The notes under the pieces are model-generated. The model made no database searches, had not been told where the DNA came from, and was given only the letters and a program-made list of their open reading frames with translations. From Herbaspirillum sp. DW155 (lineage in GTDB: Bacteria > Pseudomonadota > Gammaproteobacteria > Burkholderiales > Burkholderiaceae_D), in contig NZ_AP029028.1 in NCBI RefSeq assembly GCF_037076565.1, forward strand, positions 4,712,001 to 4,776,000: 64,000 nucleotides of DNA, read 5' to 3'. The position numbers were made by a program, and so were the translations under genes. Positions within the stretch are counted from its first letter, which is position 1; each line of letters opens with the position of its first letter. Positions 1 through 64,000 of the stretch are shown in pieces.

Positions 1-1
1 C

Positions 2-670
2 GACTATCCCAAGGCCGGCGCGCGCAGCTATCTCGCCATCGCCGGTGGCATCGGCGTGCCGCTGGTGCTGGAAAGTCGCGCCACCTATGCGCTGGGCGCA
101 CTCGGTGGATGGCATGGCCGCAAGCTGGCCAAGGACGACGAACTGCCGCTGGGCCGCGCGTCCTCGCAGGCCGTCGAAGGGCGTGCCCTGCCGCTGTCAC
201 TGGTCCCGGTGTTCGACCGCGAAGCCGCGCTGCGCGTGGTGCCGGGGCTGTACATACATCGCCTCACGGACGACGCCGTGGAGCGCTTCTTTGCCGATAC
301 CTGGACCGTGGCTTCGGAAGCGGACCGCATCGGCTACCGCTTCAAGGGCGGCCAGCCCATGCAGTTCCGACCGCGTGAACAACCCTTCGGCGCCGGCTCG
401 GATCCGTCCAATATCGTCGATGCCTGCTACCCCATCGGTTCGATCCAGATCCCCGGTGGCGTGGAGCCCATCGTGCTGTTGCGCGATGCCGTGTCCGGTG
501 GTGGTTACGCCACCATCGGCACCGTCATCAGCGCCGACCTCGACCTGATCGGACAACTGCAACCCAACCACAAGGCGCAGTTCGTGCGCGTGACGCTGGA
601 GCAGGCGCTGGAGGCGCGGCGCCAGTACCAGCAGCGTTTCCTGCGCCTTGGCAGTCTCCTGGGCGGCTGA
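2..670 (+). CDS. pxpC: 5-oxoprolinase subunit C-like (biotin-dependent carboxyltransferase family) protein, 5' end missing
   Basis: The frame is already open at base 2 and runs to TGA at 668-670, so only the C-terminal 222 residues are present. The opening residues (GARSYLAIAGGIGVP, then LESRATY) match the conserved core of the KipA/PxpC/allophanate hydrolase subunit 2 family, and the later SGGGYATIGTV stretch fits the same fold. PxpC works with PxpA and PxpB to hydrolyse 5-oxoproline in the cytoplasm using ATP; related proteins are urea-amidolyase parts. The partner genes would lie left of the window. An NCS1 permease follows about 220 bp downstream, which suits uptake of a small cyclic amide or base. 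The family is secure; the substrate is inferred. Confidence 0.82.
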   Translation, partial: DYPKAGARSYLAIAGGIGVPLVLESRATYALGALGGWHGRKLAKDDELPLGRASSQAVEGRALPLSLVPVFDREAALRVVPGLYIHRLTDDAVERFFADTWTVASEADRIGYRFKGGQPMQFRPREQPFGAGSDPSNIVDACYPIGSIQIPGGVEPIVLLRDAVSGGGYATIGTVISADLDLIGQLQPNHKAQFVRVTLEQALEARRQYQQRFLRLGSLLGG

Positions 671-789
671 GACCGTCACAGCCGCACATCCCACCGCTTG
701 ATTCCCGCCCGGGCCGGCGCTCATCCGCCGCCCCGGGATGGGCGCGGCTTTGCCTGCAGGTTTTGCATACGCAATTCCATTGGGACTTC

Positions 790-815
790 GCTTCGGTTTT
801 TTGCTTCGGTTTTTT
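790..815 (+). repeat. Tandem 13-bp repeat in the leader of the NCS1 permease gene
   Basis: Two exact copies of GCTTCGGTTTTTT lie head to tail and are followed by a decayed third unit. The stretch is pyrimidine-rich and sits about 75 bp before the permease start codon. The rest of the 671-888 spacer shows no gene. A role in mRNA structure or slippage-driven expression change is possible but unsupported. Confidence 0.5.
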
Positions 816-888
816 CGCTTTCGTTTTTCGCTCTCGCCTCTCATCCGCCTCATTGAATCATCGCTTCAACGTCTCAGGAGAAACTGAC

Positions 889-2220
889 ATGGCCGGCTTA
901 TCACAAACGCAGAACAAGGAAATCGACCTCTCCACCCACAGCGTCCCTGCCAGTGCGCGCATGGGCAAACTCTCGCTGACGATGGCCTGGTGGGCCGTCT
1001 GCAGCGCGATCTTCTACATCGTCGTGGGAGCCTCGCTGGCGCTGACCTATGGTGCCCGCAATGCCCTCATCGGCATGGTGCTCTCGGTCATCAGCTACGG
1101 GCTCATCAATGCCTGCATCAGTCGCTACGCCATGCGCACCGGCCTGTCGGTGGCCTTGTTCTCGCGCATCCTGTTCGGACGGCTGGGCGCCTCGCTGGCC
1201 ACGCTGATCTTCTTTTCCACCGCGATCTACTATGCCGTCTTCGAGGGCTCGGTGATCGCGGTGGCGCTGCATCATCTCTACCCGTCGCTGCTCTATCCGG
1301 TGGCCGCGCTCATTGTGGTGCTCTACAGCGTGCCGCTGGTCTTCGGCAGCGTGCAGCACTGGCTGGACAAGTTCAACGGCGTGCTGCTGCCGTTCTACCT
1401 GCTGGGCCTGTTGATGGCCTTGGTGCTGGCGGTGAGCCAGTACGGCTACCAGCCGCAGTGGCTGGACTTCGGCCCGGCCGTGCCGCCGGCCGATGGCTGG
1501 TGGAGCTGCTTCACGTACTACATGGGCGTGTGGGTGCTGATGATGTTCACCTTCGACTACGCCCGCTTCGGCAAGCCCGAAGATGCCACGTATCACGGCC
1601 GCTTCAATTTCGGCATGCCCTTCTACCTGGTCACCATCCTGCTCAATGGCGCAGCCGGCATCTACCTGGCCAGCAGCATTCCACAGGATGGTCCGGTCTC
1701 TGAAGTGTCGGTGGTGATGGCCATCCTCAAGCTCATGGGATTCTGGGGATTGCTCTTCGTCTGGGTTACGCAGACGCGCATCAACACCGCCAACTACTAT
1801 CTGGCCACGGTCAACATGCAGGCCTTCTTCGGCAACCTGCTGGGCCTGCGCGCCTCGCGTCTGGTATGGGCGGTGGTAGTGGGCGCGGTGGTGTATGCAC
1901 TGATGCTGGCCGACGTGTTCTCCTACCTGCTCAAGGCGCTGGCCTATCAGGGTGTGTTCGTGGTGGCGTGGGTCGGGGTGGCGCTGGCGCATATTCTCAC
2001 CACGGGCGACCACGGCACCGCGACCGATGGCACAGCGGGCATCAACCGTGTCGGGCTGGGCGCCTGGTTCTGCGGCGTGGTGCTGGGCTTCGTGCTGATG
2101 GAGACGGGCGGCTTCTGGCTGTCGCTGTCGGCACCGCTGACCTTCGTGGCATCGATGGGGGTGTATGCCTTGTTGCAGCAGCGCGCACGGGCAGGGAAAA
2201 CCTTGCAGGCCGCAGAGTGA
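889..2220 (+). CDS. NCS1-family (purine-cytosine permease-like) transporter
   Basis: This 443-residue inner-membrane protein has about twelve hydrophobic segments and resembles the nucleobase:cation symporter-1 family (cytosine, allantoin, hydantoin permeases). The ATG at 889 is chosen over an in-frame codon at 763 because AGGAG at 876-880 gives ideal spacing and because the extra upstream residues are low-complexity and Phe-rich. The product begins MAGLSQTQNKEIDLSTHSVP, a hydrophilic tail typical of the family, followed by the first membrane helix at about residue 30. The neighbouring PxpC-like gene suggests import of a cyclic amide, hydantoin or nucleobase. The exact substrate cannot be read from the sequence. 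Confidence 0.85.
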   Translation: MAGLSQTQNKEIDLSTHSVPASARMGKLSLTMAWWAVCSAIFYIVVGASLALTYGARNALIGMVLSVISYGLINACISRYAMRTGLSVALFSRILFGRLGASLATLIFFSTAIYYAVFEGSVIAVALHHLYPSLLYPVAALIVVLYSVPLVFGSVQHWLDKFNGVLLPFYLLGLLMALVLAVSQYGYQPQWLDFGPAVPPADGWWSCFTYYMGVWVLMMFTFDYARFGKPEDATYHGRFNFGMPFYLVTILLNGAAGIYLASSIPQDGPVSEVSVVMAILKLMGFWGLLFVWVTQTRINTANYYLATVNMQAFFGNLLGLRASRLVWAVVVGAVVYALMLADVFSYLLKALAYQGVFVVAWVGVALAHILTTGDHGTATDGTAGINRVGLGAWFCGVVLGFVLMETGGFWLSLSAPLTFVASMGVYALLQQRARAGKTLQAAE

Positions 2221-2355
2221 GCGACTGATTGCTGTTCATTCGCCGCATGTCTTACGGCAAATACCCTTGCCCCTGCGGCGAATACATCTGTCTCTGGCAA
2301 GCTCCCGACGATAGAAACAGGGGCCTTCGAAGAATGACGAGGATCAGGCAGATAT

Positions 2356-2404
2356 TGGGGTAATAGTTCCATTAACTACCCTGTTAATAGATATTATTAC
2401 CCCA
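2356..2404. promoter_or_regulatory. Nested palindromes upstream of the Fic gene, probable operator
   Basis: An outer inverted repeat, TGGGGTAATA at 2356-2365 and TATTACCCCA at 2395-2404, encloses an inner one, ATTAAC at 2371-2376 and GTTAAT at 2383-2388. The block is much richer in A+T than its surroundings and ends 22 bp before the start codon. Its position suits a repressor site. The Fic protein ends in a winged-helix-like segment and could bind here itself, which is inference. Confidence 0.6.
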
Positions 2405-2426
2405 TTCGCCCCTTCGTCAGGTACCC

Positions 2427-3491
2427 ATGCTTTCCTTCGCTCCCGCCTATCTAGCAGGCCTGCGTTTCAATAGCGCACAGCTTTCCACGCTGCGCGCACT
2501 CGGTGAACATCGCGGCAAGCAATTGCTGTATGCCGCCCAATCCCCCGAGATGTTGAATGATCTGCGCCAGGTTGCCGTGGTCGAATCGACCGAATCATCG
2601 ACGCGCCTGGAGGGTGTCGTCGTCGCGGCGCACCGGCTCAAGCCACTGGTGCTGAAGAACGCCGCGCCAAAGAGCCGATCCGAGCAAGAGCTGGCGGGCT
2701 ATCGCGATGCGCTCAATCTGATCCATGAAAGCGGCGAGCACATGCCGTTCTCGGCCAGCACGCTGTTGCAGTTACATGACCGGATGTACCGGTACATGCC
2801 CCAGACAGGGGGGCATTGGAAAGGCACCAACAACGACATCATCGAACGCCACGCAGATGGCAGTTCGCGTATCCGCTTCCGCCCGGTCGCTGCGCATCTG
2901 ACGCCAATGGCGATGAATGACCTGATCGGCGCCTATCGACACGCACTGAATCAACAACTGGCCGATCCTCTGGTGCTGGTCCCGCTGGCGATCCTGGATT
3001 TCCTCTGCATCCATCCCTTCCCTGACGGCAACGGGCGGATGGCACGACTGCTGACCCTGCAACTGCTCTATCACTTCGACTACGCGGTCGGCCGCTTCAT
3101 CAGTCTGGAACGCATCATCGAGGAGTCCAAGGAAAGCTACTACGAAACCCTGGAGGCCAGCTCCCGCCGCTGGCATAAAGGAAAGCACGATGTCGCGCCG
3201 TGGCTGAACTATTTCTGGGGCGCCTTGCTGCGCGCCTACAAGGAGTTCGAAGAGCGGGTCGGTACCATCCAGCGCGGACGCGGCGCCAAAGGCGACCGGG
3301 TCCGCGCTGAAATCCTCAAGCGCAGGCTGCCGTTTTCCATCTCGGAAATCGAGCTGGCTTGTCCGGGCGTGAGCCGCGACATGGTGCGGGTAGTGCTGCG
3401 GACGATGAAAGCAGAAGGCTTGATCGAACCCAATGGCAAAGGGCGCAGCGCGAAGTGGCAACACCGCAAGCGCTCCATCACCCTGGACTGA
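2427..3491 (+). CDS. Fic family protein (class II, auto-inhibited) with C-terminal winged-helix-like segment
   Basis: A 354-residue protein with an N-terminal Fic_N region, a Fic core and a C-terminal wHTH-like segment (about 290-345). The catalytic motif HPFPDGNGRMAR is intact at 196-207, with the catalytic His at 196. The class II inhibitory motif (S/T)xxxE(G/N) appears as STRLEG at 58-63, so the enzyme should be held inactive in cis by Glu62. Family members transfer AMP to, or remove it from, hydroxyl side chains of proteins using ATP. No small antitoxin gene is adjacent, as expected for intramolecular inhibition. The gene stands alone, behind nested palindromes and convergent with the transporter operon. 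The target protein is unknown. Confidence 0.92.
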   Translation: MLSFAPAYLAGLRFNSAQLSTLRALGEHRGKQLLYAAQSPEMLNDLRQVAVVESTESSTRLEGVVVAAHRLKPLVLKNAAPKSRSEQELAGYRDALNLIHESGEHMPFSASTLLQLHDRMYRYMPQTGGHWKGTNNDIIERHADGSSRIRFRPVAAHLTPMAMNDLIGAYRHALNQQLADPLVLVPLAILDFLCIHPFPDGNGRMARLLTLQLLYHFDYAVGRFISLERIIEESKESYYETLEASSRRWHKGKHDVAPWLNYFWGALLRAYKEFEERVGTIQRGRGAKGDRVRAEILKRRLPFSISEIELACPGVSRDMVRVVLRTMKAEGLIEPNGKGRSAKWQHRKRSITLD

Positions 3492-3545
3492 GGCCAGCGG
3501 GACGGGGCCCCGCATGCACAGAATGGAAGCGTCGCGAGCGCAAGC

Positions 3546-4346
3546 TCAATGCCGCGCCACCCCCAGATAACTCTCCACGATCTTCTTGTCCGCCGCCAGC
3601 ACCCCGGCTGCACCCTCGCAGACAATCTCGCCCATCTCCAGCACATACCCGTAATCGGCCACCTGCAGGGCCGCGCGCGCATTCTGTTCCACCAGCAAGG
3701 TCGCCACACCGGTACTGCGCAACTGGCTGATGATGGAAAGAATTTCCCGCGTGATCAGCGGTGCCAGTCCGAGGCTGGGTTCATCCAGCATCAGCACCTT
3801 CGGTTTGGCCATCAGCGCGCGCCCCACGGCCAGCATCTGGCGCTCGCCGCCGGAGAGCGTACCGGCAGCCTGCCTGCGCCGCTCCTTCAGGCGCGGGAAC
3901 AGCGCATAGACGAATTCCTGCTGATCCAGATAGCCGGACTCGCCATTGCGGCGCCGCTTGTAGGCGCCCAGCAAGAGATTGTCTTCCACCGTCATGGAGG
4001 TAAACAATTCACGCTTTTCCGGCACCAGCGACAGGCCGCGTGCGACCCGCTCTTCGACTTCCATCTGGCTCACCTCCTCGCCCGCGAAAGCGATATGCCC
4101 GCTGGCCGCCGCCCCCGCTGGCAGTGCGCCCATCATGGCATTGAGCAAGGTCGACTTGCCCGCGCCATTGGGTCCGATGACGGTCACGATCTGGCCGGCA
4201 CGCAGCGACAAGGCCGCCCCGGTCAATGCCGGCACCTTGCCATAGCGGGCCGAAAGAGCACTGACTTCCAGCAGCACGGGGGCGGTGGTGGCGTGGACCT
4301 CGGGCGCGGCGCCGGCAGAGGTCATCATGGTGGCGACGGTGGTCAT
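3546..4346 (-). CDS. Liv-type ABC transporter ATP-binding protein (LivF-like)
   Basis: The 266-residue ATPase carries Walker [10 protein letters not shown] (58-66), signature LSGGE (165-169) and Walker B VLMLDEP (185-191), and is closest to LivF of hydrophobic/aromatic amino-acid importers. The first 22 residues are an Ala/Thr-rich extension. Its ATG overlaps the stop codon of the upstream permease-ATPase fusion (ATGA), so translation is coupled. It is the last gene of the leftward set paaR, binding protein, paaZ, livH, livMG, livF. That context suggests import of phenylacetate or a related aromatic acid instead of branched-chain amino acids. The fold is certain; the substrate is inferred. 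Confidence 0.9.
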   Translation of the reverse strand: MTTVATMMTSAGAAPEVHATTAPVLLEVSALSARYGKVPALTGAALSLRAGQIVTVIGPNGAGKSTLLNAMMGALPAGAAASGHIAFAGEEVSQMEVEERVARGLSLVPEKRELFTSMTVEDNLLLGAYKRRRNGESGYLDQQEFVYALFPRLKERRRQAAGTLSGGERQMLAVGRALMAKPKVLMLDEPSLGLAPLITREILSIISQLRSTGVATLLVEQNARAALQVADYGYVLEMGEIVCEGAAGVLAADKKIVESYLGVARH

Positions 4347-6133
4347 TGGGCTCCTCCCAGATAGGCTTCCAGCACGGCCGGGTGGACTTGGATCTGGGCC
4401 GGCGTGCCCTCGGCAATCTTGCTGCCGAATTCCATGACCACGATGTGGTCGGTCAGTTGCATCACGAAATCCATGTCGTGCTCCACCAGCAGCACCGCCA
4501 TGCCCTCGCCACGCAGTTTGTCGAGCAAGGCGGCCAGCGCCTGCTTTTCCTGCAGGCGCAGACCGGCAGCGGGTTCATCCAGCAGCAACAGGGCCGGATC
4601 GCAACACAGCGCACGGGCGATTTCCAGAATGCGCTGCTGGCCCAGCGCCAGGCTGCCGGCAGGCCGGTCGATCAGCTCGCCCAGTCCCACGCGTTCCAGT
4701 TGTCGCCGCGCTTCGCTGAGGATGCGCGCCTCTTCCTTGCGATTGCCGCGCACCAGGCTGGCGAGGATGCCGCGCTGAGGCGCGAACTCGCCGCGCCGGA
4801 ACGCGCCCATGGCGGCGTTCTCCAGCACGCTCATGCCCGGTACCAGCCGCACGTGCTGGAAGGTGCGTGCAATACCACGGCTGGAGATGGCGCGTGACGA
4901 CAATCCCGCCAGCGACTGCCCGCGATAATTGAGCTTGCCGCTGGTGATGGACAGCACCCCGGTGACCAGATTGAAGGTGGTGGACTTGCCCGCACCATTG
5001 GGCCCGATCAGCCCGACGATCTCTCCGGCCTTGACCGAGAAGCTCACATCATTGACCGCCACCAGTCCACCGAACTGCTTGCGGGCGGCCTCCACCTCCA
5101 GGATCACCTCCCCGCGCACCGGCTTGGGAAGCTGCGTCAGCGGGGCCGCATCCACCGGCAACTGACGCGGCAGGCGGCGTGCGAAGCGCGCCTGCACACG
5201 TGGCCACAAGCCCTCGTTGGCGAACTGCAGGAAGATCACCAGCGCGATGCCAAAGACGATGGCTTCGAAATTGCCGCCCGTGCCCAGCACGCCCGGCAAC
5301 CACTCCTGCAGAAAATTGCTCAGCACCGCCAGCAGGCCCGCACCGAGAAGCGCCCCCCACACATGACCGGCACCGCCCACCACCACCATCAGCAGATAGT
5401 CGATGCCGTACTTCAGGCCGAAGGGCGTGGGATTGACCGCCTGTTGCAGGTGCGCATAGAGCCAGCCGGAAATGCCCGCCAGCACTGCCGCATAGACGAA
5501 GACGACGATCTTCAGCCGGGCCGTGTCCACCCCCATCGCCTCGGGCATCACGGTGCCGAACCTGAGCGCACGCACCGCACGGCCCGCGCGCGAATCGAGG
5601 AAGTTGAGCACCGACACCAGCGCCACGATCACCACGGCCCAGATCAGCAGGTACATCGACGCCCCATTGCCGAACGTGACGCTGCCGATGGCAATGGCGG
5701 GGATGCCATTGATGCCGTCATGCTTGCCCAGCATCTCCAGATTGCCGAACAGGTAGTACAGCGACAGCCCCCAGGCTATCGTGGACAGCGGCAGGTAATG
5801 ACCGGAAATGCGCATGGTGAGCGCGCCGATCAGAAAGGCCGACAATCCCGTGAGCGCAATGCCGGCCAGCAGACCCAGCCACGGCGAGAGCCCGAACTGC
5901 GTGGTCAGATACGCCGTGGTATAGGCACCGATGCCGACAAAGGCCGCCTGCCCGAAGGAGATCAGCCCGGCCACGCCGGTCAGCAGCACCAGCCCCAACG
6001 CGACGATGGCATACAGGCCTACATAGGACAGCAGCGTCACCCAGAACGGCGGCAGGCCCAGCAATGGCAGCGCCAGTACGATAACGAAGAACAGCGCCGG
6101 CACGGCGGCGCGATGCGATGTGAATGCAGTCAT
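4343..6133 (-). CDS. Fused LivM-type permease and LivG-type ATPase of an ABC importer
   Basis: The 596-residue protein joins a LivM-like membrane domain (about 1-315, eight or more hydrophobic segments) to a LivG-like ATPase (about 343-596). The ATPase has Walker [10 protein letters not shown] at 377-385, signature LALGQQR at 495-501 and Walker B LLLLDEP at 515-521. In E. coli these are separate proteins; fusions occur in other bacteria. A GAGGA ribosome-binding site precedes the ATG. The gene starts 10 bp after livH and overlaps livF by four bases, so all three are one transcript. It would form the inner-membrane channel with the LivH-like protein and receive substrate from the binding protein encoded upstream. 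Confidence 0.92.
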
Positions 6134-6143
6134 GGCGGTGTCC

Positions 6144-7196
6144 TCAGGCTTCTTCGTCGATGTGATGGCTGGTCAGCGAGCGCCACAACAGGATGGGGAT
6201 GATGACCGTGAAGACGATCAGTTCCTTGAAGGCACTGGCCCAGAAGGAAGAAAAACTCTCGATCAGTCCGACCGATACCGAACCCAGCGCCGCAACCGGA
6301 TAACTCGCCAGCCCGCCGAAGATCGCCCCCACAAAGCCTTTCAGGGCGATGATGAAGCCCGACTCATAGTTGACGATGGTGAAGGGCGCAATCAGGATGC
6401 CGCACAGCGCGCCGATCCCGGCCGACATCGCGAAGGACAGCTTGCCCGCCTGGTTGATGCCCACCCCCACCAGCCGCGCACCGAGGCGGTTGACGGCAGT
6501 GGCGCGCAAGGCCTTGCCGGTCAGCGTGCGTTCGAAGAAGAGGTAGATCACGGCGATCAGGGCGGCCACCGTCACCAGCACGATCACGCTCTGGCCCGAG
6601 ACCGGGCTGTCGCCGAGATTGAATTGCAGCTCGGTGAAAGGCTTGGTGTTGGTCCCTTCCGGGCCGAACATCAACAGACCCAGCCCGACCATCGCCAGAT
6701 GCACGCCGAGGGAGACGATCAGCAGCACCAGCACGCTCGAATGCGCCAGCGGCTGATAGGCCACGCGATAAATCATCGGTCCCATCGGTACCACGATCAA
6801 CAGCGCCAGCAGAATCTGCCAGGGCATGGCCAGCGCCTGCAGGTCCATATAAAGCGTCAGTCCGTAGAGCACCAGCGGCAGGCCGATGTGCATGACCAGC
6901 AGCAGCGGCAGGCGGCGCAGCAGGCGTGCGCGATTCGCCGCCAGACGCAAGGCGCTGCCCGCCTCCACAGCCAGCGTCACGCCACCGAGCGCTACCAGCA
7001 GCAAAGCGGTGCCGGGGGCATGCCCGTTCTGGATCGCCGCCAGCGTCAGCGCGCCGAAAGCGACGAACTCGCCCTGCGGCAGAAAAATCACCCGTGTCAC
7101 TGAAAACACCAGTACCAGCGCCAGCGACAGCAGCGCATAGATGGCGCCGGTCGTGATGCCGTCCTGGATCAGCACGGTCAGAATGCTCGTATCCAT
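6144..7196 (-). CDS. LivH-type ABC transporter permease
   Basis: A 350-residue very hydrophobic protein of the LivH branch, starting MDTSILTVLIQDGITTGAIY, the usual family opening. It is longer than E. coli LivH because of an inserted hydrophobic stretch at about 60-130. A strong ribosome-binding site (AGGAGGAG, reading left from 7208) lies just before the ATG. It forms the membrane channel with the LivM half of the following fusion protein. The 155-bp gap to paaZ on its upstream side has no clear terminator, so it is probably co-transcribed with paaZ and should be induced with phenylacetate catabolism. Confidence 0.9.
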   Translation of the reverse strand: MDTSILTVLIQDGITTGAIYALLSLALVLVFSVTRVIFLPQGEFVAFGALTLAAIQNGHAPGTALLLVALGGVTLAVEAGSALRLAANRARLLRRLPLLLVMHIGLPLVLYGLTLYMDLQALAMPWQILLALLIVVPMGPMIYRVAYQPLAHSSVLVLLIVSLGVHLAMVGLGLLMFGPEGTNTKPFTELQFNLGDSPVSGQSVIVLVTVAALIAVIYLFFERTLTGKALRATAVNRLGARLVGVGINQAGKLSFAMSAGIGALCGILIAPFTIVNYESGFIIALKGFVGAIFGGLASYPVAALGSVSVGLIESFSSFWASAFKELIVFTVIIPILLWRSLTSHHIDEEA

Positions 7197-7351
7197 TTGT
7201 CTCCTCCTGTCATGACCGGCCGCCGCAGATCGGGCTGCGGCGTGCCGGATAAGCCCGGTTCTTTTCAGAAGTGAACCTTTGGGCTGGGTACCTTGTGTCT
7301 GGCGCGATTCCCGCCAGGCACATGAAGCTTCCTGTCAAAAAACGGGAAATG

Positions 7352-9412
7352 TCACGCGGCCGGTTTCTTGGCCACCAGCGTGAGGATGTCGTAGGAGGCC
7401 ACCAGTTCGCCCTCCTGATTGCTGACCTCCACATCCCAGGCCACCACACCCTGGCCCTGGCCATTGGCATCCTTCTTGTTGCGGTCGATCTTGCGCTTGC
7501 AGGTCAGGCGTGCAGAGAGGGTGTCGCCGATGCCCACCGGCTTGACGAAGCGCAGCGTGTCCAGCCCGTAGTTGGCCAGCACCGGACCGGGCGCAGGCGA
7601 GACGAACAGCCCGGCGGCCGCCGAGAGCACGAAGTAGCCATGCGCGATGCGCTTGCCGAAGGGCGACTGGCGCGCCGCGACCTCATCGAAGTGCATGTAG
7701 AAATGGTCGCCCGAGAGGCAGCCGAAATTGACGATATCGGCCTCGGTGACGGTGCGGCGATGGGTGGTGAGCGAATCGCCGATCTGCAGATCCTCGAAGT
7801 AGTGACGGAAGGGATGGATATCCGACTCACGCACCTGCGCGCCCCGCACGTGCTCGCCGACGACCGCGGCCAGCATGGTCGGCGAACCTTGCACGGCGGT
7901 ACGTTGCAGGTAGTGCTTCACGGCGCGCGAACCACCCAGCTCCTCACCGCCGCCAGCGCGGCCCGGACCGCCATGCTTGAGCTGCGGCAGGGGCGAACCG
8001 TGGCCGGTGGATTCCGGTGCGGCTTCGCGATCCAGTACCAGCAGACGGCCATGCCAGGCCGCCGCCACCGGAATGGCGCGCGCCGCCACCGCCGGGCTGC
8101 GCGTGACCAGGCTGGCCACCAGGCTGCCGCGTCCGCGTGCGGCCAAGGTCAAGGCTTCGTCAAGATCGTCGTAAGGCATGAGCGTGCTGACCGGACCGAA
8201 GGCTTCCACTTCATGCACCGGACTGCCTGGGGAGGTATCGCGCGCCAGCAGCAGCGTGGGCGCGAAGAACGCGCCCTCGGCCACGCCCTCGCCTTGCGGC
8301 TGGAAGCTGCCCTCCGCGCCGAGGATCAGTTCGGCACTCTGCTTCAACAGGGCCACGCGCTCCTGCACGTCGCGCTGCTGCGCCAGCGAAGCCAGCGGGC
8401 CCATGCGCACCGCTTCCAGCGCCGGATCGCCGGTGACGATCTTGGACAGGCGCGCCGCCAGTTTCTCGGCCACCGCATCGAGATGCTGGCGCGGCACGAT
8501 GGCGCGACGAATCGCCGTGCATTTCTGGCCGGCCTTGGTGGTCATCTCGCGCGCCACTTCCTTGACGAAGAGATCGAACTCTTCATCGTGGACCGTCACG
8601 TCCGGACCGAGGATGGCGCAGTTCAGCGAATCGGCTTCGGCATTGAAGGGAATCGAATTGGCGATCAGGTTGGGATGCGCGCGCAGTCTGGCCGCCGTAT
8701 CGGCCGAGCCGGTGAAGGTCACCACGTCCTGCGCCTGCAGCCGGTCCAGCAGGTCGCCGGTGCTGCCGATGACCAGTTGCAGCGCGCCTTCGGGCAAGAG
8801 CCCCGATTGCTGGATCAGGCGCACTGCAGCTTCGGCGAGGTAACTGGTGGCAGTGGCCGGCTTGACGATGCAGGGCATGCCGGCCAGGAAGGTCGGCGCG
8901 AATTTTTCCAGCATGCCCCAGACCGGGAAGTTGAAGGCATTGATGTGCACGGCCACGCCACCGCGCGGTACCAGGATGTGGGTGCCGGCAAAGCGGCCCT
9001 GCTTGCCCAGCGGCAGGGCCGGGCCTTCATGGACCAGGTTGGAGGACGGGAATTCATTGGTGCCGATGCTGGCATAGGTGAACAGGGTGCCGGCGCCGCC
9101 TTCGATGTCGATCCAGCTGTCGGTGCGGGTCGCGCCCGTGTGGGCGGAGACGGCGTAGAGCGTTTCCTTGTGTTCCATCAGGTACTTGGCCAGCGCCTTG
9201 AGGATCGCGGCGCGCTGCTGGAAGTCCAGCGCCATCAGGGCGGGCAGACCCTTCTTGCGGGCGTGTTCCAGCGCTTCGCGGAAATCGATGGCTTCATCGT
9301 GGGTGCTGGCGACGGGGCGGCCATTGACGGCGCTGTGCAGCGCCTGGGACGGGGTTGCGCCGAGCCAGCGGCCGGCGATGAAACTCTGGAGGAGGGGTGG
9401 TCGGGTGGTCAT
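7352..9412 (-). CDS. paaZ: Bifunctional oxepin-CoA hydrolase / 3-oxo-5,6-dehydrosuberyl-CoA semialdehyde dehydrogenase
   Basis: The 686-residue enzyme combines an NAD(P)-dependent aldehyde dehydrogenase domain (about 1-520) with a MaoC-like hydratase domain (about 535-680). The dehydrogenase nucleophile is Cys298 in GQKCT with base Glu259; the hydratase pair is Asp569 and His574 in SGDHFYMH. In the PaaABCE route it opens the oxepin ring of oxepin-CoA and oxidises the resulting aldehyde, avoiding a toxic dead-end. Both active sites are intact and the length matches E. coli PaaZ. AGGAG precedes the ATG. It sits between the binding-protein gene and the Liv permease genes, away from the other paa genes, linking transport to catabolism. 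Confidence 0.97.
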   Translation of the reverse strand: MTTRPPLLQSFIAGRWLGATPSQALHSAVNGRPVASTHDEAIDFREALEHARKKGLPALMALDFQQRAAILKALAKYLMEHKETLYAVSAHTGATRTDSWIDIEGGAGTLFTYASIGTNEFPSSNLVHEGPALPLGKQGRFAGTHILVPRGGVAVHINAFNFPVWGMLEKFAPTFLAGMPCIVKPATATSYLAEAAVRLIQQSGLLPEGALQLVIGSTGDLLDRLQAQDVVTFTGSADTAARLRAHPNLIANSIPFNAEADSLNCAILGPDVTVHDEEFDLFVKEVAREMTTKAGQKCTAIRRAIVPRQHLDAVAEKLAARLSKIVTGDPALEAVRMGPLASLAQQRDVQERVALLKQSAELILGAEGSFQPQGEGVAEGAFFAPTLLLARDTSPGSPVHEVEAFGPVSTLMPYDDLDEALTLAARGRGSLVASLVTRSPAVAARAIPVAAAWHGRLLVLDREAAPESTGHGSPLPQLKHGGPGRAGGGEELGGSRAVKHYLQRTAVQGSPTMLAAVVGEHVRGAQVRESDIHPFRHYFEDLQIGDSLTTHRRTVTEADIVNFGCLSGDHFYMHFDEVAARQSPFGKRIAHGYFVLSAAAGLFVSPAPGPVLANYGLDTLRFVKPVGIGDTLSARLTCKRKIDRNKKDANGQGQGVVAWDVEVSNQEGELVASYDILTLVAKKPAA

Positions 9413-9530
9413 TGGAGACTCCTGATGAGGGATAAGGAATGAACAGTTTCAAGATCGGACGGCAGCTGTTGGAGAACTGCGTGCGCATTGTTCAATGCAT
9501 CCGACGTTGGTCTAAAAAATGCTCCGCTAA

Positions 9531-9636
9531 CCGTTGGACCTGAGGTGGCCCTGCGGGCCGTATCGAAGACGCTGCGGAGCTTGTACCGTCGTCACGCCTT
9601 CGATACGCGGCTACGCCGCTACTCAGGTCGAACGGT
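9531..9636. repeat. Palindromic dispersed repeat, copy 1
   Basis: The copy begins CCGTTGGACCTGAGG and ends CTACTCAGGTCGAACGG, with TATCGAAG and CTTCGATA facing each other inside. It is the most diverged of three copies in the window (others at 25208 and 26987). It fills most of the 258-bp gap between paaZ and the upstream binding-protein gene, where a folded RNA could uncouple or stabilise the two parts of the transcript. Confidence 0.8.
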
Positions 9637-9670
9637 CAGTGGGGGCTGCAAGTGCAATCGCTACAGGCCC

Positions 9671-10816
9671 TCAGGGCTGGTACTGCCAGGCGCCATCAAC
9701 GATCTTGACCATCACCGAAGCCCGCTGATCCAGACCCAGATGATCGGTGGCCGACATGTTGTAGACGCCATGCACGCCCGTGACTTCCTTGGTGGCTTCC
9801 AGCGCATCACGCAGGGCCGCGCGGAATTCCGGCGTGCCCGGCTTGCCGCGCTTCAACGCCACGGGAATGGCTGACTGCAGCAGCACGCCCGCATCCCAGG
9901 CATAGCCGCCGAAGAGCGACACGCTGTCCTTGCCGTGGGCGGCTTCGTACTTCGTGGTGTAGTCCAGCGCGACCTTGCGGATGGGATTGTTGAGCGGCAG
10001 TTGCGCCGCCACCAGAACGGGACCGGCAGGCAGCAGCGTGCCGTCGAGCATCTTGCCGCCCACGCGCAGGAAGTCGGCATTGGCCACGCCGTGGGTCTGG
10101 TAGATCTGGCCCTTGAAGCCGCGTTCCTTCAAGGCGCGTTGCGGCACCACGGCCGGTGTGCCGGAGGCGGCGATGAGGATGGCGTCGGGCTTGGCCGCGA
10201 CCAGCTTCAGGGCTTGCGCGGTAGCGGAAGTATCGTTGGGCGCGAAGCGCTCATTGGCGACCAGTTCCAGTTTCTTGAGACCGGCGGCCTTCTTGAATTC
10301 TTCATACCAGCCTTCGCCGTAGGCATTGGCATAACCGATGAAGGCGATGCGCTGGTAGCCGCGCGCCACCATGTCCTTGGCAATAGCCAGCGACATCATG
10401 ATGTCGTTCTGCGGGGTCTTGAAGACCCACTTCTTCTTCGCATCCATGGGCTCGACGATGCGCGCGGCCGCCGCCAGCGAGATCATCGGCGTCTGCGCTT
10501 CGGCCGCCACTTCGCTCATCGAGATGGAATTGGGGCTGATCGACGAGCCCACGATCACATCCACATTGTTTTCGGTGACGAAGCGGCGCGCATTCTTGAC
10601 CGCCTGCGTGGTATCGGAGGCGTCATCGAGGACGATGTAGTTGATCTTCTGCCCGGCGATGGTGGTGGGCAGCAGCGCAATGGTGTTCTTCTCGGGGATG
10701 CCCAGCGAGGCGGCCGGGCCGGTGGTGGACACGGTGACGCCGACGTTGATGTCGGCGTGTGCAGCGAGCGCGCAGCCGGCCAGGGCCAGCGCGAGCAGGG
10801 GGCGAGCGAACTGCAT
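9671..10816 (-). CDS. Periplasmic substrate-binding protein of Liv-type ABC transporter, phenylacetate cluster
   Basis: The 381-residue protein has an N-terminal export signal (MQFARPLLALALAGCALAAHA) and a type I periplasmic-binding fold like LivJ/LivK (DINVGVTVSTTGPAASLG at the start of the mature part). Cleavage after AHA is likely; LAGC at residues 12-15 could instead act as a lipobox. AGGAG precedes the ATG. It lies 71 bp after paaR in the same direction, and the matching permease and ATPase genes follow beyond paaZ. This order suggests the system captures phenylacetate or another aromatic acid in the periplasm. Ligand identity is inferred only from context. Confidence 0.88.
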   Translation of the reverse strand: MQFARPLLALALAGCALAAHADINVGVTVSTTGPAASLGIPEKNTIALLPTTIAGQKINYIVLDDASDTTQAVKNARRFVTENNVDVIVGSSISPNSISMSEVAAEAQTPMISLAAAARIVEPMDAKKKWVFKTPQNDIMMSLAIAKDMVARGYQRIAFIGYANAYGEGWYEEFKKAAGLKKLELVANERFAPNDTSATAQALKLVAAKPDAILIAASGTPAVVPQRALKERGFKGQIYQTHGVANADFLRVGGKMLDGTLLPAGPVLVAAQLPLNNPIRKVALDYTTKYEAAHGKDSVSLFGGYAWDAGVLLQSAIPVALKRGKPGTPEFRAALRDALEATKEVTGVHGVYNMSATDHLGLDQRASVMVKIVDGAWQYQP

Positions 10817-10887
10817 GAAGGTCTCCTTGATGTGTTGTCATTGTGGTGCTGCATGCCTGCAATGACGCCACCGCTCAAGGGTTCACG

Positions 10888-11508
10888 TCATCGTTTCTTC
10901 TTTCCCGCGCCGTCCAGGCTCACGGCGCCGATTCCGCCAAACAGCAGCTCCGACACGACCACCGCCATGCGTTCATGGGTCAGTTCGCCCTCGGGCTTGA
11001 ACCACATGAACATCCAGTTGATCATGCCGAACAACAACATGGCCAGCGGCTTGCCCATGCGGCTGCGGTCCAGTTCCGGCCGCACCGCGCACATCGCGTC
11101 GGCCACCGCCTTGACCACTTTGCGCTCGCCGTTGAGGATGCGCTTCTGGTCGGCCGGTTCCAAAAAGCGCACGTCCTCGGTCAGTACACGATGCTCGTTC
11201 TGGGCATCGCGGTATTCCTCCACGAAGCGCTGGATCAGCAGGCGCAAGCGCGGCTCGGGGTCCAACTCCTGCTGCGCGACTTCATCGACCAGGCCGCACA
11301 GGCGGTCGATGTGGTCCTCGCAGATGTGCATCAGCAACTGATGCTTGTCGGCAAAGTAGTGATACAGCGAGGCCTTGGACAGGCCGCAGGCCAGCGCCAC
11401 TTCATTCATCGATGTGCCCACGAAACCATTGCGCGCAAACAGGGCCGCTGCCTGTTCGACGATGGTCTCGCGCTGGTTGTCATATCCCGCTGCACGCTTG
11501 CGTGGCAT
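10888..11508 (-). CDS. paaR: TetR-family repressor of phenylacetate catabolism
   Basis: The 206-residue protein has a TetR helix-turn-helix at about 14-60 (motif GFVGTSMNEVALACGLSKAS, then LYHYF) and a C-terminal ligand-binding region. The ATG at 11508 is preferred over an upstream in-frame codon near 11670: AGAGGA lies seven bases before it, and the longer version would be translated from DNA carrying the operator boxes. In other betaproteobacteria TetR-type PaaR represses paa genes and phenylacetyl-CoA releases it; here two palindromic boxes in the divergent spacer fit that role and probably autoregulation. It leads the leftward operon with the ABC transporter and paaZ. Confidence 0.88.
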   Translation of the reverse strand: MPRKRAAGYDNQRETIVEQAAALFARNGFVGTSMNEVALACGLSKASLYHYFADKHQLLMHICEDHIDRLCGLVDEVAQQELDPEPRLRLLIQRFVEEYRDAQNEHRVLTEDVRFLEPADQKRILNGERKVVKAVADAMCAVRPELDRSRMGKPLAMLLFGMINWMFMWFKPEGELTHERMAVVVSELLFGGIGAVSLDGAGKKKR

Positions 11509-11627
11509 AAGTGCGTCCTCTTCGATATCTCTGCAAAAGTCATGATTGTGCCGTAAATCAAAACTCTGGCGAAACATCTCCGATCTGCCTGCACCAACCG
11601 CCCGGCCTTCCCGATCCGTCAATGCAC

Positions 11628-11645
11628 TTTCTGACCGGTCAGAAA
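11628..11645. promoter_or_regulatory. Perfect 18-bp palindrome, putative PaaR operator
   Basis: TTTCTGACCGGTCAGAAA is a perfect palindrome centred on ACCGGT, 120 bp upstream of the paaR start and just left of the rightward promoter. Size and symmetry suit a TetR dimer. It shares the GACC..GGTC core with the box at 11665-11680. Confidence 0.72.
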
Positions 11646-11662
11646 AAATCTTCAAAACATTA

Positions 11663-11691
11663 TTGACCAACCGGTCGGTCGAACTTATTAT
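11663..11691 (+). promoter_or_regulatory. Probable sigma70 promoter of the paaY-paaA side with embedded PaaR-like box
   Basis: TTGACC at 11663-11668 and TATTAT at 11686-11691 are separated by 17 bp, a good sigma70 layout. The spacer is mostly GACCAACCGGTCGGTC (11665-11680), an imperfect palindrome with one mismatched pair. A repressor bound there would block RNA polymerase directly. Transcription would begin near 11698, about 60 bases before paaY. Confidence 0.68.
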
Positions 11692-11759
11692 TCCTCAAAA
11701 AACAGCGACAGGCAAATGGTTTTTCCGCGTGGCCGGAAGAGCCGGCAAAGGAGACAGCA

Positions 11760-12362
11760 ATGCCTTGTTATTCGATGGAAGGCGTGATCCCGGTAGTCGA
11801 TGCGACGGCCTACGTGCATCCCACGGCGGTACTGATCGGCGACGTCATCGTCGGGCCCGGCTGCTATGTCGGCCCGGCGGCCTGCCTGCGCGGCGACTTC
11901 GGCCGCATCGTGCTGGAGCGTGGCGCCAATGTGCAGGACACCTGCGTGATCCATGGTTTCCCCGGCCACGCGACGGTGGTGGAAGAAAACGGCCACATCG
12001 GCCACGGCGCCGTACTGCACAGCTGTACCGTCAGGCGCGATGCGCTGGTGGGCATGAATGCGGTGGTGATGGATGAGGCGGTCGTGGGCGAACAGGCCAT
12101 CGTGGCGGCCTGCGCCTTCGTGCGCGCCGGCATGCAGATTGCCCCGCGCACGCTGGTGGCGGGTGTGCCGGCCAAGGTGGTACGCGAGCTGTCGGACCAA
12201 GAGATCGCCTGGAAACAGGAAGGCACCCGCACCTATCACGACCTGGCCCGGCGCAGCCTGCACAGCCTGCGCGAGGTCAGCCCCTTGCGCGAGATCGACG
12301 CCGACCGGCCAGCGCTGGCTGCGCCGATGGTCGAGCCGCTGATTGCGGCGAAGCGGGCTTAG
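11760..12362 (+). CDS. paaY: Phenylacetate degradation thioesterase, gamma-carbonic-anhydrase fold
   Basis: The 200-residue protein is a left-handed beta-helix hexapeptide-repeat protein of the gamma-carbonic anhydrase family, with the metal-binding-type histidines in VIHGFPG and [10 protein letters not shown]. PaaY hydrolyses dead-end CoA adducts formed by spontaneous reaction of ring-opened phenylacetate intermediates, so it protects the CoA pool. AAAGGAG precedes the ATG at 11760. It is the first gene to the right of the divergent control region, separated from paaA by 171 bp. The length and C-terminal helical tail match PaaY better than generic gamma-carbonic anhydrases. Confidence 0.93.
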
Positions 12363-12382
12363 CAGCGGACATAGCAGCGGAC
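12360..12382 (+). repeat. Direct 11-bp repeat and spacer before paaA
   Basis: TAGCAGCGGAC occurs at 12360-12370, overlapping the paaY stop codon, and again at 12372-12382. The rest of the spacer to paaA has a small inverted repeat (GTAAC at 12398-12402, GTTAC at 12407-12411) and repeated CAGTTTT/CATTTTT tracts. No second PaaR-like box is visible. It may hold a second promoter or an mRNA processing site. Confidence 0.4.
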
Positions 12383-12533
12383 TTAGCGGCGAAATTAGTA
12401 ACCGAAGTTACCAGTTTTCATTTTTCAGTTTTTTAAGTATTCAGTTTCAGGCACCCGAAGCGGGCCCAGGCGGCCAGGATCTCGTTCGTCCGTCGTCCAT
12501 CGTCCGGCGTGCCATTTTCCATGGAGAAGCACC

Positions 12534-13520
12534 ATGTATGCACAACTCGTAGAAACCGGACTGTCCAAGGTGCGCAGCATCGAGGACATGTCCCCCGAAG
12601 AGCAGGCCTTCCAGGCACGCATCGATGCAGGCGTGAAGATCGAGCCCAAGGACTGGATGCCCGAAGCCTATCGCAAGACTCTGGTACGCCAGATCTCGCA
12701 ACACGCCCACTCGGAAATCGTCGGCCAGCTGCCCGAGGGCAACTGGGTGACGCGCGCACCCACGCTGGAGCGCAAGGCCATCCTGCTGGCCAAGATCCAG
12801 GATGAGGCCGGCCACGGTCTGTATCTCTACAGCGCCGCCGAAACCCTGGGCGTGTCGCGCGACGACCTGCTGGCCGAGCTGCATGCGGGGCGCGCCAAGT
12901 ATTCCAGCATCTTCAATTATCCCGCCCTCAGCTGGGCCGACATGGGCGCCATCGGCTGGCTGGTGGATGGCTCGGCCATCATCAACCAGATCCCGCTGTG
13001 CCGCTGTTCCTTCGGCCCCTATTCGCGCGCCATGGTGCGCGTGTGCAAGGAAGAATCCTTCCACGCCCGCCAGGGCTACGACATCATGCTGGCGCTGTGC
13101 CGCGGCACACCCGAGCAAAAGCAGATGGCGCAGGATGCGCTGAACCGCTGGTGGTGGCCGGCGCTGATGATGTTCGGCCCCTCCGACGCCGATTCGGTCA
13201 ACAGTGCGCAGTCGATGCAATGGCGCATCAAGCTGTTCTCCAACGATGAACTGCGCCAGCGCATGGTGGACCAGACCATCCCGCAGATCGAATACCTGGG
13301 CCTGACCGTGCCCGACCCCGACCTCAAGTGGAATGCCGAACGCGGCCGCTACGACTTCGGCGCCATCGACTGGGACGAATTCAACAACGTGGTGCGCGGC
13401 AACGGCCCCTGCAACCGCGAACGCCTGGCCACCCGCAAGAAGGCCTACGACGACGGCGCCTGGTTCCGCGATGCGCTGGTGGCGCATGCCGACAAGCGCG
13501 CCGCGCGCAAGGCGGCCTGA
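12534..13520 (+). CDS. paaA: 1,2-phenylacetyl-CoA epoxidase, catalytic subunit
   Basis: The 328-residue diiron oxygenase subunit carries ferritin-like ligand motifs EAGH (Glu91, His94) and EESFH (Glu174, His177). With PaaC it forms the epoxidase core that inserts one oxygen atom into the ring of phenylacetyl-CoA to make the 1,2-epoxide; electrons come from PaaE. GGAGAA lies before the ATG at 12534. It opens the tightly packed set paaABCDE, in the usual order. Length and motifs are normal for the family. Confidence 0.97.
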
Positions 13521-13615
13521 GCCGCCGACACTCCCTTTTTTTGCATCGCTTCATCTCACAACCATGCCAGTGGCCGCCAGCCAAGCACGGCGGCCCGCCA
13601 ACAAGGAAACGCATC

Positions 13616-13900
13616 ATGAGCAAGGAATGGCCTCTCTGGGAAGTCTTCATCCGCAGCCAGCACGGTCTGGCCCATAAACACGTCGGCAGCCTGCATGCCC
13701 CCGATGGCGAGATGGCCATCAACAATGCCCGCGACGTCTACACCCGCCGCAACGAAGGCGTGGGCATCTGGGTGGTGCGCGCGGCCGATATCGTCTCCTC
13801 CAGCCCCGGCGACAAGGCGCCGCTGTTCGAACCGGCCAACAGCAAGGTGTATCGCCACCCGACCTTCTTCCCCATGCCGGCTGAACTGAAGAACCTGTAA
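13616..13900 (+). CDS. paaB: 1,2-phenylacetyl-CoA epoxidase subunit B
   Basis: The 94-residue protein starts MSKEWPLWEVFIRSQHGLAH, the standard PaaB opening. The open frame continues upstream of the ATG at 13616, but AAGGAAA just before this codon and the conserved N-terminus fix the start. PaaB bridges PaaAC heterodimers in the epoxidase complex and is needed for activity in vivo. It lies 95 bp after paaA and 10 bp before paaC. No catalytic residues are expected. Confidence 0.96.
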   Translation: MSKEWPLWEVFIRSQHGLAHKHVGSLHAPDGEMAINNARDVYTRRNEGVGIWVVRAADIVSSSPGDKAPLFEPANSKVYRHPTFFPMPAELKNL

Positions 13901-13910
13901 GAGGCGCACC

Positions 13911-14663
13911 ATGACCGACAAAACCGATTACGTGCGACGCCTGGGCGACAACGCCCTGGTGCTCTCGCAACGCCTCTCCGAATGGTGCGGCAAGGGTCCG
14001 GCACTGGAAGAAGACATGGCCCTCATCAACGTCTCGCTGGACCTGATCGGCCAGGCCCGTCTGTGGCTGGCCTATGCCGCCGAACTGGAGGGTGCGGGCC
14101 GCGACGAAGACCAGCTGGCCTTCCTGCGCGATGCCCACCAGTTCCACAACCTGCTGCTGGTAGAGCTGCCCAATGGCAGCTATGCCGACACGCTGGCACG
14201 CCAGTTCCTCTTCGACGTATGGCATTACTTCCTGCTGGAGGGTCTGTGCGACAGCCGCGATGCCCGCATCGCCGAGATCGCCCAGAAATGCTTCAAGGAA
14301 GTGACCTATCACGTGCGCCGCAGCACCGACCTGATGATCCGCCTGGGCGACGGCACCGGGGAAAGCCATCGCCGCATGCAGGATGCCATCGATGCGCTGT
14401 GGATGTACACCGGTGAACTGTTCGCCGCCGACGCGCTGGATCAGGTCATGCACGCCAATGGCATCGCGCCGGATCTGGGCGAACTGCAGCAGAAGTGGCA
14501 GCAGCACGTCATCGAGGTGATGCGCGAAGCCACGCTGCAACTGCCTGCTGCCGGCCTGTGGATGCAGAGCGGCGGCAAGGCCGGTCGTCATACCGAGCAC
14601 CTGGGCTATCTGCTGGCGGAGATGCAGTTCCTGCAGCGCGCCTATCCGGGAGCGAAGTGGTGA
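13911..14663 (+). CDS. paaC: 1,2-phenylacetyl-CoA epoxidase, structural subunit
   Basis: The 250-residue all-helical ferritin-like protein pairs with PaaA but has lost most iron ligands, as is normal for PaaC. Recognisable stretches are DNALVLSQRLSEWCGKGPALEEDMAL near the N-terminus, read here in two parts (DNALVLSQRLSEWCG and GPALEEDMAL), and GGKAGRHTEHLGYLLAEMQ near the C-terminus. It stabilises the PaaA active site and helps bind the CoA substrate. Its TGA overlaps the GTG start of paaD, so translation is coupled. Confidence 0.96.
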   Translation: MTDKTDYVRRLGDNALVLSQRLSEWCGKGPALEEDMALINVSLDLIGQARLWLAYAAELEGAGRDEDQLAFLRDAHQFHNLLLVELPNGSYADTLARQFLFDVWHYFLLEGLCDSRDARIAEIAQKCFKEVTYHVRRSTDLMIRLGDGTGESHRRMQDAIDALWMYTGELFAADALDQVMHANGIAPDLGELQQKWQQHVIEVMREATLQLPAAGLWMQSGGKAGRHTEHLGYLLAEMQFLQRAYPGAKW

Positions 14664-15193
14664 GCGAGCTCACTGCCTCGGCGCAGGCGCTGCAGGCCCG
14701 CATCTGGGCATGGCTGGAAGCCATCCCCGATCCGGAAATCCCGGTCATCTCGGTGGTGGACCTGGGCATCGTGCGCGAGGTCGAGGTATCCGATGAGGAT
14801 GCCGGGGCCGCGCGCTGCACGGTGGTGATCACGCCGACCTACTCGGGCTGCCCGGCCATGGGCGTCATCGCGCAGGACATCCGCGCTGCACTCAGGCAGC
14901 ACGGACTGGCCGAGGTGGCCATCCGCACGCAACTGGCACCGGCCTGGAACACCGACTGGATGAGCGAGAAAGGCCGCCGCAACCTGCAGCAATACGGCAT
15001 CGCACCGCCGGCGCAGCAGGTCATCGACATCCGCGGCATCAGCCTCAGACGCCAGGCCGCGCCCCAGGTGCAATGCCCGCATTGCGGTTCGATGCAGACG
15101 GTGTGCGTGAGCCAGTTCGGTTCCACCTCCTGCAAGGCGCTGTACCAGTGCAAGGACTGCCGCGAACCGTTCGATTATTTCAAGGCGCATTGA
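14660..15193 (+). CDS. paaD: Phenylacetate degradation Fe-S maturation protein (MIP18/DUF59 family)
   Basis: The 177-residue protein has a DUF59/MIP18-like domain (about 10-110, with IPDPEIPVISVVDLGIV and YSGCPAMGVI) and a C-terminal zinc-ribbon-like part with CPHCGS and CKDC. The best start is GTG at 14660, which overlaps the paaC stop as GTGA; no ATG fits. PaaD is thought to help assemble the iron or Fe-S centres of the epoxidase system. Gene position and both domains match known PaaD. The non-ATG start is the only unusual point. Confidence 0.93.
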   Translation: MSELTASAQALQARIWAWLEAIPDPEIPVISVVDLGIVREVEVSDEDAGAARCTVVITPTYSGCPAMGVIAQDIRAALRQHGLAEVAIRTQLAPAWNTDWMSEKGRRNLQQYGIAPPAQQVIDIRGISLRRQAAPQVQCPHCGSMQTVCVSQFGSTSCKALYQCKDCREPFDYFKAH

Positions 15194-15229
15194 GCCGCGC
15201 TCAATGTTCCAGAACCAAGGCACAACATC

Positions 15230-16300
15230 ATGAACAAATTCTATCCACTGACCATCTCGGGCGTGAAGCAGGAAACGCGCGATACCATCGTGGTCTCCTT
15301 CGACGTTCCGCCCGAGCTGCAGGACACCTTCGCCTATGAGCAGGGCCAGCACCTGACGCTGCGCTCGCAGTTGCAGGGCGAGGAGCTGCGCCGTTCCTAT
15401 TCGATCTGCTCGGCGCGCCAGGACAAGCAGTTGCGGGTCGCCATCAAGCGCGTGCCCGGTGGCCTGTTCTCGAACTGGGCCAATGAATCCTTTGCGCCGG
15501 GCCAGCGCATCGAGGCGATGCCGCCCATGGGCCACTTCAACGTGCCGCTGGACCCCTCCAACCGCAAGCACTACCTGGCCTTCGCGGCCGGCAGCGGCAT
15601 CACGCCGATGCTGTCGATCATCAAGACCACGCTGCTGGCCGAGCCGCACAGCCATTTCATGCTGATCTATGCCAACCGATCCTCGTCCTCGGTGATCTTC
15701 AAGGAAGAGTTGACCGACCTGAAGGATACCTACCTCGAACGCTTCAAGGTGGTCTACGTGATGAGCCGCGAACAGCAGGACGTGGAAATGTTCAACGGTC
15801 GCATCGACCGCGCCAAGTGTGATGCCTTCTTTACTTCCTGGATCAATCTCAGGGACGTCGACGCGGTCTTCCTGTGCGGCCCCGAAGAGATGGTGCAGGC
15901 GGTGACCGAATCGCTGCAGGCGCACGGCATGCCCAAGGCGCAGATCAAGACCGAGCTGTTCGCGGCCGGCACACCGGCGCGCGAGCACGTATCGCGCCCG
16001 GTGGTAGGCAAGAAGGAATGCGAGGTCACCGTGATCGTGGATGGCTATCACAACGTCTTCACCATGGACAAGGAAAAGGAATCGGTGCTCGATGCGGGCC
16101 TCAGGCACGGCATCGACCTGCGCTATTCCTGCAAGGGCGGCGTGTGCGCCACCTGCCGCTGCAAGGTGGTCGAGGGCAAGGTGGACATGGATGCCAACTA
16201 CGCGCTGGAAGACTACGAGATCGCGCGCGGCTTCGTGCTGAGCTGCCAGTCCTTCCCGGTGAGCGACAAGCTGCTGCTGGACTTCGACCAGGACAACTGA
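15230..16300 (+). CDS. paaE: 1,2-phenylacetyl-CoA epoxidase, reductase subunit
   Basis: The 356-residue reductase has an FAD-binding domain (RRSYSICSARQD near 60), an NADP-binding domain (FAAGSGITPMLSIIK near 125) and a C-terminal plant-type [2Fe-2S] ferredoxin domain with Cys301, Cys306, Cys309 and Cys339. It passes electrons from NADPH to the PaaA diiron site. Start ATG at 15230, 36 bp after paaD. paaG begins two bases after its stop, so the run continues as one transcript. Confidence 0.97.
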   Translation: MNKFYPLTISGVKQETRDTIVVSFDVPPELQDTFAYEQGQHLTLRSQLQGEELRRSYSICSARQDKQLRVAIKRVPGGLFSNWANESFAPGQRIEAMPPMGHFNVPLDPSNRKHYLAFAAGSGITPMLSIIKTTLLAEPHSHFMLIYANRSSSSVIFKEELTDLKDTYLERFKVVYVMSREQQDVEMFNGRIDRAKCDAFFTSWINLRDVDAVFLCGPEEMVQAVTESLQAHGMPKAQIKTELFAAGTPAREHVSRPVVGKKECEVTVIVDGYHNVFTMDKEKESVLDAGLRHGIDLRYSCKGGVCATCRCKVVEGKVDMDANYALEDYEIARGFVLSCQSFPVSDKLLLDFDQDN

Positions 16301-16302
16301 CC

Positions 16303-17094
16303 ATGGGCTACCAATCCATCCTCTTCGAGAACCATGACGGCGTGGCCGTCATCACCCTCAACCGTCCCGACAAGCTCAACAGCTTCACGGTGGCCATGCA
16401 TCTGGAATTGCGCGAGGCCATCGCCACCCTGCAGGCCGATCCCACGGTGCGGGTGCTGCTCTTGACCGGCGCCGGACGCGGCTTCTGCGCCGGCCAGGAC
16501 CTGGGCGACCGCGCCGTCAACCCCGGCGACGATGCGGTGGACCTGGGTGAATCCATCGACAAGTACTACGGCCCGCTGGTGAAGTCGCTGCGCGCCCTGC
16601 CCTTCCCGGTGATCTGCGCGGTCAATGGCGTGGCCGCCGGTGCGGGCGCCAACCTGCCGCTGGCCTGCGACATCGTGCTGGCAGCGCGCTCGGCCAGCTT
16701 CGTGGAAGTGTTCTGCAAGCTGGGATTGATCCCCGACACCGGCGGTACCTACTTCCTGCCGCGCCTGGTCGGTACGGCGCGTGCGATGGGCATGGCGCTG
16801 CTGGGCGAGAAGATCAGCGCCGAACAGGCCGAGCACTGGGGCCTGATCTGGAAGTGCGTCGATGACGACAAGCTGATGGAGCAGGCCCGCGCCATGGCCG
16901 CGCACTTCGCCCGCGCCCCGACCCGCGGCCTGGCCGCGACCAAGGCCACGCTGTATGCCAGCCCGGCGCATACGCTGAGCGAGCAGCTGGACCTGGAACG
17001 CGACACCATGCGCGCGCTGGGCCACAGCCGCGATTACCGCGAGGGCGTGAGCGCCTTCCTGGAAAAGCGCGCACCGCACTTCACGGGCCAATGA
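16303..17094 (+). CDS. paaG: 1,2-epoxyphenylacetyl-CoA isomerase
   Basis: The 263-residue crotonase-fold enzyme converts the ring epoxide to oxepin-CoA and also isomerises a later double bond. The oxyanion-hole regions read GAGRGFCAGQDLGDR and NGVAAGAGANLPLACDI, and FCKLGLIPDTGGTYFLPR fits the PaaG branch well. The open frame extends upstream inside paaE, but the ATG at 16303, directly after the paaE stop, gives the normal length and N-terminus. PaaG is preferred over PaaF because it matches E. coli PaaG along its length, including the QLDLERD and SADYREGVSAFL-like C-terminal stretches. Confidence 0.94.
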   Translation: MGYQSILFENHDGVAVITLNRPDKLNSFTVAMHLELREAIATLQADPTVRVLLLTGAGRGFCAGQDLGDRAVNPGDDAVDLGESIDKYYGPLVKSLRALPFPVICAVNGVAAGAGANLPLACDIVLAARSASFVEVFCKLGLIPDTGGTYFLPRLVGTARAMGMALLGEKISAEQAEHWGLIWKCVDDDKLMEQARAMAAHFARAPTRGLAATKATLYASPAHTLSEQLDLERDTMRALGHSRDYREGVSAFLEKRAPHFTGQ

Positions 17095-17095
17095 C

Positions 17096-18634
17096 ATGAG
17101 CGAACTTCAGAACAGCTACGCCCTGCCCGCCAGCGCTGCGGTGGCGGTCATCGGCGCCGGCACCATGGGGGCCGGCATCGCCCAGGTGGCGGCACTCGCC
17201 GGCCATCCGGTGCAGCTCTACGACAGCCGCGAAGGCGGCGCCGCCAAGGCCATCAGCGACATCCGTGCAAACCTCGACAAGCTGGCCAACAAGGACAAGA
17301 TCCCTTCGCAACTGGCCCAGGACGCCTGCGAACGGCTGTCGGTCGCAGGCAGCTTGCAAGACCTGCACGGCGCGCGCCTGGTGGTGGAGGCCATCGTCGA
17401 ACAACTGGCGGCCAAGCAGGAATTGTTCGGCAAGCTGGAAGCCATCGTCGATGCGCAATGCATCCTGGCCAGCAATACCTCCTCGATCTCGATCACCCAC
17501 ATCGGCGCCCCGCTGCGCCACCCCGAACGCCTGGCGGGCATGCACTTCTTCAACCCGGTGCCGCAGATGGGGCTGGTGGAGATCATCCGTGGTCTGGCCA
17601 GCGATACGGCCGTGGTGCAATGCCTGCACGACACCGCGCGGGCGTGGGGCAAGGTGCCGGTGGTGGCCCGCTCGACACCGGGTTTCATCGTCAACCGTCT
17701 GGCCCGGCCCTACTACGCCGAAGCCCTGCGCGTGCTGCATGAGTGCGGCGCGCAGCCGGCCACCATCGATGCCGTCATGCGTGAAGCCGGGGGCTTTCGC
17801 ATGGGGCCGTTCGAGCTGATGGACCTGATCGGACATGACGTCAATTTCGCGGTGACGCAATCAGTCTTCCATGCCTACTTCAACGATCCGCGCTTCACGC
17901 CCTCGCTGATCCAGCAGGAGCTGGTGCATGCCGGCCGCCTGGGCCGCAAGAGCGGGTATGGCTTCTATCGCTACGGCAGCGGCGCCGAGACACCTCAGCC
18001 CGCGACCGAGCCAAGCTTCGATCCGCCCACGGTGCCGCTGCAGTTGTTCGGCACGCATCCGCTGGTGGAAGTGGTACGCGCGCGCTACCAGGGCCGGGTG
18101 GAATACTGCCCCCCGCGTGCCGACAATCTGCTGATGAAGGCCGGTCCCGCCCGCGTCTACCTCACCGAAGGCCGTACCGCCACCCAGCAGTCCTACGACT
18201 ACAACATGCCCGACGTGGTGCTGGTGGACCTGGCGCTGGACTATGCACGGGCCACACGCCTGGGCATCACCCGCGCCGACCAGTGCCGCGACCGCGCCTA
18301 CCAGGTGGCTGCGGGCGTGCTGCAAGCCTGCGGCTTTGCGCTGTCGCCGATGGCCGACGTGCCGGGCATGGTGGTCATGCGCACCGTCTGCATGCTGGTC
18401 AACGAAGCCGCCGATGCGATCAACCAGGGGGTCTGCAGCCGGGCCGACGCCGATCTGGCCATGCAGAAGGGCGTCAACTATCCGCGTGGTCCGCTGGCCT
18501 GGGCCGATGCCATCGGCATCGATACGGTCGCCAGCGTCTTGCGCCAGCTCGGTGCCACCTATGGCGAGGACCGCTATCGGCTCTCGCCCCTGCTGCAACG
18601 TCTGCAAGCTTCCGGAAGGAAATTCCATGAATGA
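17096..18634 (+). CDS. paaH: 3-hydroxyadipyl-CoA dehydrogenase
   Basis: The 512-residue protein has an N-terminal NAD-binding Rossmann domain (GAGTMGAG at 20-27), the catalytic-type HFFNPVPQMGLVEI segment, and two copies of the C-terminal 3-hydroxyacyl-CoA dehydrogenase helical domain. It oxidises 3-hydroxyadipyl-CoA to 3-oxoadipyl-CoA. The ATG is one base after the paaG stop. The length is normal for the two-C-domain PaaH form. Its last eight bases overlap paaI. Confidence 0.95.
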   Translation: MSELQNSYALPASAAVAVIGAGTMGAGIAQVAALAGHPVQLYDSREGGAAKAISDIRANLDKLANKDKIPSQLAQDACERLSVAGSLQDLHGARLVVEAIVEQLAAKQELFGKLEAIVDAQCILASNTSSISITHIGAPLRHPERLAGMHFFNPVPQMGLVEIIRGLASDTAVVQCLHDTARAWGKVPVVARSTPGFIVNRLARPYYAEALRVLHECGAQPATIDAVMREAGGFRMGPFELMDLIGHDVNFAVTQSVFHAYFNDPRFTPSLIQQELVHAGRLGRKSGYGFYRYGSGAETPQPATEPSFDPPTVPLQLFGTHPLVEVVRARYQGRVEYCPPRADNLLMKAGPARVYLTEGRTATQQSYDYNMPDVVLVDLALDYARATRLGITRADQCRDRAYQVAAGVLQACGFALSPMADVPGMVVMRTVCMLVNEAADAINQGVCSRADADLAMQKGVNYPRGPLAWADAIGIDTVASVLRQLGATYGEDRYRLSPLLQRLQASGRKFHE

Positions 18635-19115
18635 GACCGCACTGTCTTTCCCATCGAACGAGATGGAGCCGCAAGCCCTGGCCGAAGCCACGGTGCAGGC
18701 CATGTACCCGCGCGACAATGCGTCGCAGTCACTGGGGATGAAGATCCTCGACGTCGGCCCGGGCCGCGCCCGTATGAGCATGCTGGTGCGCAGCGACATG
18801 CTCAACGGCCATGCCACCTGCCACGGCGGTTTCATCTTCGCGCTGGCCGACAGTACCTTTGCATTTGCCTGCAACAGCCGTAATCTCAACACCGTGGCAT
18901 CGGGTTGCAGCATCGAATACGTGGCACCGGCCCTGCGCAATGACGTCCTGACCGCCGAGGCGCAGGAACGCACGCTGGCCGGCCGCACCGGCGTCTACGA
19001 CATCACCGTGAGCAACCAGGACGGCAAGATCATCGCGCTGTTCCGGGGCAAGTCCTATCGCATCAAGGGCGAGGTGATCGCCGCACTGCCGGCGGCACAG
19101 CAAGGCCGCGCATAA
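18627..19115 (+). CDS. paaI: Hydroxyphenylacetyl-CoA thioesterase
   Basis: The 162-residue hotdog-fold thioesterase has the family signature NGHATCHGGFIFALADS, with His66 and catalytic Asp75. PaaI releases CoA from ring-hydroxylated phenylacetyl-CoA and other dead-end products. The ATG at 18627 overlaps the end of paaH by eight bases and follows GGAAGGAAA; the open frame upstream of it lies inside paaH and is ignored. The N-terminus is about 15 residues longer than in E. coli PaaI. Confidence 0.94.
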   Translation: MNETALSFPSNEMEPQALAEATVQAMYPRDNASQSLGMKILDVGPGRARMSMLVRSDMLNGHATCHGGFIFALADSTFAFACNSRNLNTVASGCSIEYVAPALRNDVLTAEAQERTLAGRTGVYDITVSNQDGKIIALFRGKSYRIKGEVIAALPAAQQGRA

Positions 19116-19158
19116 AAGAACACCGATACCAACAGAGCAACAGAGACAGGAGACCACC

Positions 19159-20499
19159 ATGACCACCCGCACTCCACAACCCGGCGATCTGGAACCCATC
19201 GAAACCGCCAGTCGCGACGAACTGCAGGCACTGCAACTGCAACGCCTGAAATGGTCCTTGCAGCACGCCTATGACAACGTGGCGCACTATCGCAACGCCT
19301 TCGACCAGGCCGGCGTGCATCCGGACGACCTCAAGAGCCTGTCGGATCTCTCCAGATTCCCCTTCACCACCAAGCAGGACCTGCGCGATCACTATCCCTT
19401 CGGCATGTTTGCCGTACCGCGCGAACAGGTGGTGCGGGTGCACGCCTCCAGCGGCACCACCGGCAAGCCGACCGTGGTGGGCTATACGCGCAACGACATC
19501 GACACCTGGGCTACCGTCGTAGCCCGCTCCATTCGCGCCGCCGGTGGACGGCGCGGCGACATCGTGCAGATTTCCTATGGCTATGGCCTCTTCACCGGCG
19601 GCCTGGGCGCGCACTATGGCGCGGAAAAACTGGGCTGCACCGTCATCCCCATGTCGGGCGGGCAGACCGAAAAACAGGTGCAGCTCATTCGTGATTTCAA
19701 ACCCAGCATCATCATGGTCACGCCCTCCTACATGCTCAACGTGATCGAGGAATTCCAGCGCCAGGGTCTGGACCCTGCGGCCAGTTCGCTCAAGGTCGGC
19801 ATCTTCGGCGCCGAACCCTGGACCGATGCCATGCGCCGCGAAATCCAGCAGCGCGCCGGCATCGATGCGGTGGACATCTATGGCCTGTCCGAAGTGATGG
19901 GGCCGGGTGTGGCCAGCGAATGCATCGAGAGCAAGGATGGCCCGGTGATCTGGGAAGACCATTTCTATCCCGAGATCATCGATCCCGATACCGGCGAAGT
20001 GCTGCCCGATGGCGAAGAAGGCGAACTGGTCTTTACCTCGCTGACCAAGGAAGCGCTGCCGATGATCCGCTACCGCACGCGCGATCTCACGCGCCTCTTG
20101 CCGCCGACCTCGCGCTCGATGCGCCGTATCGGCAAGATCACCGGGCGCTCGGATGACATGCTCATCATCCGTGGCGTGAACGTGTTCCCCACCCAGATCG
20201 AGGAACTGATCCTGAAGCTGCCGCAACTGGCCCCGCAATACCAGTTGCAGATCGAACGTCACGGCCATATGGACAGCATGAGCGTCTTCGCCGAGCTGCG
20301 CGAGGATGCCTCCAACGAACACGTGGAGGCGCTGGAGAAGGAACTGCAGCACAGCATCAAGACCTATGTGGGCATCTCCACCAAGGTGACGGTGGTGCCG
20401 GCCGGGATGATCGAACGCACCTCCGTGGGCAAGGCCAAACGGGTGATCGACCATCGCAAGAAGGCTGACAGCGCCGTGGCGTCGGCCCTCCCGGCCTGA
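19159..20499 (+). CDS. paaK: Phenylacetate-CoA ligase
   Basis: The 446-residue AMP-forming ligase activates phenylacetate to phenylacetyl-CoA, the first committed step. The ATP-binding loop SSGTTGKP is at 97-104, and the C-terminal hinge and lid sequence GRSDDMLIIRGVNVFP is intact. ACAGGAGACC precedes the ATG. It acts in the cytoplasm on the acid delivered by uptake, possibly by the Liv-type transporter encoded on the other strand. Length and motifs are typical. Confidence 0.97.
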   Translation: MTTRTPQPGDLEPIETASRDELQALQLQRLKWSLQHAYDNVAHYRNAFDQAGVHPDDLKSLSDLSRFPFTTKQDLRDHYPFGMFAVPREQVVRVHASSGTTGKPTVVGYTRNDIDTWATVVARSIRAAGGRRGDIVQISYGYGLFTGGLGAHYGAEKLGCTVIPMSGGQTEKQVQLIRDFKPSIIMVTPSYMLNVIEEFQRQGLDPAASSLKVGIFGAEPWTDAMRREIQQRAGIDAVDIYGLSEVMGPGVASECIESKDGPVIWEDHFYPEIIDPDTGEVLPDGEEGELVFTSLTKEALPMIRYRTRDLTRLLPPTSRSMRRIGKITGRSDDMLIIRGVNVFPTQIEELILKLPQLAPQYQLQIERHGHMDSMSVFAELREDASNEHVEALEKELQHSIKTYVGISTKVTVVPAGMIERTSVGKAKRVIDHRKKADSAVASALPA

Positions 20500-20540
20500 G
20501 GCACGGCCCGCAAACCCTTGATCCCGGAAGAAAGAGACCT

Positions 20541-21746
20541 ATGCAAGCATTGATCTGTGACGCCATCCGCACGCCCTTCGGCCGCTACGGCGGCGCCCTG
20601 GGCGCGGTGCGCGCCGACGACCTGGCCGCCGCGCCGATTCGCAGCCTGATGGAACGCAACCCCGGCGTGGACTGGAGCCGCGTGGACGACATCCTCTACG
20701 GCTGCGCCAACCAGGCCGGTGAAGACAACCGCAACGTAGCCCGCATGGCCGGTTTGCTGGCCGGCCTGCCCATCGAGGTGCCGGGCACGACCATCAACCG
20801 TCTGTGCGGCTCCAGCCTCGATGCGGTGGGCATGGCCGCGCGCGCCATCAGGTCGGGCGAGGTGCAATTGATGATCGCCGGCGGCGTGGAGAGCATGACG
20901 CGCGCGCCCTTCGTGATGGGCAAGGCGGAGTCGGCCTTTGCGCGCAGTGCGGCGATCTTCGATACCACCATCGGCTGGCGCTTCGTCAATCCGCTGATGA
21001 AGGCGCAGTACGGTATCGACTCCATGCCCGAGACTGCAGAAAACGTCGCCACCGATTTCAACATCAACCGTGCCGACCAGGACGCTTTTGCGCTGCGCAG
21101 CCAGCAGCGCTGGGCTGCGGCGCAGGCGGCGGGCTTCTTTGCGAACGAAATCACGCCGCTGACGATCCCGCAGAAAAAGGGCGATCCGCTCATCGTCACC
21201 ACCGACGAACATCCGCGTCCGGACACCACCCTGGCCACGCTGGCCAGACTCAAGGGTGTGGTGCGGCCCGATGGCACGGTCACCGCCGGCAATGCTTCCG
21301 GCGTCAATGACGGGGCGTGTGCCTTGCTGCTGGCCTCGCCCAAGGCCGCCGACCTGTATCGATTGAAGCCCCGTGCACGCGTGCTGGGCATGGCCACCGC
21401 AGGTGTCGCGCCGCGCATCATGGGCTTCGGCCCGGCACCGGCGGCACGCAAGGTGCTGGCGCAAGTCGGCCTGACACTGGCGCAGATGGACGTGATCGAA
21501 CTCAACGAAGCCTTTGCCGCACAAGGGCTGGCCGTCACGCGCGATCTCGGCTTGCCCGACGATGCGGCGCACGTCAATCCGAATGGCGGCGCCATTGCCA
21601 TCGGCCATCCGCTGGGCGCGTCCGGCGCACGGCTGGTGACCACGGCCATCAACCAGCTGGAGCGTAGCGGTGGGCGCTATGCGCTGTGCATGATGTGCAT
21701 CGGCGTGGGACAAGGCATTGCGCTGGTGATCGAACGGGTGGCATAA
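20541..21746 (+). CDS. paaJ: 3-oxoadipyl-CoA / 3-oxo-5,6-dehydrosuberyl-CoA thiolase
   Basis: The 401-residue thiolase cleaves 3-oxo-5,6-dehydrosuberyl-CoA and 3-oxoadipyl-CoA, giving acetyl-CoA and finally succinyl-CoA. The nucleophile is Cys89 in NRLCGSS; the later GHPLGASGAR and ALCMMCIGVGQG segments supply His and the second Cys. It is the last paa gene of the rightward set; a hairpin-forming spacer follows. Beta-ketoadipate pathway PcaF has the same fold, but the location fixes the call as PaaJ. Confidence 0.95.
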   Translation: MQALICDAIRTPFGRYGGALGAVRADDLAAAPIRSLMERNPGVDWSRVDDILYGCANQAGEDNRNVARMAGLLAGLPIEVPGTTINRLCGSSLDAVGMAARAIRSGEVQLMIAGGVESMTRAPFVMGKAESAFARSAAIFDTTIGWRFVNPLMKAQYGIDSMPETAENVATDFNINRADQDAFALRSQQRWAAAQAAGFFANEITPLTIPQKKGDPLIVTTDEHPRPDTTLATLARLKGVVRPDGTVTAGNASGVNDGACALLLASPKAADLYRLKPRARVLGMATAGVAPRIMGFGPAPAARKVLAQVGLTLAQMDVIELNEAFAAQGLAVTRDLGLPDDAAHVNPNGGAIAIGHPLGASGARLVTTAINQLERSGGRYALCMMCIGVGQGIALVIERVA

Positions 21747-21895
21747 GACCGGCGAGCTTGAGGCCTGTGGCGGACTTTGCCGACAGGCAACAAGCTCCCG
21801 CCAGGCGCTGCACTTCACGAGCTTGACATCGGGATCGGGTAAAATGCCCGGCCACGGCTCCATTCGGCTCCCACGATTCATTTCGCTTCAAGAAA

Positions 21896-21922
21896 CCGTT
21901 CGGACTGAGCAGGTCCGAACGG
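21896..21922 (+). promoter_or_regulatory. Strong hairpin between paaJ and the methyltransferase-like gene
   Basis: CCGTTCGGAC at 21896-21905 and GTCCGAACGG at 21913-21922 are perfect inverted repeats around a seven-base loop. No T-run follows on either side, so it is not a standard intrinsic terminator. It lies in the 247-bp spacer, about 70 bases before the next start codon, and could be a leader structure or the mark of Rho-dependent 3' processing of the paa transcript. Confidence 0.6.
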
Positions 21923-21993
21923 GTGTGGATGCCGATCTTGCCCCCGATACCAACCCGCCGGCCTGCGCGCCGGCCCTTCGCCAGTGCAGCACC

Positions 21994-22893
21994 ATGAGCA
22001 AGCAATCCCCCAATGCCTCCGGCCGCCAGCAGAGCCGGGGCAAACCCGCCGCAGAGAGCGCCGCGCAGGCGCATGAGATCCGGCCCGGCCAGTCCATCGA
22101 GCTGCTCAAGGAACTCCACATCCTGACGCGCGACGGCAAACTGAACCAGGACAGCCGCCGCAAGCTCAAGCAGGTCTATCACCTCTACCAGTTCATCGAA
22201 CCGCTGCTGCAGGAAGTGCTGGACGATCATCCCGACGTGAGTCTGGTGGACCACGGCGCGGGCAAGTCCTATCTCGGTTTCATCCTCTACGACCTGTTCT
22301 TCAAGGGCCTGGCCGGTGCGCCGCGCATCTACGGCATCGAGACCCGCGAAGAGCTGGTGCGCAAGTCCGAAGAACTGGCCGCGCGCCTGGGCTTTGGCGG
22401 CATGTCCTTCCTCAACCTGTCGGTGGCCGACTCGATCACCTCGCCGCGCCTGCCGGAAAAAATCGATGTGGTCACCGCGCTGCATGCCTGCGATACCGCC
22501 ACCGATGACGCCATCCATTTCGCCCTGGCCAAACAGGCCCGTTTCATCGTGCTGGTGCCGTGCTGCCAGGCCGAGGTGGCATCGGTCCTGAACCGCAACA
22601 AGGGCAAGTCGCTGTCCAATTCGCTCACCGAGATCTGGCGCCATCCGCTGCATACGCGCGAATTCGGCAGCCAGGTCACCAACGTGCTGCGCTGCCTGCA
22701 ACTGGAAGCGCACGGCTACAAGGTCAGCGTGACCGAGCTGGTGGGTTGGGAACATTCGATGAAGAACGAGTTAATCATTGCGCAATACCGCGACCTGCCG
22801 CGTCGCCGTCCGGCCGAGCGGCTGCAGGAGGTGCTGCGTACGCTGGGGCTGGAAGAGATGGGTGATCGCTTCTTCGCGCCGCAGGCGGCGTAA
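21994..22893 (+). CDS. SAM-dependent methyltransferase-like protein (Methyltransf_32 type)
   Basis: The 299-residue protein has an N-terminal Ser/Gln/Ala-rich tail and a Rossmann methyltransferase-like core: VDHGAGKSYLGFILYD as the SAM-binding loop, TALHACDTATDDAI and VPCCQAEVAS further on. These stretches resemble the Methyltransf_32 family (related to GSTCD), whose members are mostly uncharacterised. The ATG at 21994 is chosen because the upstream open frame lies in hairpin-forming DNA. It follows the paa genes but shows no link to them. The substrate is unknown. Confidence 0.7.
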   Translation: MSKQSPNASGRQQSRGKPAAESAAQAHEIRPGQSIELLKELHILTRDGKLNQDSRRKLKQVYHLYQFIEPLLQEVLDDHPDVSLVDHGAGKSYLGFILYDLFFKGLAGAPRIYGIETREELVRKSEELAARLGFGGMSFLNLSVADSITSPRLPEKIDVVTALHACDTATDDAIHFALAKQARFIVLVPCCQAEVASVLNRNKGKSLSNSLTEIWRHPLHTREFGSQVTNVLRCLQLEAHGYKVSVTELVGWEHSMKNELIIAQYRDLPRRRPAERLQEVLRTLGLEEMGDRFFAPQAA

Positions 22894-23105
22894 GGGCAGC
22901 AAACAGGCGCGGGAACGCTTCTTGCACGGCATGGGGAACAGCGTGGCAGGGCTTCAGTTGCCGCCACGCCTGCCGATAAACCTGGATCGGATCACCGCAG
23001 CACAAGCAGTCAGGCCGCACGCTAGCCGCGTGGCAGGCTCAATGGAGACCGGGCAACCGGTTTGGGCAAGGGGCCGGCGACACGCCGGAAAATGCAGATG
23101 AGCAC

Positions 23106-24218
23106 ATGAGAGCCACCATCGATACGGAAGCGCTGATTGCCGACAATGCGCAACTGAGAAGCGAACTGAAGGATCTGCTGCAGCAGGCGCACATCAACCA
23201 GTCCATCATCGAGCGCCATCAGGCCTTCGACCTGAAACTGATCGGCGCCAGCGAATTCCGCGAACTGATCGACGTCATCCTGACCGTGATGCCGGGCGTG
23301 TTCAGCCTGGAGACGGTGACGCTTTCCCTGATCGATGGCGACTACGCGATCCAGCGCATCCTGCGCGACCTGCAGATCGGGGTCAATGAATTTCCCAAGC
23401 TGTTGTTCCTGAAAGACCCGCTGCACTTCATCGATGAAGAGGGCCCGCTGTCGGCCGAAAAGCCGCGCCTGGGGCAGTACAACCCGGCCCTGCACGGGCC
23501 GCTGTTCCCGCATTACCAGCCGGTGAGCGTGGCGGTGCTGCCGCTGGTGCGCCAGCACCGGTTGCTGGGCTACCTGTCGCTGGGCAGCGCCTATGGCGAG
23601 CGTTTTACGCGCTCCCTGGCCACCGATTTCATCCAGCGCCTGGCGACCGTGGCCGCCATCTGCCTGGAAAACGTCATCAACAACGAGCGCCTCAAGCACA
23701 TCGGCCTGACCGATCCGCTCACAGGCGTCAACAACCGTCGCTACATCGAGCAGCGCATGCAGGAAGAAGTGGCGCGCAGTCAGCGTGAGCGCTCGGCCTT
23801 GTCTTGCCTGTTCATCGACATCGACCATTTCAAGCGCGTCAATGACCAGTTCGGCCACCAGAGTGGCGACGATGTGCTGCGCGAAGTGGCCGCACGCATC
23901 AAGAAGGAACTGCGCCTGTCGGATGCGCTGGGCCGCTTTGGCGGAGAAGAATTCGTGGTGCTGTTGACGCACGCCACCCGCGACGATGCCGTGCGCATCG
24001 CCGAACGCATTCGCGCCGGCATCTGCAGCCGCGGGGTGATGATCGAAGGCTCGCGCGATCCGTTGCGTATCACCGCTTCCATCGGTGCGGCGTCGCTGTC
24101 GCCGCCCGAGCGCAGTCGCCCGGCCGTCGATGTCAAGCAGGCCATGCTCAAGGCGGCCGACCTGGCGCTCTACCAGGCCAAGCAGGGCGGGCGCAACCGG
24201 GTCATGCTGGCGGACTGA
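23106..24218 (+). CDS. Diguanylate cyclase with N-terminal DUF484/GAF-like sensor
   Basis: The 370-residue cytoplasmic protein has a short coiled N-terminus, a DUF484/GAF-like domain (about 40-190) and a GGDEF domain (about 205-370). The active site reads GGEEF (279-283) and the inhibitory I-site RLSD (270-273) sits five residues before it, so it should make c-di-GMP from two GTP with product inhibition. No membrane segment is seen. It is monocistronic: 212 bp of spacer precede it and the convergent DMT exporter gene abuts its stop. The signal sensed is unknown. Confidence 0.93.
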   Translation: MRATIDTEALIADNAQLRSELKDLLQQAHINQSIIERHQAFDLKLIGASEFRELIDVILTVMPGVFSLETVTLSLIDGDYAIQRILRDLQIGVNEFPKLLFLKDPLHFIDEEGPLSAEKPRLGQYNPALHGPLFPHYQPVSVAVLPLVRQHRLLGYLSLGSAYGERFTRSLATDFIQRLATVAAICLENVINNERLKHIGLTDPLTGVNNRRYIEQRMQEEVARSQRERSALSCLFIDIDHFKRVNDQFGHQSGDDVLREVAARIKKELRLSDALGRFGGEEFVVLLTHATRDDAVRIAERIRAGICSRGVMIEGSRDPLRITASIGAASLSPPERSRPAVDVKQAMLKAADLALYQAKQGGRNRVMLAD

Positions 24219-25106
24219 TCAGGCCGTTTGTACCGCCGCCTGGCGGTCACGCACGATCCACGGCGCGGCGATGATGAGCACGCCGCCGATCAGGTCCTGC
24301 GGCCGCAGTTCGGCCGCGCCCAGCATCCATGCCGAGAAGGTCGCCACCAGGATTTCGGCCAGCATGATGACGGCCGCGATGTTGGCCGGCAGGCGCGCCA
24401 CGCCATATTGCAGGCACAGGTTCGAGACCAGGAACAGCCCCGCCCACAGCGCCACCACCGGCCCGGCAGACGCCGACAGAGACAGCGGCCAGGCAATCAC
24501 GCCGCTGGCCGACAAGACCACACCCAAGAGGCTCGCCAGCAGGCCGCTGGTGGTCAGCATGGCGACGGCGCGGGTGCCGTCGGAGACGCCATGCAGCCGT
24601 CGCAACAGCACGTTGGTGAGCGCAAAGAGCAGGCCCGAGAGCACCGCCATCCAGTCCGGCAGGCTCTGCGGAAAAGGCAGACCCAGGCGCGGCTGGTACA
24701 GCACGATGAAGGCGCCACCCAGCCCCAGCGCCACGCGCGCCAGCGAGCGCGGGGTGATGGCTTCATGCAGCATCAGCCGCGCCAGGATCACGGTCCATAC
24801 CGGCATCAGGTAGAACAGCAGGATCACCCGCACCACGTCGCCATAGGCCACGGCCACGTTGAAGGAACAGTTGGTCAGGCCCGTGACCAGCCCCATGCAC
24901 AGCAGCGCCGGATGGCGCCACAACAGCGGCAGTTCGCGGTAGCGCCGGCTCAGCAGCAGCAGTGCGCAGGCACTGAAGATGGCGGCGGTGGCCCAGACCG
25001 GGTGCAGGCCCATGCCTTCCAGCGCACGCGTGCCGGTCCAGGACAGGCCCCAGATGAGGGTATTGATCAGCAGTGCCGCCACGGCGGACTTGGGGAGGTG
25101 GTGCAT
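24219..25106 (-). CDS. EamA/DMT-family transporter
   Basis: The 295-residue membrane protein has about ten hydrophobic segments arranged as two EamA repeats, with NTLIWGLSWTGTRAL near the N-terminus. Family members export amino acids or other metabolites. The ATG at 25106 is preferred to a TTG twelve bases upstream. Its stop directly abuts the diguanylate cyclase stop in convergent orientation. Substrate unknown. Confidence 0.85.
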   Translation of the reverse strand: MHHLPKSAVAALLINTLIWGLSWTGTRALEGMGLHPVWATAAIFSACALLLLSRRYRELPLLWRHPALLCMGLVTGLTNCSFNVAVAYGDVVRVILLFYLMPVWTVILARLMLHEAITPRSLARVALGLGGAFIVLYQPRLGLPFPQSLPDWMAVLSGLLFALTNVLLRRLHGVSDGTRAVAMLTTSGLLASLLGVVLSASGVIAWPLSLSASAGPVVALWAGLFLVSNLCLQYGVARLPANIAAVIMLAEILVATFSAWMLGAAELRPQDLIGGVLIIAAPWIVRDRQAAVQTA

Positions 25107-25207
25107 GTTATTTCTCAAACATAGGGAGTGACATCAGCAGAATCTACGTGCAGGTCACTTCCTTCAAATTCTGCGCACAACACCTGTTCATGTTGGCTGA
25201 TAGCGGG

Positions 25208-25312
25208 CCGTTCGTCCTGAGTCGCTCCACCGGGGAGTATCGAAGGCGTGCCGGTGATTGAAACTCGGGCGCGCCTTCGATACGCCGCTACGCGGCTACT
25301 CAGGACGAACGG
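25208..25312. repeat. Palindromic dispersed repeat, copy 2
   Basis: Ends are CCGTTCGTCCTGAGT and CTACTCAGGACGAACGG; the inner arms GTATCGAAGGCG and GCGCCTTCGATAC pair as well. It lies between the DMT exporter start and the ferredoxin terminator, in a 279-bp spacer without a gene. It is closely related to copy 3. Confidence 0.85.
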
Positions 25313-25326
25313 AATGTGGAATGCAA

Positions 25327-25357
25327 AATGCCGTTCAGTGCAGCACTGAACGGCATT
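25327..25357 (-). terminator. Terminator of the leftward ferredoxin transcript
   Basis: A 15-bp arm starting AATGCCGTTC and its exact complement flank one central base. Read leftward the stem is followed by TTTTGC. It lies 28 bp beyond the ferredoxin stop codon. The T-run is short, but the stem is very strong. Confidence 0.7.
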
Positions 25358-25385
25358 GACTTGCAGCACGACTGCTGCCGTACGA

Positions 25386-25646
25386 TCAGCTGCGCTTGGC
25401 CTCGGCCTGCAGGCGTTCGTACTTGTCCATCAACTGCTCGCGGCTTTCGCGCCAGGCCGGATTGAAGGGGATGCAGGCCACCGGGCAGACCTGCTGGCAT
25501 TGCGGTTCCTCGAAATGGCCGACGCACTCGGTGCATTTGTCCGGATCGATCTCGTAGATCTGCGGCCCCATGTAGATGGCCTCGTTGGGACATTCCGGTT
25601 CGCAGACGTCGCAGTTGATGCAATCGTCGGTAATCATCAGTGCCAT
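25386..25646 (-). CDS. YfhL-type 2[4Fe-4S] ferredoxin
   Basis: The 86-residue protein has two ferredoxin cysteine clusters: CINCDVCEPECP near the N-terminus and CTECVGHFEEPQCQQVCPVAC, with the insertion between cysteines typical of the Allochromatium/YfhL type; the second is best given as C at about 38 and 41 and C at about 50, 54 and 58. It carries electrons in the cytoplasm. It is 68 bp after coaD and probably co-transcribed, an arrangement common in betaproteobacteria. The reductase partner is not evident. Confidence 0.93.
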   Translation of the reverse strand: MALMITDDCINCDVCEPECPNEAIYMGPQIYEIDPDKCTECVGHFEEPQCQQVCPVACIPFNPAWRESREQLMDKYERLQAEAKRS

Positions 25647-25714
25647 TGCCGCACCTCGCTTGCTTGAAACATCATTGCCCTACCTTTTGTTTCCCTTCCT
25701 GTACATCGCCGGTC

Positions 25715-26206
<492 letters not shown>

Positions 26207-26233
26207 TCACCGGCTATTGAATCAGAAGGCGCA

Positions 26234-26905
26234 TTATGCCTCAATTTGGGCACTGCTTTTGCGTTGCAATAAATGATAGAAGACCATGCCGGCCTTGTCG
26301 GAGCGGACCACTTCCCAATCCTGCATCCATTCGGGTGCATGCTCGCCATCGAGCGCATATTCGGCTTCGGCATACACCAGCCCGGAAGGGGTGAGCAAAG
26401 GCATGCACGCCGGCAACACTTTTTCCAGCCAGCCCTGGTGATAAGGCGGATCGATGAATACCAGACCGTAGCCGCCGGGCTCGCGCTGGGCCGCGCTGTG
26501 CACCGCGCCGAGGGCGTCGCCGCGGACGATGGCCAGCGTATCAGCCTTGAGCTTGTCGCGGTTGGCTTCGAGCTGGCGCACGGCCGGGCCGCTGTGTTCC
26601 ACCATCACCACGCGGCGCGCGCCACGGCTGGCGGCTTCGAAACCGAGCGCACCGGAACCGGCGAAGAGGTCCAGGCAGGCGAGCTGATCCCACTGGCCAT
26701 CGATGAGATGGGTGATCCAGTTGAAGACGGTCTCGCGCACGCGGTCGGGCGTGGGACGCAGGCCTTCGGCATCCAGCACCGGCAGCGGCGTGCGCTTCCA
26801 CTGGCCGCCGATGATGCGCACCTGGTGCGGACCACGGTTGACGGGCTTGGCCGGCTTGCCGCCCTTGGAGGGCGTGCCTTGGGAGGGAGGACTGCTCTTG
26901 CGCAT
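26234..26905 (-). CDS. rsmD: 16S rRNA (guanine966-N2)-methyltransferase
   Basis: The 223-residue enzyme has the SAM-binding motif DLFAGSGALGFEAASRGA and the catalytic DPPY motif in FIDPPYHQG. It methylates G966 of 16S rRNA during small-subunit assembly. The first 25 residues are a basic Ser/Pro/Lys-rich extension (MRKSSPPSQGTPSKGGKPAK). AGGAAA lies before the ATG. It leads the rsmD-coaD-ferredoxin group. Confidence 0.96.
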   Translation of the reverse strand: MRKSSPPSQGTPSKGGKPAKPVNRGPHQVRIIGGQWKRTPLPVLDAEGLRPTPDRVRETVFNWITHLIDGQWDQLACLDLFAGSGALGFEAASRGARRVVMVEHSGPAVRQLEANRDKLKADTLAIVRGDALGAVHSAAQREPGGYGLVFIDPPYHQGWLEKVLPACMPLLTPSGLVYAEAEYALDGEHAPEWMQDWEVVRSDKAGMVFYHLLQRKSSAQIEA

Positions 26906-26986
26906 GACTTTCCTTGCTGCTGACGGCGGGGCCGTCGGTTGATCTCAACGGAACGGACTGGGCTTGCCGGCCAGAGACTCCGATCC

Positions 26987-27080
26987 CCGTTCGTCCTGAG
27001 TAGCGGCATCGCCGCGTATCGAAGGCGCACCGTCGGCAGCGCCTTCGATACGGCCCTTCGGGCCTACTCAGTTCGAACGG
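26987..27080. repeat. Palindromic dispersed repeat, copy 3
   Basis: Ends are CCGTTCGTCCTGAGTAGCGG and CCTACTCAGTTCGAACGG, with GTATCGAAGGCGC facing GCGCCTTCGATAC. Five T residues follow the right end, so this copy could also act as a rightward terminator. It lies between the rsmD start and the stop of the upstream M16 gene. Confidence 0.85.
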
Positions 27081-27118
27081 TTTTTGGGAGATTGACTAAA
27101 AACCCTTGGCTCCGATAT

Positions 27119-28441
27119 TCAGTCGCCGGCTTCACCGACGATGACGGTAGACAACTCTTCCGGATGCACATGCCTGCGGAAGGCCGCGCGCACATCCTGC
27201 ACGCTCACGGCGCGGATGCGTTCGATCCAGTGGTCGAGGTAATCCAGCGGCAGGCCATAGAAGCCGATCACGGAGAGGTTTTCCAACAGCTTGGCATTGC
27301 TGTCGATGCGCAGGGCGAAGCCTCCGGCGAGGTTGTCCTTGGCGGCCTTCAGTTCGGCGGCCGTCGGGCCTTCCTGCAGGAATTTGTCCAGCGTGGCGCG
27401 GGTCACGCGCAGGGCTTCGGCGGTCTGCTCCTTCTTGGTCTGCAGGCCGATCTGGAAGGGACCGGGCTGGGCCAGCGGCGAGAAATAACTGTAGACGCTG
27501 TAGCTCAGGCCGCGCTTCTCGCGCACTTCATCGGTCAGGCGCGAGACAAAACCGCCGCCGCCCAGCACGTAGTTGCCCACGGTCAACGCGAAGAAATCAT
27601 TGTCGCCGCGCTGAAGGGCCGGTGCACCGATGAGGATGTGCGATTGCGAGGCCGGATGGGCGATACGCTGCTCGCTCCCCTTGGGCGCGGCAACCGGTGG
27701 CAGCGCCGGCAAGGCGACACCCTGCGGCAAGTCGCGCGTAAGTGCGGTGGCGATGGCGCGTGCCTGGGCTTCGGTGATGTCGCCGATCATGGCGATGACG
27801 GCGCGGTTGGCCACGTAGTGGACGCGATGGAAGGCCAGCAGGTCTTCGCGGGTAATGGCTTGCAGGCTGGCCTCGCTGGCATCGACGGCATAGGGATGGC
27901 TGCCGTAGGCGGCTTCCATGAAGGCCTTTTCAGCGATGGCCTCGGGCTTGGTCAGTTCTTCCTTCAGATTGGCGATGACCAGCGCACGGTCACGCTCCAG
28001 GCCCGCCTGCGGGAAGGCCGGATGGGCCAGCATGCGGGCCAGCAAGCCCAGCGCGGCATCGCGTTGGGCAGGCGAGGACAAGGTGCGCAGGCTCACGCCG
28101 GCGCGGTCCTGCCCGGCGCCGCCATGCTGCTGGGCGGCCACATCGGCAAAGCCGTCGAGGATCTGGGCTTCGGTCAGTGCGGGCGCGCCGTTGGCGGCCT
28201 CCACGCCGCGTGTGAGGCTGGCCACGGTCAGCTCGGCCAGGCCGGCCTTGGCGGCGGGGTCCCGACGCTGGCCGGCATCGAACTGCACGCTCACATCCAG
28301 CATGGGAATGGAATGATTGGCCACGAACAGCACGCGTGCGCCATCGGGCTGGGTCCAGGACTGGATGGCCAGGGCCGCCGAGGCGGGCGCACTGGTGAGG
28401 AAGGCCAGCGGGAGCAGCAGGAGAGAAAAGATTTTTTTCAT
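27119..28441 (-). CDS. M16-family protein, non-catalytic subunit (no HxxEH, R/Y motif kept)
   Basis: The 440-residue protein has a Sec signal peptide (MKKIFSLLLLPLAFLTSAPASA) and the M16 fold. The zinc motif HxxEH is missing; the corresponding region reads GLAELTVASLTRG (67-79). The substrate-binding R/Y motif is kept: SRLTDEVREKRGLSYSVYS with Arg301 and Tyr314. In M16B peptidases a zinc-binding subunit pairs with an R/Y subunit like this one, and the catalytic partner is encoded at 29250-30629. Together they probably form a periplasmic heterodimeric oligopeptidase. The parA-like gene lies between them, 13 bp upstream of this one. Confidence 0.92.
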   Translation of the reverse strand: MKKIFSLLLLPLAFLTSAPASAALAIQSWTQPDGARVLFVANHSIPMLDVSVQFDAGQRRDPAAKAGLAELTVASLTRGVEAANGAPALTEAQILDGFADVAAQQHGGAGQDRAGVSLRTLSSPAQRDAALGLLARMLAHPAFPQAGLERDRALVIANLKEELTKPEAIAEKAFMEAAYGSHPYAVDASEASLQAITREDLLAFHRVHYVANRAVIAMIGDITEAQARAIATALTRDLPQGVALPALPPVAAPKGSEQRIAHPASQSHILIGAPALQRGDNDFFALTVGNYVLGGGGFVSRLTDEVREKRGLSYSVYSYFSPLAQPGPFQIGLQTKKEQTAEALRVTRATLDKFLQEGPTAAELKAAKDNLAGGFALRIDSNAKLLENLSVIGFYGLPLDYLDHWIERIRAVSVQDVRAAFRRHVHPEELSTVIVGEAGD

Positions 28442-28454
28442 GGAAAGCTAAGAG

Positions 28455-29102
28455 TCATGCGTTCTGATCTGTGGATGGCTGGCCGGCCAGCCATTGCAGG
28501 ATGGGCTGCCATTGTTCGAGATCGCGCTGCACGCGCGAGGGCGCGATATCCCACAGGGTCAGGCCGTGGGCGGCCAGTTGCACGTAGTTCTGGGTGTCGC
28601 GCAGATGGCCCAGCACCGGCAGCTTGAGGCCTTCGATGAAGCGTTGCAGTTGCTCGGCCGAGCGGGTGCGCGCATCGACGCGCATGCCGACGATACCGAC
28701 GTCGATCTCGCCATCACGCACCGCCTTTTCATTGGCCAGGCGGCGCAGGAAATCCTGGGTGGCGAGGATGTCGAAGATCGACGGCTGCAACGGCACCAGG
28801 ATCTTGTCGGCCAGCTTGAGCGTATCGTTGAGACGCCAGCCATGCAGCCCGGCCGGGGTGTCGAGGACCACGTGGGTGCTGCCCTTGGGGGGCTTGGCCA
28901 CGTAGTCTTCGTTGATGTCCCAGGTGCTGATGGGGCGGGCCTGCTCCGGGCGAATCGACAGCCAGGCACGCGAGGACTGCTGGCGATCGATGTCGCCCAG
29001 CATCACGGCATGGCCGAGGCTGGCGAAATAACCGGCCAGGTTGGTGGCCAGGGTGGTCTTGCCTACGCCTCCCTTGGGATTGGCGACGACGATGACGGGC
29101 AT
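28455..29102 (-). CDS. Orphan ParA/MinD-like ATPase
   Basis: The 215-residue cytoplasmic ATPase begins MPVIVVANPKGGVGKTTLAT, with the deviant Walker A KGGVGKTT at 9-16 and Walker A' region MLGDIDRQQSS. An in-frame codon at 29183 is rejected because the stretch between is made of tandem repeats and GGAG lies just before the ATG at 29102. No ParB, MinE or other partner is adjacent. Such ATPases position DNA, chemoreceptors or other cargo along membranes or nucleoids. It lies between two M16 peptidase genes and has a repeat-dense leader. Cargo unknown. Confidence 0.85.
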   Translation of the reverse strand: MPVIVVANPKGGVGKTTLATNLAGYFASLGHAVMLGDIDRQQSSRAWLSIRPEQARPISTWDINEDYVAKPPKGSTHVVLDTPAGLHGWRLNDTLKLADKILVPLQPSIFDILATQDFLRRLANEKAVRDGEIDVGIVGMRVDARTRSAEQLQRFIEGLKLPVLGHLRDTQNYVQLAAHGLTLWDIAPSRVQRDLEQWQPILQWLAGQPSTDQNA

Positions 29103-29128
29103 GGTTTTCTCCGTGAAGAACAGAAGCC

Positions 29129-29233
29129 GATCAATCACATCAATCAGATCAATCAGGAACGGGTGAACCGTGTCACCCGGCATTCATCCAGCATTAATGC
29201 TCTAGCAATCACCATTAAACCAGCCTTAATGGT
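29129..29233. promoter_or_regulatory. Repeat-dense leader of the ParA-like gene
   Basis: Four elements lie in 105 bp: three tandem 9-mers (G/C)ATCAATCA at 29129-29155; GGGTGA/TCACCC with a six-base gap at 29161-29178; palindrome GCATTAATGC at 29191-29200; and ACCATTAA/TTAATGGT with a seven-base gap at 29211-29233. The CATTAA core recurs in the last two. The layout resembles iterons or operators. The final inverted repeat could also end the upstream M16 mRNA, but has no T-run. Confidence 0.55.
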
Positions 29234-29249
29234 GCCGACACGCCTGCAT

Positions 29250-30629
29250 TCAATGCAGCAAGCCCGGCGGCGGCGCGGCGGGCTTCTTGCCGTTCAGCGG
29301 CAGCGGGACCAGCGTGGCGACCGTGAGCGTATCGTCCTTGAAGTACTTCTGTGCGACCGCCTGCACCTGGGCGGCGGTCACGCTGTTGAGACGCTCGATG
29401 ATGCGGTCGATGTTCTTCTGGCCCAGGCCGATGGTTTCCATCATGCCGATTTCCATGGCCTGGCCGAAGACGGAATCGCGCTTGTAGACCTGGGCGGCGA
29501 TCAGTTGCGTCTTCACGCGCTGCAGTTCCTGCTCGGACACGCCTTCGCTGGCGATGCGCTGCACCTCGGCGCGCAGCAGGCCTTCCAGTTCTTCGGTGGT
29601 GACGCCATTGGCCGGGCTGCCTTCCAGCGTGAACAGCACCGGTCCGCGCGCCACGCCGCTGTAGCTGGCGCCGACTGCCGTGGCCTTGCCGCCATTGCGG
29701 ATCAGGCCGGCCGTCAGGCGGGCATTGTCATAGCCATCCAGCACGGCCGAGAGCACATCGAGGGCGTAAGCTTCCTGATCCGCTTCGACCTTGCGCAGCG
29801 CCGGCACTTTCCAGGCCATCACCACGTAGGGATTCTCGGCCGGCGCCTTGACGGTGACGCGGCGCATGCCCAGCTGTTCGGGCTCGTTCTGCGGCTTGCC
29901 CCGGGGCACGGGGTGGGACGGGATCTTGCCGAAATATTTCTTCGCCAGCGCCAGCACCCGCTGCGCATCGACGTCGCCGGCCACCACCAGAGTGGCGTTG
30001 TTGGGGGCGTACCACTGGCGGTACCAGTTGGCGATGTCCTGCACGTTCATGTGCTGCAGGTCGTCCATCCAGCCGACCACCGGATGGTGATAGGGATGGG
30101 CGGTCCAGGCGGCGGCGTTCAGGGCTTCGTTCAACAGGCCCGAGGGCTGGTCGTCGGTGCGCCAGCGGCGCTCTTCCATGATGACGCGGATTTCCTTGGC
30201 GAACTCGCTGGCGTCGAATTGCAGGTTGGCCATGCGGTCGGCTTCCAGGGCCATCACTTTTTCGAGATGGCTTTTTTCGATCTGCTGGAAGTAGGCGGTG
30301 AAATCATTGGCGGTGAAGGCGTTTTCCTGGCCGCCCAGTTCGGCCACCAGACGGCTGAATTCGCCGACCTTGTGATTCTTCGTGCCCTTGAACATCATGT
30401 GTTCCAGCGCGTGCGACACGCCCGTGGTGCCGTTGAGTTCATCGATGCTGCCGACCTTGTACCAGACCATCTGCACCGCCGTGGGGGCGCGGCGGTCTTC
30501 CTTGACGACGACCTTCATGCCATTGGCCAGCACGAACTCCTGCGCCGGCTCGGCCCGCACCTGGACTGCCGTGCCGGCGAGCAGGCTCAGCAGGGCGGTG
30601 GCCAGGAGGGCTCTGATCTTCGATTTCAT
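29250..30629 (-). CDS. M16-family zinc metallopeptidase, catalytic subunit
   Basis: The 459-residue exported protein has a signal peptide (MKSKIRALLATALLSLLAGT, cleavage near VRA) and the inverted zinc motif HALEH at 73-77 (His73, Glu76, His77), with a further Glu in the MALEADRM helix as third ligand. It is the active half of an M16B pair; the R/Y partner is encoded at 27119-28441. Expected role: breakdown of peptides in the periplasm. The C-terminus ends in a Pro-rich tail. It is divergent from ftsY, with 168 bp between. Confidence 0.93.
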   Translation of the reverse strand: MKSKIRALLATALLSLLAGTAVQVRAEPAQEFVLANGMKVVVKEDRRAPTAVQMVWYKVGSIDELNGTTGVSHALEHMMFKGTKNHKVGEFSRLVAELGGQENAFTANDFTAYFQQIEKSHLEKVMALEADRMANLQFDASEFAKEIRVIMEERRWRTDDQPSGLLNEALNAAAWTAHPYHHPVVGWMDDLQHMNVQDIANWYRQWYAPNNATLVVAGDVDAQRVLALAKKYFGKIPSHPVPRGKPQNEPEQLGMRRVTVKAPAENPYVVMAWKVPALRKVEADQEAYALDVLSAVLDGYDNARLTAGLIRNGGKATAVGASYSGVARGPVLFTLEGSPANGVTTEELEGLLRAEVQRIASEGVSEQELQRVKTQLIAAQVYKRDSVFGQAMEIGMMETIGLGQKNIDRIIERLNSVTAAQVQAVAQKYFKDDTLTVATLVPLPLNGKKPAAPPPGLLH

Positions 30630-30797
30630 GGGCTGTGCTCTGATAAAATGCTGGATTCATTGACCCTGGCGGCCATGCGCGGGTCTTGTGGAGGGGCAAT
30701 TGTAACCTGTCCACTGCGGTTGTCAGGGCAGCCACGCGCCTGCCGTCCCGCCCTCCCCGCCCCGGCCGCAGCTACCATCCAGCCTATCCGCCATCCG

Positions 30798-31943
30798 ATG
30801 TTCAGTTTCTTCAAGAGAAAACCCAAACCGGAAGCGCAACCCGCGCTGCCGCCCCAGGCCGAGCCGGCGCCCCGGCCTGTAGCTGATGTTCCTGCCGCGC
30901 CCGTTTCCGTTCCCGTTTCAGCTGCACCGGCTCCGGTGGCTGCACCCTCACCACAACCCGCGCCCGAACCCGCGCCGGTGGCCGCCGTTGAAGAGGTGGC
31001 AGAAGAGGTCGAGATCGTCGCCGCCCCGGAACCTGCGCCCGAGGCCAAGCGCTCCTGGCTCTCGCGCCTGAAGGCCGGGCTGTCCAAGACATCGAGCAAT
31101 CTGACTACGCTCTTCGTGGGTGCGCGCATTGATGAAGACCTGTACGAGGAACTGGAGTCGGCCCTGCTGGTCTCGGACGCCGGGGTCGAAGCCACCCAGT
31201 GGCTGCTGGACGAACTGAAGAAAAAGGTCAAAAACGAGCGCCTCACCGAAGCCGCCCAGGTGCGCACCGCCCTGCGCACCCTGCTGATCGACCTGCTGCA
31301 GCCGCTGCAGCGTCCGCTGGTGCTGGGCCGCGACAAGCCGTTGGTGATGATGATTGCCGGCGTCAACGGTGCCGGCAAGACCACCACCATCGGCAAGCTG
31401 GCGCTGCATCTGCAGGCCCACGGCCAGTCGGTGCTGCTGGCTGCGGGCGACACCTTCCGCGCCGCTGCCCGCGAGCAGCTGGCGGTCTGGGGCGAGCGCA
31501 ACAACGTGCAGGTGATTGCGCAGGAGTCGGGCGATCCGGCTGCGGTGGCCTATGACTCGGTGCATTCGGCCCAGGCGCGCGGTACCCACGTGGTGATGGT
31601 CGATACGGCCGGCCGCCTGCCCACGCAACTGCACCTGATGGATGAACTCAAGAAGATCAAGCGGGTCATCGCCAAGGCCATGAACTCGGCCCCGCACGAA
31701 GTGCTGCTGGTCATCGACGGCAACACCGGACAGAACGCGCTGGCCCAGGTCAAGGCCTTCGATGATGCGCTGGGGCTGACCGGCCTGGTGGTGACCAAGC
31801 TGGATGGCACGGCCAAGGGCGGCATCCTGGCCGCCATCGCCAAGACCCGCCCGGTGCCGCTGTACTTCATCGGCGTGGGCGAAAAGATCGAAGACCTGCA
31901 ACCCTTCAACGCCACTGAATTCGTCGACGCCCTCCTGAGTTGA
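30798..31943 (+). CDS. ftsY: Signal recognition particle receptor FtsY
   Basis: The 381-residue GTPase has an acidic, Pro/Ala-rich N-terminal A domain (about 10-85), then the N and G domains. G1 is GVNGAGKTT at 188-196, followed by DTFRAAAREQL, DTAGR and TKLDGTAKGG. It docks SRP-bound ribosomes at the inner membrane for co-translational insertion. The ATG at 30798 (MFSFFKRK) is chosen because the open frame reaching far upstream is antisense to the M16 gene. ftsE follows three bases after its stop. Confidence 0.96.
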   Translation: MFSFFKRKPKPEAQPALPPQAEPAPRPVADVPAAPVSVPVSAAPAPVAAPSPQPAPEPAPVAAVEEVAEEVEIVAAPEPAPEAKRSWLSRLKAGLSKTSSNLTTLFVGARIDEDLYEELESALLVSDAGVEATQWLLDELKKKVKNERLTEAAQVRTALRTLLIDLLQPLQRPLVLGRDKPLVMMIAGVNGAGKTTTIGKLALHLQAHGQSVLLAAGDTFRAAAREQLAVWGERNNVQVIAQESGDPAAVAYDSVHSAQARGTHVVMVDTAGRLPTQLHLMDELKKIKRVIAKAMNSAPHEVLLVIDGNTGQNALAQVKAFDDALGLTGLVVTKLDGTAKGGILAAIAKTRPVPLYFIGVGEKIEDLQPFNATEFVDALLS

Positions 31944-31946
31944 ACG

Positions 31947-32639
31947 ATGATTGAATTTACCCGGGTTTCCAAGCAATACGCGCGCGAGGTCTATGCCCTG
32001 CGCGACATCACGTTGTCGGTGAAGAAGGGCGAACTGATCTTTCTGGCCGGCCCTTCCGGCGCCGGCAAATCGACTCTGCTGAAGATGATCGCCGCCATCG
32101 AGCGGCCTACCTCGGGCAAGCTCACCGTCAGCGGCACCGACATCGTGGAGCTCAAGCCTTCCGGCCTGCCCTATCTGCGGCGCAACCTGGGCCTGATCTT
32201 CCAGCAGCAGAAACTGTTGCTGGACCGCAATCTGCTGGCCAACGTGATGCTGCCGCTGATCGTGACCGGCGCTTCCCGCCAGGACGCCGAAAAGCGCGCC
32301 CGCGCCGCGCTGGACAAGGTGGACCTGCTGGACAAGGCCCGCTGCGAGCCGCTGGAGCTGTCCGGTGGCGAGCAGCAGCGGGTGGCCATCGCGCGTGCCA
32401 TCGTCAACCGGCCGCAGATCATCCTGGCCGACGAACCGACTGCCAACCTGGACCGCGCCAATGCCAACAAGGTGCTGGCGGCGCTGAAATCCTTCCACGG
32501 TGTGGGCGTGACCTGCCTGATCTCGACCCACGACGAGAATTTCCTCACCGGGGCCGACCGCATCATCTACCTGGACCGTGGCCGCATCGTCGATGGCTGG
32601 CACAACGGCGTGGCCAATCCCGTGGAGGTATCGCCATGA
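31947..32639 (+). CDS. ftsE: Cell division ATP-binding protein FtsE
   Basis: The 230-residue ATPase has Walker A GPSGAGKST at 35-43, signature LSGGE at 138-142 and Walker B ILADEP at 159-164. With FtsX it forms an ABC-type complex at the septum that activates peptidoglycan hydrolases through periplasmic partners. It sits between ftsY and ftsX, as in E. coli, and overlaps ftsX by four bases (ATGA). Confidence 0.96.
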   Translation: MIEFTRVSKQYAREVYALRDITLSVKKGELIFLAGPSGAGKSTLLKMIAAIERPTSGKLTVSGTDIVELKPSGLPYLRRNLGLIFQQQKLLLDRNLLANVMLPLIVTGASRQDAEKRARAALDKVDLLDKARCEPLELSGGEQQRVAIARAIVNRPQIILADEPTANLDRANANKVLAALKSFHGVGVTCLISTHDENFLTGADRIIYLDRGRIVDGWHNGVANPVEVSP

Positions 32640-33559
32640 ACTGGCTCGGACAGCATTTCGCCGCCATCGCCGATGCGCTGCGCCACCTGCTGCGCTCGCC
32701 GGGCAACTTCGTGCTCAACGTGCTGGTGGTCTCGATTGCGCTGGCCCTGCCCTTTGCGGGCCTGTCGGCGCTGGAAAATGTGCGGCCGATCTCGGACCAG
32801 ATGTCGGTGGAGCCCGAGATCAGCATCTTCATGAAGCCCGACGCCAGCCGCGAGGCGGCCCAGGCGGTGGGCAAGACCATCAGCCAGATCCTCAAGGACG
32901 GCAAGACCAACGGCAAGGTCGAATTCATCCCGCGCGAGAAGGCTTTTGAGGCGATGAAGAGCAAGACCGGCCTGGCCGATGTGCTCGCCACGCTGGGCAG
33001 CAATCCGCTGCCGGACAGCTACGTGGTGCGCCTGCCCGGCCTGGAAAACGCCATGAACGCCACCCGCGTGGATGACATCGCCCAACAGTTGAAGAAGCAG
33101 CCGGGCGTGGACACGGTGCAGATCGATTCCGAATGGGTCAAGCGGCTGGCGGCGCTGCTGCGCATCCTGCGGCTGGTGCTGCTGTTCCTGGGCATCACGC
33201 TGGGGGCGGTGGTGGTGGCGGTGGTGTTCAACACCATCCGCCTGCAGGTGATGACGCAGCGCGATGAGATCGAGGTGTCGCGCCTGTTCGGGGCGACCAA
33301 TGCCTTCATCTATCGGCCCTTCTACTACACCGGCGCCCTGCTGGGCTTGTGCGCCGGGGTAGTGGCGCTGGGGCTGGTAGTGGCGGCACAGCAGCCGCTG
33401 AACGAAGCCATTCTGGATTTTGCTCATCTCTATGCATCGGAATTCCAGCTGGCCCTGCCCAGCGCCATGGCCATCGGCCTGCTGCTGGTCATCAGCGGCT
33501 TGCTGGGCTTGTTCGGGGCGATGCTGTCGGTGCGCAGGCAGTTGGCCAGGAAGGCTTGA
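32636..33559 (+). CDS. ftsX: Cell division protein FtsX
   Basis: The 307-residue membrane protein has a first membrane segment at about 25-45, a large periplasmic loop (about 50-175) and three C-terminal membrane segments, the FtsX topology. It transmits FtsE ATPase cycles to periplasmic activators of cell-wall amidases. Start ATG overlaps the ftsE stop. A strong terminator follows 31 bp after its stop. Confidence 0.94.
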   Translation: MNWLGQHFAAIADALRHLLRSPGNFVLNVLVVSIALALPFAGLSALENVRPISDQMSVEPEISIFMKPDASREAAQAVGKTISQILKDGKTNGKVEFIPREKAFEAMKSKTGLADVLATLGSNPLPDSYVVRLPGLENAMNATRVDDIAQQLKKQPGVDTVQIDSEWVKRLAALLRILRLVLLFLGITLGAVVVAVVFNTIRLQVMTQRDEIEVSRLFGATNAFIYRPFYYTGALLGLCAGVVALGLVVAAQQPLNEAILDFAHLYASEFQLALPSAMAIGLLLVISGLLGLFGAMLSVRRQLARKA

Positions 33560-33590
33560 ATCTCAGCCGGCGCTGCCGAGCCCGCCGCAC

Positions 33591-33623
33591 AAACGATGCC
33601 CGCTGTTGCGGGCATCGTTTTTT
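33591..33623 (+). terminator. Intrinsic terminator after ftsX
   Basis: AAACGATGCCCGC and GCGGGCATCGTTT form a 13-bp perfect stem with a TGTT loop; the T-run covers 33618-33623. It separates ftsYEX from rpoH. Confidence 0.92.
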
Positions 33624-33920
33624 GGCAAGAACATTCATCTGCCGGTTGCCGGACACAATAAAGAGGCCGTCCCGCCGTCCTCACCATGAAGCCCGCTTCA
33701 TTTGCCTGTTTTACCGCCTCTTTGCCGGCTGGCTCAGGGGATCGGGTGATCAGCGCTTCCCGGCCCTTTCGCCCTGCAAAAATTGTTACAAGTTTCTGAG
33801 CCGCTTTTGACCCCCATTGCAACTTTTGTCGCCCAAAGGCGACTAAGATGGAGGGGAATTAATGCAATGGTTAGCTTAACAGCAATAGAGCTTGACTATC
33901 ACCGCCTCACCATCATGCAA

Positions 33921-33947
33921 TTAGCACTCCCGGGTGACGAGTGCTAA
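33921..33947. promoter_or_regulatory. CIRCE element (HrcA operator) upstream of rpoH
   Basis: TTAGCACTC at 33921-33929 and GAGTGCTAA at 33939-33947 are separated by nine bases, an exact match to the CIRCE consensus. TAAAAT at 33945-33950 overlaps the right arm and could be a -10 box; TTGACT at 33892-33897 is a candidate -35 for another start. HrcA binding here should repress rpoH until heat stress. The rest of the 33624-34107 gap is A+T-rich leader DNA with no convincing gene. Confidence 0.95.
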
Positions 33948-34107
33948 AATAGTTTTCGAATTGCTCCAGTTTTAGGGGAGCACTGCACCAAACAGCGTCC
34001 GGCCGCATTGGCCGGGCCGGGGAAGTTGGACCACATTGCCCCCGGCAACCGAAGCATCCGCTTCCTACCGTTTCATACTGTTTCCGTGAAGGAACCAAGG
34101 AGAATCC

Positions 34108-35007
34108 ATGAAAACTGCGTCTGCACACACTGCACTCATGCCTGCCGAGTCCAATGCGCTCGCGCTGGGTTTTTCCGGCAGCCTGGGCAATATCGACGCG
34201 TATATCTCGGCAGTGAACCGCCTGCCCATGCTGACCCAGGAAGAAGAGGTCAAGCTGGCACGCGACCTGCGTGAGAAGAACGACCTGGGCGCCGCCCAGA
34301 AGATGGTGCTGTCGCACCTGCGCCTGGTGGTATCGATTGCCCGCGGCTATCTCGGCTACGGCCTGCCGCATGCCGACCTGATCCAAGAAGGCAACATCGG
34401 CCTGATGAAGGCCGTCAAGCGTTTCGACCCGGCCCAGAACGTGCGCCTGGTGTCCTATGCCATGCACTGGATCAAGGCCGAGATCCACGAGTACATCCTG
34501 AAGAACTGGCGCCTGGTGAAGGTCGCTACCACCAAGGCCCAGCGCAAGCTGTTCTTCAACCTGCGCAGCCACAAGGAAGGTCTGGACGCGATGACGCCGG
34601 CCCAGGTCGAGGCTCTGGCCAAGACCCTGGACGTCAAGCGCGAAGAAGTGATCGAGATGGAAACCCGTCTGTCCGGTCGCGATATCGCCCTGGAATCGCC
34701 CACCGATGATGACGATGACAAGTTCGCGCCCATCGCCTACCTGTCTTCCGACAATTCGGAACCGACCCGCGTGATCGAGGCCAAGCAGTACGACCGCCTG
34801 CAGTCCGAAGGCCTGGAAGCCGCACTGTCCAAGCTGGATGACCGCTCGCGCCGCATCGTCGAGGCCCGCTGGCTGGCCAATGACGATGGCTCGGGTGCCA
34901 CCCTGCATGAACTGGCAGACGAGTTCGGCGTCTCGGCCGAGCGTATCCGCCAGATCGAAGCGGTGGCATTGAAGAAGATGAAGACCGCGCTGCAGGCTTA
35001 TTCCTGA
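34108..35007 (+). CDS. rpoH: RNA polymerase heat-shock sigma factor sigma32
   Basis: The 299-residue sigma70-family protein has region 2 (LRLVVSIARGYLGYGLPHADL, the HADLIQEGNIGLMKAVKRFDP stretch), the RpoH box QRKLFFNLR at about 148-156, and region 4 (LHELADEFGVSAERIRQIE). It directs transcription of chaperone and protease genes after heat shock. AAGGAG precedes the ATG. Control appears layered: CIRCE/HrcA at the promoter, and by family knowledge mRNA structure and chaperone-dependent turnover. A terminator follows within 40 bp. Confidence 0.97.
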   Translation: MKTASAHTALMPAESNALALGFSGSLGNIDAYISAVNRLPMLTQEEEVKLARDLREKNDLGAAQKMVLSHLRLVVSIARGYLGYGLPHADLIQEGNIGLMKAVKRFDPAQNVRLVSYAMHWIKAEIHEYILKNWRLVKVATTKAQRKLFFNLRSHKEGLDAMTPAQVEALAKTLDVKREEVIEMETRLSGRDIALESPTDDDDDKFAPIAYLSSDNSEPTRVIEAKQYDRLQSEGLEAALSKLDDRSRRIVEARWLANDDGSGATLHELADEFGVSAERIRQIEAVALKKMKTALQAYS

Positions 35008-35037
35008 TCGCCTCTTCACTCCGATTCATCAGCAATT

Positions 35038-35066
35038 AAAAAAGGCGCCCTCGGGCGCCTTTTTTT
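35038..35066. terminator. Bidirectional terminator between rpoH and the SCO gene
   Basis: GGCGCC arms at 35044-35049 and 35054-35059 with a four-base loop are flanked by an A-run on the left and a T-run (35060-35066) on the right, so it can end transcription from both sides. Confidence 0.9.
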
Positions 35067-35069
35067 ATC

Positions 35070-35089
35070 TAAACGATTTATATCGTTTA
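35070..35089. repeat. A+T-rich palindrome at a convergent gene junction
   Basis: TAAACGAT and ATCGTTTA flank TTAT. It lies next to the rpoH terminator, 18 bp beyond the stop of the leftward SCO gene. A similar element is at 60948-60979, also beside a terminator and a leftward stop codon. Confidence 0.5.
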
Positions 35090-35106
35090 TCTCTTTTCGC
35101 AAACCA

Positions 35107-35697
35107 TCACGACAGCAACAACTTGATGTCGTGCGCCAGCGTCTGCGGCCCCTGGCCATGCTTGACGAAGAGGCGGATGTGTCCCTGCGGGTCGAACACA
35201 TAGCTGCCTGCGGTGTGATCCATCGTATAGCTGCCCGGCTGCTTGCCCGGCACCTTCTGGTAGAACACCTTGAATTCCTTGGCCACCTTCTCGGTCTGCT
35301 GCAGATCGCCGCGCAGACCGAGGAAGCGCTTGTCGAAGGCCGGCACGTACTGCGCCAGCACTTCCTGGGTATCGCGCTCGGGATCGACGGTGACGAAGAG
35401 CACCTGCACCCGGTCGGCATCCGGGCCGAGTTCCTTCATGACGTTGGACATCTCGGCCATGGTGGTCGGACACACGTCCGGGCATTGCGTATAACCGAAG
35501 AACATCACCACCACCTTGCCCTTGAAATCGGCCAGGGTGCGCGGCTTGCCGTTGTGGTCGGTGAGCGCGAAGTCCTTGGCATAGTCCAGGCCGGTGACAT
35601 CCGTATTGTTGAACTTCAGTTCAGGCTTGGACTGGCCGCAGGCCGCCAGCAGTGTCGCGCAGCCTGCCAGCAGCAGCGCCGAGAGAAATCTTTTCAT
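35107..35697 (-). CDS. SCO1/SenC copper-delivery lipoprotein
   Basis: The 196-residue thioredoxin-fold protein carries the SCO copper motif CPDVC (Cys72, Cys76) and the distal His161 in MDHTAGSYVFD. It starts MKRFLSALLLAGCATLLAAC, with a lipobox ending at Cys20 (Cys13 is an alternative), so it should be anchored to the membrane facing the periplasm. Role: delivery or redox preparation of copper for the CuA site of oxidase subunit II. The ATG at 35697 is chosen over an upstream frame inside ctaB. It is the last gene of the leftward ctaA-ctaB-sco group. Confidence 0.93.
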   Translation of the reverse strand: MKRFLSALLLAGCATLLAACGQSKPELKFNNTDVTGLDYAKDFALTDHNGKPRTLADFKGKVVVMFFGYTQCPDVCPTTMAEMSNVMKELGPDADRVQVLFVTVDPERDTQEVLAQYVPAFDKRFLGLRGDLQQTEKVAKEFKVFYQKVPGKQPGSYTMDHTAGSYVFDPQGHIRLFVKHGQGPQTLAHDIKLLLS

Positions 35698-35701
35698 GTG
35701 T

Positions 35702-36595
35702 TCAGAAACTGCGGAACAGGAAATAGTGGTCCACCAGCAGCACCGCAAACAGGATGGACAGGTAGATGATCGAATACGCAAAAGCCTTGCGCGCGATCAG
35801 GTCGGTGTAATGGCGATAGATCTGCCACGAATACCACAAGAAGATCCCGCCCAGCACGATGGCCGTACCCAGATAGATCAAGCCGCTCATGCCGATGGCG
35901 AACGGCAGCATGCTCACCGCCAACAGCGCAATGGTGTACATCAGGATGTGCAGCTTGGTCACGTCCATGCCGTGCGTGATGGGCAGCATCGGCAGGCCGG
36001 ACTTGGCGTAGTCGTCGCGGCGGTACATGGCCAGCGCCCAGAAGTGCGGCGGGGTCCAGATGAAGATGATCATCACCAGCACCCAGGCCTGCATCGGCAC
36101 GTCATTGGCCATCGCTGCCCAGCCCAGCGCAGGCGGCATGGCGCCTGCCAGGCCGCCGATGACGATGTTCTGCGAGGTCGCCGGTTTGAGGATGATGGTG
36201 TAGATGATGGCGTAACCGACGAAGGTGGCGAAGGTCAGCCACATGGTCAGCGGATTGACCAGGTTGTACAGCACCCACATGCCCAGGCCACCGAGCACGC
36301 CCGAGAACACCAGGGTCTGGCCCACGGTGATTTCACCGCGCGCCATCGGACGGCGCGCCGTGCGGGCCATACGCGAATCGATCTCGCGCTCGACCAGGCA
36401 GTTGATGGCGAAGGCCGCACCGGCCAGGAGCCAGATGCCCAGCGTGCCGAAGATGACCTTGTGCCAGTCCGGCAGTTCAGGCGTGGAGAGGAACATGCCG
36501 ATCACGGCACAGAACACCGCCAGCTGCGTCACGCGCGGCTTGGTCAGTGCCCAGTACTGGGCGATGCGGTTGGGTTGGGCGGTCAATGTGGTCAT
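35702..36595 (-). CDS. ctaB: Protoheme IX farnesyltransferase (heme O synthase)
   Basis: The 297-residue UbiA-type membrane prenyltransferase has the conserved loop [19 protein letters not shown] and about eight membrane segments. It adds a farnesyl chain to heme B, giving heme O, the precursor of heme A for the oxidase. Its ATG overlaps the ctaA stop (ATGA), so translation is coupled. The gene is also called cyoE in other systems. Confidence 0.96.
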
Positions 36596-37728
36596 GGCGT
36601 GACGGGCCGGGCGTGTACTGGTGGAGCAGCGGTGGCCAGGCTGGAGGGTGCGTAACGGACCTTGTAGTTTAACATGACCATCAGGATGACCAGCAGCGCC
36701 GCACCGCCGTTGTGGATCACGGCAATGGCCAGCGGCCAGTTCAGATAGATGGTCGCCAGACCAGTACAGAGCTGCAAACCCAGCACCGTCAGCATCCAGC
36801 GGGCGGTCTTGCGCAGCCCCTCATCGCGCAGCGCCCGGTGTGCCAGCCATACAACATACAAGATGACGACAAAGGCAAAACTACGATGCACCCAATGGAT
36901 CGCTGTCAGCGCTTCGACCGGCAGGTAATCGCCGGAGGCGGTCATGCCCAGATGGCGCCAGAGCGTAAAGCCGTGTTCGAAATCCATGTCAGGCAGCAGC
37001 TTGCCATTGCATAGCGGGAAGTCGGAACAGGCCAGCGCCGCGTAATTGGTGCTGACCCAGCCGCCCAGCGCGATCTGCAAGCCCAGCAGCGTCGCACCGA
37101 TGCTGGCCGGCACGATCAACGCGCGACCGCTCGCAGAGACCGGCACATGCGTCTCCTGCCGCGCTGCCAGCCAGGTCAGCATGGCCAGTAGCGTCAGGCC
37201 CAGCAGCAGGTGCGTGGTGACGATGATGGGCTGCAGCTTCATGGTCACGGTCCACGCGCCGAAGGCCCCCTGCAGGCAGACAAAGCCCAGCAGCGCCGTC
37301 GGGAACCAGGGACGGAACTGCAGTTCGGTCTTGCCCGACCTGATCCAGCGCTGCCACGCCACCACCATCAGCACGATGATGAGGAAGCCCACCGCCATGG
37401 CGAAATAGCGGTGGATCATCTCGATCCAGGCCTTGGCCCAGGTCACGGGGCCAAAGGGCATGGCGGCTTCGGCGGCATTGATGTGCTCATGCGCCAACAG
37501 CGGATTGGCATGGCTGTAGCAGCCCGGCCAGTCAGGACAGCCGAGACCCGAGTCGGTCAGGCGCGTGAAGGCACCGAACATGATCAGGTCGAAGGTAAAG
37601 AAGAGGGTCACCCACACCAGCTTGCGGTATTTGTTGGTCACGCCCTGTGCGCGCCACACCAGCGCCAGCGGAATCAGTGCCACCACGAGCCCGGTCAGGC
37701 CCAGTTGTATCAGCGTCGTTGCATTCAT
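36592..37728 (-). CDS. ctaA: Heme A synthase
   Basis: The 378-residue membrane protein of the COX15/CtaA family has eight or so membrane helices with the conserved histidine regions ([19 protein letters not shown] near 50-70; HVHRSFA-like [13 protein letters not shown] near 275). It oxidises the heme O methyl group to formyl, making heme A. It lies 43 bp downstream of the SCO-like membrane protein gene and is coupled to ctaB. Confidence 0.95.
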
Positions 37729-37771
37729 CTTGAGTCAAACGTGCGTCACTGCGCGACTGCGATCCACCGCA

Positions 37772-38398
37772 TCAGCCGATGGAGGAAGCGCGCAGCAATT
37801 TGGAAATGTCCTTCTTCATCTTGCCGGGATCGGGGTTCTTGGGAAAACGCATCATCAGGTTGCCCAGCGGGTCGATCAGGTAGATGTGGTCCCGGGCGGT
37901 GGTCCCGGCATCGGCCGGCAACCAGGACTGCAATTTGCCAGCGTCAACCCGAAGGATATCGGTTCCGTCGTATTCGCGCAGCAGCAGGGTCGCAATCGGG
38001 GTGCGGTCGGTGACCAGCCAGACCCGTTCGATGCGGTCCATCTCCTTGCCCTGCATCAGCCGCAGCTGGCGCATGGTCAGCAGTTTGTTCTGGCAGGGTT
38101 CGCCGCAGTCGCCGCCATCGACCTGCAGCATCACCCACTTGCCCTTGTAATCCTCCAGCCTGGCCGGGCTGCCATCGATGGCGCTGCTGCCCAACTCGGG
38201 AATCGGATACTGCCGTGGATCGATCAGCGCGCCATAGTTGTTGCGGCTCTGCGGCTTGATGACGTAATAGGTGAGATAAGACGCGATCAGCGGTGCCGCG
38301 CACACGGCGACCACGGCCAGCATCTTCCAGCGGCCGATGCGGCGTCGGCGTGCATCGTCGTTGGATGCGGATGGCTGGGGGACTTCAGGCTTTGTCAT
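37772..38398 (-). CDS. Membrane-anchored SCO-like cytochrome oxidase assembly protein
   Basis: The 208-residue protein has a basic N-terminus, one membrane anchor (about 26-47) and a thioredoxin-like periplasmic domain. It has GGDCGEPCQNK, a CxxxC like the SCO copper site, and a later His in RDHIYLIDP, so it may bind copper or act as a thiol reductase. It is more diverged than the SCO protein at 35107. The ATG at 38398 is used; a codon nine bases upstream is possible. It overlaps the SURF1 gene by 14 bp. Confidence 0.78.
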   Translation of the reverse strand: MTKPEVPQPSASNDDARRRRIGRWKMLAVVAVCAAPLIASYLTYYVIKPQSRNNYGALIDPRQYPIPELGSSAIDGSPARLEDYKGKWVMLQVDGGDCGEPCQNKLLTMRQLRLMQGKEMDRIERVWLVTDRTPIATLLLREYDGTDILRVDAGKLQSWLPADAGTTARDHIYLIDPLGNLMMRFPKNPDPGKMKKDISKLLRASSIG

Positions 38399-39101
38399 GA
38401 CGACCACGTTTGAATCCTGTCACGATGAAAAAAAGAAGGGCCATCGCCGCCAGTGCATACCACTGCACGGCATAGCCGCGATGACGATCGATACCCAATG
38501 ACGGAGCAGGCCAGTCGCGCACCAGCGTGTCGCCCGCCGCCCCGCTCTGCTCGATCACCAGCGGTGCGATGGACAGTCCGCTCGCTGCGGCCAGCGCCGA
38601 CAGGTCCAGGTTCTGCAGGATGGCTTGCGGGCGTGGCGCATCGGCTGTGCCCAGCTGCATGACGTGGCCTGCATCCTTGCGCAAGATGCCCTCCACCTCG
38701 GTCATGCCGGACGGCGGCGGTACTTGCGGCACGCGTGTGCGATCGGCAGCATCGCGCGGCGCCCAGCCGCGTGCCACGACCACGGCCTGCGCACTGCCCT
38801 CGGGCTGGAACAGCGTCAGCACATGGAACCCCACGGCGCCGTTGTAGGGGCGGTTTTCCAGATAGAGCGTCCACTGCGCAAGATAGTGGCCGCGCAGGCG
38901 GATAGGTCGGAACTCCGCATCGCTCGCATCGAGCGGCAACCCATTGAGGGGAGCCGCGCTGCCCCGCGCCTGCATGCGTTGCTGCAAGGCCAGTTTCTCT
39001 TCGGCGCGATGCGTCTGCCACTGCCCCAGCGCAATGCCGGCGGCGGCCACGACCAGCGTGGCGCAGAAGGGGATGAAGCGGAAAACGAATCGGGTCGGCA
39101 T
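38385..39101 (-). CDS. SURF1 family cytochrome oxidase assembly protein
   Basis: The 238-residue protein has the SURF1 topology: one membrane helix near the N-terminus (FIPFCATLVVAAAGIALGQWQ), a periplasmic domain and a C-terminal helix (VQWYALAAMALLFFIVTGF). The GQWQ stretch after the first helix and the ENRPYNGAVGFHVLTLF segment are family hallmarks. SURF1 helps place heme A in oxidase subunit I. Divergent from the small DUF2909 gene; overlaps the following SCO-like gene. Confidence 0.92.
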   Translation of the reverse strand: MPTRFVFRFIPFCATLVVAAAGIALGQWQTHRAEEKLALQQRMQARGSAAPLNGLPLDASDAEFRPIRLRGHYLAQWTLYLENRPYNGAVGFHVLTLFQPEGSAQAVVVARGWAPRDAADRTRVPQVPPPSGMTEVEGILRKDAGHVMQLGTADAPRPQAILQNLDLSALAAASGLSIAPLVIEQSGAAGDTLVRDWPAPSLGIDRHRGYAVQWYALAAMALLFFIVTGFKRGRHDKA

Positions 39102-39210
39102 CGATGAAGTTTGGCCTTACAATGAACCGCACACGGAACAAGAAAAATCACATACACACCAGCGTCGCAGCATACCGCATGCACGCCTTCGGAGACAGGG
39201 TTCCATCCTC

Positions 39211-39411
39211 ATGAAAATCGTCGTCGCCATCGCCTTCATCCTGATCCTGGCCAGCCTGGCCTCGGCATTGATCTTCCTGATGCGCGACAAGGGCAAGAGC
39301 AACCGCACCGTGCAGGCGCTGACCTTGCGGGTCGGCTTCTCGGTGGCGCTGTTCCTGTTCATCCTCCTGAGCTACAAGCTGGGCTGGATACAGCCGACCG
39401 GCATCCGCTGA
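39211..39411 (+). CDS. Twin transmembrane protein, DUF2909 family
   Basis: This 66-residue protein (starts MKIVVAIAFILILASLASAL) has two membrane helices joined by a short charged loop (MRDKGKSNRT) and ends GWIQPTGIR. DUF2909 proteins are regularly found beside SURF1 and oxidase genes in betaproteobacteria, which suggests a role in oxidase assembly; no function is proven. The open frame upstream of the ATG is antisense to SURF1 and is ignored. Confidence 0.85.
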   Translation: MKIVVAIAFILILASLASALIFLMRDKGKSNRTVQALTLRVGFSVALFLFILLSYKLGWIQPTGIR

Positions 39412-39431
39412 TTTAACGCGCGCCGCGCATG

Positions 39432-39456
39432 AAAAAGCCGCACCGAGGTGCGGCTT
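39432..39456 (-). terminator. Terminator of the leftward cytochrome oxidase operon
   Basis: AAGCCGCAC (39435-39443) and GTGCGGCTT (39448-39456) form the stem; read leftward it is followed by a run of T (39436-39432). It lies 22 bp after the ctaE stop. Confidence 0.88.
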
Positions 39457-39477
39457 GTGCGCAGGGCAGCGGCGCGC

Positions 39478-40338
39478 TTACAGCCAGTAGACCACCACAT
39501 ACAGGCCCAGCCACACCACGTCCACGAAGTGCCAGTACCACGCCGCGCCCTCGAAGGCGAAGTGATGCGTGGGCGTGAAGTGCCCGCGCAATACGCGATA
39601 GAGCACCACCGACAACATGATGGCCCCCATGGTCACGTGGAAGCCGTGGAAGCCCGTCAGAATGAAGAAGGTCGAGCCATAGATACCGGAGCTGAGCTTG
39701 AGGTTCAGCTCGGTATAGGCGTGGATATATTCATACGCCTGGAAACCCATGAAGACCGCGCCCAGGAGGATGGTCAGGAACAGCCACACCGCCGTCTGCG
39801 CGCGATGGCCGGCGCGCATGGCGTGGTGCGAGATAGTCAGCGTCACGCCCGAGCTCAGCAGCAGCAGGGTGTTGATGGTGGGGATAGGGAATGGTCCCAT
39901 GGTGGTGAAATTTTCCACCGTACCGGCCGGGCCGACATTGCCCCACTGCCCGGTGTAGTCGGGCCAGATCACCTTGTGATCCAGATCGGCCAGCCACGGC
40001 ATGGTGATGCTACGCGCATAGAACAGCGCCCCGAAGAAGGCGCCGAAGAACATCACCTCCGAGAAGATGAACCAGCTCATGCTCCAGCGATAGGACAGGT
40101 CGATGCGCTCACTGTAGAGGCCGGACTCGGATTCGCGGATGGCATCACCAAACCAGTAGTACAGCACCACCAGCACCATCAGGATGCCGAAGATGTTGAC
40201 GTAGGGCGCCCACGAAACGCCATTGACCCAGGCCGAGGCCCCGATCATGGTGATGAGCATGGAAATGCCCGCCATCATCGGCCAGCGCGACGGGCCCGGA
40301 ACGAAATAATGGGGTGCCTTGGCTTGCTGAGAACTCAT
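39478..40338 (-). CDS. ctaE: Cytochrome c oxidase subunit III
   Basis: The 286-residue membrane protein has seven helices and conserved stretches SWFIFSEVMFFGAFFGALFY, LTGFHGFHVTMG and YWHFVDVVWLGLY. It stabilises the oxidase core and proton uptake. The start ATG at 40338 (MSSQQAKAPHYFVPGPSRWP) follows GGGAG; a longer frame is rejected. Last gene of the leftward ctaC-ctaD-ctaG-DUF2970-ctaE set. Confidence 0.97.
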   Translation of the reverse strand: MSSQQAKAPHYFVPGPSRWPMMAGISMLITMIGASAWVNGVSWAPYVNIFGILMVLVVLYYWFGDAIRESESGLYSERIDLSYRWSMSWFIFSEVMFFGAFFGALFYARSITMPWLADLDHKVIWPDYTGQWGNVGPAGTVENFTTMGPFPIPTINTLLLLSSGVTLTISHHAMRAGHRAQTAVWLFLTILLGAVFMGFQAYEYIHAYTELNLKLSSGIYGSTFFILTGFHGFHVTMGAIMLSVVLYRVLRGHFTPTHHFAFEGAAWYWHFVDVVWLGLYVVVYWL

Positions 40339-40456
40339 GTTCTTCTCCCGGTACGAAATCTGACTGCATTGGCTGGCGGCGCGAGCATTAAGCTGCGTTG
40401 AATGCTCTTGCGATCCAGGTTCACTTTTCCTTAATGCTCTTTCAAGGCGGTGCAGC

Positions 40457-40687
40457 TCATCCACCGGTGGCGCTGCGCAGCACCAGCTTGACGATGCTCA
40501 CCAGCACCGCCACGAAAATCACCGCACCGAGGATGCCGGCGATGATCACGTGGACCGGGTTCAGCTGCGCCGCATCCGATTCATAATCCTTGCGCTTGCG
40601 CACGCCGAAGAAGGACCAGAACACCGCCTTCATCGTCGCACCGAAGGAGGCCTTGCGCCGCGCCGCCTGTTTCAGCTCATCGTTCAC
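40457..40687 (-). CDS. Small membrane protein, DUF2970 family
   Basis: The 76-residue protein has an N-terminal amphipathic part (FGATMKAVFWSFFGVRKRKDYE) and one C-terminal membrane helix (HVIIAGILGAVIFVAVLVSIVKLVL read in two parts). DUF2970 genes sit between ctaG and ctaE in many betaproteobacteria. A role in oxidase assembly is inferred from position only. Confidence 0.88.
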   Translation of the reverse strand: MNDELKQAARRKASFGATMKAVFWSFFGVRKRKDYESDAAQLNPVHVIIAGILGAVIFVAVLVSIVKLVLRSATGG

Positions 40688-40706
40688 ACCATCTCCTCAC
40701 GGCGGC

Positions 40707-41279
40707 TCAGCCCGCCGTCTTGTCCTTGCCGTTGATCTCGAAGAAGGTATAGGACAGCGTGATCGTGGTCACTTCCTTGGGCAGCTTGGGATCGATGTAG
40801 AACACCACCGGCATCTGCTTGGCCTGGTTCGGCCCCAGCGTCTGCTGGGTGAAACAGAAACACTCCACCTTCTTGAAGAAGGCCGCCGACTGCATCGGTG
40901 CATAACTCGGGATGGCCTGCGCATCCACATTGCGCGGCTGGGTGTTGACCACTTCGTAGGTGACCTGGGTCATCTCGCCCGGATGCACCTGCAGGCTGGT
41001 GACCGTCGGACGGAAGCGCCACGGGCCCTGGGCATTGCCATCGAACTCCACGGTGATGGTGCGCGTCTTGTCGATCTGCGTATTGGCTGGCGCTTCCACC
41101 GTCGCATCCTTGGGCGTGAGGAAGTTCACGCCGGTCACCTCGCAGATCTTGCGATAGACCGGAATGAGCGCATAGCCGAAGCCGAACATCAGCACCGCCA
41201 CCACCAACAGCTTCCTGAACATCACGCGGTTCAGGCCGCGTGATGCGCCCTCTTCGATGTGATCGTCGTTGCTGCTCAT
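40707..41279 (-). CDS. ctaG: Cytochrome c oxidase assembly protein CtaG/Cox11
   Basis: The 190-residue protein has one membrane helix (VMFRKLLVVAVLMFGFGYAL) and a periplasmic immunoglobulin-like domain with the copper motif CFCF (in KVECFCFTQQ). It inserts copper into the CuB site of subunit I. Its ATG overlaps the stop codon of the upstream 36-codon gene (ATGA), so translation of the two is coupled. Confidence 0.96.
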   Translation of the reverse strand: MSSNDDHIEEGASRGLNRVMFRKLLVVAVLMFGFGYALIPVYRKICEVTGVNFLTPKDATVEAPANTQIDKTRTITVEFDGNAQGPWRFRPTVTSLQVHPGEMTQVTYEVVNTQPRNVDAQAIPSYAPMQSAAFFKKVECFCFTQQTLGPNQAKQMPVVFYIDPKLPKEVTTITLSYTFFEINGKDKTAG

Positions 41280-41386
41280 TGGGCAAACCAGATGCGGTTG
41301 ATGAAGATGCCGACGAAGAAGGCCAGCGCCACCATCCCCAGCAGCAGGCCGGTGCGCAGGTTGTTGGGTTTCTTGCGTTCGGTCAT
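41276..41386 (-). CDS. Cytochrome oxidase small assembly protein (36 residues)
   Basis: A short frame starting at the ATG at 41386-41384 encodes MTERKKPNNLRTGLLLGMVA followed by LAFFVGIFINRIWFAQ. It has a basic N-terminus and a single membrane helix. Small proteins of this kind lie between ctaD and ctaG in betaproteobacteria and are annotated as cytochrome oxidase small assembly protein. The stop codon shares bases with the ctaG start. Size and position agree fully with the family; the mechanism is not known. Confidence 0.85.
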   Translation of the reverse strand: MTERKKPNNLRTGLLLGMVALAFFVGIFINRIWFAQ

Positions 41387-41435
41387 GAAGGTTGCCTTTG
41401 CATTAGCTGCGATGACTTGTGTTATCCACAGGCGA

Positions 41436-43055
41436 TCATTTCACCACCGGCGGTTCTTCGAAAGTATGGAAAGGCGCCGGGCTGGGCACGGTCCATTCCA
41501 GTCCTTCCGCGCCTTCCCAGGGCTTGGCCTCGGCTTTCTTGCCGCCCTTGATCGATGGGATCACCACGAAGAACAGGAAGTACACCTGCGACAGCCCGAA
41601 ACCGAAGGCGCCGATGGAGGCGATCATGTTGAAGTCGGTGAACTGCGCCGGATAGTCCGCATAGCGGCGCGGCATCCCTGCCAACCCCAGGAAGTGCATC
41701 GGGAAGAAGGTGATGTTGAAGGTGATCAGCGAGGCCCAGAAGTGGAACTTGCCGCGCCATTCGTTGTACATGAAGCCGGTCCACTTCGGACCCCAGTAGT
41801 AGTAACCGGCGAAGAGCGCAAACAGCGAGCCCGCCACCAGCACGTAGTGGAAGTGGGCCACCACGTAGTAGGTATCCTGCATCTGGATGTCGATGGGCGT
41901 GACCGCCAGGATCAGGCCAGTGAAGCCGCCCATGGTGAAGACGAAGATGAAGCCCACCGAGAACAGCATCGGCGTCTCGAAGGTCATCGAGCCGCGCCAC
42001 ATGGTGGCGATCCAGTTGAAAATCTTCACGCCGGTCGGTACCGCAATCAGCATGGTGGCGTACATGAAGAACAGCTGCGCGGTCACCGGCATGCCGGTGG
42101 TGAACATGTGGTGCGCCCAGACGATGAAGGACAGGATCGCAATCGAGGCGGTGGCATACACCATCGAGGCATAGCCGAACAGCGGCTTGCGCGCGAAGGC
42201 CGGGATGATCTGCGAGACGATGCCGAAAGCCGGCAGGATCATGATGTAGACCTCGGGGTGGCCGAAGAACCAGAAGATGTGCTGGTACATCACCGGGTCG
42301 CCGCCACCGGCGGCGTTGAAGAAGGAGGTGCCGAAGTGGCGGTCGGTCAGCGTCATGGTGATGGCACCGGCCAGCACCGGCATCACGGCGATGAGCAGGT
42401 AGGCCGTGATGAGCCAGGTCCAGCAGAACATGGGCATCTTCATCAGCGTCATGCCGGGCGCGCGCATGTTCAGGATGGTGACGATGATGTTGATCGAGCC
42501 CATGATGGAAGACGCGCCCATGATGTGCATGGCGAAGATGCCCATGTCCATGCCCGGCCCCATCTGCGTGGACAGCGGCGCATACAGCGTCCAGCCCGCG
42601 GCGGTGGCGCCACCCGGTACCAGGAAGGAACCCGCCAGCAGCAGCGCCGCAGGCGGCAGCAGCCAGAACGAGAAGTTGTTCATGCGCGCAAAGGCCATGT
42701 CGGAGGCGCCGATCTGCAGCGGGATCATCCAGTTGGCGAAGCCCACGAAGGCCGGCATGATGGCGCCGAACACCATCACCAGACCATGCATGGTGGTGAG
42801 CTGGTTGAAGAATTCAGGACGGAAGAACTGCAGCCCCGGCTGGAACAGCTCGGCCCGGATCAGCAGCGCCAGCACCCCGCCCGAGAGCAGCATGGTGAAC
42901 GAGAACCACAGGTAGAGCGTACCGATGTCCTTGTGGTTGGTGGCGAAGAGCCAGCGGCGCCAGCCGTGCGGATGATCGTGCGCGTGGTCGTCATGTGCAT
43001 GCCCATGCCCGTGATCGTGGGAATGATCGGGGGCGTGATCGACGGTGGTAGTCAT
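41436..43055 (-). CDS. ctaD: Cytochrome c oxidase subunit I
   Basis: The 539-residue heme-copper oxidase subunit has twelve membrane helices and the family landmarks WFFGHPEVYIMILPAFGIVS, HHMFTTGMP and the heme-ligand loop HFHYVLVAGSLFALFAGYYYW, given here in parts (HFHYVLVAG). It contains heme a, heme a3 and CuB and reduces oxygen while pumping protons. The N-terminus is unusually His-rich: eleven His between residues 7 and 30. It lies 18 bp after ctaC. Confidence 0.98.
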   Translation of the reverse strand: MTTTVDHAPDHSHDHGHGHAHDDHAHDHPHGWRRWLFATNHKDIGTLYLWFSFTMLLSGGVLALLIRAELFQPGLQFFRPEFFNQLTTMHGLVMVFGAIMPAFVGFANWMIPLQIGASDMAFARMNNFSFWLLPPAALLLAGSFLVPGGATAAGWTLYAPLSTQMGPGMDMGIFAMHIMGASSIMGSINIIVTILNMRAPGMTLMKMPMFCWTWLITAYLLIAVMPVLAGAITMTLTDRHFGTSFFNAAGGGDPVMYQHIFWFFGHPEVYIMILPAFGIVSQIIPAFARKPLFGYASMVYATASIAILSFIVWAHHMFTTGMPVTAQLFFMYATMLIAVPTGVKIFNWIATMWRGSMTFETPMLFSVGFIFVFTMGGFTGLILAVTPIDIQMQDTYYVVAHFHYVLVAGSLFALFAGYYYWGPKWTGFMYNEWRGKFHFWASLITFNITFFPMHFLGLAGMPRRYADYPAQFTDFNMIASIGAFGFGLSQVYFLFFVVIPSIKGGKKAEAKPWEGAEGLEWTVPSPAPFHTFEEPPVVK

Positions 43056-43073
43056 GTCCGGTTCTCCAAACGA

Positions 43074-44234
43074 TTACTTGCGGGCGGCCAGCACTTCGGC
43101 CGGCTGCACGATGTTTTCCTGGGCCTTGTTGGACCAGTTGTTGCGCGTGTAGGTGATGACGGCGGCAATCTCGGTGTCGTTGAGCACACCCTTCCAGGCC
43201 GGCATGGCGTTCTTGCCGTTGAGCAGGATGTGGATCTGGCCATCCTTGGGACCGTTGACCACGGCACTGCCATCGAGCGCCGGGAAGGCACCCGGCACAC
43301 CCTTGCCGGTGGCCTGATGGCAGGCCACGCAGTTGGCGGCATAGACCTTCTCGCCGCGCTGCTTCAATTCGTCGACCGTCCAGACCTTGTTGGGATCATC
43401 GGCCTTGGCGGCCATTTCCTTCTTCTTGCCGTCGACCCATTTCTTGTAGTCGTCTTCGCTGACCACGTTGACCACGATGGGCATGAAGGCATGATCCTTG
43501 CCGCACAGCTCCACGCACTGGCCGCGATAGGTGCCGATCTTCTCGGCGCGGAACCAGGTATCGCGCACGAAGCCGGGAATCGCATCCTGCTTCACGCCGA
43601 AGGCGGGGATGGTCCAGGAGTGGATCACGTCATTGGCGGTGGTCACCAGGCGCACCTTCTTGTTGACGGGCACCACCACCGGATTGTCCACTTCGATCAG
43701 GTAGTTGTCGTTTTTCTTCAGGCTCGGATCGGTGACCTGCTCGCGCGGCGTGGCCAGGCTGGAGAGGAAGGAGATACCTTCACCATCGCCCTTCAGATAG
43801 TCATATCCCCATTTCCACTGCATGCCGGTGACCTTGATGGTGAGGTCGGCATTGGAGGTGTCCTTCATCGCCACCACCGTCTTGGTGGCCGGCAGGGCCA
43901 TGCCGATGACGATCAGGAAAGGCACCACGGTCCAGGCGATTTCCACGGTCGTGCTTTCGTGGAAGGTGGCGGCCTTGTGGCCGAGCGACTTGCGGTGCTT
44001 GATGATGGAATAGAACATGACGCCGAACACGGCCACGAAGATGACCAGACAGATGATCAGCATCAGGATGTGCAGGTCATAGATCTGCTCGGCGATCTTG
44101 GTCACCGGTGGCTGGAAATTCATCTGCCGCACGGCCGGCCCCCCCGGGCTGTCCACCACTGCCCAGGCCGGCAAGCCGGCCGCCAGCAGCGAGGCACCGA
44201 GGGTCAAGGATTGAAGGCGCTTCGCAAGTTTCAT
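43074..44234 (-). CDS. ctaC: Cytochrome c oxidase subunit II with fused cytochrome c (caa3 type)
   Basis: The 386-residue protein has a signal peptide, two membrane helices, a cupredoxin domain with CuA ligands His205, Cys240, Cys244, His248 and Met251 (CVELCGKDHAFM), and a C-terminal cytochrome c domain with heme motif CVACH (302-306). The fused heme domain makes this a caa3-type oxidase. It accepts electrons from cytochrome c in the periplasm. GAGGAAAT precedes the ATG. First gene of the structural operon; the broken DUF2244 gene lies just upstream. Confidence 0.97.
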   Translation of the reverse strand: MKLAKRLQSLTLGASLLAAGLPAWAVVDSPGGPAVRQMNFQPPVTKIAEQIYDLHILMLIICLVIFVAVFGVMFYSIIKHRKSLGHKAATFHESTTVEIAWTVVPFLIVIGMALPATKTVVAMKDTSNADLTIKVTGMQWKWGYDYLKGDGEGISFLSSLATPREQVTDPSLKKNDNYLIEVDNPVVVPVNKKVRLVTTANDVIHSWTIPAFGVKQDAIPGFVRDTWFRAEKIGTYRGQCVELCGKDHAFMPIVVNVVSEDDYKKWVDGKKKEMAAKADDPNKVWTVDELKQRGEKVYAANCVACHQATGKGVPGAFPALDGSAVVNGPKDGQIHILLNGKNAMPAWKGVLNDTEIAAVITYTRNNWSNKAQENIVQPAEVLAARK

Positions 44235-44256
44235 GGATTTCCTCTAGAGCCCAAAA

Positions 44257-44725
44257 TTATAAGAATGAGAGTGCGGCCATCCCGCCGACCCTGGCGGCCA
44301 GTTCACGTTCCAGCTCCTGCGCGAAGGCGCGCCGTTGCCAGGGGTGCATGAACCGCCCCACTTCCACGCGCTGCCCCCGGCTCTCCAGCGCCACCAGTGC
44401 GCGGTGGCCGACAGGAAAAGCGATGCGCATGCCATGCAACTGCAAGCTGCTGCGGTGCGACCGGCTGCCCAGGATCACCTCGACCTCCAGGCCATTCGGC
44501 GAGCACCAGCACTTCTCTATCGGTGGCGTGACGGGCGTAGACCAGCATGGCCGCGCCCACCGCCATCAGTTCAATGCATGAAAAAACCAGGATGATCCAT
44601 GCGCCGCGCAACGTGAAACCCAGCGCGACCGTGAGTGAAACCGTACAAAGGATTGCGAAGACCCACGCCAGCTGGCGTGGCGCAATCGAACAATTGCGCT
44701 TCAGTATCCATTCCCGCGTCTCCAT
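44257..44725 (-). pseudogene. DUF2244 membrane protein, frameshifted
   Basis: The N-terminal part (METREWILKRNCSIAPRQLA through two membrane helices to YARHATDREVLVLAE) and the C-terminal part (NGLEVEVILGSRSHRSS through RRAFAQELERELAARV) are in different frames. The switch lies near 44497, and one extra base there explains it. Joined, they give a complete DUF2244 protein of about 155 residues, a family often found upstream of ctaC. It is either a recent pseudogene or a sequencing error. In the original frame the product ends in a scrambled Gly/Arg-rich tail. Confidence 0.8.
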
Positions 44726-45137
44726 AGCACCTCGCCAGCATGATTGTCGGTCGAGCGTGTCTGTGTGTCTCTGTCTCTGCTTCTAATTCTATTTCTCACC
44801 GCAGGAACACTCACTGGATGCGGGCGGCCCGGTGAGGCTGGGGACGTCCTTGGTATGGCGCTATCCGTGGCTATTCGTTTTGCGGTGTTTATTTATTCTT
44901 GCTATTCGTCTTGCCGGAATTTCTTTGTATGAATTTTTTTACCCATTTGAGTATAAGGGCTAACGTCGCCACGGATCAAGCACGCACCGCCGCATTGGCA
45001 ACGGTGGCGCGCAAAGCGGCCAGGGGCGCGGCTTTGCGGCGCACGTAGGGGTAGGAAAGGAGGCGGGACGTGACGATAGGGCAACTATCCGGCAGGCCGG
45101 AGTGTGCTGCTGGCCTGAGCCTTGATGAAGAATCGGG
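44726..45137. other. A+T-rich spacer without a convincing gene
   Basis: This 412-bp gap begins with a simple TGTGTCTCTGTCTC tract, then A+T-rich DNA to about 44960. At 45010-45038 CGCAAAGC and GCTTTGCG pair over 13 bases. On the minus strand one frame from about 45125 to 44977 reads like protein (GLPDSCPIVTSRLLSYPYVR, then RKAAPLAALRATVANAAVRA) but has no start codon. It may be a gene remnant or a structured RNA; no identity can be assigned. Confidence 0.45.
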
Positions 45138-46085
45138 CTATCGCGAGGGCCGCTCGAAACGGATGATGCTCTCGCCGGCCGCCGTGGTCTTGGGCACCGG
45201 GCGAAAGGCGTGACCGTAGACGATCTCGAAGGTCAGCGGGATCTTGCCGTCGGGCTTGCGCATGGCCTCGAAGGCCGCCAGCAGGCGCTGGTACTGGCTG
45301 CGGCTCATCATGCTGCGACGCCGCGATTCCAGCGGATTGCCGCCCCACGCGCGCACGTCTTCGAGCAGCCGTTGAGGGGCCTCGTAAGTCACGGTGATGG
45401 TTTCCATGTCCATCACCGGGGTGGAAAAACCGGCATTGACCAGCATGTCGCCGAAGTCGTGCATGTCGACGAAGGGCAAGGTGTGCGGTGCAAGATCGAT
45501 CTGTTCGAAGGCACTGCGTACCTCGCGCAGCGTATCCGGGCCGAAACAGGAAAACATCAGCAGGCCCTCCACCCGCAGCACGCGCCGCCACTCGGCGAAG
45601 ACGCGATCAGGCTGCGGATGCCAGTGCAGGGCCAGGTTGGACCAGACCAGATCGAGCGCATTGGCCGCCAGCGGCAGGCGGGCGAAATCAGCGCAGGCCA
45701 GGGCCGGACCGCTTGCGCCGCCGCTGCCGGCGCCCAGCCATTTGTTGATGGAGCCGAACAGGCGGTTCATCGCCGTCTGCGCGCCGCGCTGGTGTTCGGC
45801 AGCCTTGGCCAGCATGCCGTAGGCGCCGTCCAGACCGATCACCTGCGCCTCGGGATAACGCTTCTGCAGTACCGGCAGGTCGGCGCCTTCGCCGCATCCG
45901 GCGTCCAAGACTTCACGTGGGGCAATTTTCACCAGCGCCAGGCGCTCCTGCATGCGGGCCGAGACTTCGCGGCGCAGGAAATCGGATTCGGCCACGCGCT
46001 GCGGCTGGCCGAAGCGGCGGCGCACCAGGGGCAGATCGATGGGAGCGCTCAGCTTGGCGCTGGCAGAAGGCGGTGGCAGGGACAT
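45138..46085 (-). CDS. bioC: Malonyl-ACP O-methyltransferase-like protein (BioC)
   Basis: The 315-residue class I methyltransferase has SAM motif I VLDAGCGEGADLPVL and the BioC-like SNLALHWHPQPDRVFAEWRR segment, with GLLMFSCFGPDTLREVRSAF after it. BioC methylates malonyl-ACP to start biotin synthesis. The ATG at 46085 (MSLPPPSASAKL) is used; an upstream codon at 46139 would run into the divergent promoter. It is divergent from comF. No other biotin genes are nearby, so a different methyl acceptor cannot be excluded. Confidence 0.83.
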   Translation of the reverse strand: MSLPPPSASAKLSAPIDLPLVRRRFGQPQRVAESDFLRREVSARMQERLALVKIAPREVLDAGCGEGADLPVLQKRYPEAQVIGLDGAYGMLAKAAEHQRGAQTAMNRLFGSINKWLGAGSGGASGPALACADFARLPLAANALDLVWSNLALHWHPQPDRVFAEWRRVLRVEGLLMFSCFGPDTLREVRSAFEQIDLAPHTLPFVDMHDFGDMLVNAGFSTPVMDMETITVTYEAPQRLLEDVRAWGGNPLESRRRSMMSRSQYQRLLAAFEAMRKPDGKIPLTFEIVYGHAFRPVPKTTAAGESIIRFERPSR

Positions 46086-46200
46086 GGCAATGAAACCGGA
46101 ACGAACAGGAAGATGGACAGCGCAGCAGTGTGGCGGCATGGGGCTGATGCGATAATGCGCGTAGTTTAGTCGAAATCCATTTTTCCCGGGCGCACCTCAC

Positions 46201-47055
46201 ATGGATATCAAACCCTCCAAACCCGCCGCCGCATCGCCCCAGGCCAAGCCTGGCACCGCTTATCGTGCCGTCGGCGGCAAGCCGGCCGGACCGGGCAAGA
46301 CCGCATCCGGCCCCGGCTGGCTGCAACGCCTGCTGACCTGCCTGCCGCCTTTGCTGCCCTCCTCCTGCGCGCTGTGCGGCGCGGCCGGGCGCGAGACCCT
46401 GTGCGCGCACTGCCACAAGCGCTTCTATACGCGCCAGCACCGCCGCTGCATCCAGTGCGCCCTGCCCATGCCGGTGACCGGCAAGGACCTGCGCTGCGGC
46501 GCCTGCATGAAGGAGCGCCCGGCCTTCGACGCCACCATCGTGGCCACCGATTATTTCGCCCCGTCCGACCAGCTGGCGCTGGCCCTGAAGTTCGGTGGCG
46601 ACCTGCGTCTGGCGCCGCTGCTGGCGCGATTGATCTTCGATGCCACCCGTCGCAATCCGGTGCCGGGTAGCGACGTGCAGTTACCTCTTCCCACCCTGCT
46701 GGCCCCAGTGCCGCTGGGACTGGCGCGCCTGCAGGAGCGCGGTTTCAACCAGGCGCTGGAAATCGCCCGGCCGCTGGGCAAGCTGCTGGATATCCCGGTA
46801 CAGCCGCGCCTGTTGGAACGCAAGAAGGAAACCCAGGCGCAGTCGGCACTGCCGGTAGGTGCGCGCGCCCGCAACGTGCGCTCGGCCTTCGCCCTGCCCT
46901 TTGCCGCTATGGACCAGGTGCGCGGATTGCACGTGGGCATCGTCGATGACGTCATGACCACCGGGGCTACCTTGAATGAAGTGGCGATCGTGCTCAAGCG
47001 GCACGGCGCCCGGCGCGTGACCAATCTGGTCTTTGCGCGCACCCTGCCGGTCTGA
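46201..47055 (+). CDS. comF: ComF family phosphoribosyltransferase-like protein
   Basis: The 284-residue protein has an N-terminal Pro/Ala/Lys-rich tail, a double zinc-finger region (CALCGAAGRETLCAHC and CIQCALPMP through CGAC) and a phosphoribosyltransferase domain with the PRPP loop VGIVDDVMTTGATLNE. ComF proteins are needed for DNA uptake during transformation in several bacteria. The type IV pilus gene at the right edge makes natural transformation plausible. Divergent from bioC. Confidence 0.92.
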   Translation: MDIKPSKPAAASPQAKPGTAYRAVGGKPAGPGKTASGPGWLQRLLTCLPPLLPSSCALCGAAGRETLCAHCHKRFYTRQHRRCIQCALPMPVTGKDLRCGACMKERPAFDATIVATDYFAPSDQLALALKFGGDLRLAPLLARLIFDATRRNPVPGSDVQLPLPTLLAPVPLGLARLQERGFNQALEIARPLGKLLDIPVQPRLLERKKETQAQSALPVGARARNVRSAFALPFAAMDQVRGLHVGIVDDVMTTGATLNEVAIVLKRHGARRVTNLVFARTLPV

Positions 47056-47087
47056 ATCCGGCCCTCTTTTTTAGCAGGAGAAGTTTT

Positions 47088-47570
47088 TTGTTCCACGTCG
47101 TCCTGGTCGAGCCGGAGATCCCTCCCAATACCGGCAACATCATCCGCCTGTGCGCCAATACCGGTGCGCAACTGCATCTGGTGGAGCCGCTCGGCTTCCC
47201 GCTCGACGATGCCAAGATGCGGCGCGCCGGGCTGGATTATCACGAATACGCCAACATGCAGGTCCACAAGGACTGGGACCAGTTCCTGGCCCATCGCCGT
47301 CAGGACCCGCAGTTCGATGAGACACGCATGTTCGCCATGACCACGCATGGCTCCACACCCTTTGCCGGGCTGGCCTTCCGGCCGGGCGACACCTTCGTGT
47401 TCGGCTCGGAAACGCGCGGGCTGGCACCAGAGCGGCGTGAATCCTTCCCGAGCGCACAGCGCATCCGCCTGCCGATGCGGCCGGGCAATCGCAGCATCAA
47501 CCTGTCCAATACGGTGGCGGTGGTGGTGTATGAAGCCTGGCGGCAGAATGGCTATGACGGTGGCAGCTGA
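47088..47570 (+). CDS. trmL: tRNA (cytidine(34)-2'-O)-methyltransferase
   Basis: The 160-residue SPOUT methyltransferase has the knot motifs FVFGSETRGLAPE and MRPGNRSINLSNTVAVVVYE. It methylates the wobble base of leucine tRNAs. The start is TTG at 47088: AGGAGAAG ends five bases before it and the residues FHVVLVEPEIPPNTGNIIRL follow the family N-terminus directly; no ATG is available. It lies 32 bp after comF and is probably co-transcribed. Confidence 0.94.
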   Translation: MFHVVLVEPEIPPNTGNIIRLCANTGAQLHLVEPLGFPLDDAKMRRAGLDYHEYANMQVHKDWDQFLAHRRQDPQFDETRMFAMTTHGSTPFAGLAFRPGDTFVFGSETRGLAPERRESFPSAQRIRLPMRPGNRSINLSNTVAVVVYEAWRQNGYDGGS

Positions 47571-47590
47571 CGATCCGCTGCGCCCATGAA

Positions 47591-47616
47591 AAAACGGCTC
47601 CCGGGGGAGCCGTTTT
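47591..47616. terminator. Bidirectional terminator between trmL and the ABC transporter genes
   Basis: AAAACGGCTCC (47591-47601) and GGAGCCGTTTT (47606-47616) form a perfect stem with a four-base loop between convergent genes; T-runs exist on both strands. Confidence 0.9.
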
Positions 47617-47631
47617 CGTTGGCAGGACCGA

Positions 47632-48426
47632 TCAACCCAGCAGCAGGGCGTCGTCCGAGAGCTTCTCCCCGCGCGTCTGCTCGAACATCTTGAGCAGGTC
47701 CGGCACGTCCAGCCCGGCGCGTTCGGGGCCGGAGACATCCAGCACCACGCGGCCCTGGTGCAGCATCACGGTGCGGTCGCCGTAGTCCAGCGCCTGGCGC
47801 ATGCTGTGGGTCACCATCATGGTGGTCAGCTTGGCCTCGGAGACGATCTTGGCCGTCAGTTCCAGCACGAAAGCCGCCGTCTTCGGGTCCAGCGCGGCCG
47901 TGTGCTCATCCAGCAGCAAGATGCGCGAAGGCTGCAGCGAGGCCATCAACAGGCTCACCGCCTGACGCTGGCCGCCCGAGAGCAGGCCGATACGGTCGGT
48001 GAGGCGATTCTCCAGCCCCAGGTTGAGGATGGCCAGCTTCTCGCGGAACAGCTCGCGCATCTTGCCGCGAATGGCGAAGTTGAAACCGCGACGACGGCCA
48101 CGCGCCATCGCCAGCGCCATGTTCTCCTCGATGGTCAGCGCCTCGCAGGTACCGGCCATCGGATCCTGGAACACGCGCGCCACCATGCCGGCGCGGTCCC
48201 ACGCCTGCTTGCGGGTGACGTCGGTACCGTCGATCTCGATCTTGCCGGTATCGACCAGCAGGTCACCGGAGATCGCATTGAGGAAGGTGGACTTGCCCGC
48301 ACCATTGGAGCCGATCACGGCCACGAACTGGCCGGTCGGAATCTCCAGCGAGAGGCCGCGCAGGGCCGGGTTCTCGATGGGGGTGCCGGGATTGAAGGTG
48401 ATCTTGAGATCGGTGGCTCTCAACAT
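47632..48426 (-). CDS. ABC transporter ATP-binding protein (partner of the ABC_sub_bind system)
   Basis: The 264-residue ATPase has Walker A GSNGAGKST (39-47), the signature LLSGGQRQAVSLLMA and Walker B RILLLDEHTAALD, in which the usual Pro after DE is His. It lies one base after the permease gene. The set resembles the TrpXYZ-like importers, whose substrates (tryptophan, tyrosine or others) are rarely known. Function: energising uptake at the inner membrane. Confidence 0.9.
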   Translation of the reverse strand: MLRATDLKITFNPGTPIENPALRGLSLEIPTGQFVAVIGSNGAGKSTFLNAISGDLLVDTGKIEIDGTDVTRKQAWDRAGMVARVFQDPMAGTCEALTIEENMALAMARGRRRGFNFAIRGKMRELFREKLAILNLGLENRLTDRIGLLSGGQRQAVSLLMASLQPSRILLLDEHTAALDPKTAAFVLELTAKIVSEAKLTTMMVTHSMRQALDYGDRTVMLHQGRVVLDVSGPERAGLDVPDLLKMFEQTRGEKLSDDALLLG

Positions 48427-48427
48427 G

Positions 48428-49321
48428 TCAGGCTCCCTTTCTCAGCAGTTTCAACTTGCGCTTGCCCATGGGCAGCACCAGCGCCAGCATCACCAGCACG
48501 GCCGTCACCAGATTCAGATCCTGCGCCTGCAGGCCGATGAAGTCGCTGTTGAGCGCCAGCGCGATGAAGAAGCGATACAGGATCGCGCCCAGGATCACCG
48601 CCAGCGTGGTCCACACCAGGCGGCGCGCCGGCAGGATGTTCTCGCCGATGATCACGGCCGCCAGGCCGATGACGATGGTACCGATGCCCATGGAGATGTC
48701 GGAGCCGCCCTGGGTCTGTGCAAACAGGGCACCGGCCAGTGCCACCAGCGCATTGGCCAGGGCCATGCCGGCCAGCGTGGCGCGGCCGGTGGCGATGCCC
48801 TGGGCGCGCGCCATGCGGGCATTGGCGCCGGTGGCGCGCATGGCCAGGCCGATCTCGGAAGAGAAGAACCAGTCCAGCAGCAGCTTGGCAGCGGTCACCA
48901 CCACCAGCAGGATCAGCGGACGGCCGACGTAATCGGGAATCCAGTCCGGCTGCAGGATGGTGAAGATGGTCGGCTCCGAAATGAGCGGCACGTTGGGCTT
49001 GCCCATCACACGCAGGTTGATCGAGTACAACGCGATCATCATCAGGATACTGGCCAGCAGGTCCATGATCTTCAGCCGTACGTTGAGCCAGGCAGTGATG
49101 AAACCGGCCAGCGCCCCGGCCAGCAGGGCCGCGAAGGTGGCGAGGAAGGGATTGTAGCCCGCCGCGATCATGGTGGCGGCCACCGCGCCGCCCAGCGGGA
49201 AGCTGCCGTCGACGGTCAGGTCAGGGAACACCAGGATGCGGAAGGAGATCAGCACGCCAAGGGCCACCAGACTGAAGATCAGGCCGATCTCCAGCGCGCC
49301 CAGGAGGGTATACAGCGACAT
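48428..49321 (-). CDS. ABC transporter permease
   Basis: The 297-residue hydrophobic protein (MSLYTLLGALEIGLIFSLVA at the N-terminus) has about eight to nine membrane segments of the BPD_transp_2/LivH-like type. It is the single permease of the importer and would act as a homodimer. A terminator-like hairpin lies between it and the upstream binding-protein gene, so it may be made in smaller amounts. Confidence 0.9.
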   Translation of the reverse strand: MSLYTLLGALEIGLIFSLVALGVLISFRILVFPDLTVDGSFPLGGAVAATMIAAGYNPFLATFAALLAGALAGFITAWLNVRLKIMDLLASILMMIALYSINLRVMGKPNVPLISEPTIFTILQPDWIPDYVGRPLILLVVVTAAKLLLDWFFSSEIGLAMRATGANARMARAQGIATGRATLAGMALANALVALAGALFAQTQGGSDISMGIGTIVIGLAAVIIGENILPARRLVWTTLAVILGAILYRFFIALALNSDFIGLQAQDLNLVTAVLVMLALVLPMGKRKLKLLRKGA

Positions 49322-49335
49322 AAAAAGGACTTTCT

Positions 49336-49380
49336 AAAAAAAACACATTCGGCAAGGCGCGGTACGCCAATGCCGAATGT
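49336..49380 (-). terminator. Terminator-like hairpin between the binding-protein gene and the permease gene
   Basis: ACATTCGGCA (49345-49354) pairs with TGCCGAATGT (49371-49380), with an inner GGCG/CGCC stem. Read leftward a run of eight T follows. Partial read-through would give more binding protein than permease. Confidence 0.8.
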
Positions 49381-49457
49381 CTTCTGCGTGACGCCGACGC
49401 TGCACGGGTGGTGCGGCGCCGGCGGTGCATGGCCGACGGATCAGACTGCGGTCATGC

Positions 49458-50429
49458 TTAGTTGAGCACCTTGGTGGCCGACTTCAGGAACTCCGGCGAC
49501 AGGGTAACGCCTTGCTTTTGCGCTGCCGAGGTATTGACGTACAGCTCCAGGTTCTTGACCGGCGACGAGGCGATCTCGCCAGCCTTCTCGCCCTTCAGGA
49601 TACGCGCCACGACCTTGCCGGTCTGGCGGCCCATGTCGTAGAAATTCACACCCAGGGCGGCCACTGCACCGCGCTTGACGCTGCCGGTGTCGGAGGCGAT
49701 CAGCGGGATCCTGGCATCGTTGCAGACCTTGGCCAGCGACTCGAAGACCGAGACCACGTTGTTGTCGGTGGTGGTGTACATCACGTCGATCTTGCCGATC
49801 AGGCTCTTGGCGGCCGGGGCCACGTCCACCGAACGGGGCGCGGCGGCTTCCACCAGGGTCAGGCCGGCTTTCTGCAGCTCGCCCTTGAGGTTGTTCAGGG
49901 CCGACACGGAATTGGCTTCGCCCGGATTGTAAACCACGCCCACGCGCTTGGCCTCGGGCACGACGCGCTTGATGATCTCGACCTGCTTGACGGGATCCAG
50001 CATGTGCGACAGGCCGGTCACGTTGGTGCCGGAGGGCTTCCAGTCCTTGACCAGCTGCGCGGCCATAGGATCGGCGATGGCCGAATAGACGATGGGGATG
50101 GTCTTGGTGGCGGCCACCATCGGCTGCGCCGAGGGGGTGCCGATGGCGACGATCACATCCGGATTGTCACCCACGAACTTCTTGGCGATCTGGCCGGCGG
50201 TACCGGCATTGGCCTGGGCGCTCTGGAAATCCCACTTCAAATTCTTGCCGGGCTCGAAGCCTTCGGCGATCAGTTCGTCCTTGGTGCCGTCACGCACGGC
50301 GTCCAGGGCCGGGTGTTCGACGAAGGAAGTGATGGCCACCACCTTCTCGGCGGCCAGGGCGGATGCGCAGATGGCGCTCAGGGCGAGCGCGCCGGCGACG
50401 GCGCGCAATGACTTCGATACTGCAAACAT
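49458..50429 (-). CDS. ABC_sub_bind-family substrate-binding protein 1
   Basis: The 323-residue exported protein has a signal peptide cleaved near ALA-A (residue 27) and the PF04392 binding fold (IVAIGTPSAQPMVAATKTIP, RVGVVYNPGEANSVSAL). It is highly similar along its length to the protein encoded at 50571-51551. Nearest to the permease gene, and so likely its primary partner. Ligand unknown; related systems bind aromatic amino acids. Confidence 0.9.
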   Translation of the reverse strand: MFAVSKSLRAVAGALALSAICASALAAEKVVAITSFVEHPALDAVRDGTKDELIAEGFEPGKNLKWDFQSAQANAGTAGQIAKKFVGDNPDVIVAIGTPSAQPMVAATKTIPIVYSAIADPMAAQLVKDWKPSGTNVTGLSHMLDPVKQVEIIKRVVPEAKRVGVVYNPGEANSVSALNNLKGELQKAGLTLVEAAAPRSVDVAPAAKSLIGKIDVMYTTTDNNVVSVFESLAKVCNDARIPLIASDTGSVKRGAVAALGVNFYDMGRQTGKVVARILKGEKAGEIASSPVKNLELYVNTSAAQKQGVTLSPEFLKSATKVLN

Positions 50430-50529
50430 GGTCTCTCCTCTTTCATGGTGGTCAGGCCTCGGCGGTCCTCTCGACCGGGCCCGTTATGCGTATGGGGACA
50501 TCTTGCTGCGGCGTTGCGGCCAGATACGG

Positions 50530-50555
50530 AAGATCCCGCATGGCAGCGGGATCTT
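50530..50555 (-). promoter_or_regulatory. Hairpin between the two binding-protein genes
   Basis: AAGATCCCGC and GCGGGATCTT pair around a six-base loop, 16 bp past the stop of binding protein 2. Only short T tracts follow, so it is more likely an mRNA-stabilising stem or weak terminator than a full stop. Confidence 0.6.
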
Positions 50556-50570
50556 CAGGCGATACCTTGT

Positions 50571-51551
50571 TTATTGCTTGATGACGGTCTTGGCCGAGCT
50601 CACCAGTTCCGGCGACAGGGTCACGCCCTGCTTCTGGGCGGCGGCGGTGTTGACGAACAGTTCCAGCTTGCTGCTGGTGGCCGAGGCGATGTCGCCCGGC
50701 TTTTCACCCTTGAGGATGCGGCCGACGACCTTGCCGGTCTGGCGGCCCAGGTCGTAGTAGTTCACGCCCAGGGCAGCGATGGCACCACGCTTGACGCTAT
50801 CGGTGTCGGAGGCCACCAGCGGGATCTTGGCGTCGTTGCCGACCTTGACCAGCGCTTCATAGGCCGAGACCACGTTGTTGTCGGTGTTGGTGTAGATCAC
50901 ATCGACCTTGCCGATCAGGCTCTTGGCAGCCGAACCGACGTCCACCGAACGGGGCGCAGCGGCTTCCACCAGGGTCATGTTGGACTTGGCCAGCAGTTCC
51001 TTCAAGGCCTTGACCACCACGGCGGAGTTGGCTTCGCCCGGGTTGTAGACCATGCCCACGCGCTTGGCATTGGGCACCACACGCTTGATCAGGTCGACCT
51101 GCTTGTCCAGTTCCAGCAGGTCGGACACGCCGGTGACGTTGGTGCCGGAGGCTTTCCAGTCCTTCACCAGTTGCGCGGCGACCGGATCGGTCACGCCGGA
51201 ATAGATCACCGGGATACTCTTGGTGGCCGCCACCACGGCCTGGGCCGAAGGAGTGGCGATGGCCACGATGGCGTCAGGCTGGTCACCGACGAACTTGCGG
51301 GCGATCTGGGCGGCGGTGCCGGTGTTGCCCTGGGCGCTCTGGTATTCCCACTTCAGGTTCTTGCCGGCTTCAAAGCCTTCTTCCTTCAACTCGTCCTTCA
51401 CGCCGTCACGGATGGCGTCCAGGGCCGGGTGCTCGACGATGGCGGTCACCGCGACCGACTTGTCGGCAGCCATGGCCGGGGCCGCACAGACGGCAGCCAG
51501 GGACAGGGCGGCAACCATGGCGCGCAGTGCCAGCTTGGGGTGGTAGGACAT
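50571..51551 (-). CDS. ABC_sub_bind-family substrate-binding protein 2
   Basis: The 326-residue exported protein (signal peptide to about AMA-A, residue 28) is a tandem paralogue of binding protein 1. Shared stretches include EAAAPRSVDV, KSLIGK and NTDNNVVS-like segments and the VNTAAAQKQGVTLSPE C-terminus. Differences cluster in surface helices, suggesting different ligand range or expression. It leads the leftward importer operon; the 213-bp upstream spacer holds its promoter, with CGCTA/TAGCG arms near 51601-51620. Confidence 0.9.
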   Translation of the reverse strand: MSYHPKLALRAMVAALSLAAVCAAPAMAADKSVAVTAIVEHPALDAIRDGVKDELKEEGFEAGKNLKWEYQSAQGNTGTAAQIARKFVGDQPDAIVAIATPSAQAVVAATKSIPVIYSGVTDPVAAQLVKDWKASGTNVTGVSDLLELDKQVDLIKRVVPNAKRVGMVYNPGEANSAVVVKALKELLAKSNMTLVEAAAPRSVDVGSAAKSLIGKVDVIYTNTDNNVVSAYEALVKVGNDAKIPLVASDTDSVKRGAIAALGVNYYDLGRQTGKVVGRILKGEKPGDIASATSSKLELFVNTAAAQKQGVTLSPELVSSAKTVIKQ

Positions 51552-51750
51552 GCAGTCTCCCTTGCAAAAATGTGAATGAAATACCCGAAATCCTGAAAAG
51601 ACGCTAAGTCTAGCCTAGCGCATGTGAACAATCAATTTGCATGAGGACGCGCCCGGCCGCCGCCATGGCAGGCCAGACGGGGCACTCGCATTGGTGAACG
51701 CGCCCTGATCGGCATCAAGCCTGGCGCAGGGCAAACGCAGGGCCGGTTGC

Positions 51751-51756
51751 TATAAT
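51751..51756 (+). promoter_or_regulatory. Extended -10 promoter directly before the DUF2946 gene
   Basis: TGCTATAAT (TATAAT at 51751-51756 with an upstream TG) is a near-perfect extended -10 box, only eight bases before the ATG at 51765. Transcription would start within one or two bases of the ATG, implying a leaderless or nearly leaderless mRNA unless translation starts further in. No good -35 box is seen, as is common with extended -10 promoters. Confidence 0.6.
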
Positions 51757-51764
51757 CTGGCCCC

Positions 51765-52154
51765 ATGTCTTCCCGCCTGCGCCCCTCTTCCACGCGACCT
51801 GCACTGCGCCGCCCCTGGCTGCGGGCGCAGGTGTGGACCAGCCTGATGCTGGTGCTGGCGATGGTGGCCGCGCCCTGGTGGCAGCAGGCCGCCGCGCGCA
51901 CCCTGCGGGACATTCCCGCCATGGCCATCTGCAGCGTGGGCGGCGGCACGCCCGCCAATGCCCCGGCGCATTTGGCGGCCAGCTACTGCACGCTGTGCTG
52001 CGGCAGCCATGCGGCTTCGCCGGCGCCGGCGTCTTCCTTCTTCGATACCACCGTCTTGCCTGGCATCAGCTATCCGCTGGTGCGCGCCGAGACACCCCTG
52101 CGCTCGGCCAGCCTGGCGCCGGGATCGCCCCAGGCCCGCGCACCCCCTGCCTGA
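51765..52154 (+). CDS. DUF2946 family protein, copper-associated
   Basis: The 129-residue protein has a basic N-terminus, one hydrophobic segment (about 24-40) and a cysteine-containing exported part (ICSVGGG and CTLCCGSHA). DUF2946 genes often neighbour copper-handling genes; here a PCu(A)C chaperone gene follows 89 bp downstream. The Cys/His residues could bind copper, which is unproven. A start further in, at the Met near residue 28, is possible given the close promoter. Confidence 0.75.
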   Translation: MSSRLRPSSTRPALRRPWLRAQVWTSLMLVLAMVAAPWWQQAAARTLRDIPAMAICSVGGGTPANAPAHLAASYCTLCCGSHAASPAPASSFFDTTVLPGISYPLVRAETPLRSASLAPGSPQARAPPA

Positions 52155-52243
52155 ACAGCGCCGTCCCTGGCGCCTTTGCGCCGACCACTGCGGGCCGCAC
52201 GCCCGCATTCCAGACATGAACAAGACAACCAGGAATCCTATCT

Positions 52244-52762
52244 ATGAAGCATTTTGTCAAAATCCCGGCCGCCCTGACCATGGCTTGCGCCCTGCTTTGC
52301 GCCGCCCCGCTGTCGCAGGCCCATGAATACAAGCTGGGCCAGCTGGAAATCGGCCATCCTTATGCCCGCGCGACCGTGCCCGGCCAGCCGGCCGCAGGTG
52401 CCTACATCAGCATCGAGAACAAGGGCAGCACGCCGGATCGCCTGATCGCCGTGTCTTCGCCGGTGGCCAAGTCGGGGGAAATCCACACCATGGCCATGGA
52501 AGGCAATGTCATGAAGATGCGCGAAGTCAGTGGCGGACTGGAAGTCAAACCCGGCCAGAAGATCGCCATGCAGCCGGGCAATGGCTACCACATCATGCTG
52601 ATGGGCCTGTCCAAGCCGCTGCAGGCGGGTGACAAGGTGCCGGCCACGCTGAGCTTCGAGAAGGCGGGCAAGGTCGAGGTGACCTTCAACGTCGAGGACC
52701 GCAATGCACCAGCAGCGGGCATGGATGACATGAAGGACATGAAGGGTCACATGCACCACTGA
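52244..52762 (+). CDS. Periplasmic copper chaperone PCu(A)C
   Basis: The 172-residue protein has a signal peptide (to about SQA-H, residue 26) and the PCu(A)C domain. Copper ligands of the H(M)x10Mx21HxM motif are visible as His81, Met92, His116 and Met118. The C-terminus adds a Met/His-rich tail (MDDMKDMKGHMHH). PCu(A)C delivers Cu(I) to the CuA site of cytochrome oxidase, together with SCO; both partners are encoded in this window. A strong terminator follows. Confidence 0.95.
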   Translation: MKHFVKIPAALTMACALLCAAPLSQAHEYKLGQLEIGHPYARATVPGQPAAGAYISIENKGSTPDRLIAVSSPVAKSGEIHTMAMEGNVMKMREVSGGLEVKPGQKIAMQPGNGYHIMLMGLSKPLQAGDKVPATLSFEKAGKVEVTFNVEDRNAPAAGMDDMKDMKGHMHH

Positions 52763-52779
52763 CCCATTCAGCAACCTGA

Positions 52780-52827
52780 AACGACAAGGCCGGCAGCGAG
52801 CGATGCTCCTGCCGGCCTTGTCGTTTT
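52780..52827 (+). terminator. Terminator after the copper chaperone gene
   Basis: A 17-bp perfect stem (52780-52796 with 52809-52825, beginning AACGACAAGG) and a 12-base loop are followed by TTTT. Located 18 bp after the stop codon, and also between convergent genes. Confidence 0.88.
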
Positions 52828-52841
52828 GGAGCGTGCGGCGA

Positions 52842-53324
52842 TCAGCCGGCCAGCTTGCGCACCTTGGCCAGCAGCTTGGTGGTGGAGCGGTCATGCTCGA
52901 AGGCAATGGCCAGCACCTGTCCGCCATAGGCTGCCACGGCCTGGCCCTCGGGGATGGCGTGCATGTCGTAGTCGCCGCCCTTGACGTAGATCTCCGGACG
53001 CGCCTGCTGCACGGCCTCCAGCGCCGTGTCTTCATCGAAGGGGACCACCAGCGAGACCGATTCCAGGGCCGCCAGCACCGCCATGCGGTCTTCGCAGGTG
53101 TTGATGGGCCGGTCATCACCCTTGCCCAGGCGCTTGACCGACGCATCGGTATTGACCGCCACCACCAGCGAGGCGCCCTGGGCGCGGGCCTGCGCCAGAT
53201 AGGTCACGTGGCCGCGATGCAGGATGTCGAAGACGCCATTGGTCATCACCACCGGCTTGGGCAATTGGGCCACGCGCTGCTGGAGTTCGTCGCGGGTGCA
53301 GAGTTTGGATTCGAAGTCGGCCAT
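52842..53324 (-). CDS. rfaE2: D-glycero-beta-D-manno-heptose 1-phosphate adenylyltransferase
   Basis: The 160-residue cytidylyltransferase-fold enzyme has the nucleotide-binding motif TNGVFDILHRGH and the later STTKLLAKVRKL segment. It adds AMP to heptose 1-phosphate to make ADP-heptose for lipopolysaccharide core synthesis. It corresponds to the C-terminal half of E. coli HldE; the kinase half is not here. The ATG at 53324 (MADFESKLCTRDEL) is chosen over a TTG at 53360, which lies in the upstream terminator stem, although no good ribosome-binding site is visible. Confidence 0.92.
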   Translation of the reverse strand: MADFESKLCTRDELQQRVAQLPKPVVMTNGVFDILHRGHVTYLAQARAQGASLVVAVNTDASVKRLGKGDDRPINTCEDRMAVLAALESVSLVVPFDEDTALEAVQQARPEIYVKGGDYDMHAIPEGQAVAAYGGQVLAIAFEHDRSTTKLLAKVRKLAG

Positions 53325-53347
53325 CTTGAGGGAATCGTTGCAGGATG

Positions 53348-53379
53348 AAAAAAGCCGCAACCAACGCGGTTGCGGCTTT
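53348..53379 (-). terminator. Terminator of the desaturase-like gene
   Basis: AAAGCCGCAACC (53351-53362) and GGTTGCGGCTTT (53368-53379) form the stem; read leftward six T follow. It separates the desaturase-like gene from rfaE2. Confidence 0.88.
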
Positions 53380-53412
53380 GCGATTGTACTGCCTGTGAAG
53401 GATTTTTCCCGA

Positions 53413-54267
53413 TCAGGCTGCGGCCGCGCCGGCCGGCATGAGGCGCTGGGTCACTTCCTTGCGGTAGCGGTTCAGCTCCTGGACGTTGCTGAAGGTGCGT
53501 TCAAACAGCAGCGACATGTTGTGCAGGATGCGGTCGACGACCTTCTTTTCCCATTCGCCGTCGAACTTGATCTGGCTGTCCAGCCAGCGTTCCAGCCATT
53601 CCGGATCGGGCAGGCGGCTTTGCACGGTGTCGTTGGGGAACAGCGCCTGGTTCACGTGCAGGTTGGTCGGGTGCAGGGGCTTTTCGGTGCGGCGCGCCGA
53701 AGCCATCAACACGCCGATCTTGGCGAAAGCGGCACGGGCCTTGTCGCCCACTTCGTTCAAGGCCTTCTTCATGTAGCGCAGGTAGGCGCCGCCGTGGCGG
53801 GCTTCATCCTGGCTGATGATCTTGTAGATCTGCTTGATGACCGGCTCGGTGTGCCAGTCGGCGGCACAGCGGTACCAGTGGTTCAGGCGGATCTCGCCGC
53901 AGAAGTGCAGCATCAGGGTTTCCAGCGGCGGGGCGGGATCGAACTCGAAGCGCACGTTGTGCAGTTCTTCTTCGGTCGGACACAGGTCCGGGCGGAAGCG
54001 GCGCAGGTATTCCATCAGCACCAGCGAGTGCTTCTGTTCCTCGAAGAACCATACCGACATGAATGCCGAAAAATCGCTGTCCCCGCGGTTGTCGCGCAGG
54101 AACATCTCGGTGGCGGGCAGGGCCGACCATTCCGTGATGGCGTTCATGCGGATGGTCTGCGCCTGTTCGTCGGTGAGCAAGGAAGCGTCGAACTTGTCCC
54201 AAGGAATATCCTTATCCATATTCCAACGGACCTGCTCTAGCGATTTGAACAATTCTGGGTACAGCAT
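53413..54267 (-). CDS. Ferritin-like diiron protein, acyl-ACP desaturase type
   Basis: The 284-residue soluble protein shows the full diiron pattern of acyl-ACP desaturases: Glu46, EEQKH (76-80), Glu125 in FCGEIRLNHW and DEARH (154-158). Such enzymes add a double bond to acyl chains on ACP using oxygen and reduced ferredoxin. Plant and mycobacterial relatives are known; the bacterial substrate here is not. It is monocistronic between two terminator-like structures. The ATG at 54267 gives a normal N-terminus. Confidence 0.85.
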   Translation of the reverse strand: MLYPELFKSLEQVRWNMDKDIPWDKFDASLLTDEQAQTIRMNAITEWSALPATEMFLRDNRGDSDFSAFMSVWFFEEQKHSLVLMEYLRRFRPDLCPTEEELHNVRFEFDPAPPLETLMLHFCGEIRLNHWYRCAADWHTEPVIKQIYKIISQDEARHGGAYLRYMKKALNEVGDKARAAFAKIGVLMASARRTEKPLHPTNLHVNQALFPNDTVQSRLPDPEWLERWLDSQIKFDGEWEKKVVDRILHNMSLLFERTFSNVQELNRYRKEVTQRLMPAGAAAA

Positions 54268-54405
54268 CTCTGTGTGTGCCTATATGCGTTAAGTGTTTGA
54301 TTTTAACAAGATTTTCCTGCCCCATCCTAAAACGCTCAGGTTTCAGCAATATGACAGAGGCCCCTGCGCATTCGCGCCCGGGGCCAGGCTCTGCCTTGGC
54401 GAGGA

Positions 54406-55314
54406 TCAGGGGGAAGTTGGCTTGCGGGAGGCTGGCTTCTTGTTTTGCCCGGATTGTACAACAGCCGTCCTGACCGGCGCGCTCGTATTTTCCGCACGCT
54501 TGGGCGCTTTCCTGGGCGCTGGCTTGGCCGCCGCCGGCCCGGCTCCCTTGGCCGGCCTGGAAGCCGCAGCCGGCTTGGCTTTCGGGCCGGCCTTGGGCTT
54601 CGGGGCGACTGTCTTATTTTCGCTACGTTTGGGCGCCTTGGCAGGCTTGGGGGCCTTGGCCGCCTTGGGCGGCTTGGCGGGCTTGAGCAGCGGTTCCTGC
54701 TCGGGCAGACTGCCGGCCAGGGCATTGCCCACAGCGTGCTTGAACTGCTCCTGCAAGACGTTCCACCAGGCGTTGGGGTTGGCGATGGCCGATTGCAGAT
54801 CGGGGGCCGGCGGCGCTGCGCTCGCTTCTTCAGCGCCGGGTTCGGGTCCGGATTCGGCATGCGGTGAAGAAGCTTGCTCCTCTGCAACATCAGGCGTATC
54901 AGCCGCACCGGCGTGCGGCTCGCCCTCTTCTTCGCCCGTCTCCTCCGGCTTGCCGCCTGCACCCGGCCACATCGGGAAGCCGAAGGGGAAGGCCGGCGCC
55001 GGGCGGTCTTTCTCATCGGCCTGCGATGCCGCATCAGGGGCGCCGCGCGAGGCCATGATCTCGCTCATGGCCTGCAGCGTGGAGAGGGTGGCGCTCTGCA
55101 CTTCCAGCGTCTGGATGGTGGCCTTCAACATGTTCAGGTTCAGCTCCAGCCAGGAAGCCACGGTCTTCAGGTCAGCGATCTTCTTGTTGATGTCCTCCAC
55201 CGACAGCGAGGGCGTGGCCATGGCGGGGGCGCCCATGCTGCTCCACATCTTCTTCATGAAATCGATGGTATCGGCTACCGAGCCTGCACCCGGCATCTGG
55301 TCATGATTCAGCAT
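54406..55314 (-). CDS. phaM: PHA granule-associated regulator, PhaM type
   Basis: The 302-residue protein has a PhaM-like N-terminal part (DTIDFMKKMWSSMGAP, then SVEDINKKIADLKTVASWLE) and a long low-complexity, basic tail rich in Ala-Lys-Pro repeats (about 215-302) like histone H1. In Ralstonia, PhaM activates PHA synthase and ties granules to the nucleoid through such a tail. The acidic Glu/Pro/Ala linker (about 115-185) is longer than usual. AGGAG precedes the ATG at 55314. The organism probably makes polyhydroxyalkanoate. Confidence 0.85.
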   Translation of the reverse strand: MLNHDQMPGAGSVADTIDFMKKMWSSMGAPAMATPSLSVEDINKKIADLKTVASWLELNLNMLKATIQTLEVQSATLSTLQAMSEIMASRGAPDAASQADEKDRPAPAFPFGFPMWPGAGGKPEETGEEEGEPHAGAADTPDVAEEQASSPHAESGPEPGAEEASAAPPAPDLQSAIANPNAWWNVLQEQFKHAVGNALAGSLPEQEPLLKPAKPPKAAKAPKPAKAPKRSENKTVAPKPKAGPKAKPAAASRPAKGAGPAAAKPAPRKAPKRAENTSAPVRTAVVQSGQNKKPASRKPTSP

Positions 55315-55343
55315 TGATCGCTCCTGTTGTTGTGGTGTGGCTG

Positions 55344-56648
55344 TCAGCGAGGCGGGCGCTGCATCCGGCAAGTGCTCGGCAGTGCGGTCTGCCCGGCCGG
55401 GATGAAGCGCTCGGTGCGGAATCCGAAGCCGCTGCCCTCATTGTCGAAACGGATGCCGCCGCTGTCGGCGCGCTGCATCTGCATCAGGTAGAGCGGCTGG
55501 ATCAGCTGGTGATCCTCGGCCCGCATGCTCGCCTCGTGGAAGGCGTTCTGATAATGCGCGCCTTCCAGGGCATATGCAACCGCCTTGGGATCGGTACTCT
55601 TCGCTTTTTCGATGGCCTTGACCAGCATGTCGATCATCACCTGCATGCGCAGGTAGAGGTAATCATCCTTGGGCTGGGGGTAGCGCTTGCGGAATTGCTG
55701 ATAGTAGTCATCGCTGGGCGAACCGGGATTACCACCCGCATTGGGATGCCACTCGGCCACCGCACGCACCACGCCCACACCCGCATCACCGATGGCCGCA
55801 GGCGCGCCCAGGCTATTTGCGTAGAAGGTATAGAACTTGGCCTTGAAACCGGCATCGCGCGCAGCCTTCACCAACAGTGTCAGGTCATTGCCCCAGTTGC
55901 CGGTGATGACGGCATCGGCTCCGGCGCTACGCATCTTGGCGATGTAGGGTGCGAAATCCTTGATCTTGCCGATGGGATGCAGCTCATCACCGACGATGGC
56001 GATGTCGGGCCGCTTGGCCGCCAGCTGCTCGCGCGCCGCCTTGGCCACCTGGCGGCCGAAGCTGTAGTCCTGGCCGATCAGGTAGACCTTCTTGGTCGCG
56101 GGATCAGCCTTGATGGCTTCGGTCAGGGCCTGCATGCGCATGTCGGCGCTGGCATCGAAACGGAAGTGCCAGAAGCTGCATTTCTCATTGGTCAGCGCGG
56201 GATCGACCGCCGAGTAATTGAGGAACAACACGCGATGATCCGGTTCGCGCTGGTTGTGCTTGTTGACCGCATCGATGAGCGCAGCGGCCACGGCTGAACT
56301 GTTGCCTTCGATCAGGAAGGGGATGCGCTCGTCGGTGAGCTGGCGAAACTGCACCAGCGAGTCTTCCACGCCCAGCTTGTTGTCGAAGGTGGAGAGCTGC
56401 AACAGGTGCTTGCCATCGGGCAGGCTCACGCCGCCACGCGCATTGACGCGCTCGATGGCATAGCTGATGTTGCGCACCACCGCTTCACCGGCATTGGCGA
56501 AGGGACCGGAGAGGCCATCGATCATGCCGATGCGCACGGGTGGCAAGGGAGCAGCGGAGGTGGAGGCGGAGGTGGAGAAGGCGGCCAGCGCCATCAGGGC
56601 GGCCGACAACATGCGCAAAGGCAGGCGGGAAGACAGGGACAGGTTCAT
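55344..56648 (-). CDS. ABC-type branched-chain amino-acid-like substrate-binding protein
   Basis: The 434-residue exported protein has a signal peptide (MNLSLSSRLPLRMLSAALMA, cleavage after SAA) and a type I periplasmic-binding fold (VRIGMIDGLSGPFANAGEAV at the mature start). The open frame extends far upstream antisense to the DUF3108 gene; the ATG at 56648 gives the usual signal peptide. No permease or ATPase genes are adjacent, so it is an orphan receptor that may serve a transporter elsewhere or act in sensing. Ligand unknown. Confidence 0.88.
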   Translation of the reverse strand: MNLSLSSRLPLRMLSAALMALAAFSTSASTSAAPLPPVRIGMIDGLSGPFANAGEAVVRNISYAIERVNARGGVSLPDGKHLLQLSTFDNKLGVEDSLVQFRQLTDERIPFLIEGNSSAVAAALIDAVNKHNQREPDHRVLFLNYSAVDPALTNEKCSFWHFRFDASADMRMQALTEAIKADPATKKVYLIGQDYSFGRQVAKAAREQLAAKRPDIAIVGDELHPIGKIKDFAPYIAKMRSAGADAVITGNWGNDLTLLVKAARDAGFKAKFYTFYANSLGAPAAIGDAGVGVVRAVAEWHPNAGGNPGSPSDDYYQQFRKRYPQPKDDYLYLRMQVMIDMLVKAIEKAKSTDPKAVAYALEGAHYQNAFHEASMRAEDHQLIQPLYLMQMQRADSGGIRFDNEGSGFGFRTERFIPAGQTALPSTCRMQRPPR

Positions 56649-56756
56649 CGATCTGCAAAGGGCAACGGCAAAAAGCGCATTGTACTTGTTTGAATTGGCC
56701 TTCCGTTGGCGCGCGCGGGCACGACGGCCCGCACCTGATCCGATACACTGGCGGGC

Positions 56757-57899
56757 ATGAGCGAAGTTTCCCGTCCCACCCGGCGCTGGCCGCGCCTGCT
56801 GATCCTGATTGCATTGAGCCTGACGCTGCACGCCCTGCTGGTGGACTGGGGCCGCCGTCACATCATCGTGCCGGGCCAGAGCGATGCGCCGGCGCCCACC
56901 CTCACGGTCGAACTGCATCCGGTGCCACCGCCCGAGCAGCCGGTCGCGCTGCCGATGCAGCCCAAGCCGGCCCGACCGGCGATCTCCCGCAGCCATCCCG
57001 CCCCGGCACCCCGACGTGCGCGCGCGCCCGAGCCCTCGATCGAACCACCCGACGAACCGATCCGCGAAACCGTCGAGCGCATCACCACGCCTGCACCTGA
57101 AGCGCCGCAAGCGGTCGCCCCCGCCGCGCCCGCCAGTGGCAGCGGCCAGGCTGCACAGGGAAATGGCGAAGGGACAGGCAGCGCCTCCGGCACCGGCAGC
57201 AGCGAGGGCCAGGAGGCGGCACCGGGCAAGCAATACCAGACCAGCGCCCCGCCCAGCGTCTTGCTGGAATACGACGTCACCGGCACCAAGGACCAGCAGC
57301 CCGCCTACGGCCGCGGCAGCATCGCCTGGACCAACGACGGCAGCCACTATCGTGTCGAGGGCAAGGCCAAGGCGCTGTTCTTTACCCTGCTCAATTTCAC
57401 CAGCGTGGGCGAACTCGATGCCTGGGGCGTCTCGCCGGAGCTCTACACGGAACAGAAGGGCTTCAAGTCCGCCACCAACACCCACTTCAATCGCCAGCGC
57501 AATGAGGTCAGCTTTTCGGCCTCCACCACGCGCTACCCCCGTCACGGCGGCGAACAGGACCGCGCCAGCCTGATCTGGCAGCTGGCCGCCATCGGCCGGG
57601 GCGATGCCGCGCAATTCCAGCCCGGCACGGTGATCGACCTGTTCGTGGCCGGGGTGCGCGATGGTGAAATCTGGCGCGTGCAGGTGCTGGGGCAGGAAGC
57701 CATTAACCTGCCCGTGGGCCACGTGCAGACCTGGCACGTGGTGCGCATGCCCAAGCCCGGCTCCTATGACGATCGCGTCGATATCTGGCTGGCCCCCCAG
57801 CATGAGTGGTATCCGGTGCGGGTGCGCTATACCGACCTGCGCCCCAACGGCGACTACACCCAGCTCGACCTGACGGACCTCAAAACGCCGGGCTCATGA
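56757..57899 (+). CDS. DUF3108 protein with TonB-like N-terminus
   Basis: The 380-residue protein has one N-terminal membrane helix (about 11-30, RLLILIALSLTLHALLVDWG), a long Pro/Ala-rich spacer (about 40-165) and a C-terminal DUF3108 domain (about 168-375, with GGEQDRASLIWQLAAIGRG and WLAPQHEWYPVRVRY). The anchor and proline spacer recall TonB/TolA and would let the domain reach across the periplasm. It is followed by a second, shorter DUF3108 gene. Function unknown. Confidence 0.8.
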   Translation: MSEVSRPTRRWPRLLILIALSLTLHALLVDWGRRHIIVPGQSDAPAPTLTVELHPVPPPEQPVALPMQPKPARPAISRSHPAPAPRRARAPEPSIEPPDEPIRETVERITTPAPEAPQAVAPAAPASGSGQAAQGNGEGTGSASGTGSSEGQEAAPGKQYQTSAPPSVLLEYDVTGTKDQQPAYGRGSIAWTNDGSHYRVEGKAKALFFTLLNFTSVGELDAWGVSPELYTEQKGFKSATNTHFNRQRNEVSFSASTTRYPRHGGEQDRASLIWQLAAIGRGDAAQFQPGTVIDLFVAGVRDGEIWRVQVLGQEAINLPVGHVQTWHVVRMPKPGSYDDRVDIWLAPQHEWYPVRVRYTDLRPNGDYTQLDLTDLKTPGS

Positions 57900-58058
57900 G
57901 GACAATTCAGGACTGCTTCTGCAAGTCCTGTCAAAATCGGAAACAATTGCGCAGCAATACGGCAGAACCCTCTTCCGGCATTTTGGTCGTATTTCGTCAT
58001 ATGGCTAAAACATGCCCCGCCGCCAAAGACCGATAGAGACCAACACAAAGAATCCGCC

Positions 58059-58829
58059 ATGAAACAACTTTCATATCGCCTCCTGACCACCCTGGCTGCG
58101 CTGCCGCTGGCCGCCCTGCTGGGCAGCGCCCCCGCCCTGGCCGCCGACGGCCCGCATCCGGTGGAAAAACGTCCCTACAACCTGCCGCCCTCGGCCGAGC
58201 TGCATTACGCCATCAGCGCCAAGCAAAGCGGCCTCGACCTCAAGGGCGAAGGGCTGGTGAAGTGGACCCAGAGCAAGACCGCCTACAGCGTCAACACCGA
58301 GACCCGCGCCATGCTGCTGGGCAAGATCCTGGAAACCAGCAGCGAAGGTGCCGTCGATGCCTATGGCCTGGCCCCGGCGCGCTTCGTCGAAAAACGTCTG
58401 CGCCGCGAACCGACCACCACCACCTTCAACCGCGAACAGAACAAGATCACCTTCACCGAATCGGCAGACAGCTTCCCGCTGCAGGGGGGCGAGCAGGACC
58501 GTACCGGCATCACCTGGCAGTTCGTCGCCATTGCGCGCGCCAATGCAGCCAAGATGAAACCGGGTTCGGAATGGAAGTTCTTCGTGGCCGGTCCGCGCGA
58601 TGCCGAGCAGTGGACGTTCAAGGTGATCGGCCGCGAAAAGGTCAGCACCGCCCAGGGCGAAACCGAAGCCCTGCACGTGTTCCGCAATCCGCCGCCGGAC
58701 GACCAGGCGCAGAAGCTCGATATCTGGCTCGCGCCCAAGATGGAGTGGTATCCGGTGCGCCTGAAGTTCACCGATCCCAATGGCGACTATATCGAGCAGG
58801 TGCTGGATTCGGTCAAGAAAACCAACTAA
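58059..58829 (+). CDS. Exported DUF3108 protein
   Basis: The 256-residue protein has a cleavable signal peptide (to ALA-A, about residue 28) and one DUF3108 domain (GGEQDRTGITWQFVAIARA and WLAPKMEWYPVRLKF). It is paralogous to the domain of the preceding protein but has no anchor or proline spacer. The 159-bp spacer upstream suggests its own promoter. The pair may work together in the periplasm; no function is known. Confidence 0.82.
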   Translation: MKQLSYRLLTTLAALPLAALLGSAPALAADGPHPVEKRPYNLPPSAELHYAISAKQSGLDLKGEGLVKWTQSKTAYSVNTETRAMLLGKILETSSEGAVDAYGLAPARFVEKRLRREPTTTTFNREQNKITFTESADSFPLQGGEQDRTGITWQFVAIARANAAKMKPGSEWKFFVAGPRDAEQWTFKVIGREKVSTAQGETEALHVFRNPPPDDQAQKLDIWLAPKMEWYPVRLKFTDPNGDYIEQVLDSVKKTN

Positions 58830-58885
58830 GCTAGCCGCGCCGATTTTTGCGCATCCATTCCCCCCATTACGTGTCGAGCCCGTTC

Positions 58886-59626
58886 ATGTCCGCTACTTCC
58901 GCCATCGCCCCCACCCTGAACACCCAGAGCGCCCTGGTGCTCTTCTCCGGCGGCCAGGATTCCACCACCTGTCTGGCCTGGGCGCTGTCGCGCTACCAGC
59001 GCGTGGAAACCATCGGCTTCGACTACGGCCAGCGCCATGCCATCGAACTGGAAGTGCGCCCGGCGCTGCTGAAAAAGATGAGAGCCTTCTCGCCCGAATG
59101 GCAGGCCCGCCTGGGCGAGGACCACATGATCGACCTCTCGCTGATCGGCAAGATTTCCGACACGGCCCTGACCCGCGACGTCGATATCGCCATGCAGGAC
59201 AACGGCCTGCCCAATACCTTCGTGCCCGGTCGCAATCTGCTGTTCATGACCGTGGCGGCCACGCTGGCCTATCGCCGCGGCCTGAACGTGCTGGTGGGCG
59301 GCATGTGCGAGACCGATTTCTCCGGCTATCCCGATTGCCGCGACGACACCATGAAAGCCCTGCAAGTGGCGCTGAACCTGGGCATGGCCACGCAACTGAA
59401 GGTGGAAACCCCGCTGATGTGGATCGACAAGGCCCAGACCTGGGCCCTGGCCGAGTCGCTGGGCGGTGCGCCGCTGGTGGACCTGATCCGCGCCGACACC
59501 CATACCTGCTACCTGGGCGAACGCGGCCAGTTGCATGACTGGGGTCATGGCTGCGGCAAGTGCCCGGCCTGCGAACTGCGCGCACGCGGCTACCAGCAGT
59601 ACGCGGCAAGCAAAAGCGTCGGGTAA
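58886..59626 (+). CDS. queC: 7-cyano-7-deazaguanine synthase
   Basis: The 246-residue ATP-pyrophosphatase-type enzyme has the PP-loop [10 protein letters not shown] near residue 19 and a C-terminal zinc site in [10 protein letters not shown]. It converts 7-carboxy-7-deazaguanine to preQ0 for queuosine in tRNA. The ATG at 58886 ([10 protein letters not shown]) is preferred to a TTG at 58847. It is 56 bp after the DUF3108 gene. Other queuosine genes are not in the window. Confidence 0.95.
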
Positions 59627-59664
59627 TCGGGCACAATAGGCTCACCATTCCAAAGACGAGCCTC

Positions 59665-60852
59665 ATGCCCCACACCCGCACCACCACCCTGCTGGCCCGC
59701 AGCGCCGCCGTGCTGATGGTGCTGCTGGCCGGCGCCGAGATCGGCCGTCGCATCGCCGACCTGCCCAGCCTGCCGACGCTGGTCGACCTGCAATTCGACC
59801 TGACCCCGCGCAGCCAGAGCTACAAGGTCTTCGAATCCAATCCGATTGCACGCTCCTCGCATCCGCAGCCGCTGCCCACGGCACTGCGTGCGCTGGACCT
59901 CGATGTGCCCTGGAAAGAGGGCAAGCGCCTGCCCCTGCCCGATTTCATCAAGGGCACGGCGGCGCACGCCTTCGTCGTGATCCAGGATGGCAGCGTGATC
60001 TACGAGCGCTACATCGATGGCTATGACGCCCATTCGCGCTTCACCTCGTTCTCGGTCTCCAAGTCCTTCGTCTCGGCCCTGACCGGCGTGGCACTGAAGC
60101 AGGGCAAGATCGGCTCGCTCAACGATCCCATCGGCCGCTACCTCAAGCGCGACGAGATTTCACCGGCCTATGCCAACATCACCATCGGCCAGTTGCTGGA
60201 CATGCGCTCGGGCATCGACGTGGAAGAAAACTACGGCGGCTCGCTGACCTCGCCGGTGGTGCGCATGTTTGTCAGCACCGACCTGCAGCGCTTCATCGCG
60301 CGGCGCAGCGGGCTGCGCTTTGCACCCGGTTCGCGCTTCGAATACCGCAGCGTCGATACGCTGGTGCTCTCGCGCGTGCTGGCGCGCGCGACCGGCATGC
60401 GCCTCTCCGACTTCGCCCAGCAAGCCCTGTGGGAACCGCTGGGCATGGAGGAGGACGCCAGCTGGAGCGTCGACAGCCGCCAGCACGGAGTGGAGAAGGC
60501 CTTCTGTTGCCTCAACACCACCGCCCGCGACTTCGCCCGCCTGGGCTTGCTGTATCTGCATGGCGGACGCATCGGCGACCAGCAGGTCGTCAGCCCCGCG
60601 TGGGCGGCCGAGCCGCGCCGGCCGGTCAACAACGGCAATGCGCTGGACTACCGCGATGGCTGGTGGATCCCGCCGGGCAATGCGGACGACCGCGACTTTG
60701 CGGCCATCGGCGTATTCGGCCAGTACATCTACGTCAATCCGGGCACGCGCACGGTCATCGTCAAGCTCAGCGACTATGGCGTGGAACAGGACGAAGTGCT
60801 GACCATGCTGGCCATGCGCAGCATCAGCCATGCGGTGTCCGGCAAGGACTGA
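59665..60852 (+). CDS. Serine hydrolase, class C beta-lactamase-like fold
   Basis: The 395-residue protein has an N-terminal membrane or signal segment (about 7-25) and a beta-lactamase/transpeptidase-like domain. The nucleophile motif SVSK is at 130-133 and a YxS motif (Tyr227-Arg-Ser229) replaces YxN. Such proteins include esterases, carboxypeptidases and 6-aminohexanoate-dimer hydrolase. It lies in the envelope, facing the periplasm. There is no AmpR-type regulator nearby, so drug resistance is not suggested. Start at ATG 59665. Confidence 0.87.
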   Translation: MPHTRTTTLLARSAAVLMVLLAGAEIGRRIADLPSLPTLVDLQFDLTPRSQSYKVFESNPIARSSHPQPLPTALRALDLDVPWKEGKRLPLPDFIKGTAAHAFVVIQDGSVIYERYIDGYDAHSRFTSFSVSKSFVSALTGVALKQGKIGSLNDPIGRYLKRDEISPAYANITIGQLLDMRSGIDVEENYGGSLTSPVVRMFVSTDLQRFIARRSGLRFAPGSRFEYRSVDTLVLSRVLARATGMRLSDFAQQALWEPLGMEEDASWSVDSRQHGVEKAFCCLNTTARDFARLGLLYLHGGRIGDQQVVSPAWAAEPRRPVNNGNALDYRDGWWIPPGNADDRDFAAIGVFGQYIYVNPGTRTVIVKLSDYGVEQDEVLTMLAMRSISHAVSGKD

Positions 60853-60894
60853 AAAACGCACGCCCACGCCACGGAATTCTTCGAAGAACCATAG

Positions 60895-60926
60895 AAAAAC
60901 CGCCTGTCTCGCAACAGGCGGTTTTT
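60895..60926. terminator. Bidirectional terminator between the serine hydrolase gene and mrcA
   Basis: AAAAACCGCCTGT (60895-60907) and ACAGGCGGTTTTT (60914-60926) form a 13-bp perfect stem with a six-base loop, with A- and T-runs at the outer ends. Confidence 0.92.
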
Positions 60927-60947
60927 CGTCGGAGGCCGCAGTCGTTG

Positions 60948-60979
60948 AAAATATAAACGATATAAACCGTTTATATTTT
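60948..60979. repeat. A+T-rich palindrome at a convergent gene junction
   Basis: AAAATATAAACG (60948-60959) and CGTTTATATTTT (60968-60979) are perfect inverted repeats around eight bases. It lies nine bases past the mrcA stop codon and next to a normal terminator, the same setting as the element at 35070-35089. Confidence 0.6.
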
Positions 60980-60987
60980 TTATATCA

Positions 60988-63384
60988 TCAGAACAATTCG
61001 TTCTTCATCTGCGTCTTGGCCTTTTCTTCTTCCGGTGTCATCCCGCCGTGGTCGCCCATGCCCAGGTCGCGCACCATGGCGCTGGGCGGGAACTCGGCAT
61101 AGTAGTACTCGCCGCCCGATTCGATCACGCCATCCGGCACCTTGCGGTCCACGTTGGGCACATCCTTGAGAACCTTGGACATGTAGCTGATCCACACCGG
61201 CAAGGCAAGGCCGCCGCCGGTTTCGCGGTCGCCCAGGCTCTTGGGCTGGTCGTAGCCGATCCAGGCAATGGCGGTGAGACCCGGTTGGTAGCCGGCGAAC
61301 CAGGCATCCATGGAATCGTTGGTGGTACCGGTCTTGCCGGCCAGGTCGGTGCGCTTCAGGGACAGTGCCTTGACCGCCGTGCCATGGCGCACCACGTCGC
61401 GCAGCATGCTGTCCATGATGAAGGCATTGCGCGCATCGATGACGCGGTTGGATTCATCGTCGGCGGTGGCCGGCTTGGCCTGCGAGAGGACTTCGCCGTT
61501 GCTGTCGGTGACCTTGGTGATCAGGTAGGGATTGATCTTGTAGCCGCCGTTGGCGAACACCGAATACGCGCCCACCATCTGCAAGGGCGTCACGTTGCCC
61601 GCACCCAGCGCCAGGGTCAGGTAGGGTGGGTTCTTGTCGGCATCGAAACCGAAACGGGTGATGTATTCCTGCGCATACTTCACGCCCACGCGCTCGAGGA
61701 TGCGGATGGAGACCAGGTTGATCGACTTCTGCAAGGCGCGGCGCATCGAGATCGGGCCTTCGAACTTGCCGCCATAGTTCTTGGGTTGCCACACCTGGCC
61801 ACCGGTCTGGGTGAAGGTCAGCGGCGCATCATTGATGATGGTGGCCGGCGACAAACCCTTTTCCAGCGAGGACGAATAGATGAAGGGCTTGAAGGACGAA
61901 CCCGGCTGGCGCCAGGCCTGGGTGACGTGGTTGAACTTGTTGCGGTTGAAGTCGAAACCGCCCACCAGCGACCGGATCGCGCCATCCTGCGAATTGACCG
62001 AGACGAAGGCCGATTCTACTTCCGGCATCTGCGTGATGATCCAGCTGTTGCCATCCTGGAACACGCGGATGATGGCACCACGGCGGATCTTCTTCTGCGG
62101 CGGGGCCTTGTCCGAGAGCAGGTTGGCGCCAAAGCCCAGGCCGGCGCCGGAAATGCTGATCTCTTCGCCGGTGGCCAGCATGGCGGTGATTTCCTTGGGC
62201 TTGGCCTCCAGCACGACGGCGGCCACCATGTCGTCGCTGTCGGGATGGTCGGCCAGTTCCACTTCGACCGCATCTTCCACGACTTCCTTGGAGGCGTTCT
62301 CCGGCAGGTCCATGTAGCCTTCCGGACCGCGATAGCCGTGGCGGCGCTCGTAATCGATGATGCCGCGCCGCAGGGCGATGTAGGCAGCATCCTGGTCGGT
62401 CTTGGTGATGGTGGTGAAGACGTTCAGGCCGCGCGTGTAGGTCTCGTCCTTGTACTGCGCATAGACCAGCTGGCGCGCCATTTCAGCCACGTATTCAGCG
62501 TGCATGCCGAAGGCCGAGCTGTCGCCCTTGACGCGCAGTTCCTCATCCTTGGCTTCCTGATACTGGGCATCGGTGATGTAGCCCAGCTGCCGCATGCGCA
62601 GCAGGATGTACTGCTGGCGTGCATGCGCGCGCTTGGGATTGACCACCGGGTTGTAGGCCGAGGGCGCCTTGGGCAGGCCGGCCAGCATCGCGGCTTCGGC
62701 GATGGTGATGTCCTTGAGCTGCTTGCCGAAATAGATCTGGGCGGCCGAGGCGAAGCCGTAGGCGCGCTGGCCCAGATAGATCTGGTTCATGTAGACCTCG
62801 AGGATCTGGTCCTTGGTGAGGTTGTTCTCGATCTTCCAGGCCAGCGGGATCTCATAGAAGAACTTGCGCACCGCCTTCTGCAGGAAGGTCGGCTCGTTGC
62901 TGGTCAGGAAGAAGTTGCGCGCCACCTGCTGCGTGATGGTGGAGGCACCGCCGCCGCCGCCGGAGAGGTTGGAGAAGGTGGCGCGGGCGATGCCCTGGTA
63001 GTCGACGCCGCCGTGTTCATAGAAACGGTCATCCTCGATGGCCAGCACGGCCTTCTTCATGATGTCCGGGATGTCCTTGAAGTGGACCAGGTTGCGGCGT
63101 TCCTCGCCGAATTCACCGATCAGCACACCATCGGCCGAGAAGATGCGCAGCGGAATCTTGGGGCGATAGTCAGTCAGCGTATCGAGATCGGGCAGCTTGG
63201 GATAGGTCAGGGCGACGATGAAGGTCACGCCCAGCAGCACCATCACCACCAGGCCCAGCACGGTACCGAACAAGCCCAGGAGGATGCGCAGCGACCAGTG
63301 CATGCGCTTGCGGGGCGCCTTTTCTGCGGGGGCCTCGGCCGATGCCGGTTTGCGTTGATCGCCGCCGTTGGAAGATGAAGACAT
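60988..63384 (-). CDS. mrcA: Penicillin-binding protein 1A
   Basis: The 798-residue bifunctional cell-wall enzyme has a short cytoplasmic tail, a membrane anchor (about 31-58), a glycosyltransferase domain with the catalytic EDDRFYEHGGVD (Glu117) and GASTITQQVARN, an OB-like insert, and a transpeptidase domain with GSSFKP (about residue 494), SIN and KTGTT (about 685). It polymerises and cross-links peptidoglycan. Divergent from pilM with a 281-bp spacer, a conserved arrangement in proteobacteria. Confidence 0.97.
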   Translation of the reverse strand: MSSSSNGGDQRKPASAEAPAEKAPRKRMHWSLRILLGLFGTVLGLVVMVLLGVTFIVALTYPKLPDLDTLTDYRPKIPLRIFSADGVLIGEFGEERRNLVHFKDIPDIMKKAVLAIEDDRFYEHGGVDYQGIARATFSNLSGGGGGASTITQQVARNFFLTSNEPTFLQKAVRKFFYEIPLAWKIENNLTKDQILEVYMNQIYLGQRAYGFASAAQIYFGKQLKDITIAEAAMLAGLPKAPSAYNPVVNPKRAHARQQYILLRMRQLGYITDAQYQEAKDEELRVKGDSSAFGMHAEYVAEMARQLVYAQYKDETYTRGLNVFTTITKTDQDAAYIALRRGIIDYERRHGYRGPEGYMDLPENASKEVVEDAVEVELADHPDSDDMVAAVVLEAKPKEITAMLATGEEISISGAGLGFGANLLSDKAPPQKKIRRGAIIRVFQDGNSWIITQMPEVESAFVSVNSQDGAIRSLVGGFDFNRNKFNHVTQAWRQPGSSFKPFIYSSSLEKGLSPATIINDAPLTFTQTGGQVWQPKNYGGKFEGPISMRRALQKSINLVSIRILERVGVKYAQEYITRFGFDADKNPPYLTLALGAGNVTPLQMVGAYSVFANGGYKINPYLITKVTDSNGEVLSQAKPATADDESNRVIDARNAFIMDSMLRDVVRHGTAVKALSLKRTDLAGKTGTTNDSMDAWFAGYQPGLTAIAWIGYDQPKSLGDRETGGGLALPVWISYMSKVLKDVPNVDRKVPDGVIESGGEYYYAEFPPSAMVRDLGMGDHGGMTPEEEKAKTQMKNELF

Positions 63385-63665
63385 TCGAATTAAGCGTTAA
63401 AGCAGGCCGAAGCTGCAGGCCAGAGCCGGGTGGAAGAAACAAGCCCGCATTATAGCGGCTCGCCCTGAGGCGTCGCGCGGCCAGGTGTTGCAAATAGACC
63501 AAAGGACAATGGGCCGGTTCCGGGGAGAAGACAGGAGGTGCGGCATCGGCTACACATCGCGGCGGGAATTGCTGCGAATTTGCAGGCATTCCTCAAGTTT
63601 CCTCTATTCCCGCCTCGCCGCGCCGGCCGGACAATCCGAAGCTTCCTTTTGCAAGAGAACTGCAT

Positions 63666-64000
63666 ATGGCTGGCTTCCCCCTTTTCTTTGGCCCCGGCAC
63701 CACGCGCCTGTGCGCAGGGCTGGATATCGCCCCCGACCGCGTGCGCCTGGCGCTGTTGCGCCGCACCGGCCAGCGCGCGCAACTGCTGTGGGTGACCCAG
63801 CGGCTCACGGGCGGGGTGATCTGCCAGGACGGGCAGATCACCGATTTCGACGCGCTGGTCCTGATCTGCCGGTCCCTGCTGGAGCAACCCGGCTGCGAGC
63901 GTGCCACCGTGGCGCTGGCCGTTCCTGCCCGCTGCCTCATCGGCCAGCGTCTGGTACTACCGGCCGGAGCTCATCCGGTGCAGCGCCTGCAGCAGGTGCA
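63666..64000 (+). CDS. pilM: Type IV pilus assembly protein PilM-like, 3' end missing
   Basis: The frame is open from ATG 63666 to the window edge (111 codons). The product starts MAGFPLFFGPGTTRLCAGLD and continues IAPDRVRLALLRRTGQRAQ, the actin-like PilM opening with the GLDI phosphate-loop strand. The position divergent from mrcA is the standard site of pilMNOPQ. PilM is a cytoplasmic ATP-binding ring protein that recruits PilN. The sequence is more diverged and Cys-rich than common PilM proteins, and the ATG lacks a clear ribosome-binding site, so the start is less certain. Confidence 0.78.
   Translation, partial: MAGFPLFFGPGTTRLCAGLDIAPDRVRLALLRRTGQRAQLLWVTQRLTGGVICQDGQITDFDALVLICRSLLEQPGCERATVALAVPARCLIGQRLVLPAGAHPVQRLQQV

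Follow-up and report, generated by a model that had tools for sequence, protein, structure and literature searches.

Beside the phenylacetate (paa) genes of Herbaspirillum sp. DW155, we found the genes of a Liv/HAAT-type, ATP-driven importer whose substrate is probably phenylacetate or a closely similar aryl-alkanoic acid, with phenylacetate itself as the likeliest predicted ligand. Gene content, family, recurrent linkage, operator pattern and phylogeny were read from the sequence of a 64,000-nt window (the whole stretch of DNA analyzed) and its relatives, and from these we infer ligand identity, transport direction, affinity, PaaR binding, effector and a single transcript. A preliminary description had proposed an aryl-acid importer, driven by ATP and linked to the breakdown of phenylacetate, and this proposal is supported by the aromatic-acid subfamily of the binding protein (BP), by recurrent paa linkage and by a common operator found before importer genes that have departed from the cluster. 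The high affinity it also proposed is, like the exact ligand, a prediction.

Gene organization

The gene set described earlier (paaR, BP, paaZ, livH, a livM-livG fusion and livF) was recovered in full on the minus strand, and its divergence from paaY-paaJ was borne out, with paaY, A, B, C, D, E, G, H, I, K and J on the plus strand at 11760-21746 (Table 1). PaaR was named by position and its TetR gene matched no PaaR model; paaB and paaG were named by eye from their translations, and paaH scored slightly below the TIGR02279 cut-off (644 vs 669).

Table 1. Features of the importer region and the divergent paa genes in the window.
Feature	Coordinates	Strand	Basis
LivF-type ATPase of importer, 266 aa	3546..4346	-	PF00005; nearest NCBIfam LivF, 240 bits, under 441-bit equivalog cut-off
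Fused LivM-LivG (permease + ATPase, single chain), 596 aa	4343..6133	-	PF02653 32-301, PF00005 360-522, PF12399 572-595
LivH-type permease, 350 aa	6144..7196	-	PF02653; under LivH equivalog cut-off
PaaZ, bifunctional ring-opening hydrolase + aldehyde dehydrogenase	7352..9412	-	TIGR02278 991 bits, cut-off 563
Dispersed palindromic (REP-like) repeat, BP-paaZ gap	9525..9660	-	Genome matches + RNA fold
Predicted periplasmic aryl-acid binding protein (BP), Peripla_BP_6, 381 aa	9671..10816	-	PF13458; nearest PDB 3sg0/4dqd/CouP
PaaR, TetR-family regulator, 206 aa	10888..11508	-	PF00440 + PF17932; frame starts 11508
Putative PaaR operator GACCAACCGGTCGGTC	11665..11680	.	Palindrome; conserved in Herbaspirillum alignment + other Burkholderiales
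Sigma70-like promoter TTGACC-17-TATTAT towards paaY-paaJ	11663..11691	+	Promoter prediction; operator overlaps
Sigma70-like promoter TTGCCT-17-AATAAT towards paaR + importer	11687..11715	-	Promoter prediction
paaY	11760..12362	+	TIGR02287 323.6 bits, cut-off 319.6
paaA B C D E G H I K J	12534..21746	+	NCBIfam matches; paaB, paaG from translations

The short spacers claimed between the minus-strand genes were found at three of the five junctions (paaR-BP, 71 bp; livH-livMG, 10 bp; livMG-livF, a 4-bp overlap) and not at BP-paaZ (258 bp) or paaZ-livH (155 bp). One transcript spanning paaR to livF is plausible. The 258-bp gap contains a dispersed palindromic repeat: positions 9425-9665 used as a genome query gave 66 matches, self counted, and the RNA fold of 9525-9660 reached −70.8 kcal/mol (z −6.3). 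This repeat-bearing gap may uncouple BP transcription from that of paaZ-livF. Both terminator-like predictions near the promoters were disbelieved because they fall at the same place as the operator palindrome.

Linkage to paa genes and the place of paaZ

In the fetched DNA around the 80 best BP relatives, paa genes were found for 41 and were absent for 39, and the BP subfamily is therefore not exclusive to phenylacetate. The order paaR-BP-paaZ-livH-livMG-livF was retained in all 10 named Herbaspirillum loci, a repetition that speaks against chance. By contrast with the earlier proposal of an embedded paaZ as a general design, paaZ lies between BP and livH in only 10 of the 24 complete paa-linked loci, all from Herbaspirillum, and follows livF in 13; its place inside the importer is thus a Herbaspirillum feature. 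Coupled expression of uptake and paaZ would stem from the common operator rather than from embedding. In Roseateles-type clusters, the BP gene lies within the paa operon and livH-livMG-livF are located elsewhere, and two further genomes (G009 and G011) have paa enzymes but lack this BP.

A common operator places the importer in the predicted PaaR regulon

A palindrome, GACCRACCGGTCGGTY, was found at the divergent paaR/paaY promoters, where it overlaps the one directed towards paaY-paaJ; it is conserved across an alignment of 16 Herbaspirillum sequences and also occurs in other Burkholderiales. The same operator precedes the importer in two close-kin genomes in which importer and paaZ form a separate operon, these stand-alone operons representing a single lineage, and it precedes the split-off permease genes in two of three testable genomes, the two being Roseateles. 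None was found at the split operon of Pelomonas, at loci L063 and L088, whose listed genes start with paaG, or before the BP of any of the 39 relatives without paa. Its presence before separated importer operons and split permeases, together with its absence before BP genes without paa, places the importer in the predicted PaaR regulon, and the importer is probably switched on together with the phenylacetate breakdown genes.

Searching the own genome with the 16-bp operator at ≤2 mismatches gave 4 places vs 54 for the reversed pattern, so that no further PaaR target can be claimed there; the paaR/paaY place was the only one with a single mismatch, against two in each of the rest. Across five genomes at ≤1 mismatch, matches to the reversed pattern (5 to 18) outnumbered those to the operator (0 to 8). 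As the reversed pattern equals or outnumbers the operator in whole genomes once mismatches are permitted, only position and perfect matches count as evidence; whole-genome counts were set aside and the places beside livH were used. An 18-bp perfect palindrome, TTTCTGACCGGTCAGAAA (11628-11645), was not counted as a second operator: it had no other own-genome match at ≤2 mismatches, and in the relatives' alignment its right half alone was found in some sequences and nothing in others.

The binding protein belongs to an aromatic-acid branch

Within the Liv-type importers, sequence and fold comparison assigned BP to the aromatic-acid branch, in which solved structures of BP relatives include phenylpyruvate, coumarate and caffeate complexes. 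Its top PDB match, both by sequence and by Foldseek, was the R. palustris solute-binding protein (SBP) 3sg0/4dqd (45-46% identity), which forms a long branch outside the Burkholderiales BP clade. BP is also 44% identical, with the same fold, to the SBP CouP of CouPSTU (RPA1789, RPA1791-1793), the p-coumarate importer of R. palustris. CouPSTU likewise fuses permease and ATPase in one subunit, RPA1792 (PMC3223731), and likewise lies near the catabolic genes of its own substrate; thus the Herbaspirillum importer has both the SBP sequence and fold of this subgroup and its fused permease-ATPase subunit. The two differ in that CouPSTU belongs to a coumarate cluster, whereas the Herbaspirillum importer belongs to a phenylacetate cluster with a TetR-type operator. 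They also differ at the ligand site: Gln305/His309 of CouP, which hold the 4-OH, are Leu/Tyr in BP, and the carboxylate ligands Thr102/Arg197/Ser222 correspond to Ser94/Pro193/Ser218, position 193 being Arg in 40 of 46 alignment rows and Pro in BP of Herbaspirillum sp. DW155. This loss of the carboxylate Arg counts against the preferred reading. Two other R. palustris Liv-type SBPs, RPA0668 (HbaE) and RPA0985, likewise serve aromatic acids, benzoate or 4-hydroxybenzoate, and RPA0668 is situated between the benzoate and 4-hydroxybenzoate operons (PMC3223731).

The true ligand could instead be a related aryl acid that feeds the phenylacetyl-CoA pool (phenylpyruvate, phenylglyoxylate or mandelate, 3-phenylpropionate, hydroxyphenylacetate), phenylacetate then being a secondary ligand, which we consider unlikely though worth weighing. 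The nearest structure with a ligand in its title, 4dqd, holds 3-phenylpyruvic acid, CouP also accommodates 4-hydroxyphenylpyruvate (PMC3610893), and in Accumulibacter (locus L091) the cassette adjoins paaY and a gene whose product matches the phenylpyruvate decarboxylase family TIGR03394 (878 bits, cut-off 554.5). However, TIGR03394 was above its cut-off in none of the 16 Herbaspirillum genomes examined, that of DW155 included, all of which had weaker matches from the wider thiamine-enzyme family, and this speaks against a phenylpyruvate importer. Moreover, the cassette in the window adjoins paa genes only, and the operator binds it to the paa regulon.

A proposed exchangeable translocator under a conserved binding protein

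Phylogenetically, BP follows paa as one clade, while a single clade of Herbaspirillum and Variovorax-type translocators was rejected (p-AU 3e-42). By these trees, the Herbaspirillum translocator differs in origin from the Variovorax type and was apparently exchanged under a conserved BP. An evenly balanced proposal is that the translocator is exchangeable around two constant elements, BP and the PaaR operator, having been replaced at least once (Herbaspirillum vs Variovorax-type) and lying elsewhere under the same operator in Roseateles, where BP alone sits in the paa operon.

That Roseateles arrangement, and the ability of undissociated phenylacetic acid to pass membranes, would suit a system mainly for sensing or retention (signalling, or recapture of phenylacetate leaked in phenylalanine or styrene breakdown) rather than growth on external phenylacetate. 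We regard this as highly improbable, as the window has a complete translocator and the split-off translocator of two Roseateles genomes bears the same operator.

The importer appears distinct from LivKHMGF

The importer has the Pfam architecture and subunit set of LivKHMGF, comprising the complete Liv/HAAT (TC 3.A.1.4) set of a Peripla_BP_6 SBP, two PF02653 domains and two PF00005 domains. All NCBIfam Liv equivalog or subfamily cut-offs were nevertheless missed (LivF 240/441, LivG 253/362, LivH 68/379 and SBP 52/477 bits), and BP shares 24% identity with two LivK-type proteins encoded in its own genome. At the position of the amine-site acid of leucine binders, a residue which we take to hold the amino group of the ligand, BP has His242, conserved in all 46 aligned rows; its counterpart is Asp in two of three aligned own-genome LivK-type proteins, Asn in the third (L148) and Glu in 1usg. 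Some databases label BP relatives "branched-chain amino acid" transport proteins. With the Pfam families and such names in its favor, an ordinary branched-chain amino acid importer, in the paa cluster by happenstance, was rejected by these residue and family tests as well as by the recurring paa linkage and operator, and has scarcely any likelihood left.

Comparison with known phenylacetate systems and implications

In Pseudomonas, the PaaL permease and PaaM mediate phenylacetate uptake and adjoin the paa genes (PMC3224230), as is proposed for the importer here, but they are non-ABC proteins, a single-chain permease and an outer-membrane protein, whereas all importer genes in the window encode ABC subunits. 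In a 2009 survey, P. putida was the sole carrier of paaL and paaM among the genomes studied (PMC2653477). The preliminary description had attributed PaaL/PaaM uptake to E. coli as well, which is at odds with the E. coli W paa cluster as presented in PMC3224230, where both genes are absent. PaaR of Thermus thermophilus (TTHA0973) is a TetR repressor of paa genes that recognizes a 14-bp palindrome, AACnAACGTTnGTT, and the targets shown include no transporter (PMC6651687). The Thermus palindrome shares its layout with ACCGACCGGTCGGT; 4 of the 12 defined bases differ, symmetrically.

On the preferred reading of phenylacetate import, the periplasmic BP would capture the acid, and LivH, the fused LivM-LivG and LivF would carry it inward, where PaaK would form phenylacetyl-CoA for degradation by PaaABCDE-G-Z-J. 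PaaR, a predicted TetR repressor on one palindrome between divergent promoters, would silence enzymes and importer alike until a CoA-ester of the pathway signals substrate and silencing ends; by analogy with Thermus PaaR, this effector may be phenylacetyl-CoA.

We found no description of a paa-linked Liv importer in the open-licence literature searched; the main text of a 2026 paa-cluster survey (PMC13186573) and of two reviews (PMC9493321 and PMC4498308) contains no words beginning "transport" or "ABC". Fitness data covering phenylacetate and, with their pairing unstated, Herbaspirillum seropedicae appear in PMC9007349, and H. seropedicae paaBC is raised by naringenin (PMC4440368). If the proposed function is true, a transporter labelled "branched-chain amino acid" in some databases could receive a new annotation in several genera of Burkholderiales, and one operator would govern both the uptake and the breakdown of one compound.

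Gene layout of the importer and the phenylacetate cluster

The window occupies G000:C1:4712001-4776000 on a Herbaspirillum chromosome, and the gene names and coordinates that the preliminary description had given for the importer and the paa (phenylacetate breakdown) cluster were borne out by gene calls, family matches and translations. Spacers along paaR-BP-paaZ-livH-livMG-livF, where BP is the Liv-type periplasmic binding protein, are 71, 258, 155, 10 and −4 bp in order.

Features of the window
Feature	Position	Strand	Remark
Fic-domain protein	2427-3491	+	adjoins livF end
livF (F)	3546-4346	-	last of the importer genes
fused livM-livG (MG)	4343-6133	-	after livH
livH (H)	6144-7196	-	after paaZ
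paaZ	7352-9412	-	between BP and livH
dispersed palindromic repeat	9525-9660		in BP-paaZ spacer
BP	9671-10816	-	after paaR
paaR	10888-11508	-	same-strand run with BP, paaZ, livHMGF
putative PaaR operator	11665-11680		GACCAACCGGTCGGTC; paaR/paaY intergenic region
paaY, A, B, C, D, E, G, H, I, K, J		+	opposite to the paaR-livF run
1149-aa open frame	28494-31943	+	SRP54-type GTPase (FtsY-like) confined to last ~280 residues
ABC ATPase			follows the 1149-aa frame
long open frame	55344-57803	-	second Liv-type binding-protein domain (Peripla_BP_6) in its final part

Linkage of BP relatives to paa genes

A genome-contig scan returned 142 BP relatives, and the best 80 were analysed; the closest named ones, from H. 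aquaticum and H. huttiense, are 97% identical. Among these 80 loci, paa genes were present in the fetched DNA at 41 and were not found in that, partly short, of 39. The translocator (H, MG and F) is complete at 24 paa-linked loci and wholly missing at 16, two of which (L058 and L070) stop <300 bp past BP, leaving 14 informative; one locus has an incomplete end. Gene order in the 24 complete loci is BP-paaZ-H in ten, all Herbaspirillum, and BP-H-MG-F-paaZ in 13, and the single one without paaZ lies on a short contig. A paa-importer cluster on a contig filed as a Desulfovibrionaceae MAG (L063) groups with Burkholderiales in the BP and MG trees, and this contig is probably misbinned.

Twelve of the 39 paa-less loci (L080, L082, L086, L087, L089, L094, L095, L098, L101, L102, L104 and L105), several titled Rhodocyclaceae or Sterolibacterium, share a chromosomal setting around a BP-H-MG-F cassette, with neighbours that we take, by sequence or eye, to be mnmE, gyrB, dnaA and parAB. 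The L054 cassette (0.7-9.4 kb) is preceded by a 2-oxoacid:acceptor oxidoreductase pair (alpha subunit above cut-off) and by a gene whose product matches aldehyde ferredoxin oxidoreductase with a sub-cut-off score, an arrangement reminiscent of phenylalanine degradation in Aromatoleum; L091 adjoins a phenylpyruvate decarboxylase (878 bits, cut-off 554.5) and paaY. The window's own genome holds two further BP-H-MG-F cassettes of the subfamily, L014 (C1:4560500-4580400) and L013 (C1:1345000-1364900), with BP identities of 43% and 46%; one adjoins a CoA ligase, an enoyl-CoA hydratase and a thiolase-like gene, a set judged ferulate/coumarate-like by inspection, and the neighbours of the second are a gallate dioxygenase match and a Rieske oxygenase.

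Across 25 Herbaspirillum genomes (G000-G024), BP was found at E 1e-200 or better in 12 and PaaA above cut-off in 14; a fifteenth genome, G018, holds cluster fragments only. BP occurs in 12 of 15 paa-bearing versus none of 10 paa-less genomes (Fisher p 1.1e-4, or 9.8e-4 with G018 counted as paa-less, kinship ignored in both). Three genomes are exceptions: the contig of G006 ends just beyond paaR, G009 has paaR directly next to paaZ and lacks the importer, and G011 has lost BP, paaR, paaY and most of paaZ and retains H-MG-F. At this last locus (L114, on G011 C7) paaE is also missing and livHMGF look whole, which reflects either a decayed paa cluster or an assembly error.

A putative PaaR operator accompanies the importer genes

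When the window is aligned with 15 Herbaspirillum sequences, the putative operator stands out as GACCRACCGGTCGGTY within a conserved block. It overlaps the −35 element and spacer of a predicted TTGACC-17-TATTAT promoter directed to paaY, and stands just downstream of a predicted TTGCCT-17-AATAAT promoter directed to paaR. Among the best 80 relatives, a site of at least 13/16 precedes a paa unit at 32 of 41 paa-linked loci and stands directly before BP at none of the 39 paa-less loci, where the nearest upstream is 1,685 bp off. At seven of the nine site-less loci (L051, L056, L068, L070, L072, L077 and L079) the listed genes start downstream of paaG, so the promoter probably lies outside the fetched DNA; at L063 and L088 paaG is listed, yet no such site was found. 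Over 99 loci (1,725,032 bases, six strains entered twice), 29 sites of at least 15/16 were found versus 0 for the reversed pattern, and at 14/16 the counts were 40 versus 6.

BP-H-MG-F-paaZ is separate from the remaining paa genes at two loci, L059 (Tibeticola) and L065 (from a Burkholderiaceae MAG), with the palindrome 62 and 57 bp upstream of BP, respectively. The two are close kin (end branches of 0.008 and 0.023-0.025 in the BP and MG trees) and were therefore counted as one lineage. Scans of the two genomes gave three perfect 14-bp matches per genome, and every one of the six is at a paa unit: the importer operon, paaG-I-K or paaA-B. When one mismatch was tolerated, hits to the reversed control were at least as numerous (7 and 4, versus 5 and 4 for the pattern), so weight was placed on perfect matches only.

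Five genomes with a lone BP carry an MG homologue elsewhere (58-62% identity). In R. violae and R. aquatilis this belongs to an H-MG-F operon without BP, whose livH match is preceded at 94 and 91 bp by sites of 14/16 and 15/16, respectively; no site precedes the split-off livH of Pelomonas KK5; of the remaining two, one contig ends at livH and the other match is part of a cassette that carries a 46% BP of its own. The operator is thus kept at two of three testable split translocators, against a chance expectation of ~0.0003 per 100 bp from the 99-locus control (6 in 1.73 Mb at 14/16), which is rough for other genomes. L134, L135 and L136 are BP-less H-MG-F operons that diverge from a gene for enoyl-CoA hydratase, in hosts whose paa operons have a lone BP.

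Apparently separate histories of BP and translocator

The BP tree sampled 20 of the 41 paa-linked loci in addition to the window; all 21 of these rows fall within one 25-row Burkholderiales clade (100/100) that also takes in four rows without paa linkage. In the 36-row MG tree, which samples nine of 14 Variovorax/Polaromonas-type loci, one clade (100/100) unites six Herbaspirillum MG with the split-off translocators of Roseateles type and with three further cassettes; a second (100/100) holds the nine Variovorax/Polaromonas-type paa MG along with four Burkholderiales rows not linked to paa. Uniting the Herbaspirillum and Variovorax-type MG was rejected (p-AU 3.4e-42), also with three non-paa neighbours added (p-AU 4.7e-6), in a test that excluded L013 and L071 as long branches and whose groups were picked after the tree was seen. 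These trees are most simply explained by exchange of the translocator under a retained BP and operator; two ancient paralogues with differing losses would give the same picture.

Ligand pocket of the BP

For CouP, the p-coumarate binding protein of Rhodopseudomonas palustris, PMC3610893 assigns Thr102, Arg197 and Ser222 to binding of the ligand carboxyl, and Gln305 and His309 to that of the 4-OH on the ring. By sequence alignment, these correspond to Ser94, Pro193 and Ser218, and to Leu301 and Tyr305, in the window BP. Leu301 and Tyr305 occur together in all five Herbaspirillum paa-linked rows of a 46-row alignment, and the absent 4-OH pair would suit an unsubstituted phenyl ring as ligand. 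Position 193 is Pro in three of these five rows and Arg in 40/46 overall, and the Arg loss counts against a simple CouP-like binding mode. In leucine binders an acidic residue binds the ligand's amine; the aligned position is Glu in the leucine-binder structure 1usg, Asp in two of three own-genome LivK-type proteins, Asn in the third (L148), and His242 in the window BP, invariant in 46/46 rows.

Repeat in the BP-paaZ gap

The repeat has 66 genome matches including itself and a predicted fold of −70.8 kcal/mol (z −6.3). The gap ranges from 72 to 276 bp across Herbaspirillum, and the repeat seems variable among relatives. REP elements after binding-protein genes shift expression ratios, and by analogy this repeat might alter that of BP to paaZ/livH.

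Proposed mechanism

We infer every step of the chain from ligand to transcript: PaaR on the single site would repress both divergent operons, the phenylacetyl-CoA that PaaK forms would free it from the site, as with Thermus PaaR, the importer would then carry phenylacetate inward, and paaZ, expressed from the importer side, would clear the ring-opened product. The Thermus PaaR site, AACnAACGTTnGTT, has the layout of ACCGACCGGTCGGT here; it is given in PMC6651687, where phenylacetyl-CoA is named as effector in the title of a cited reference. Liv-type aromatic-acid importers are already known, namely CouPSTU and Hba (PMC3223731 and PMC3610893), and the open-licence literature searched yielded none that is described as both linked to paa and under PaaR control.
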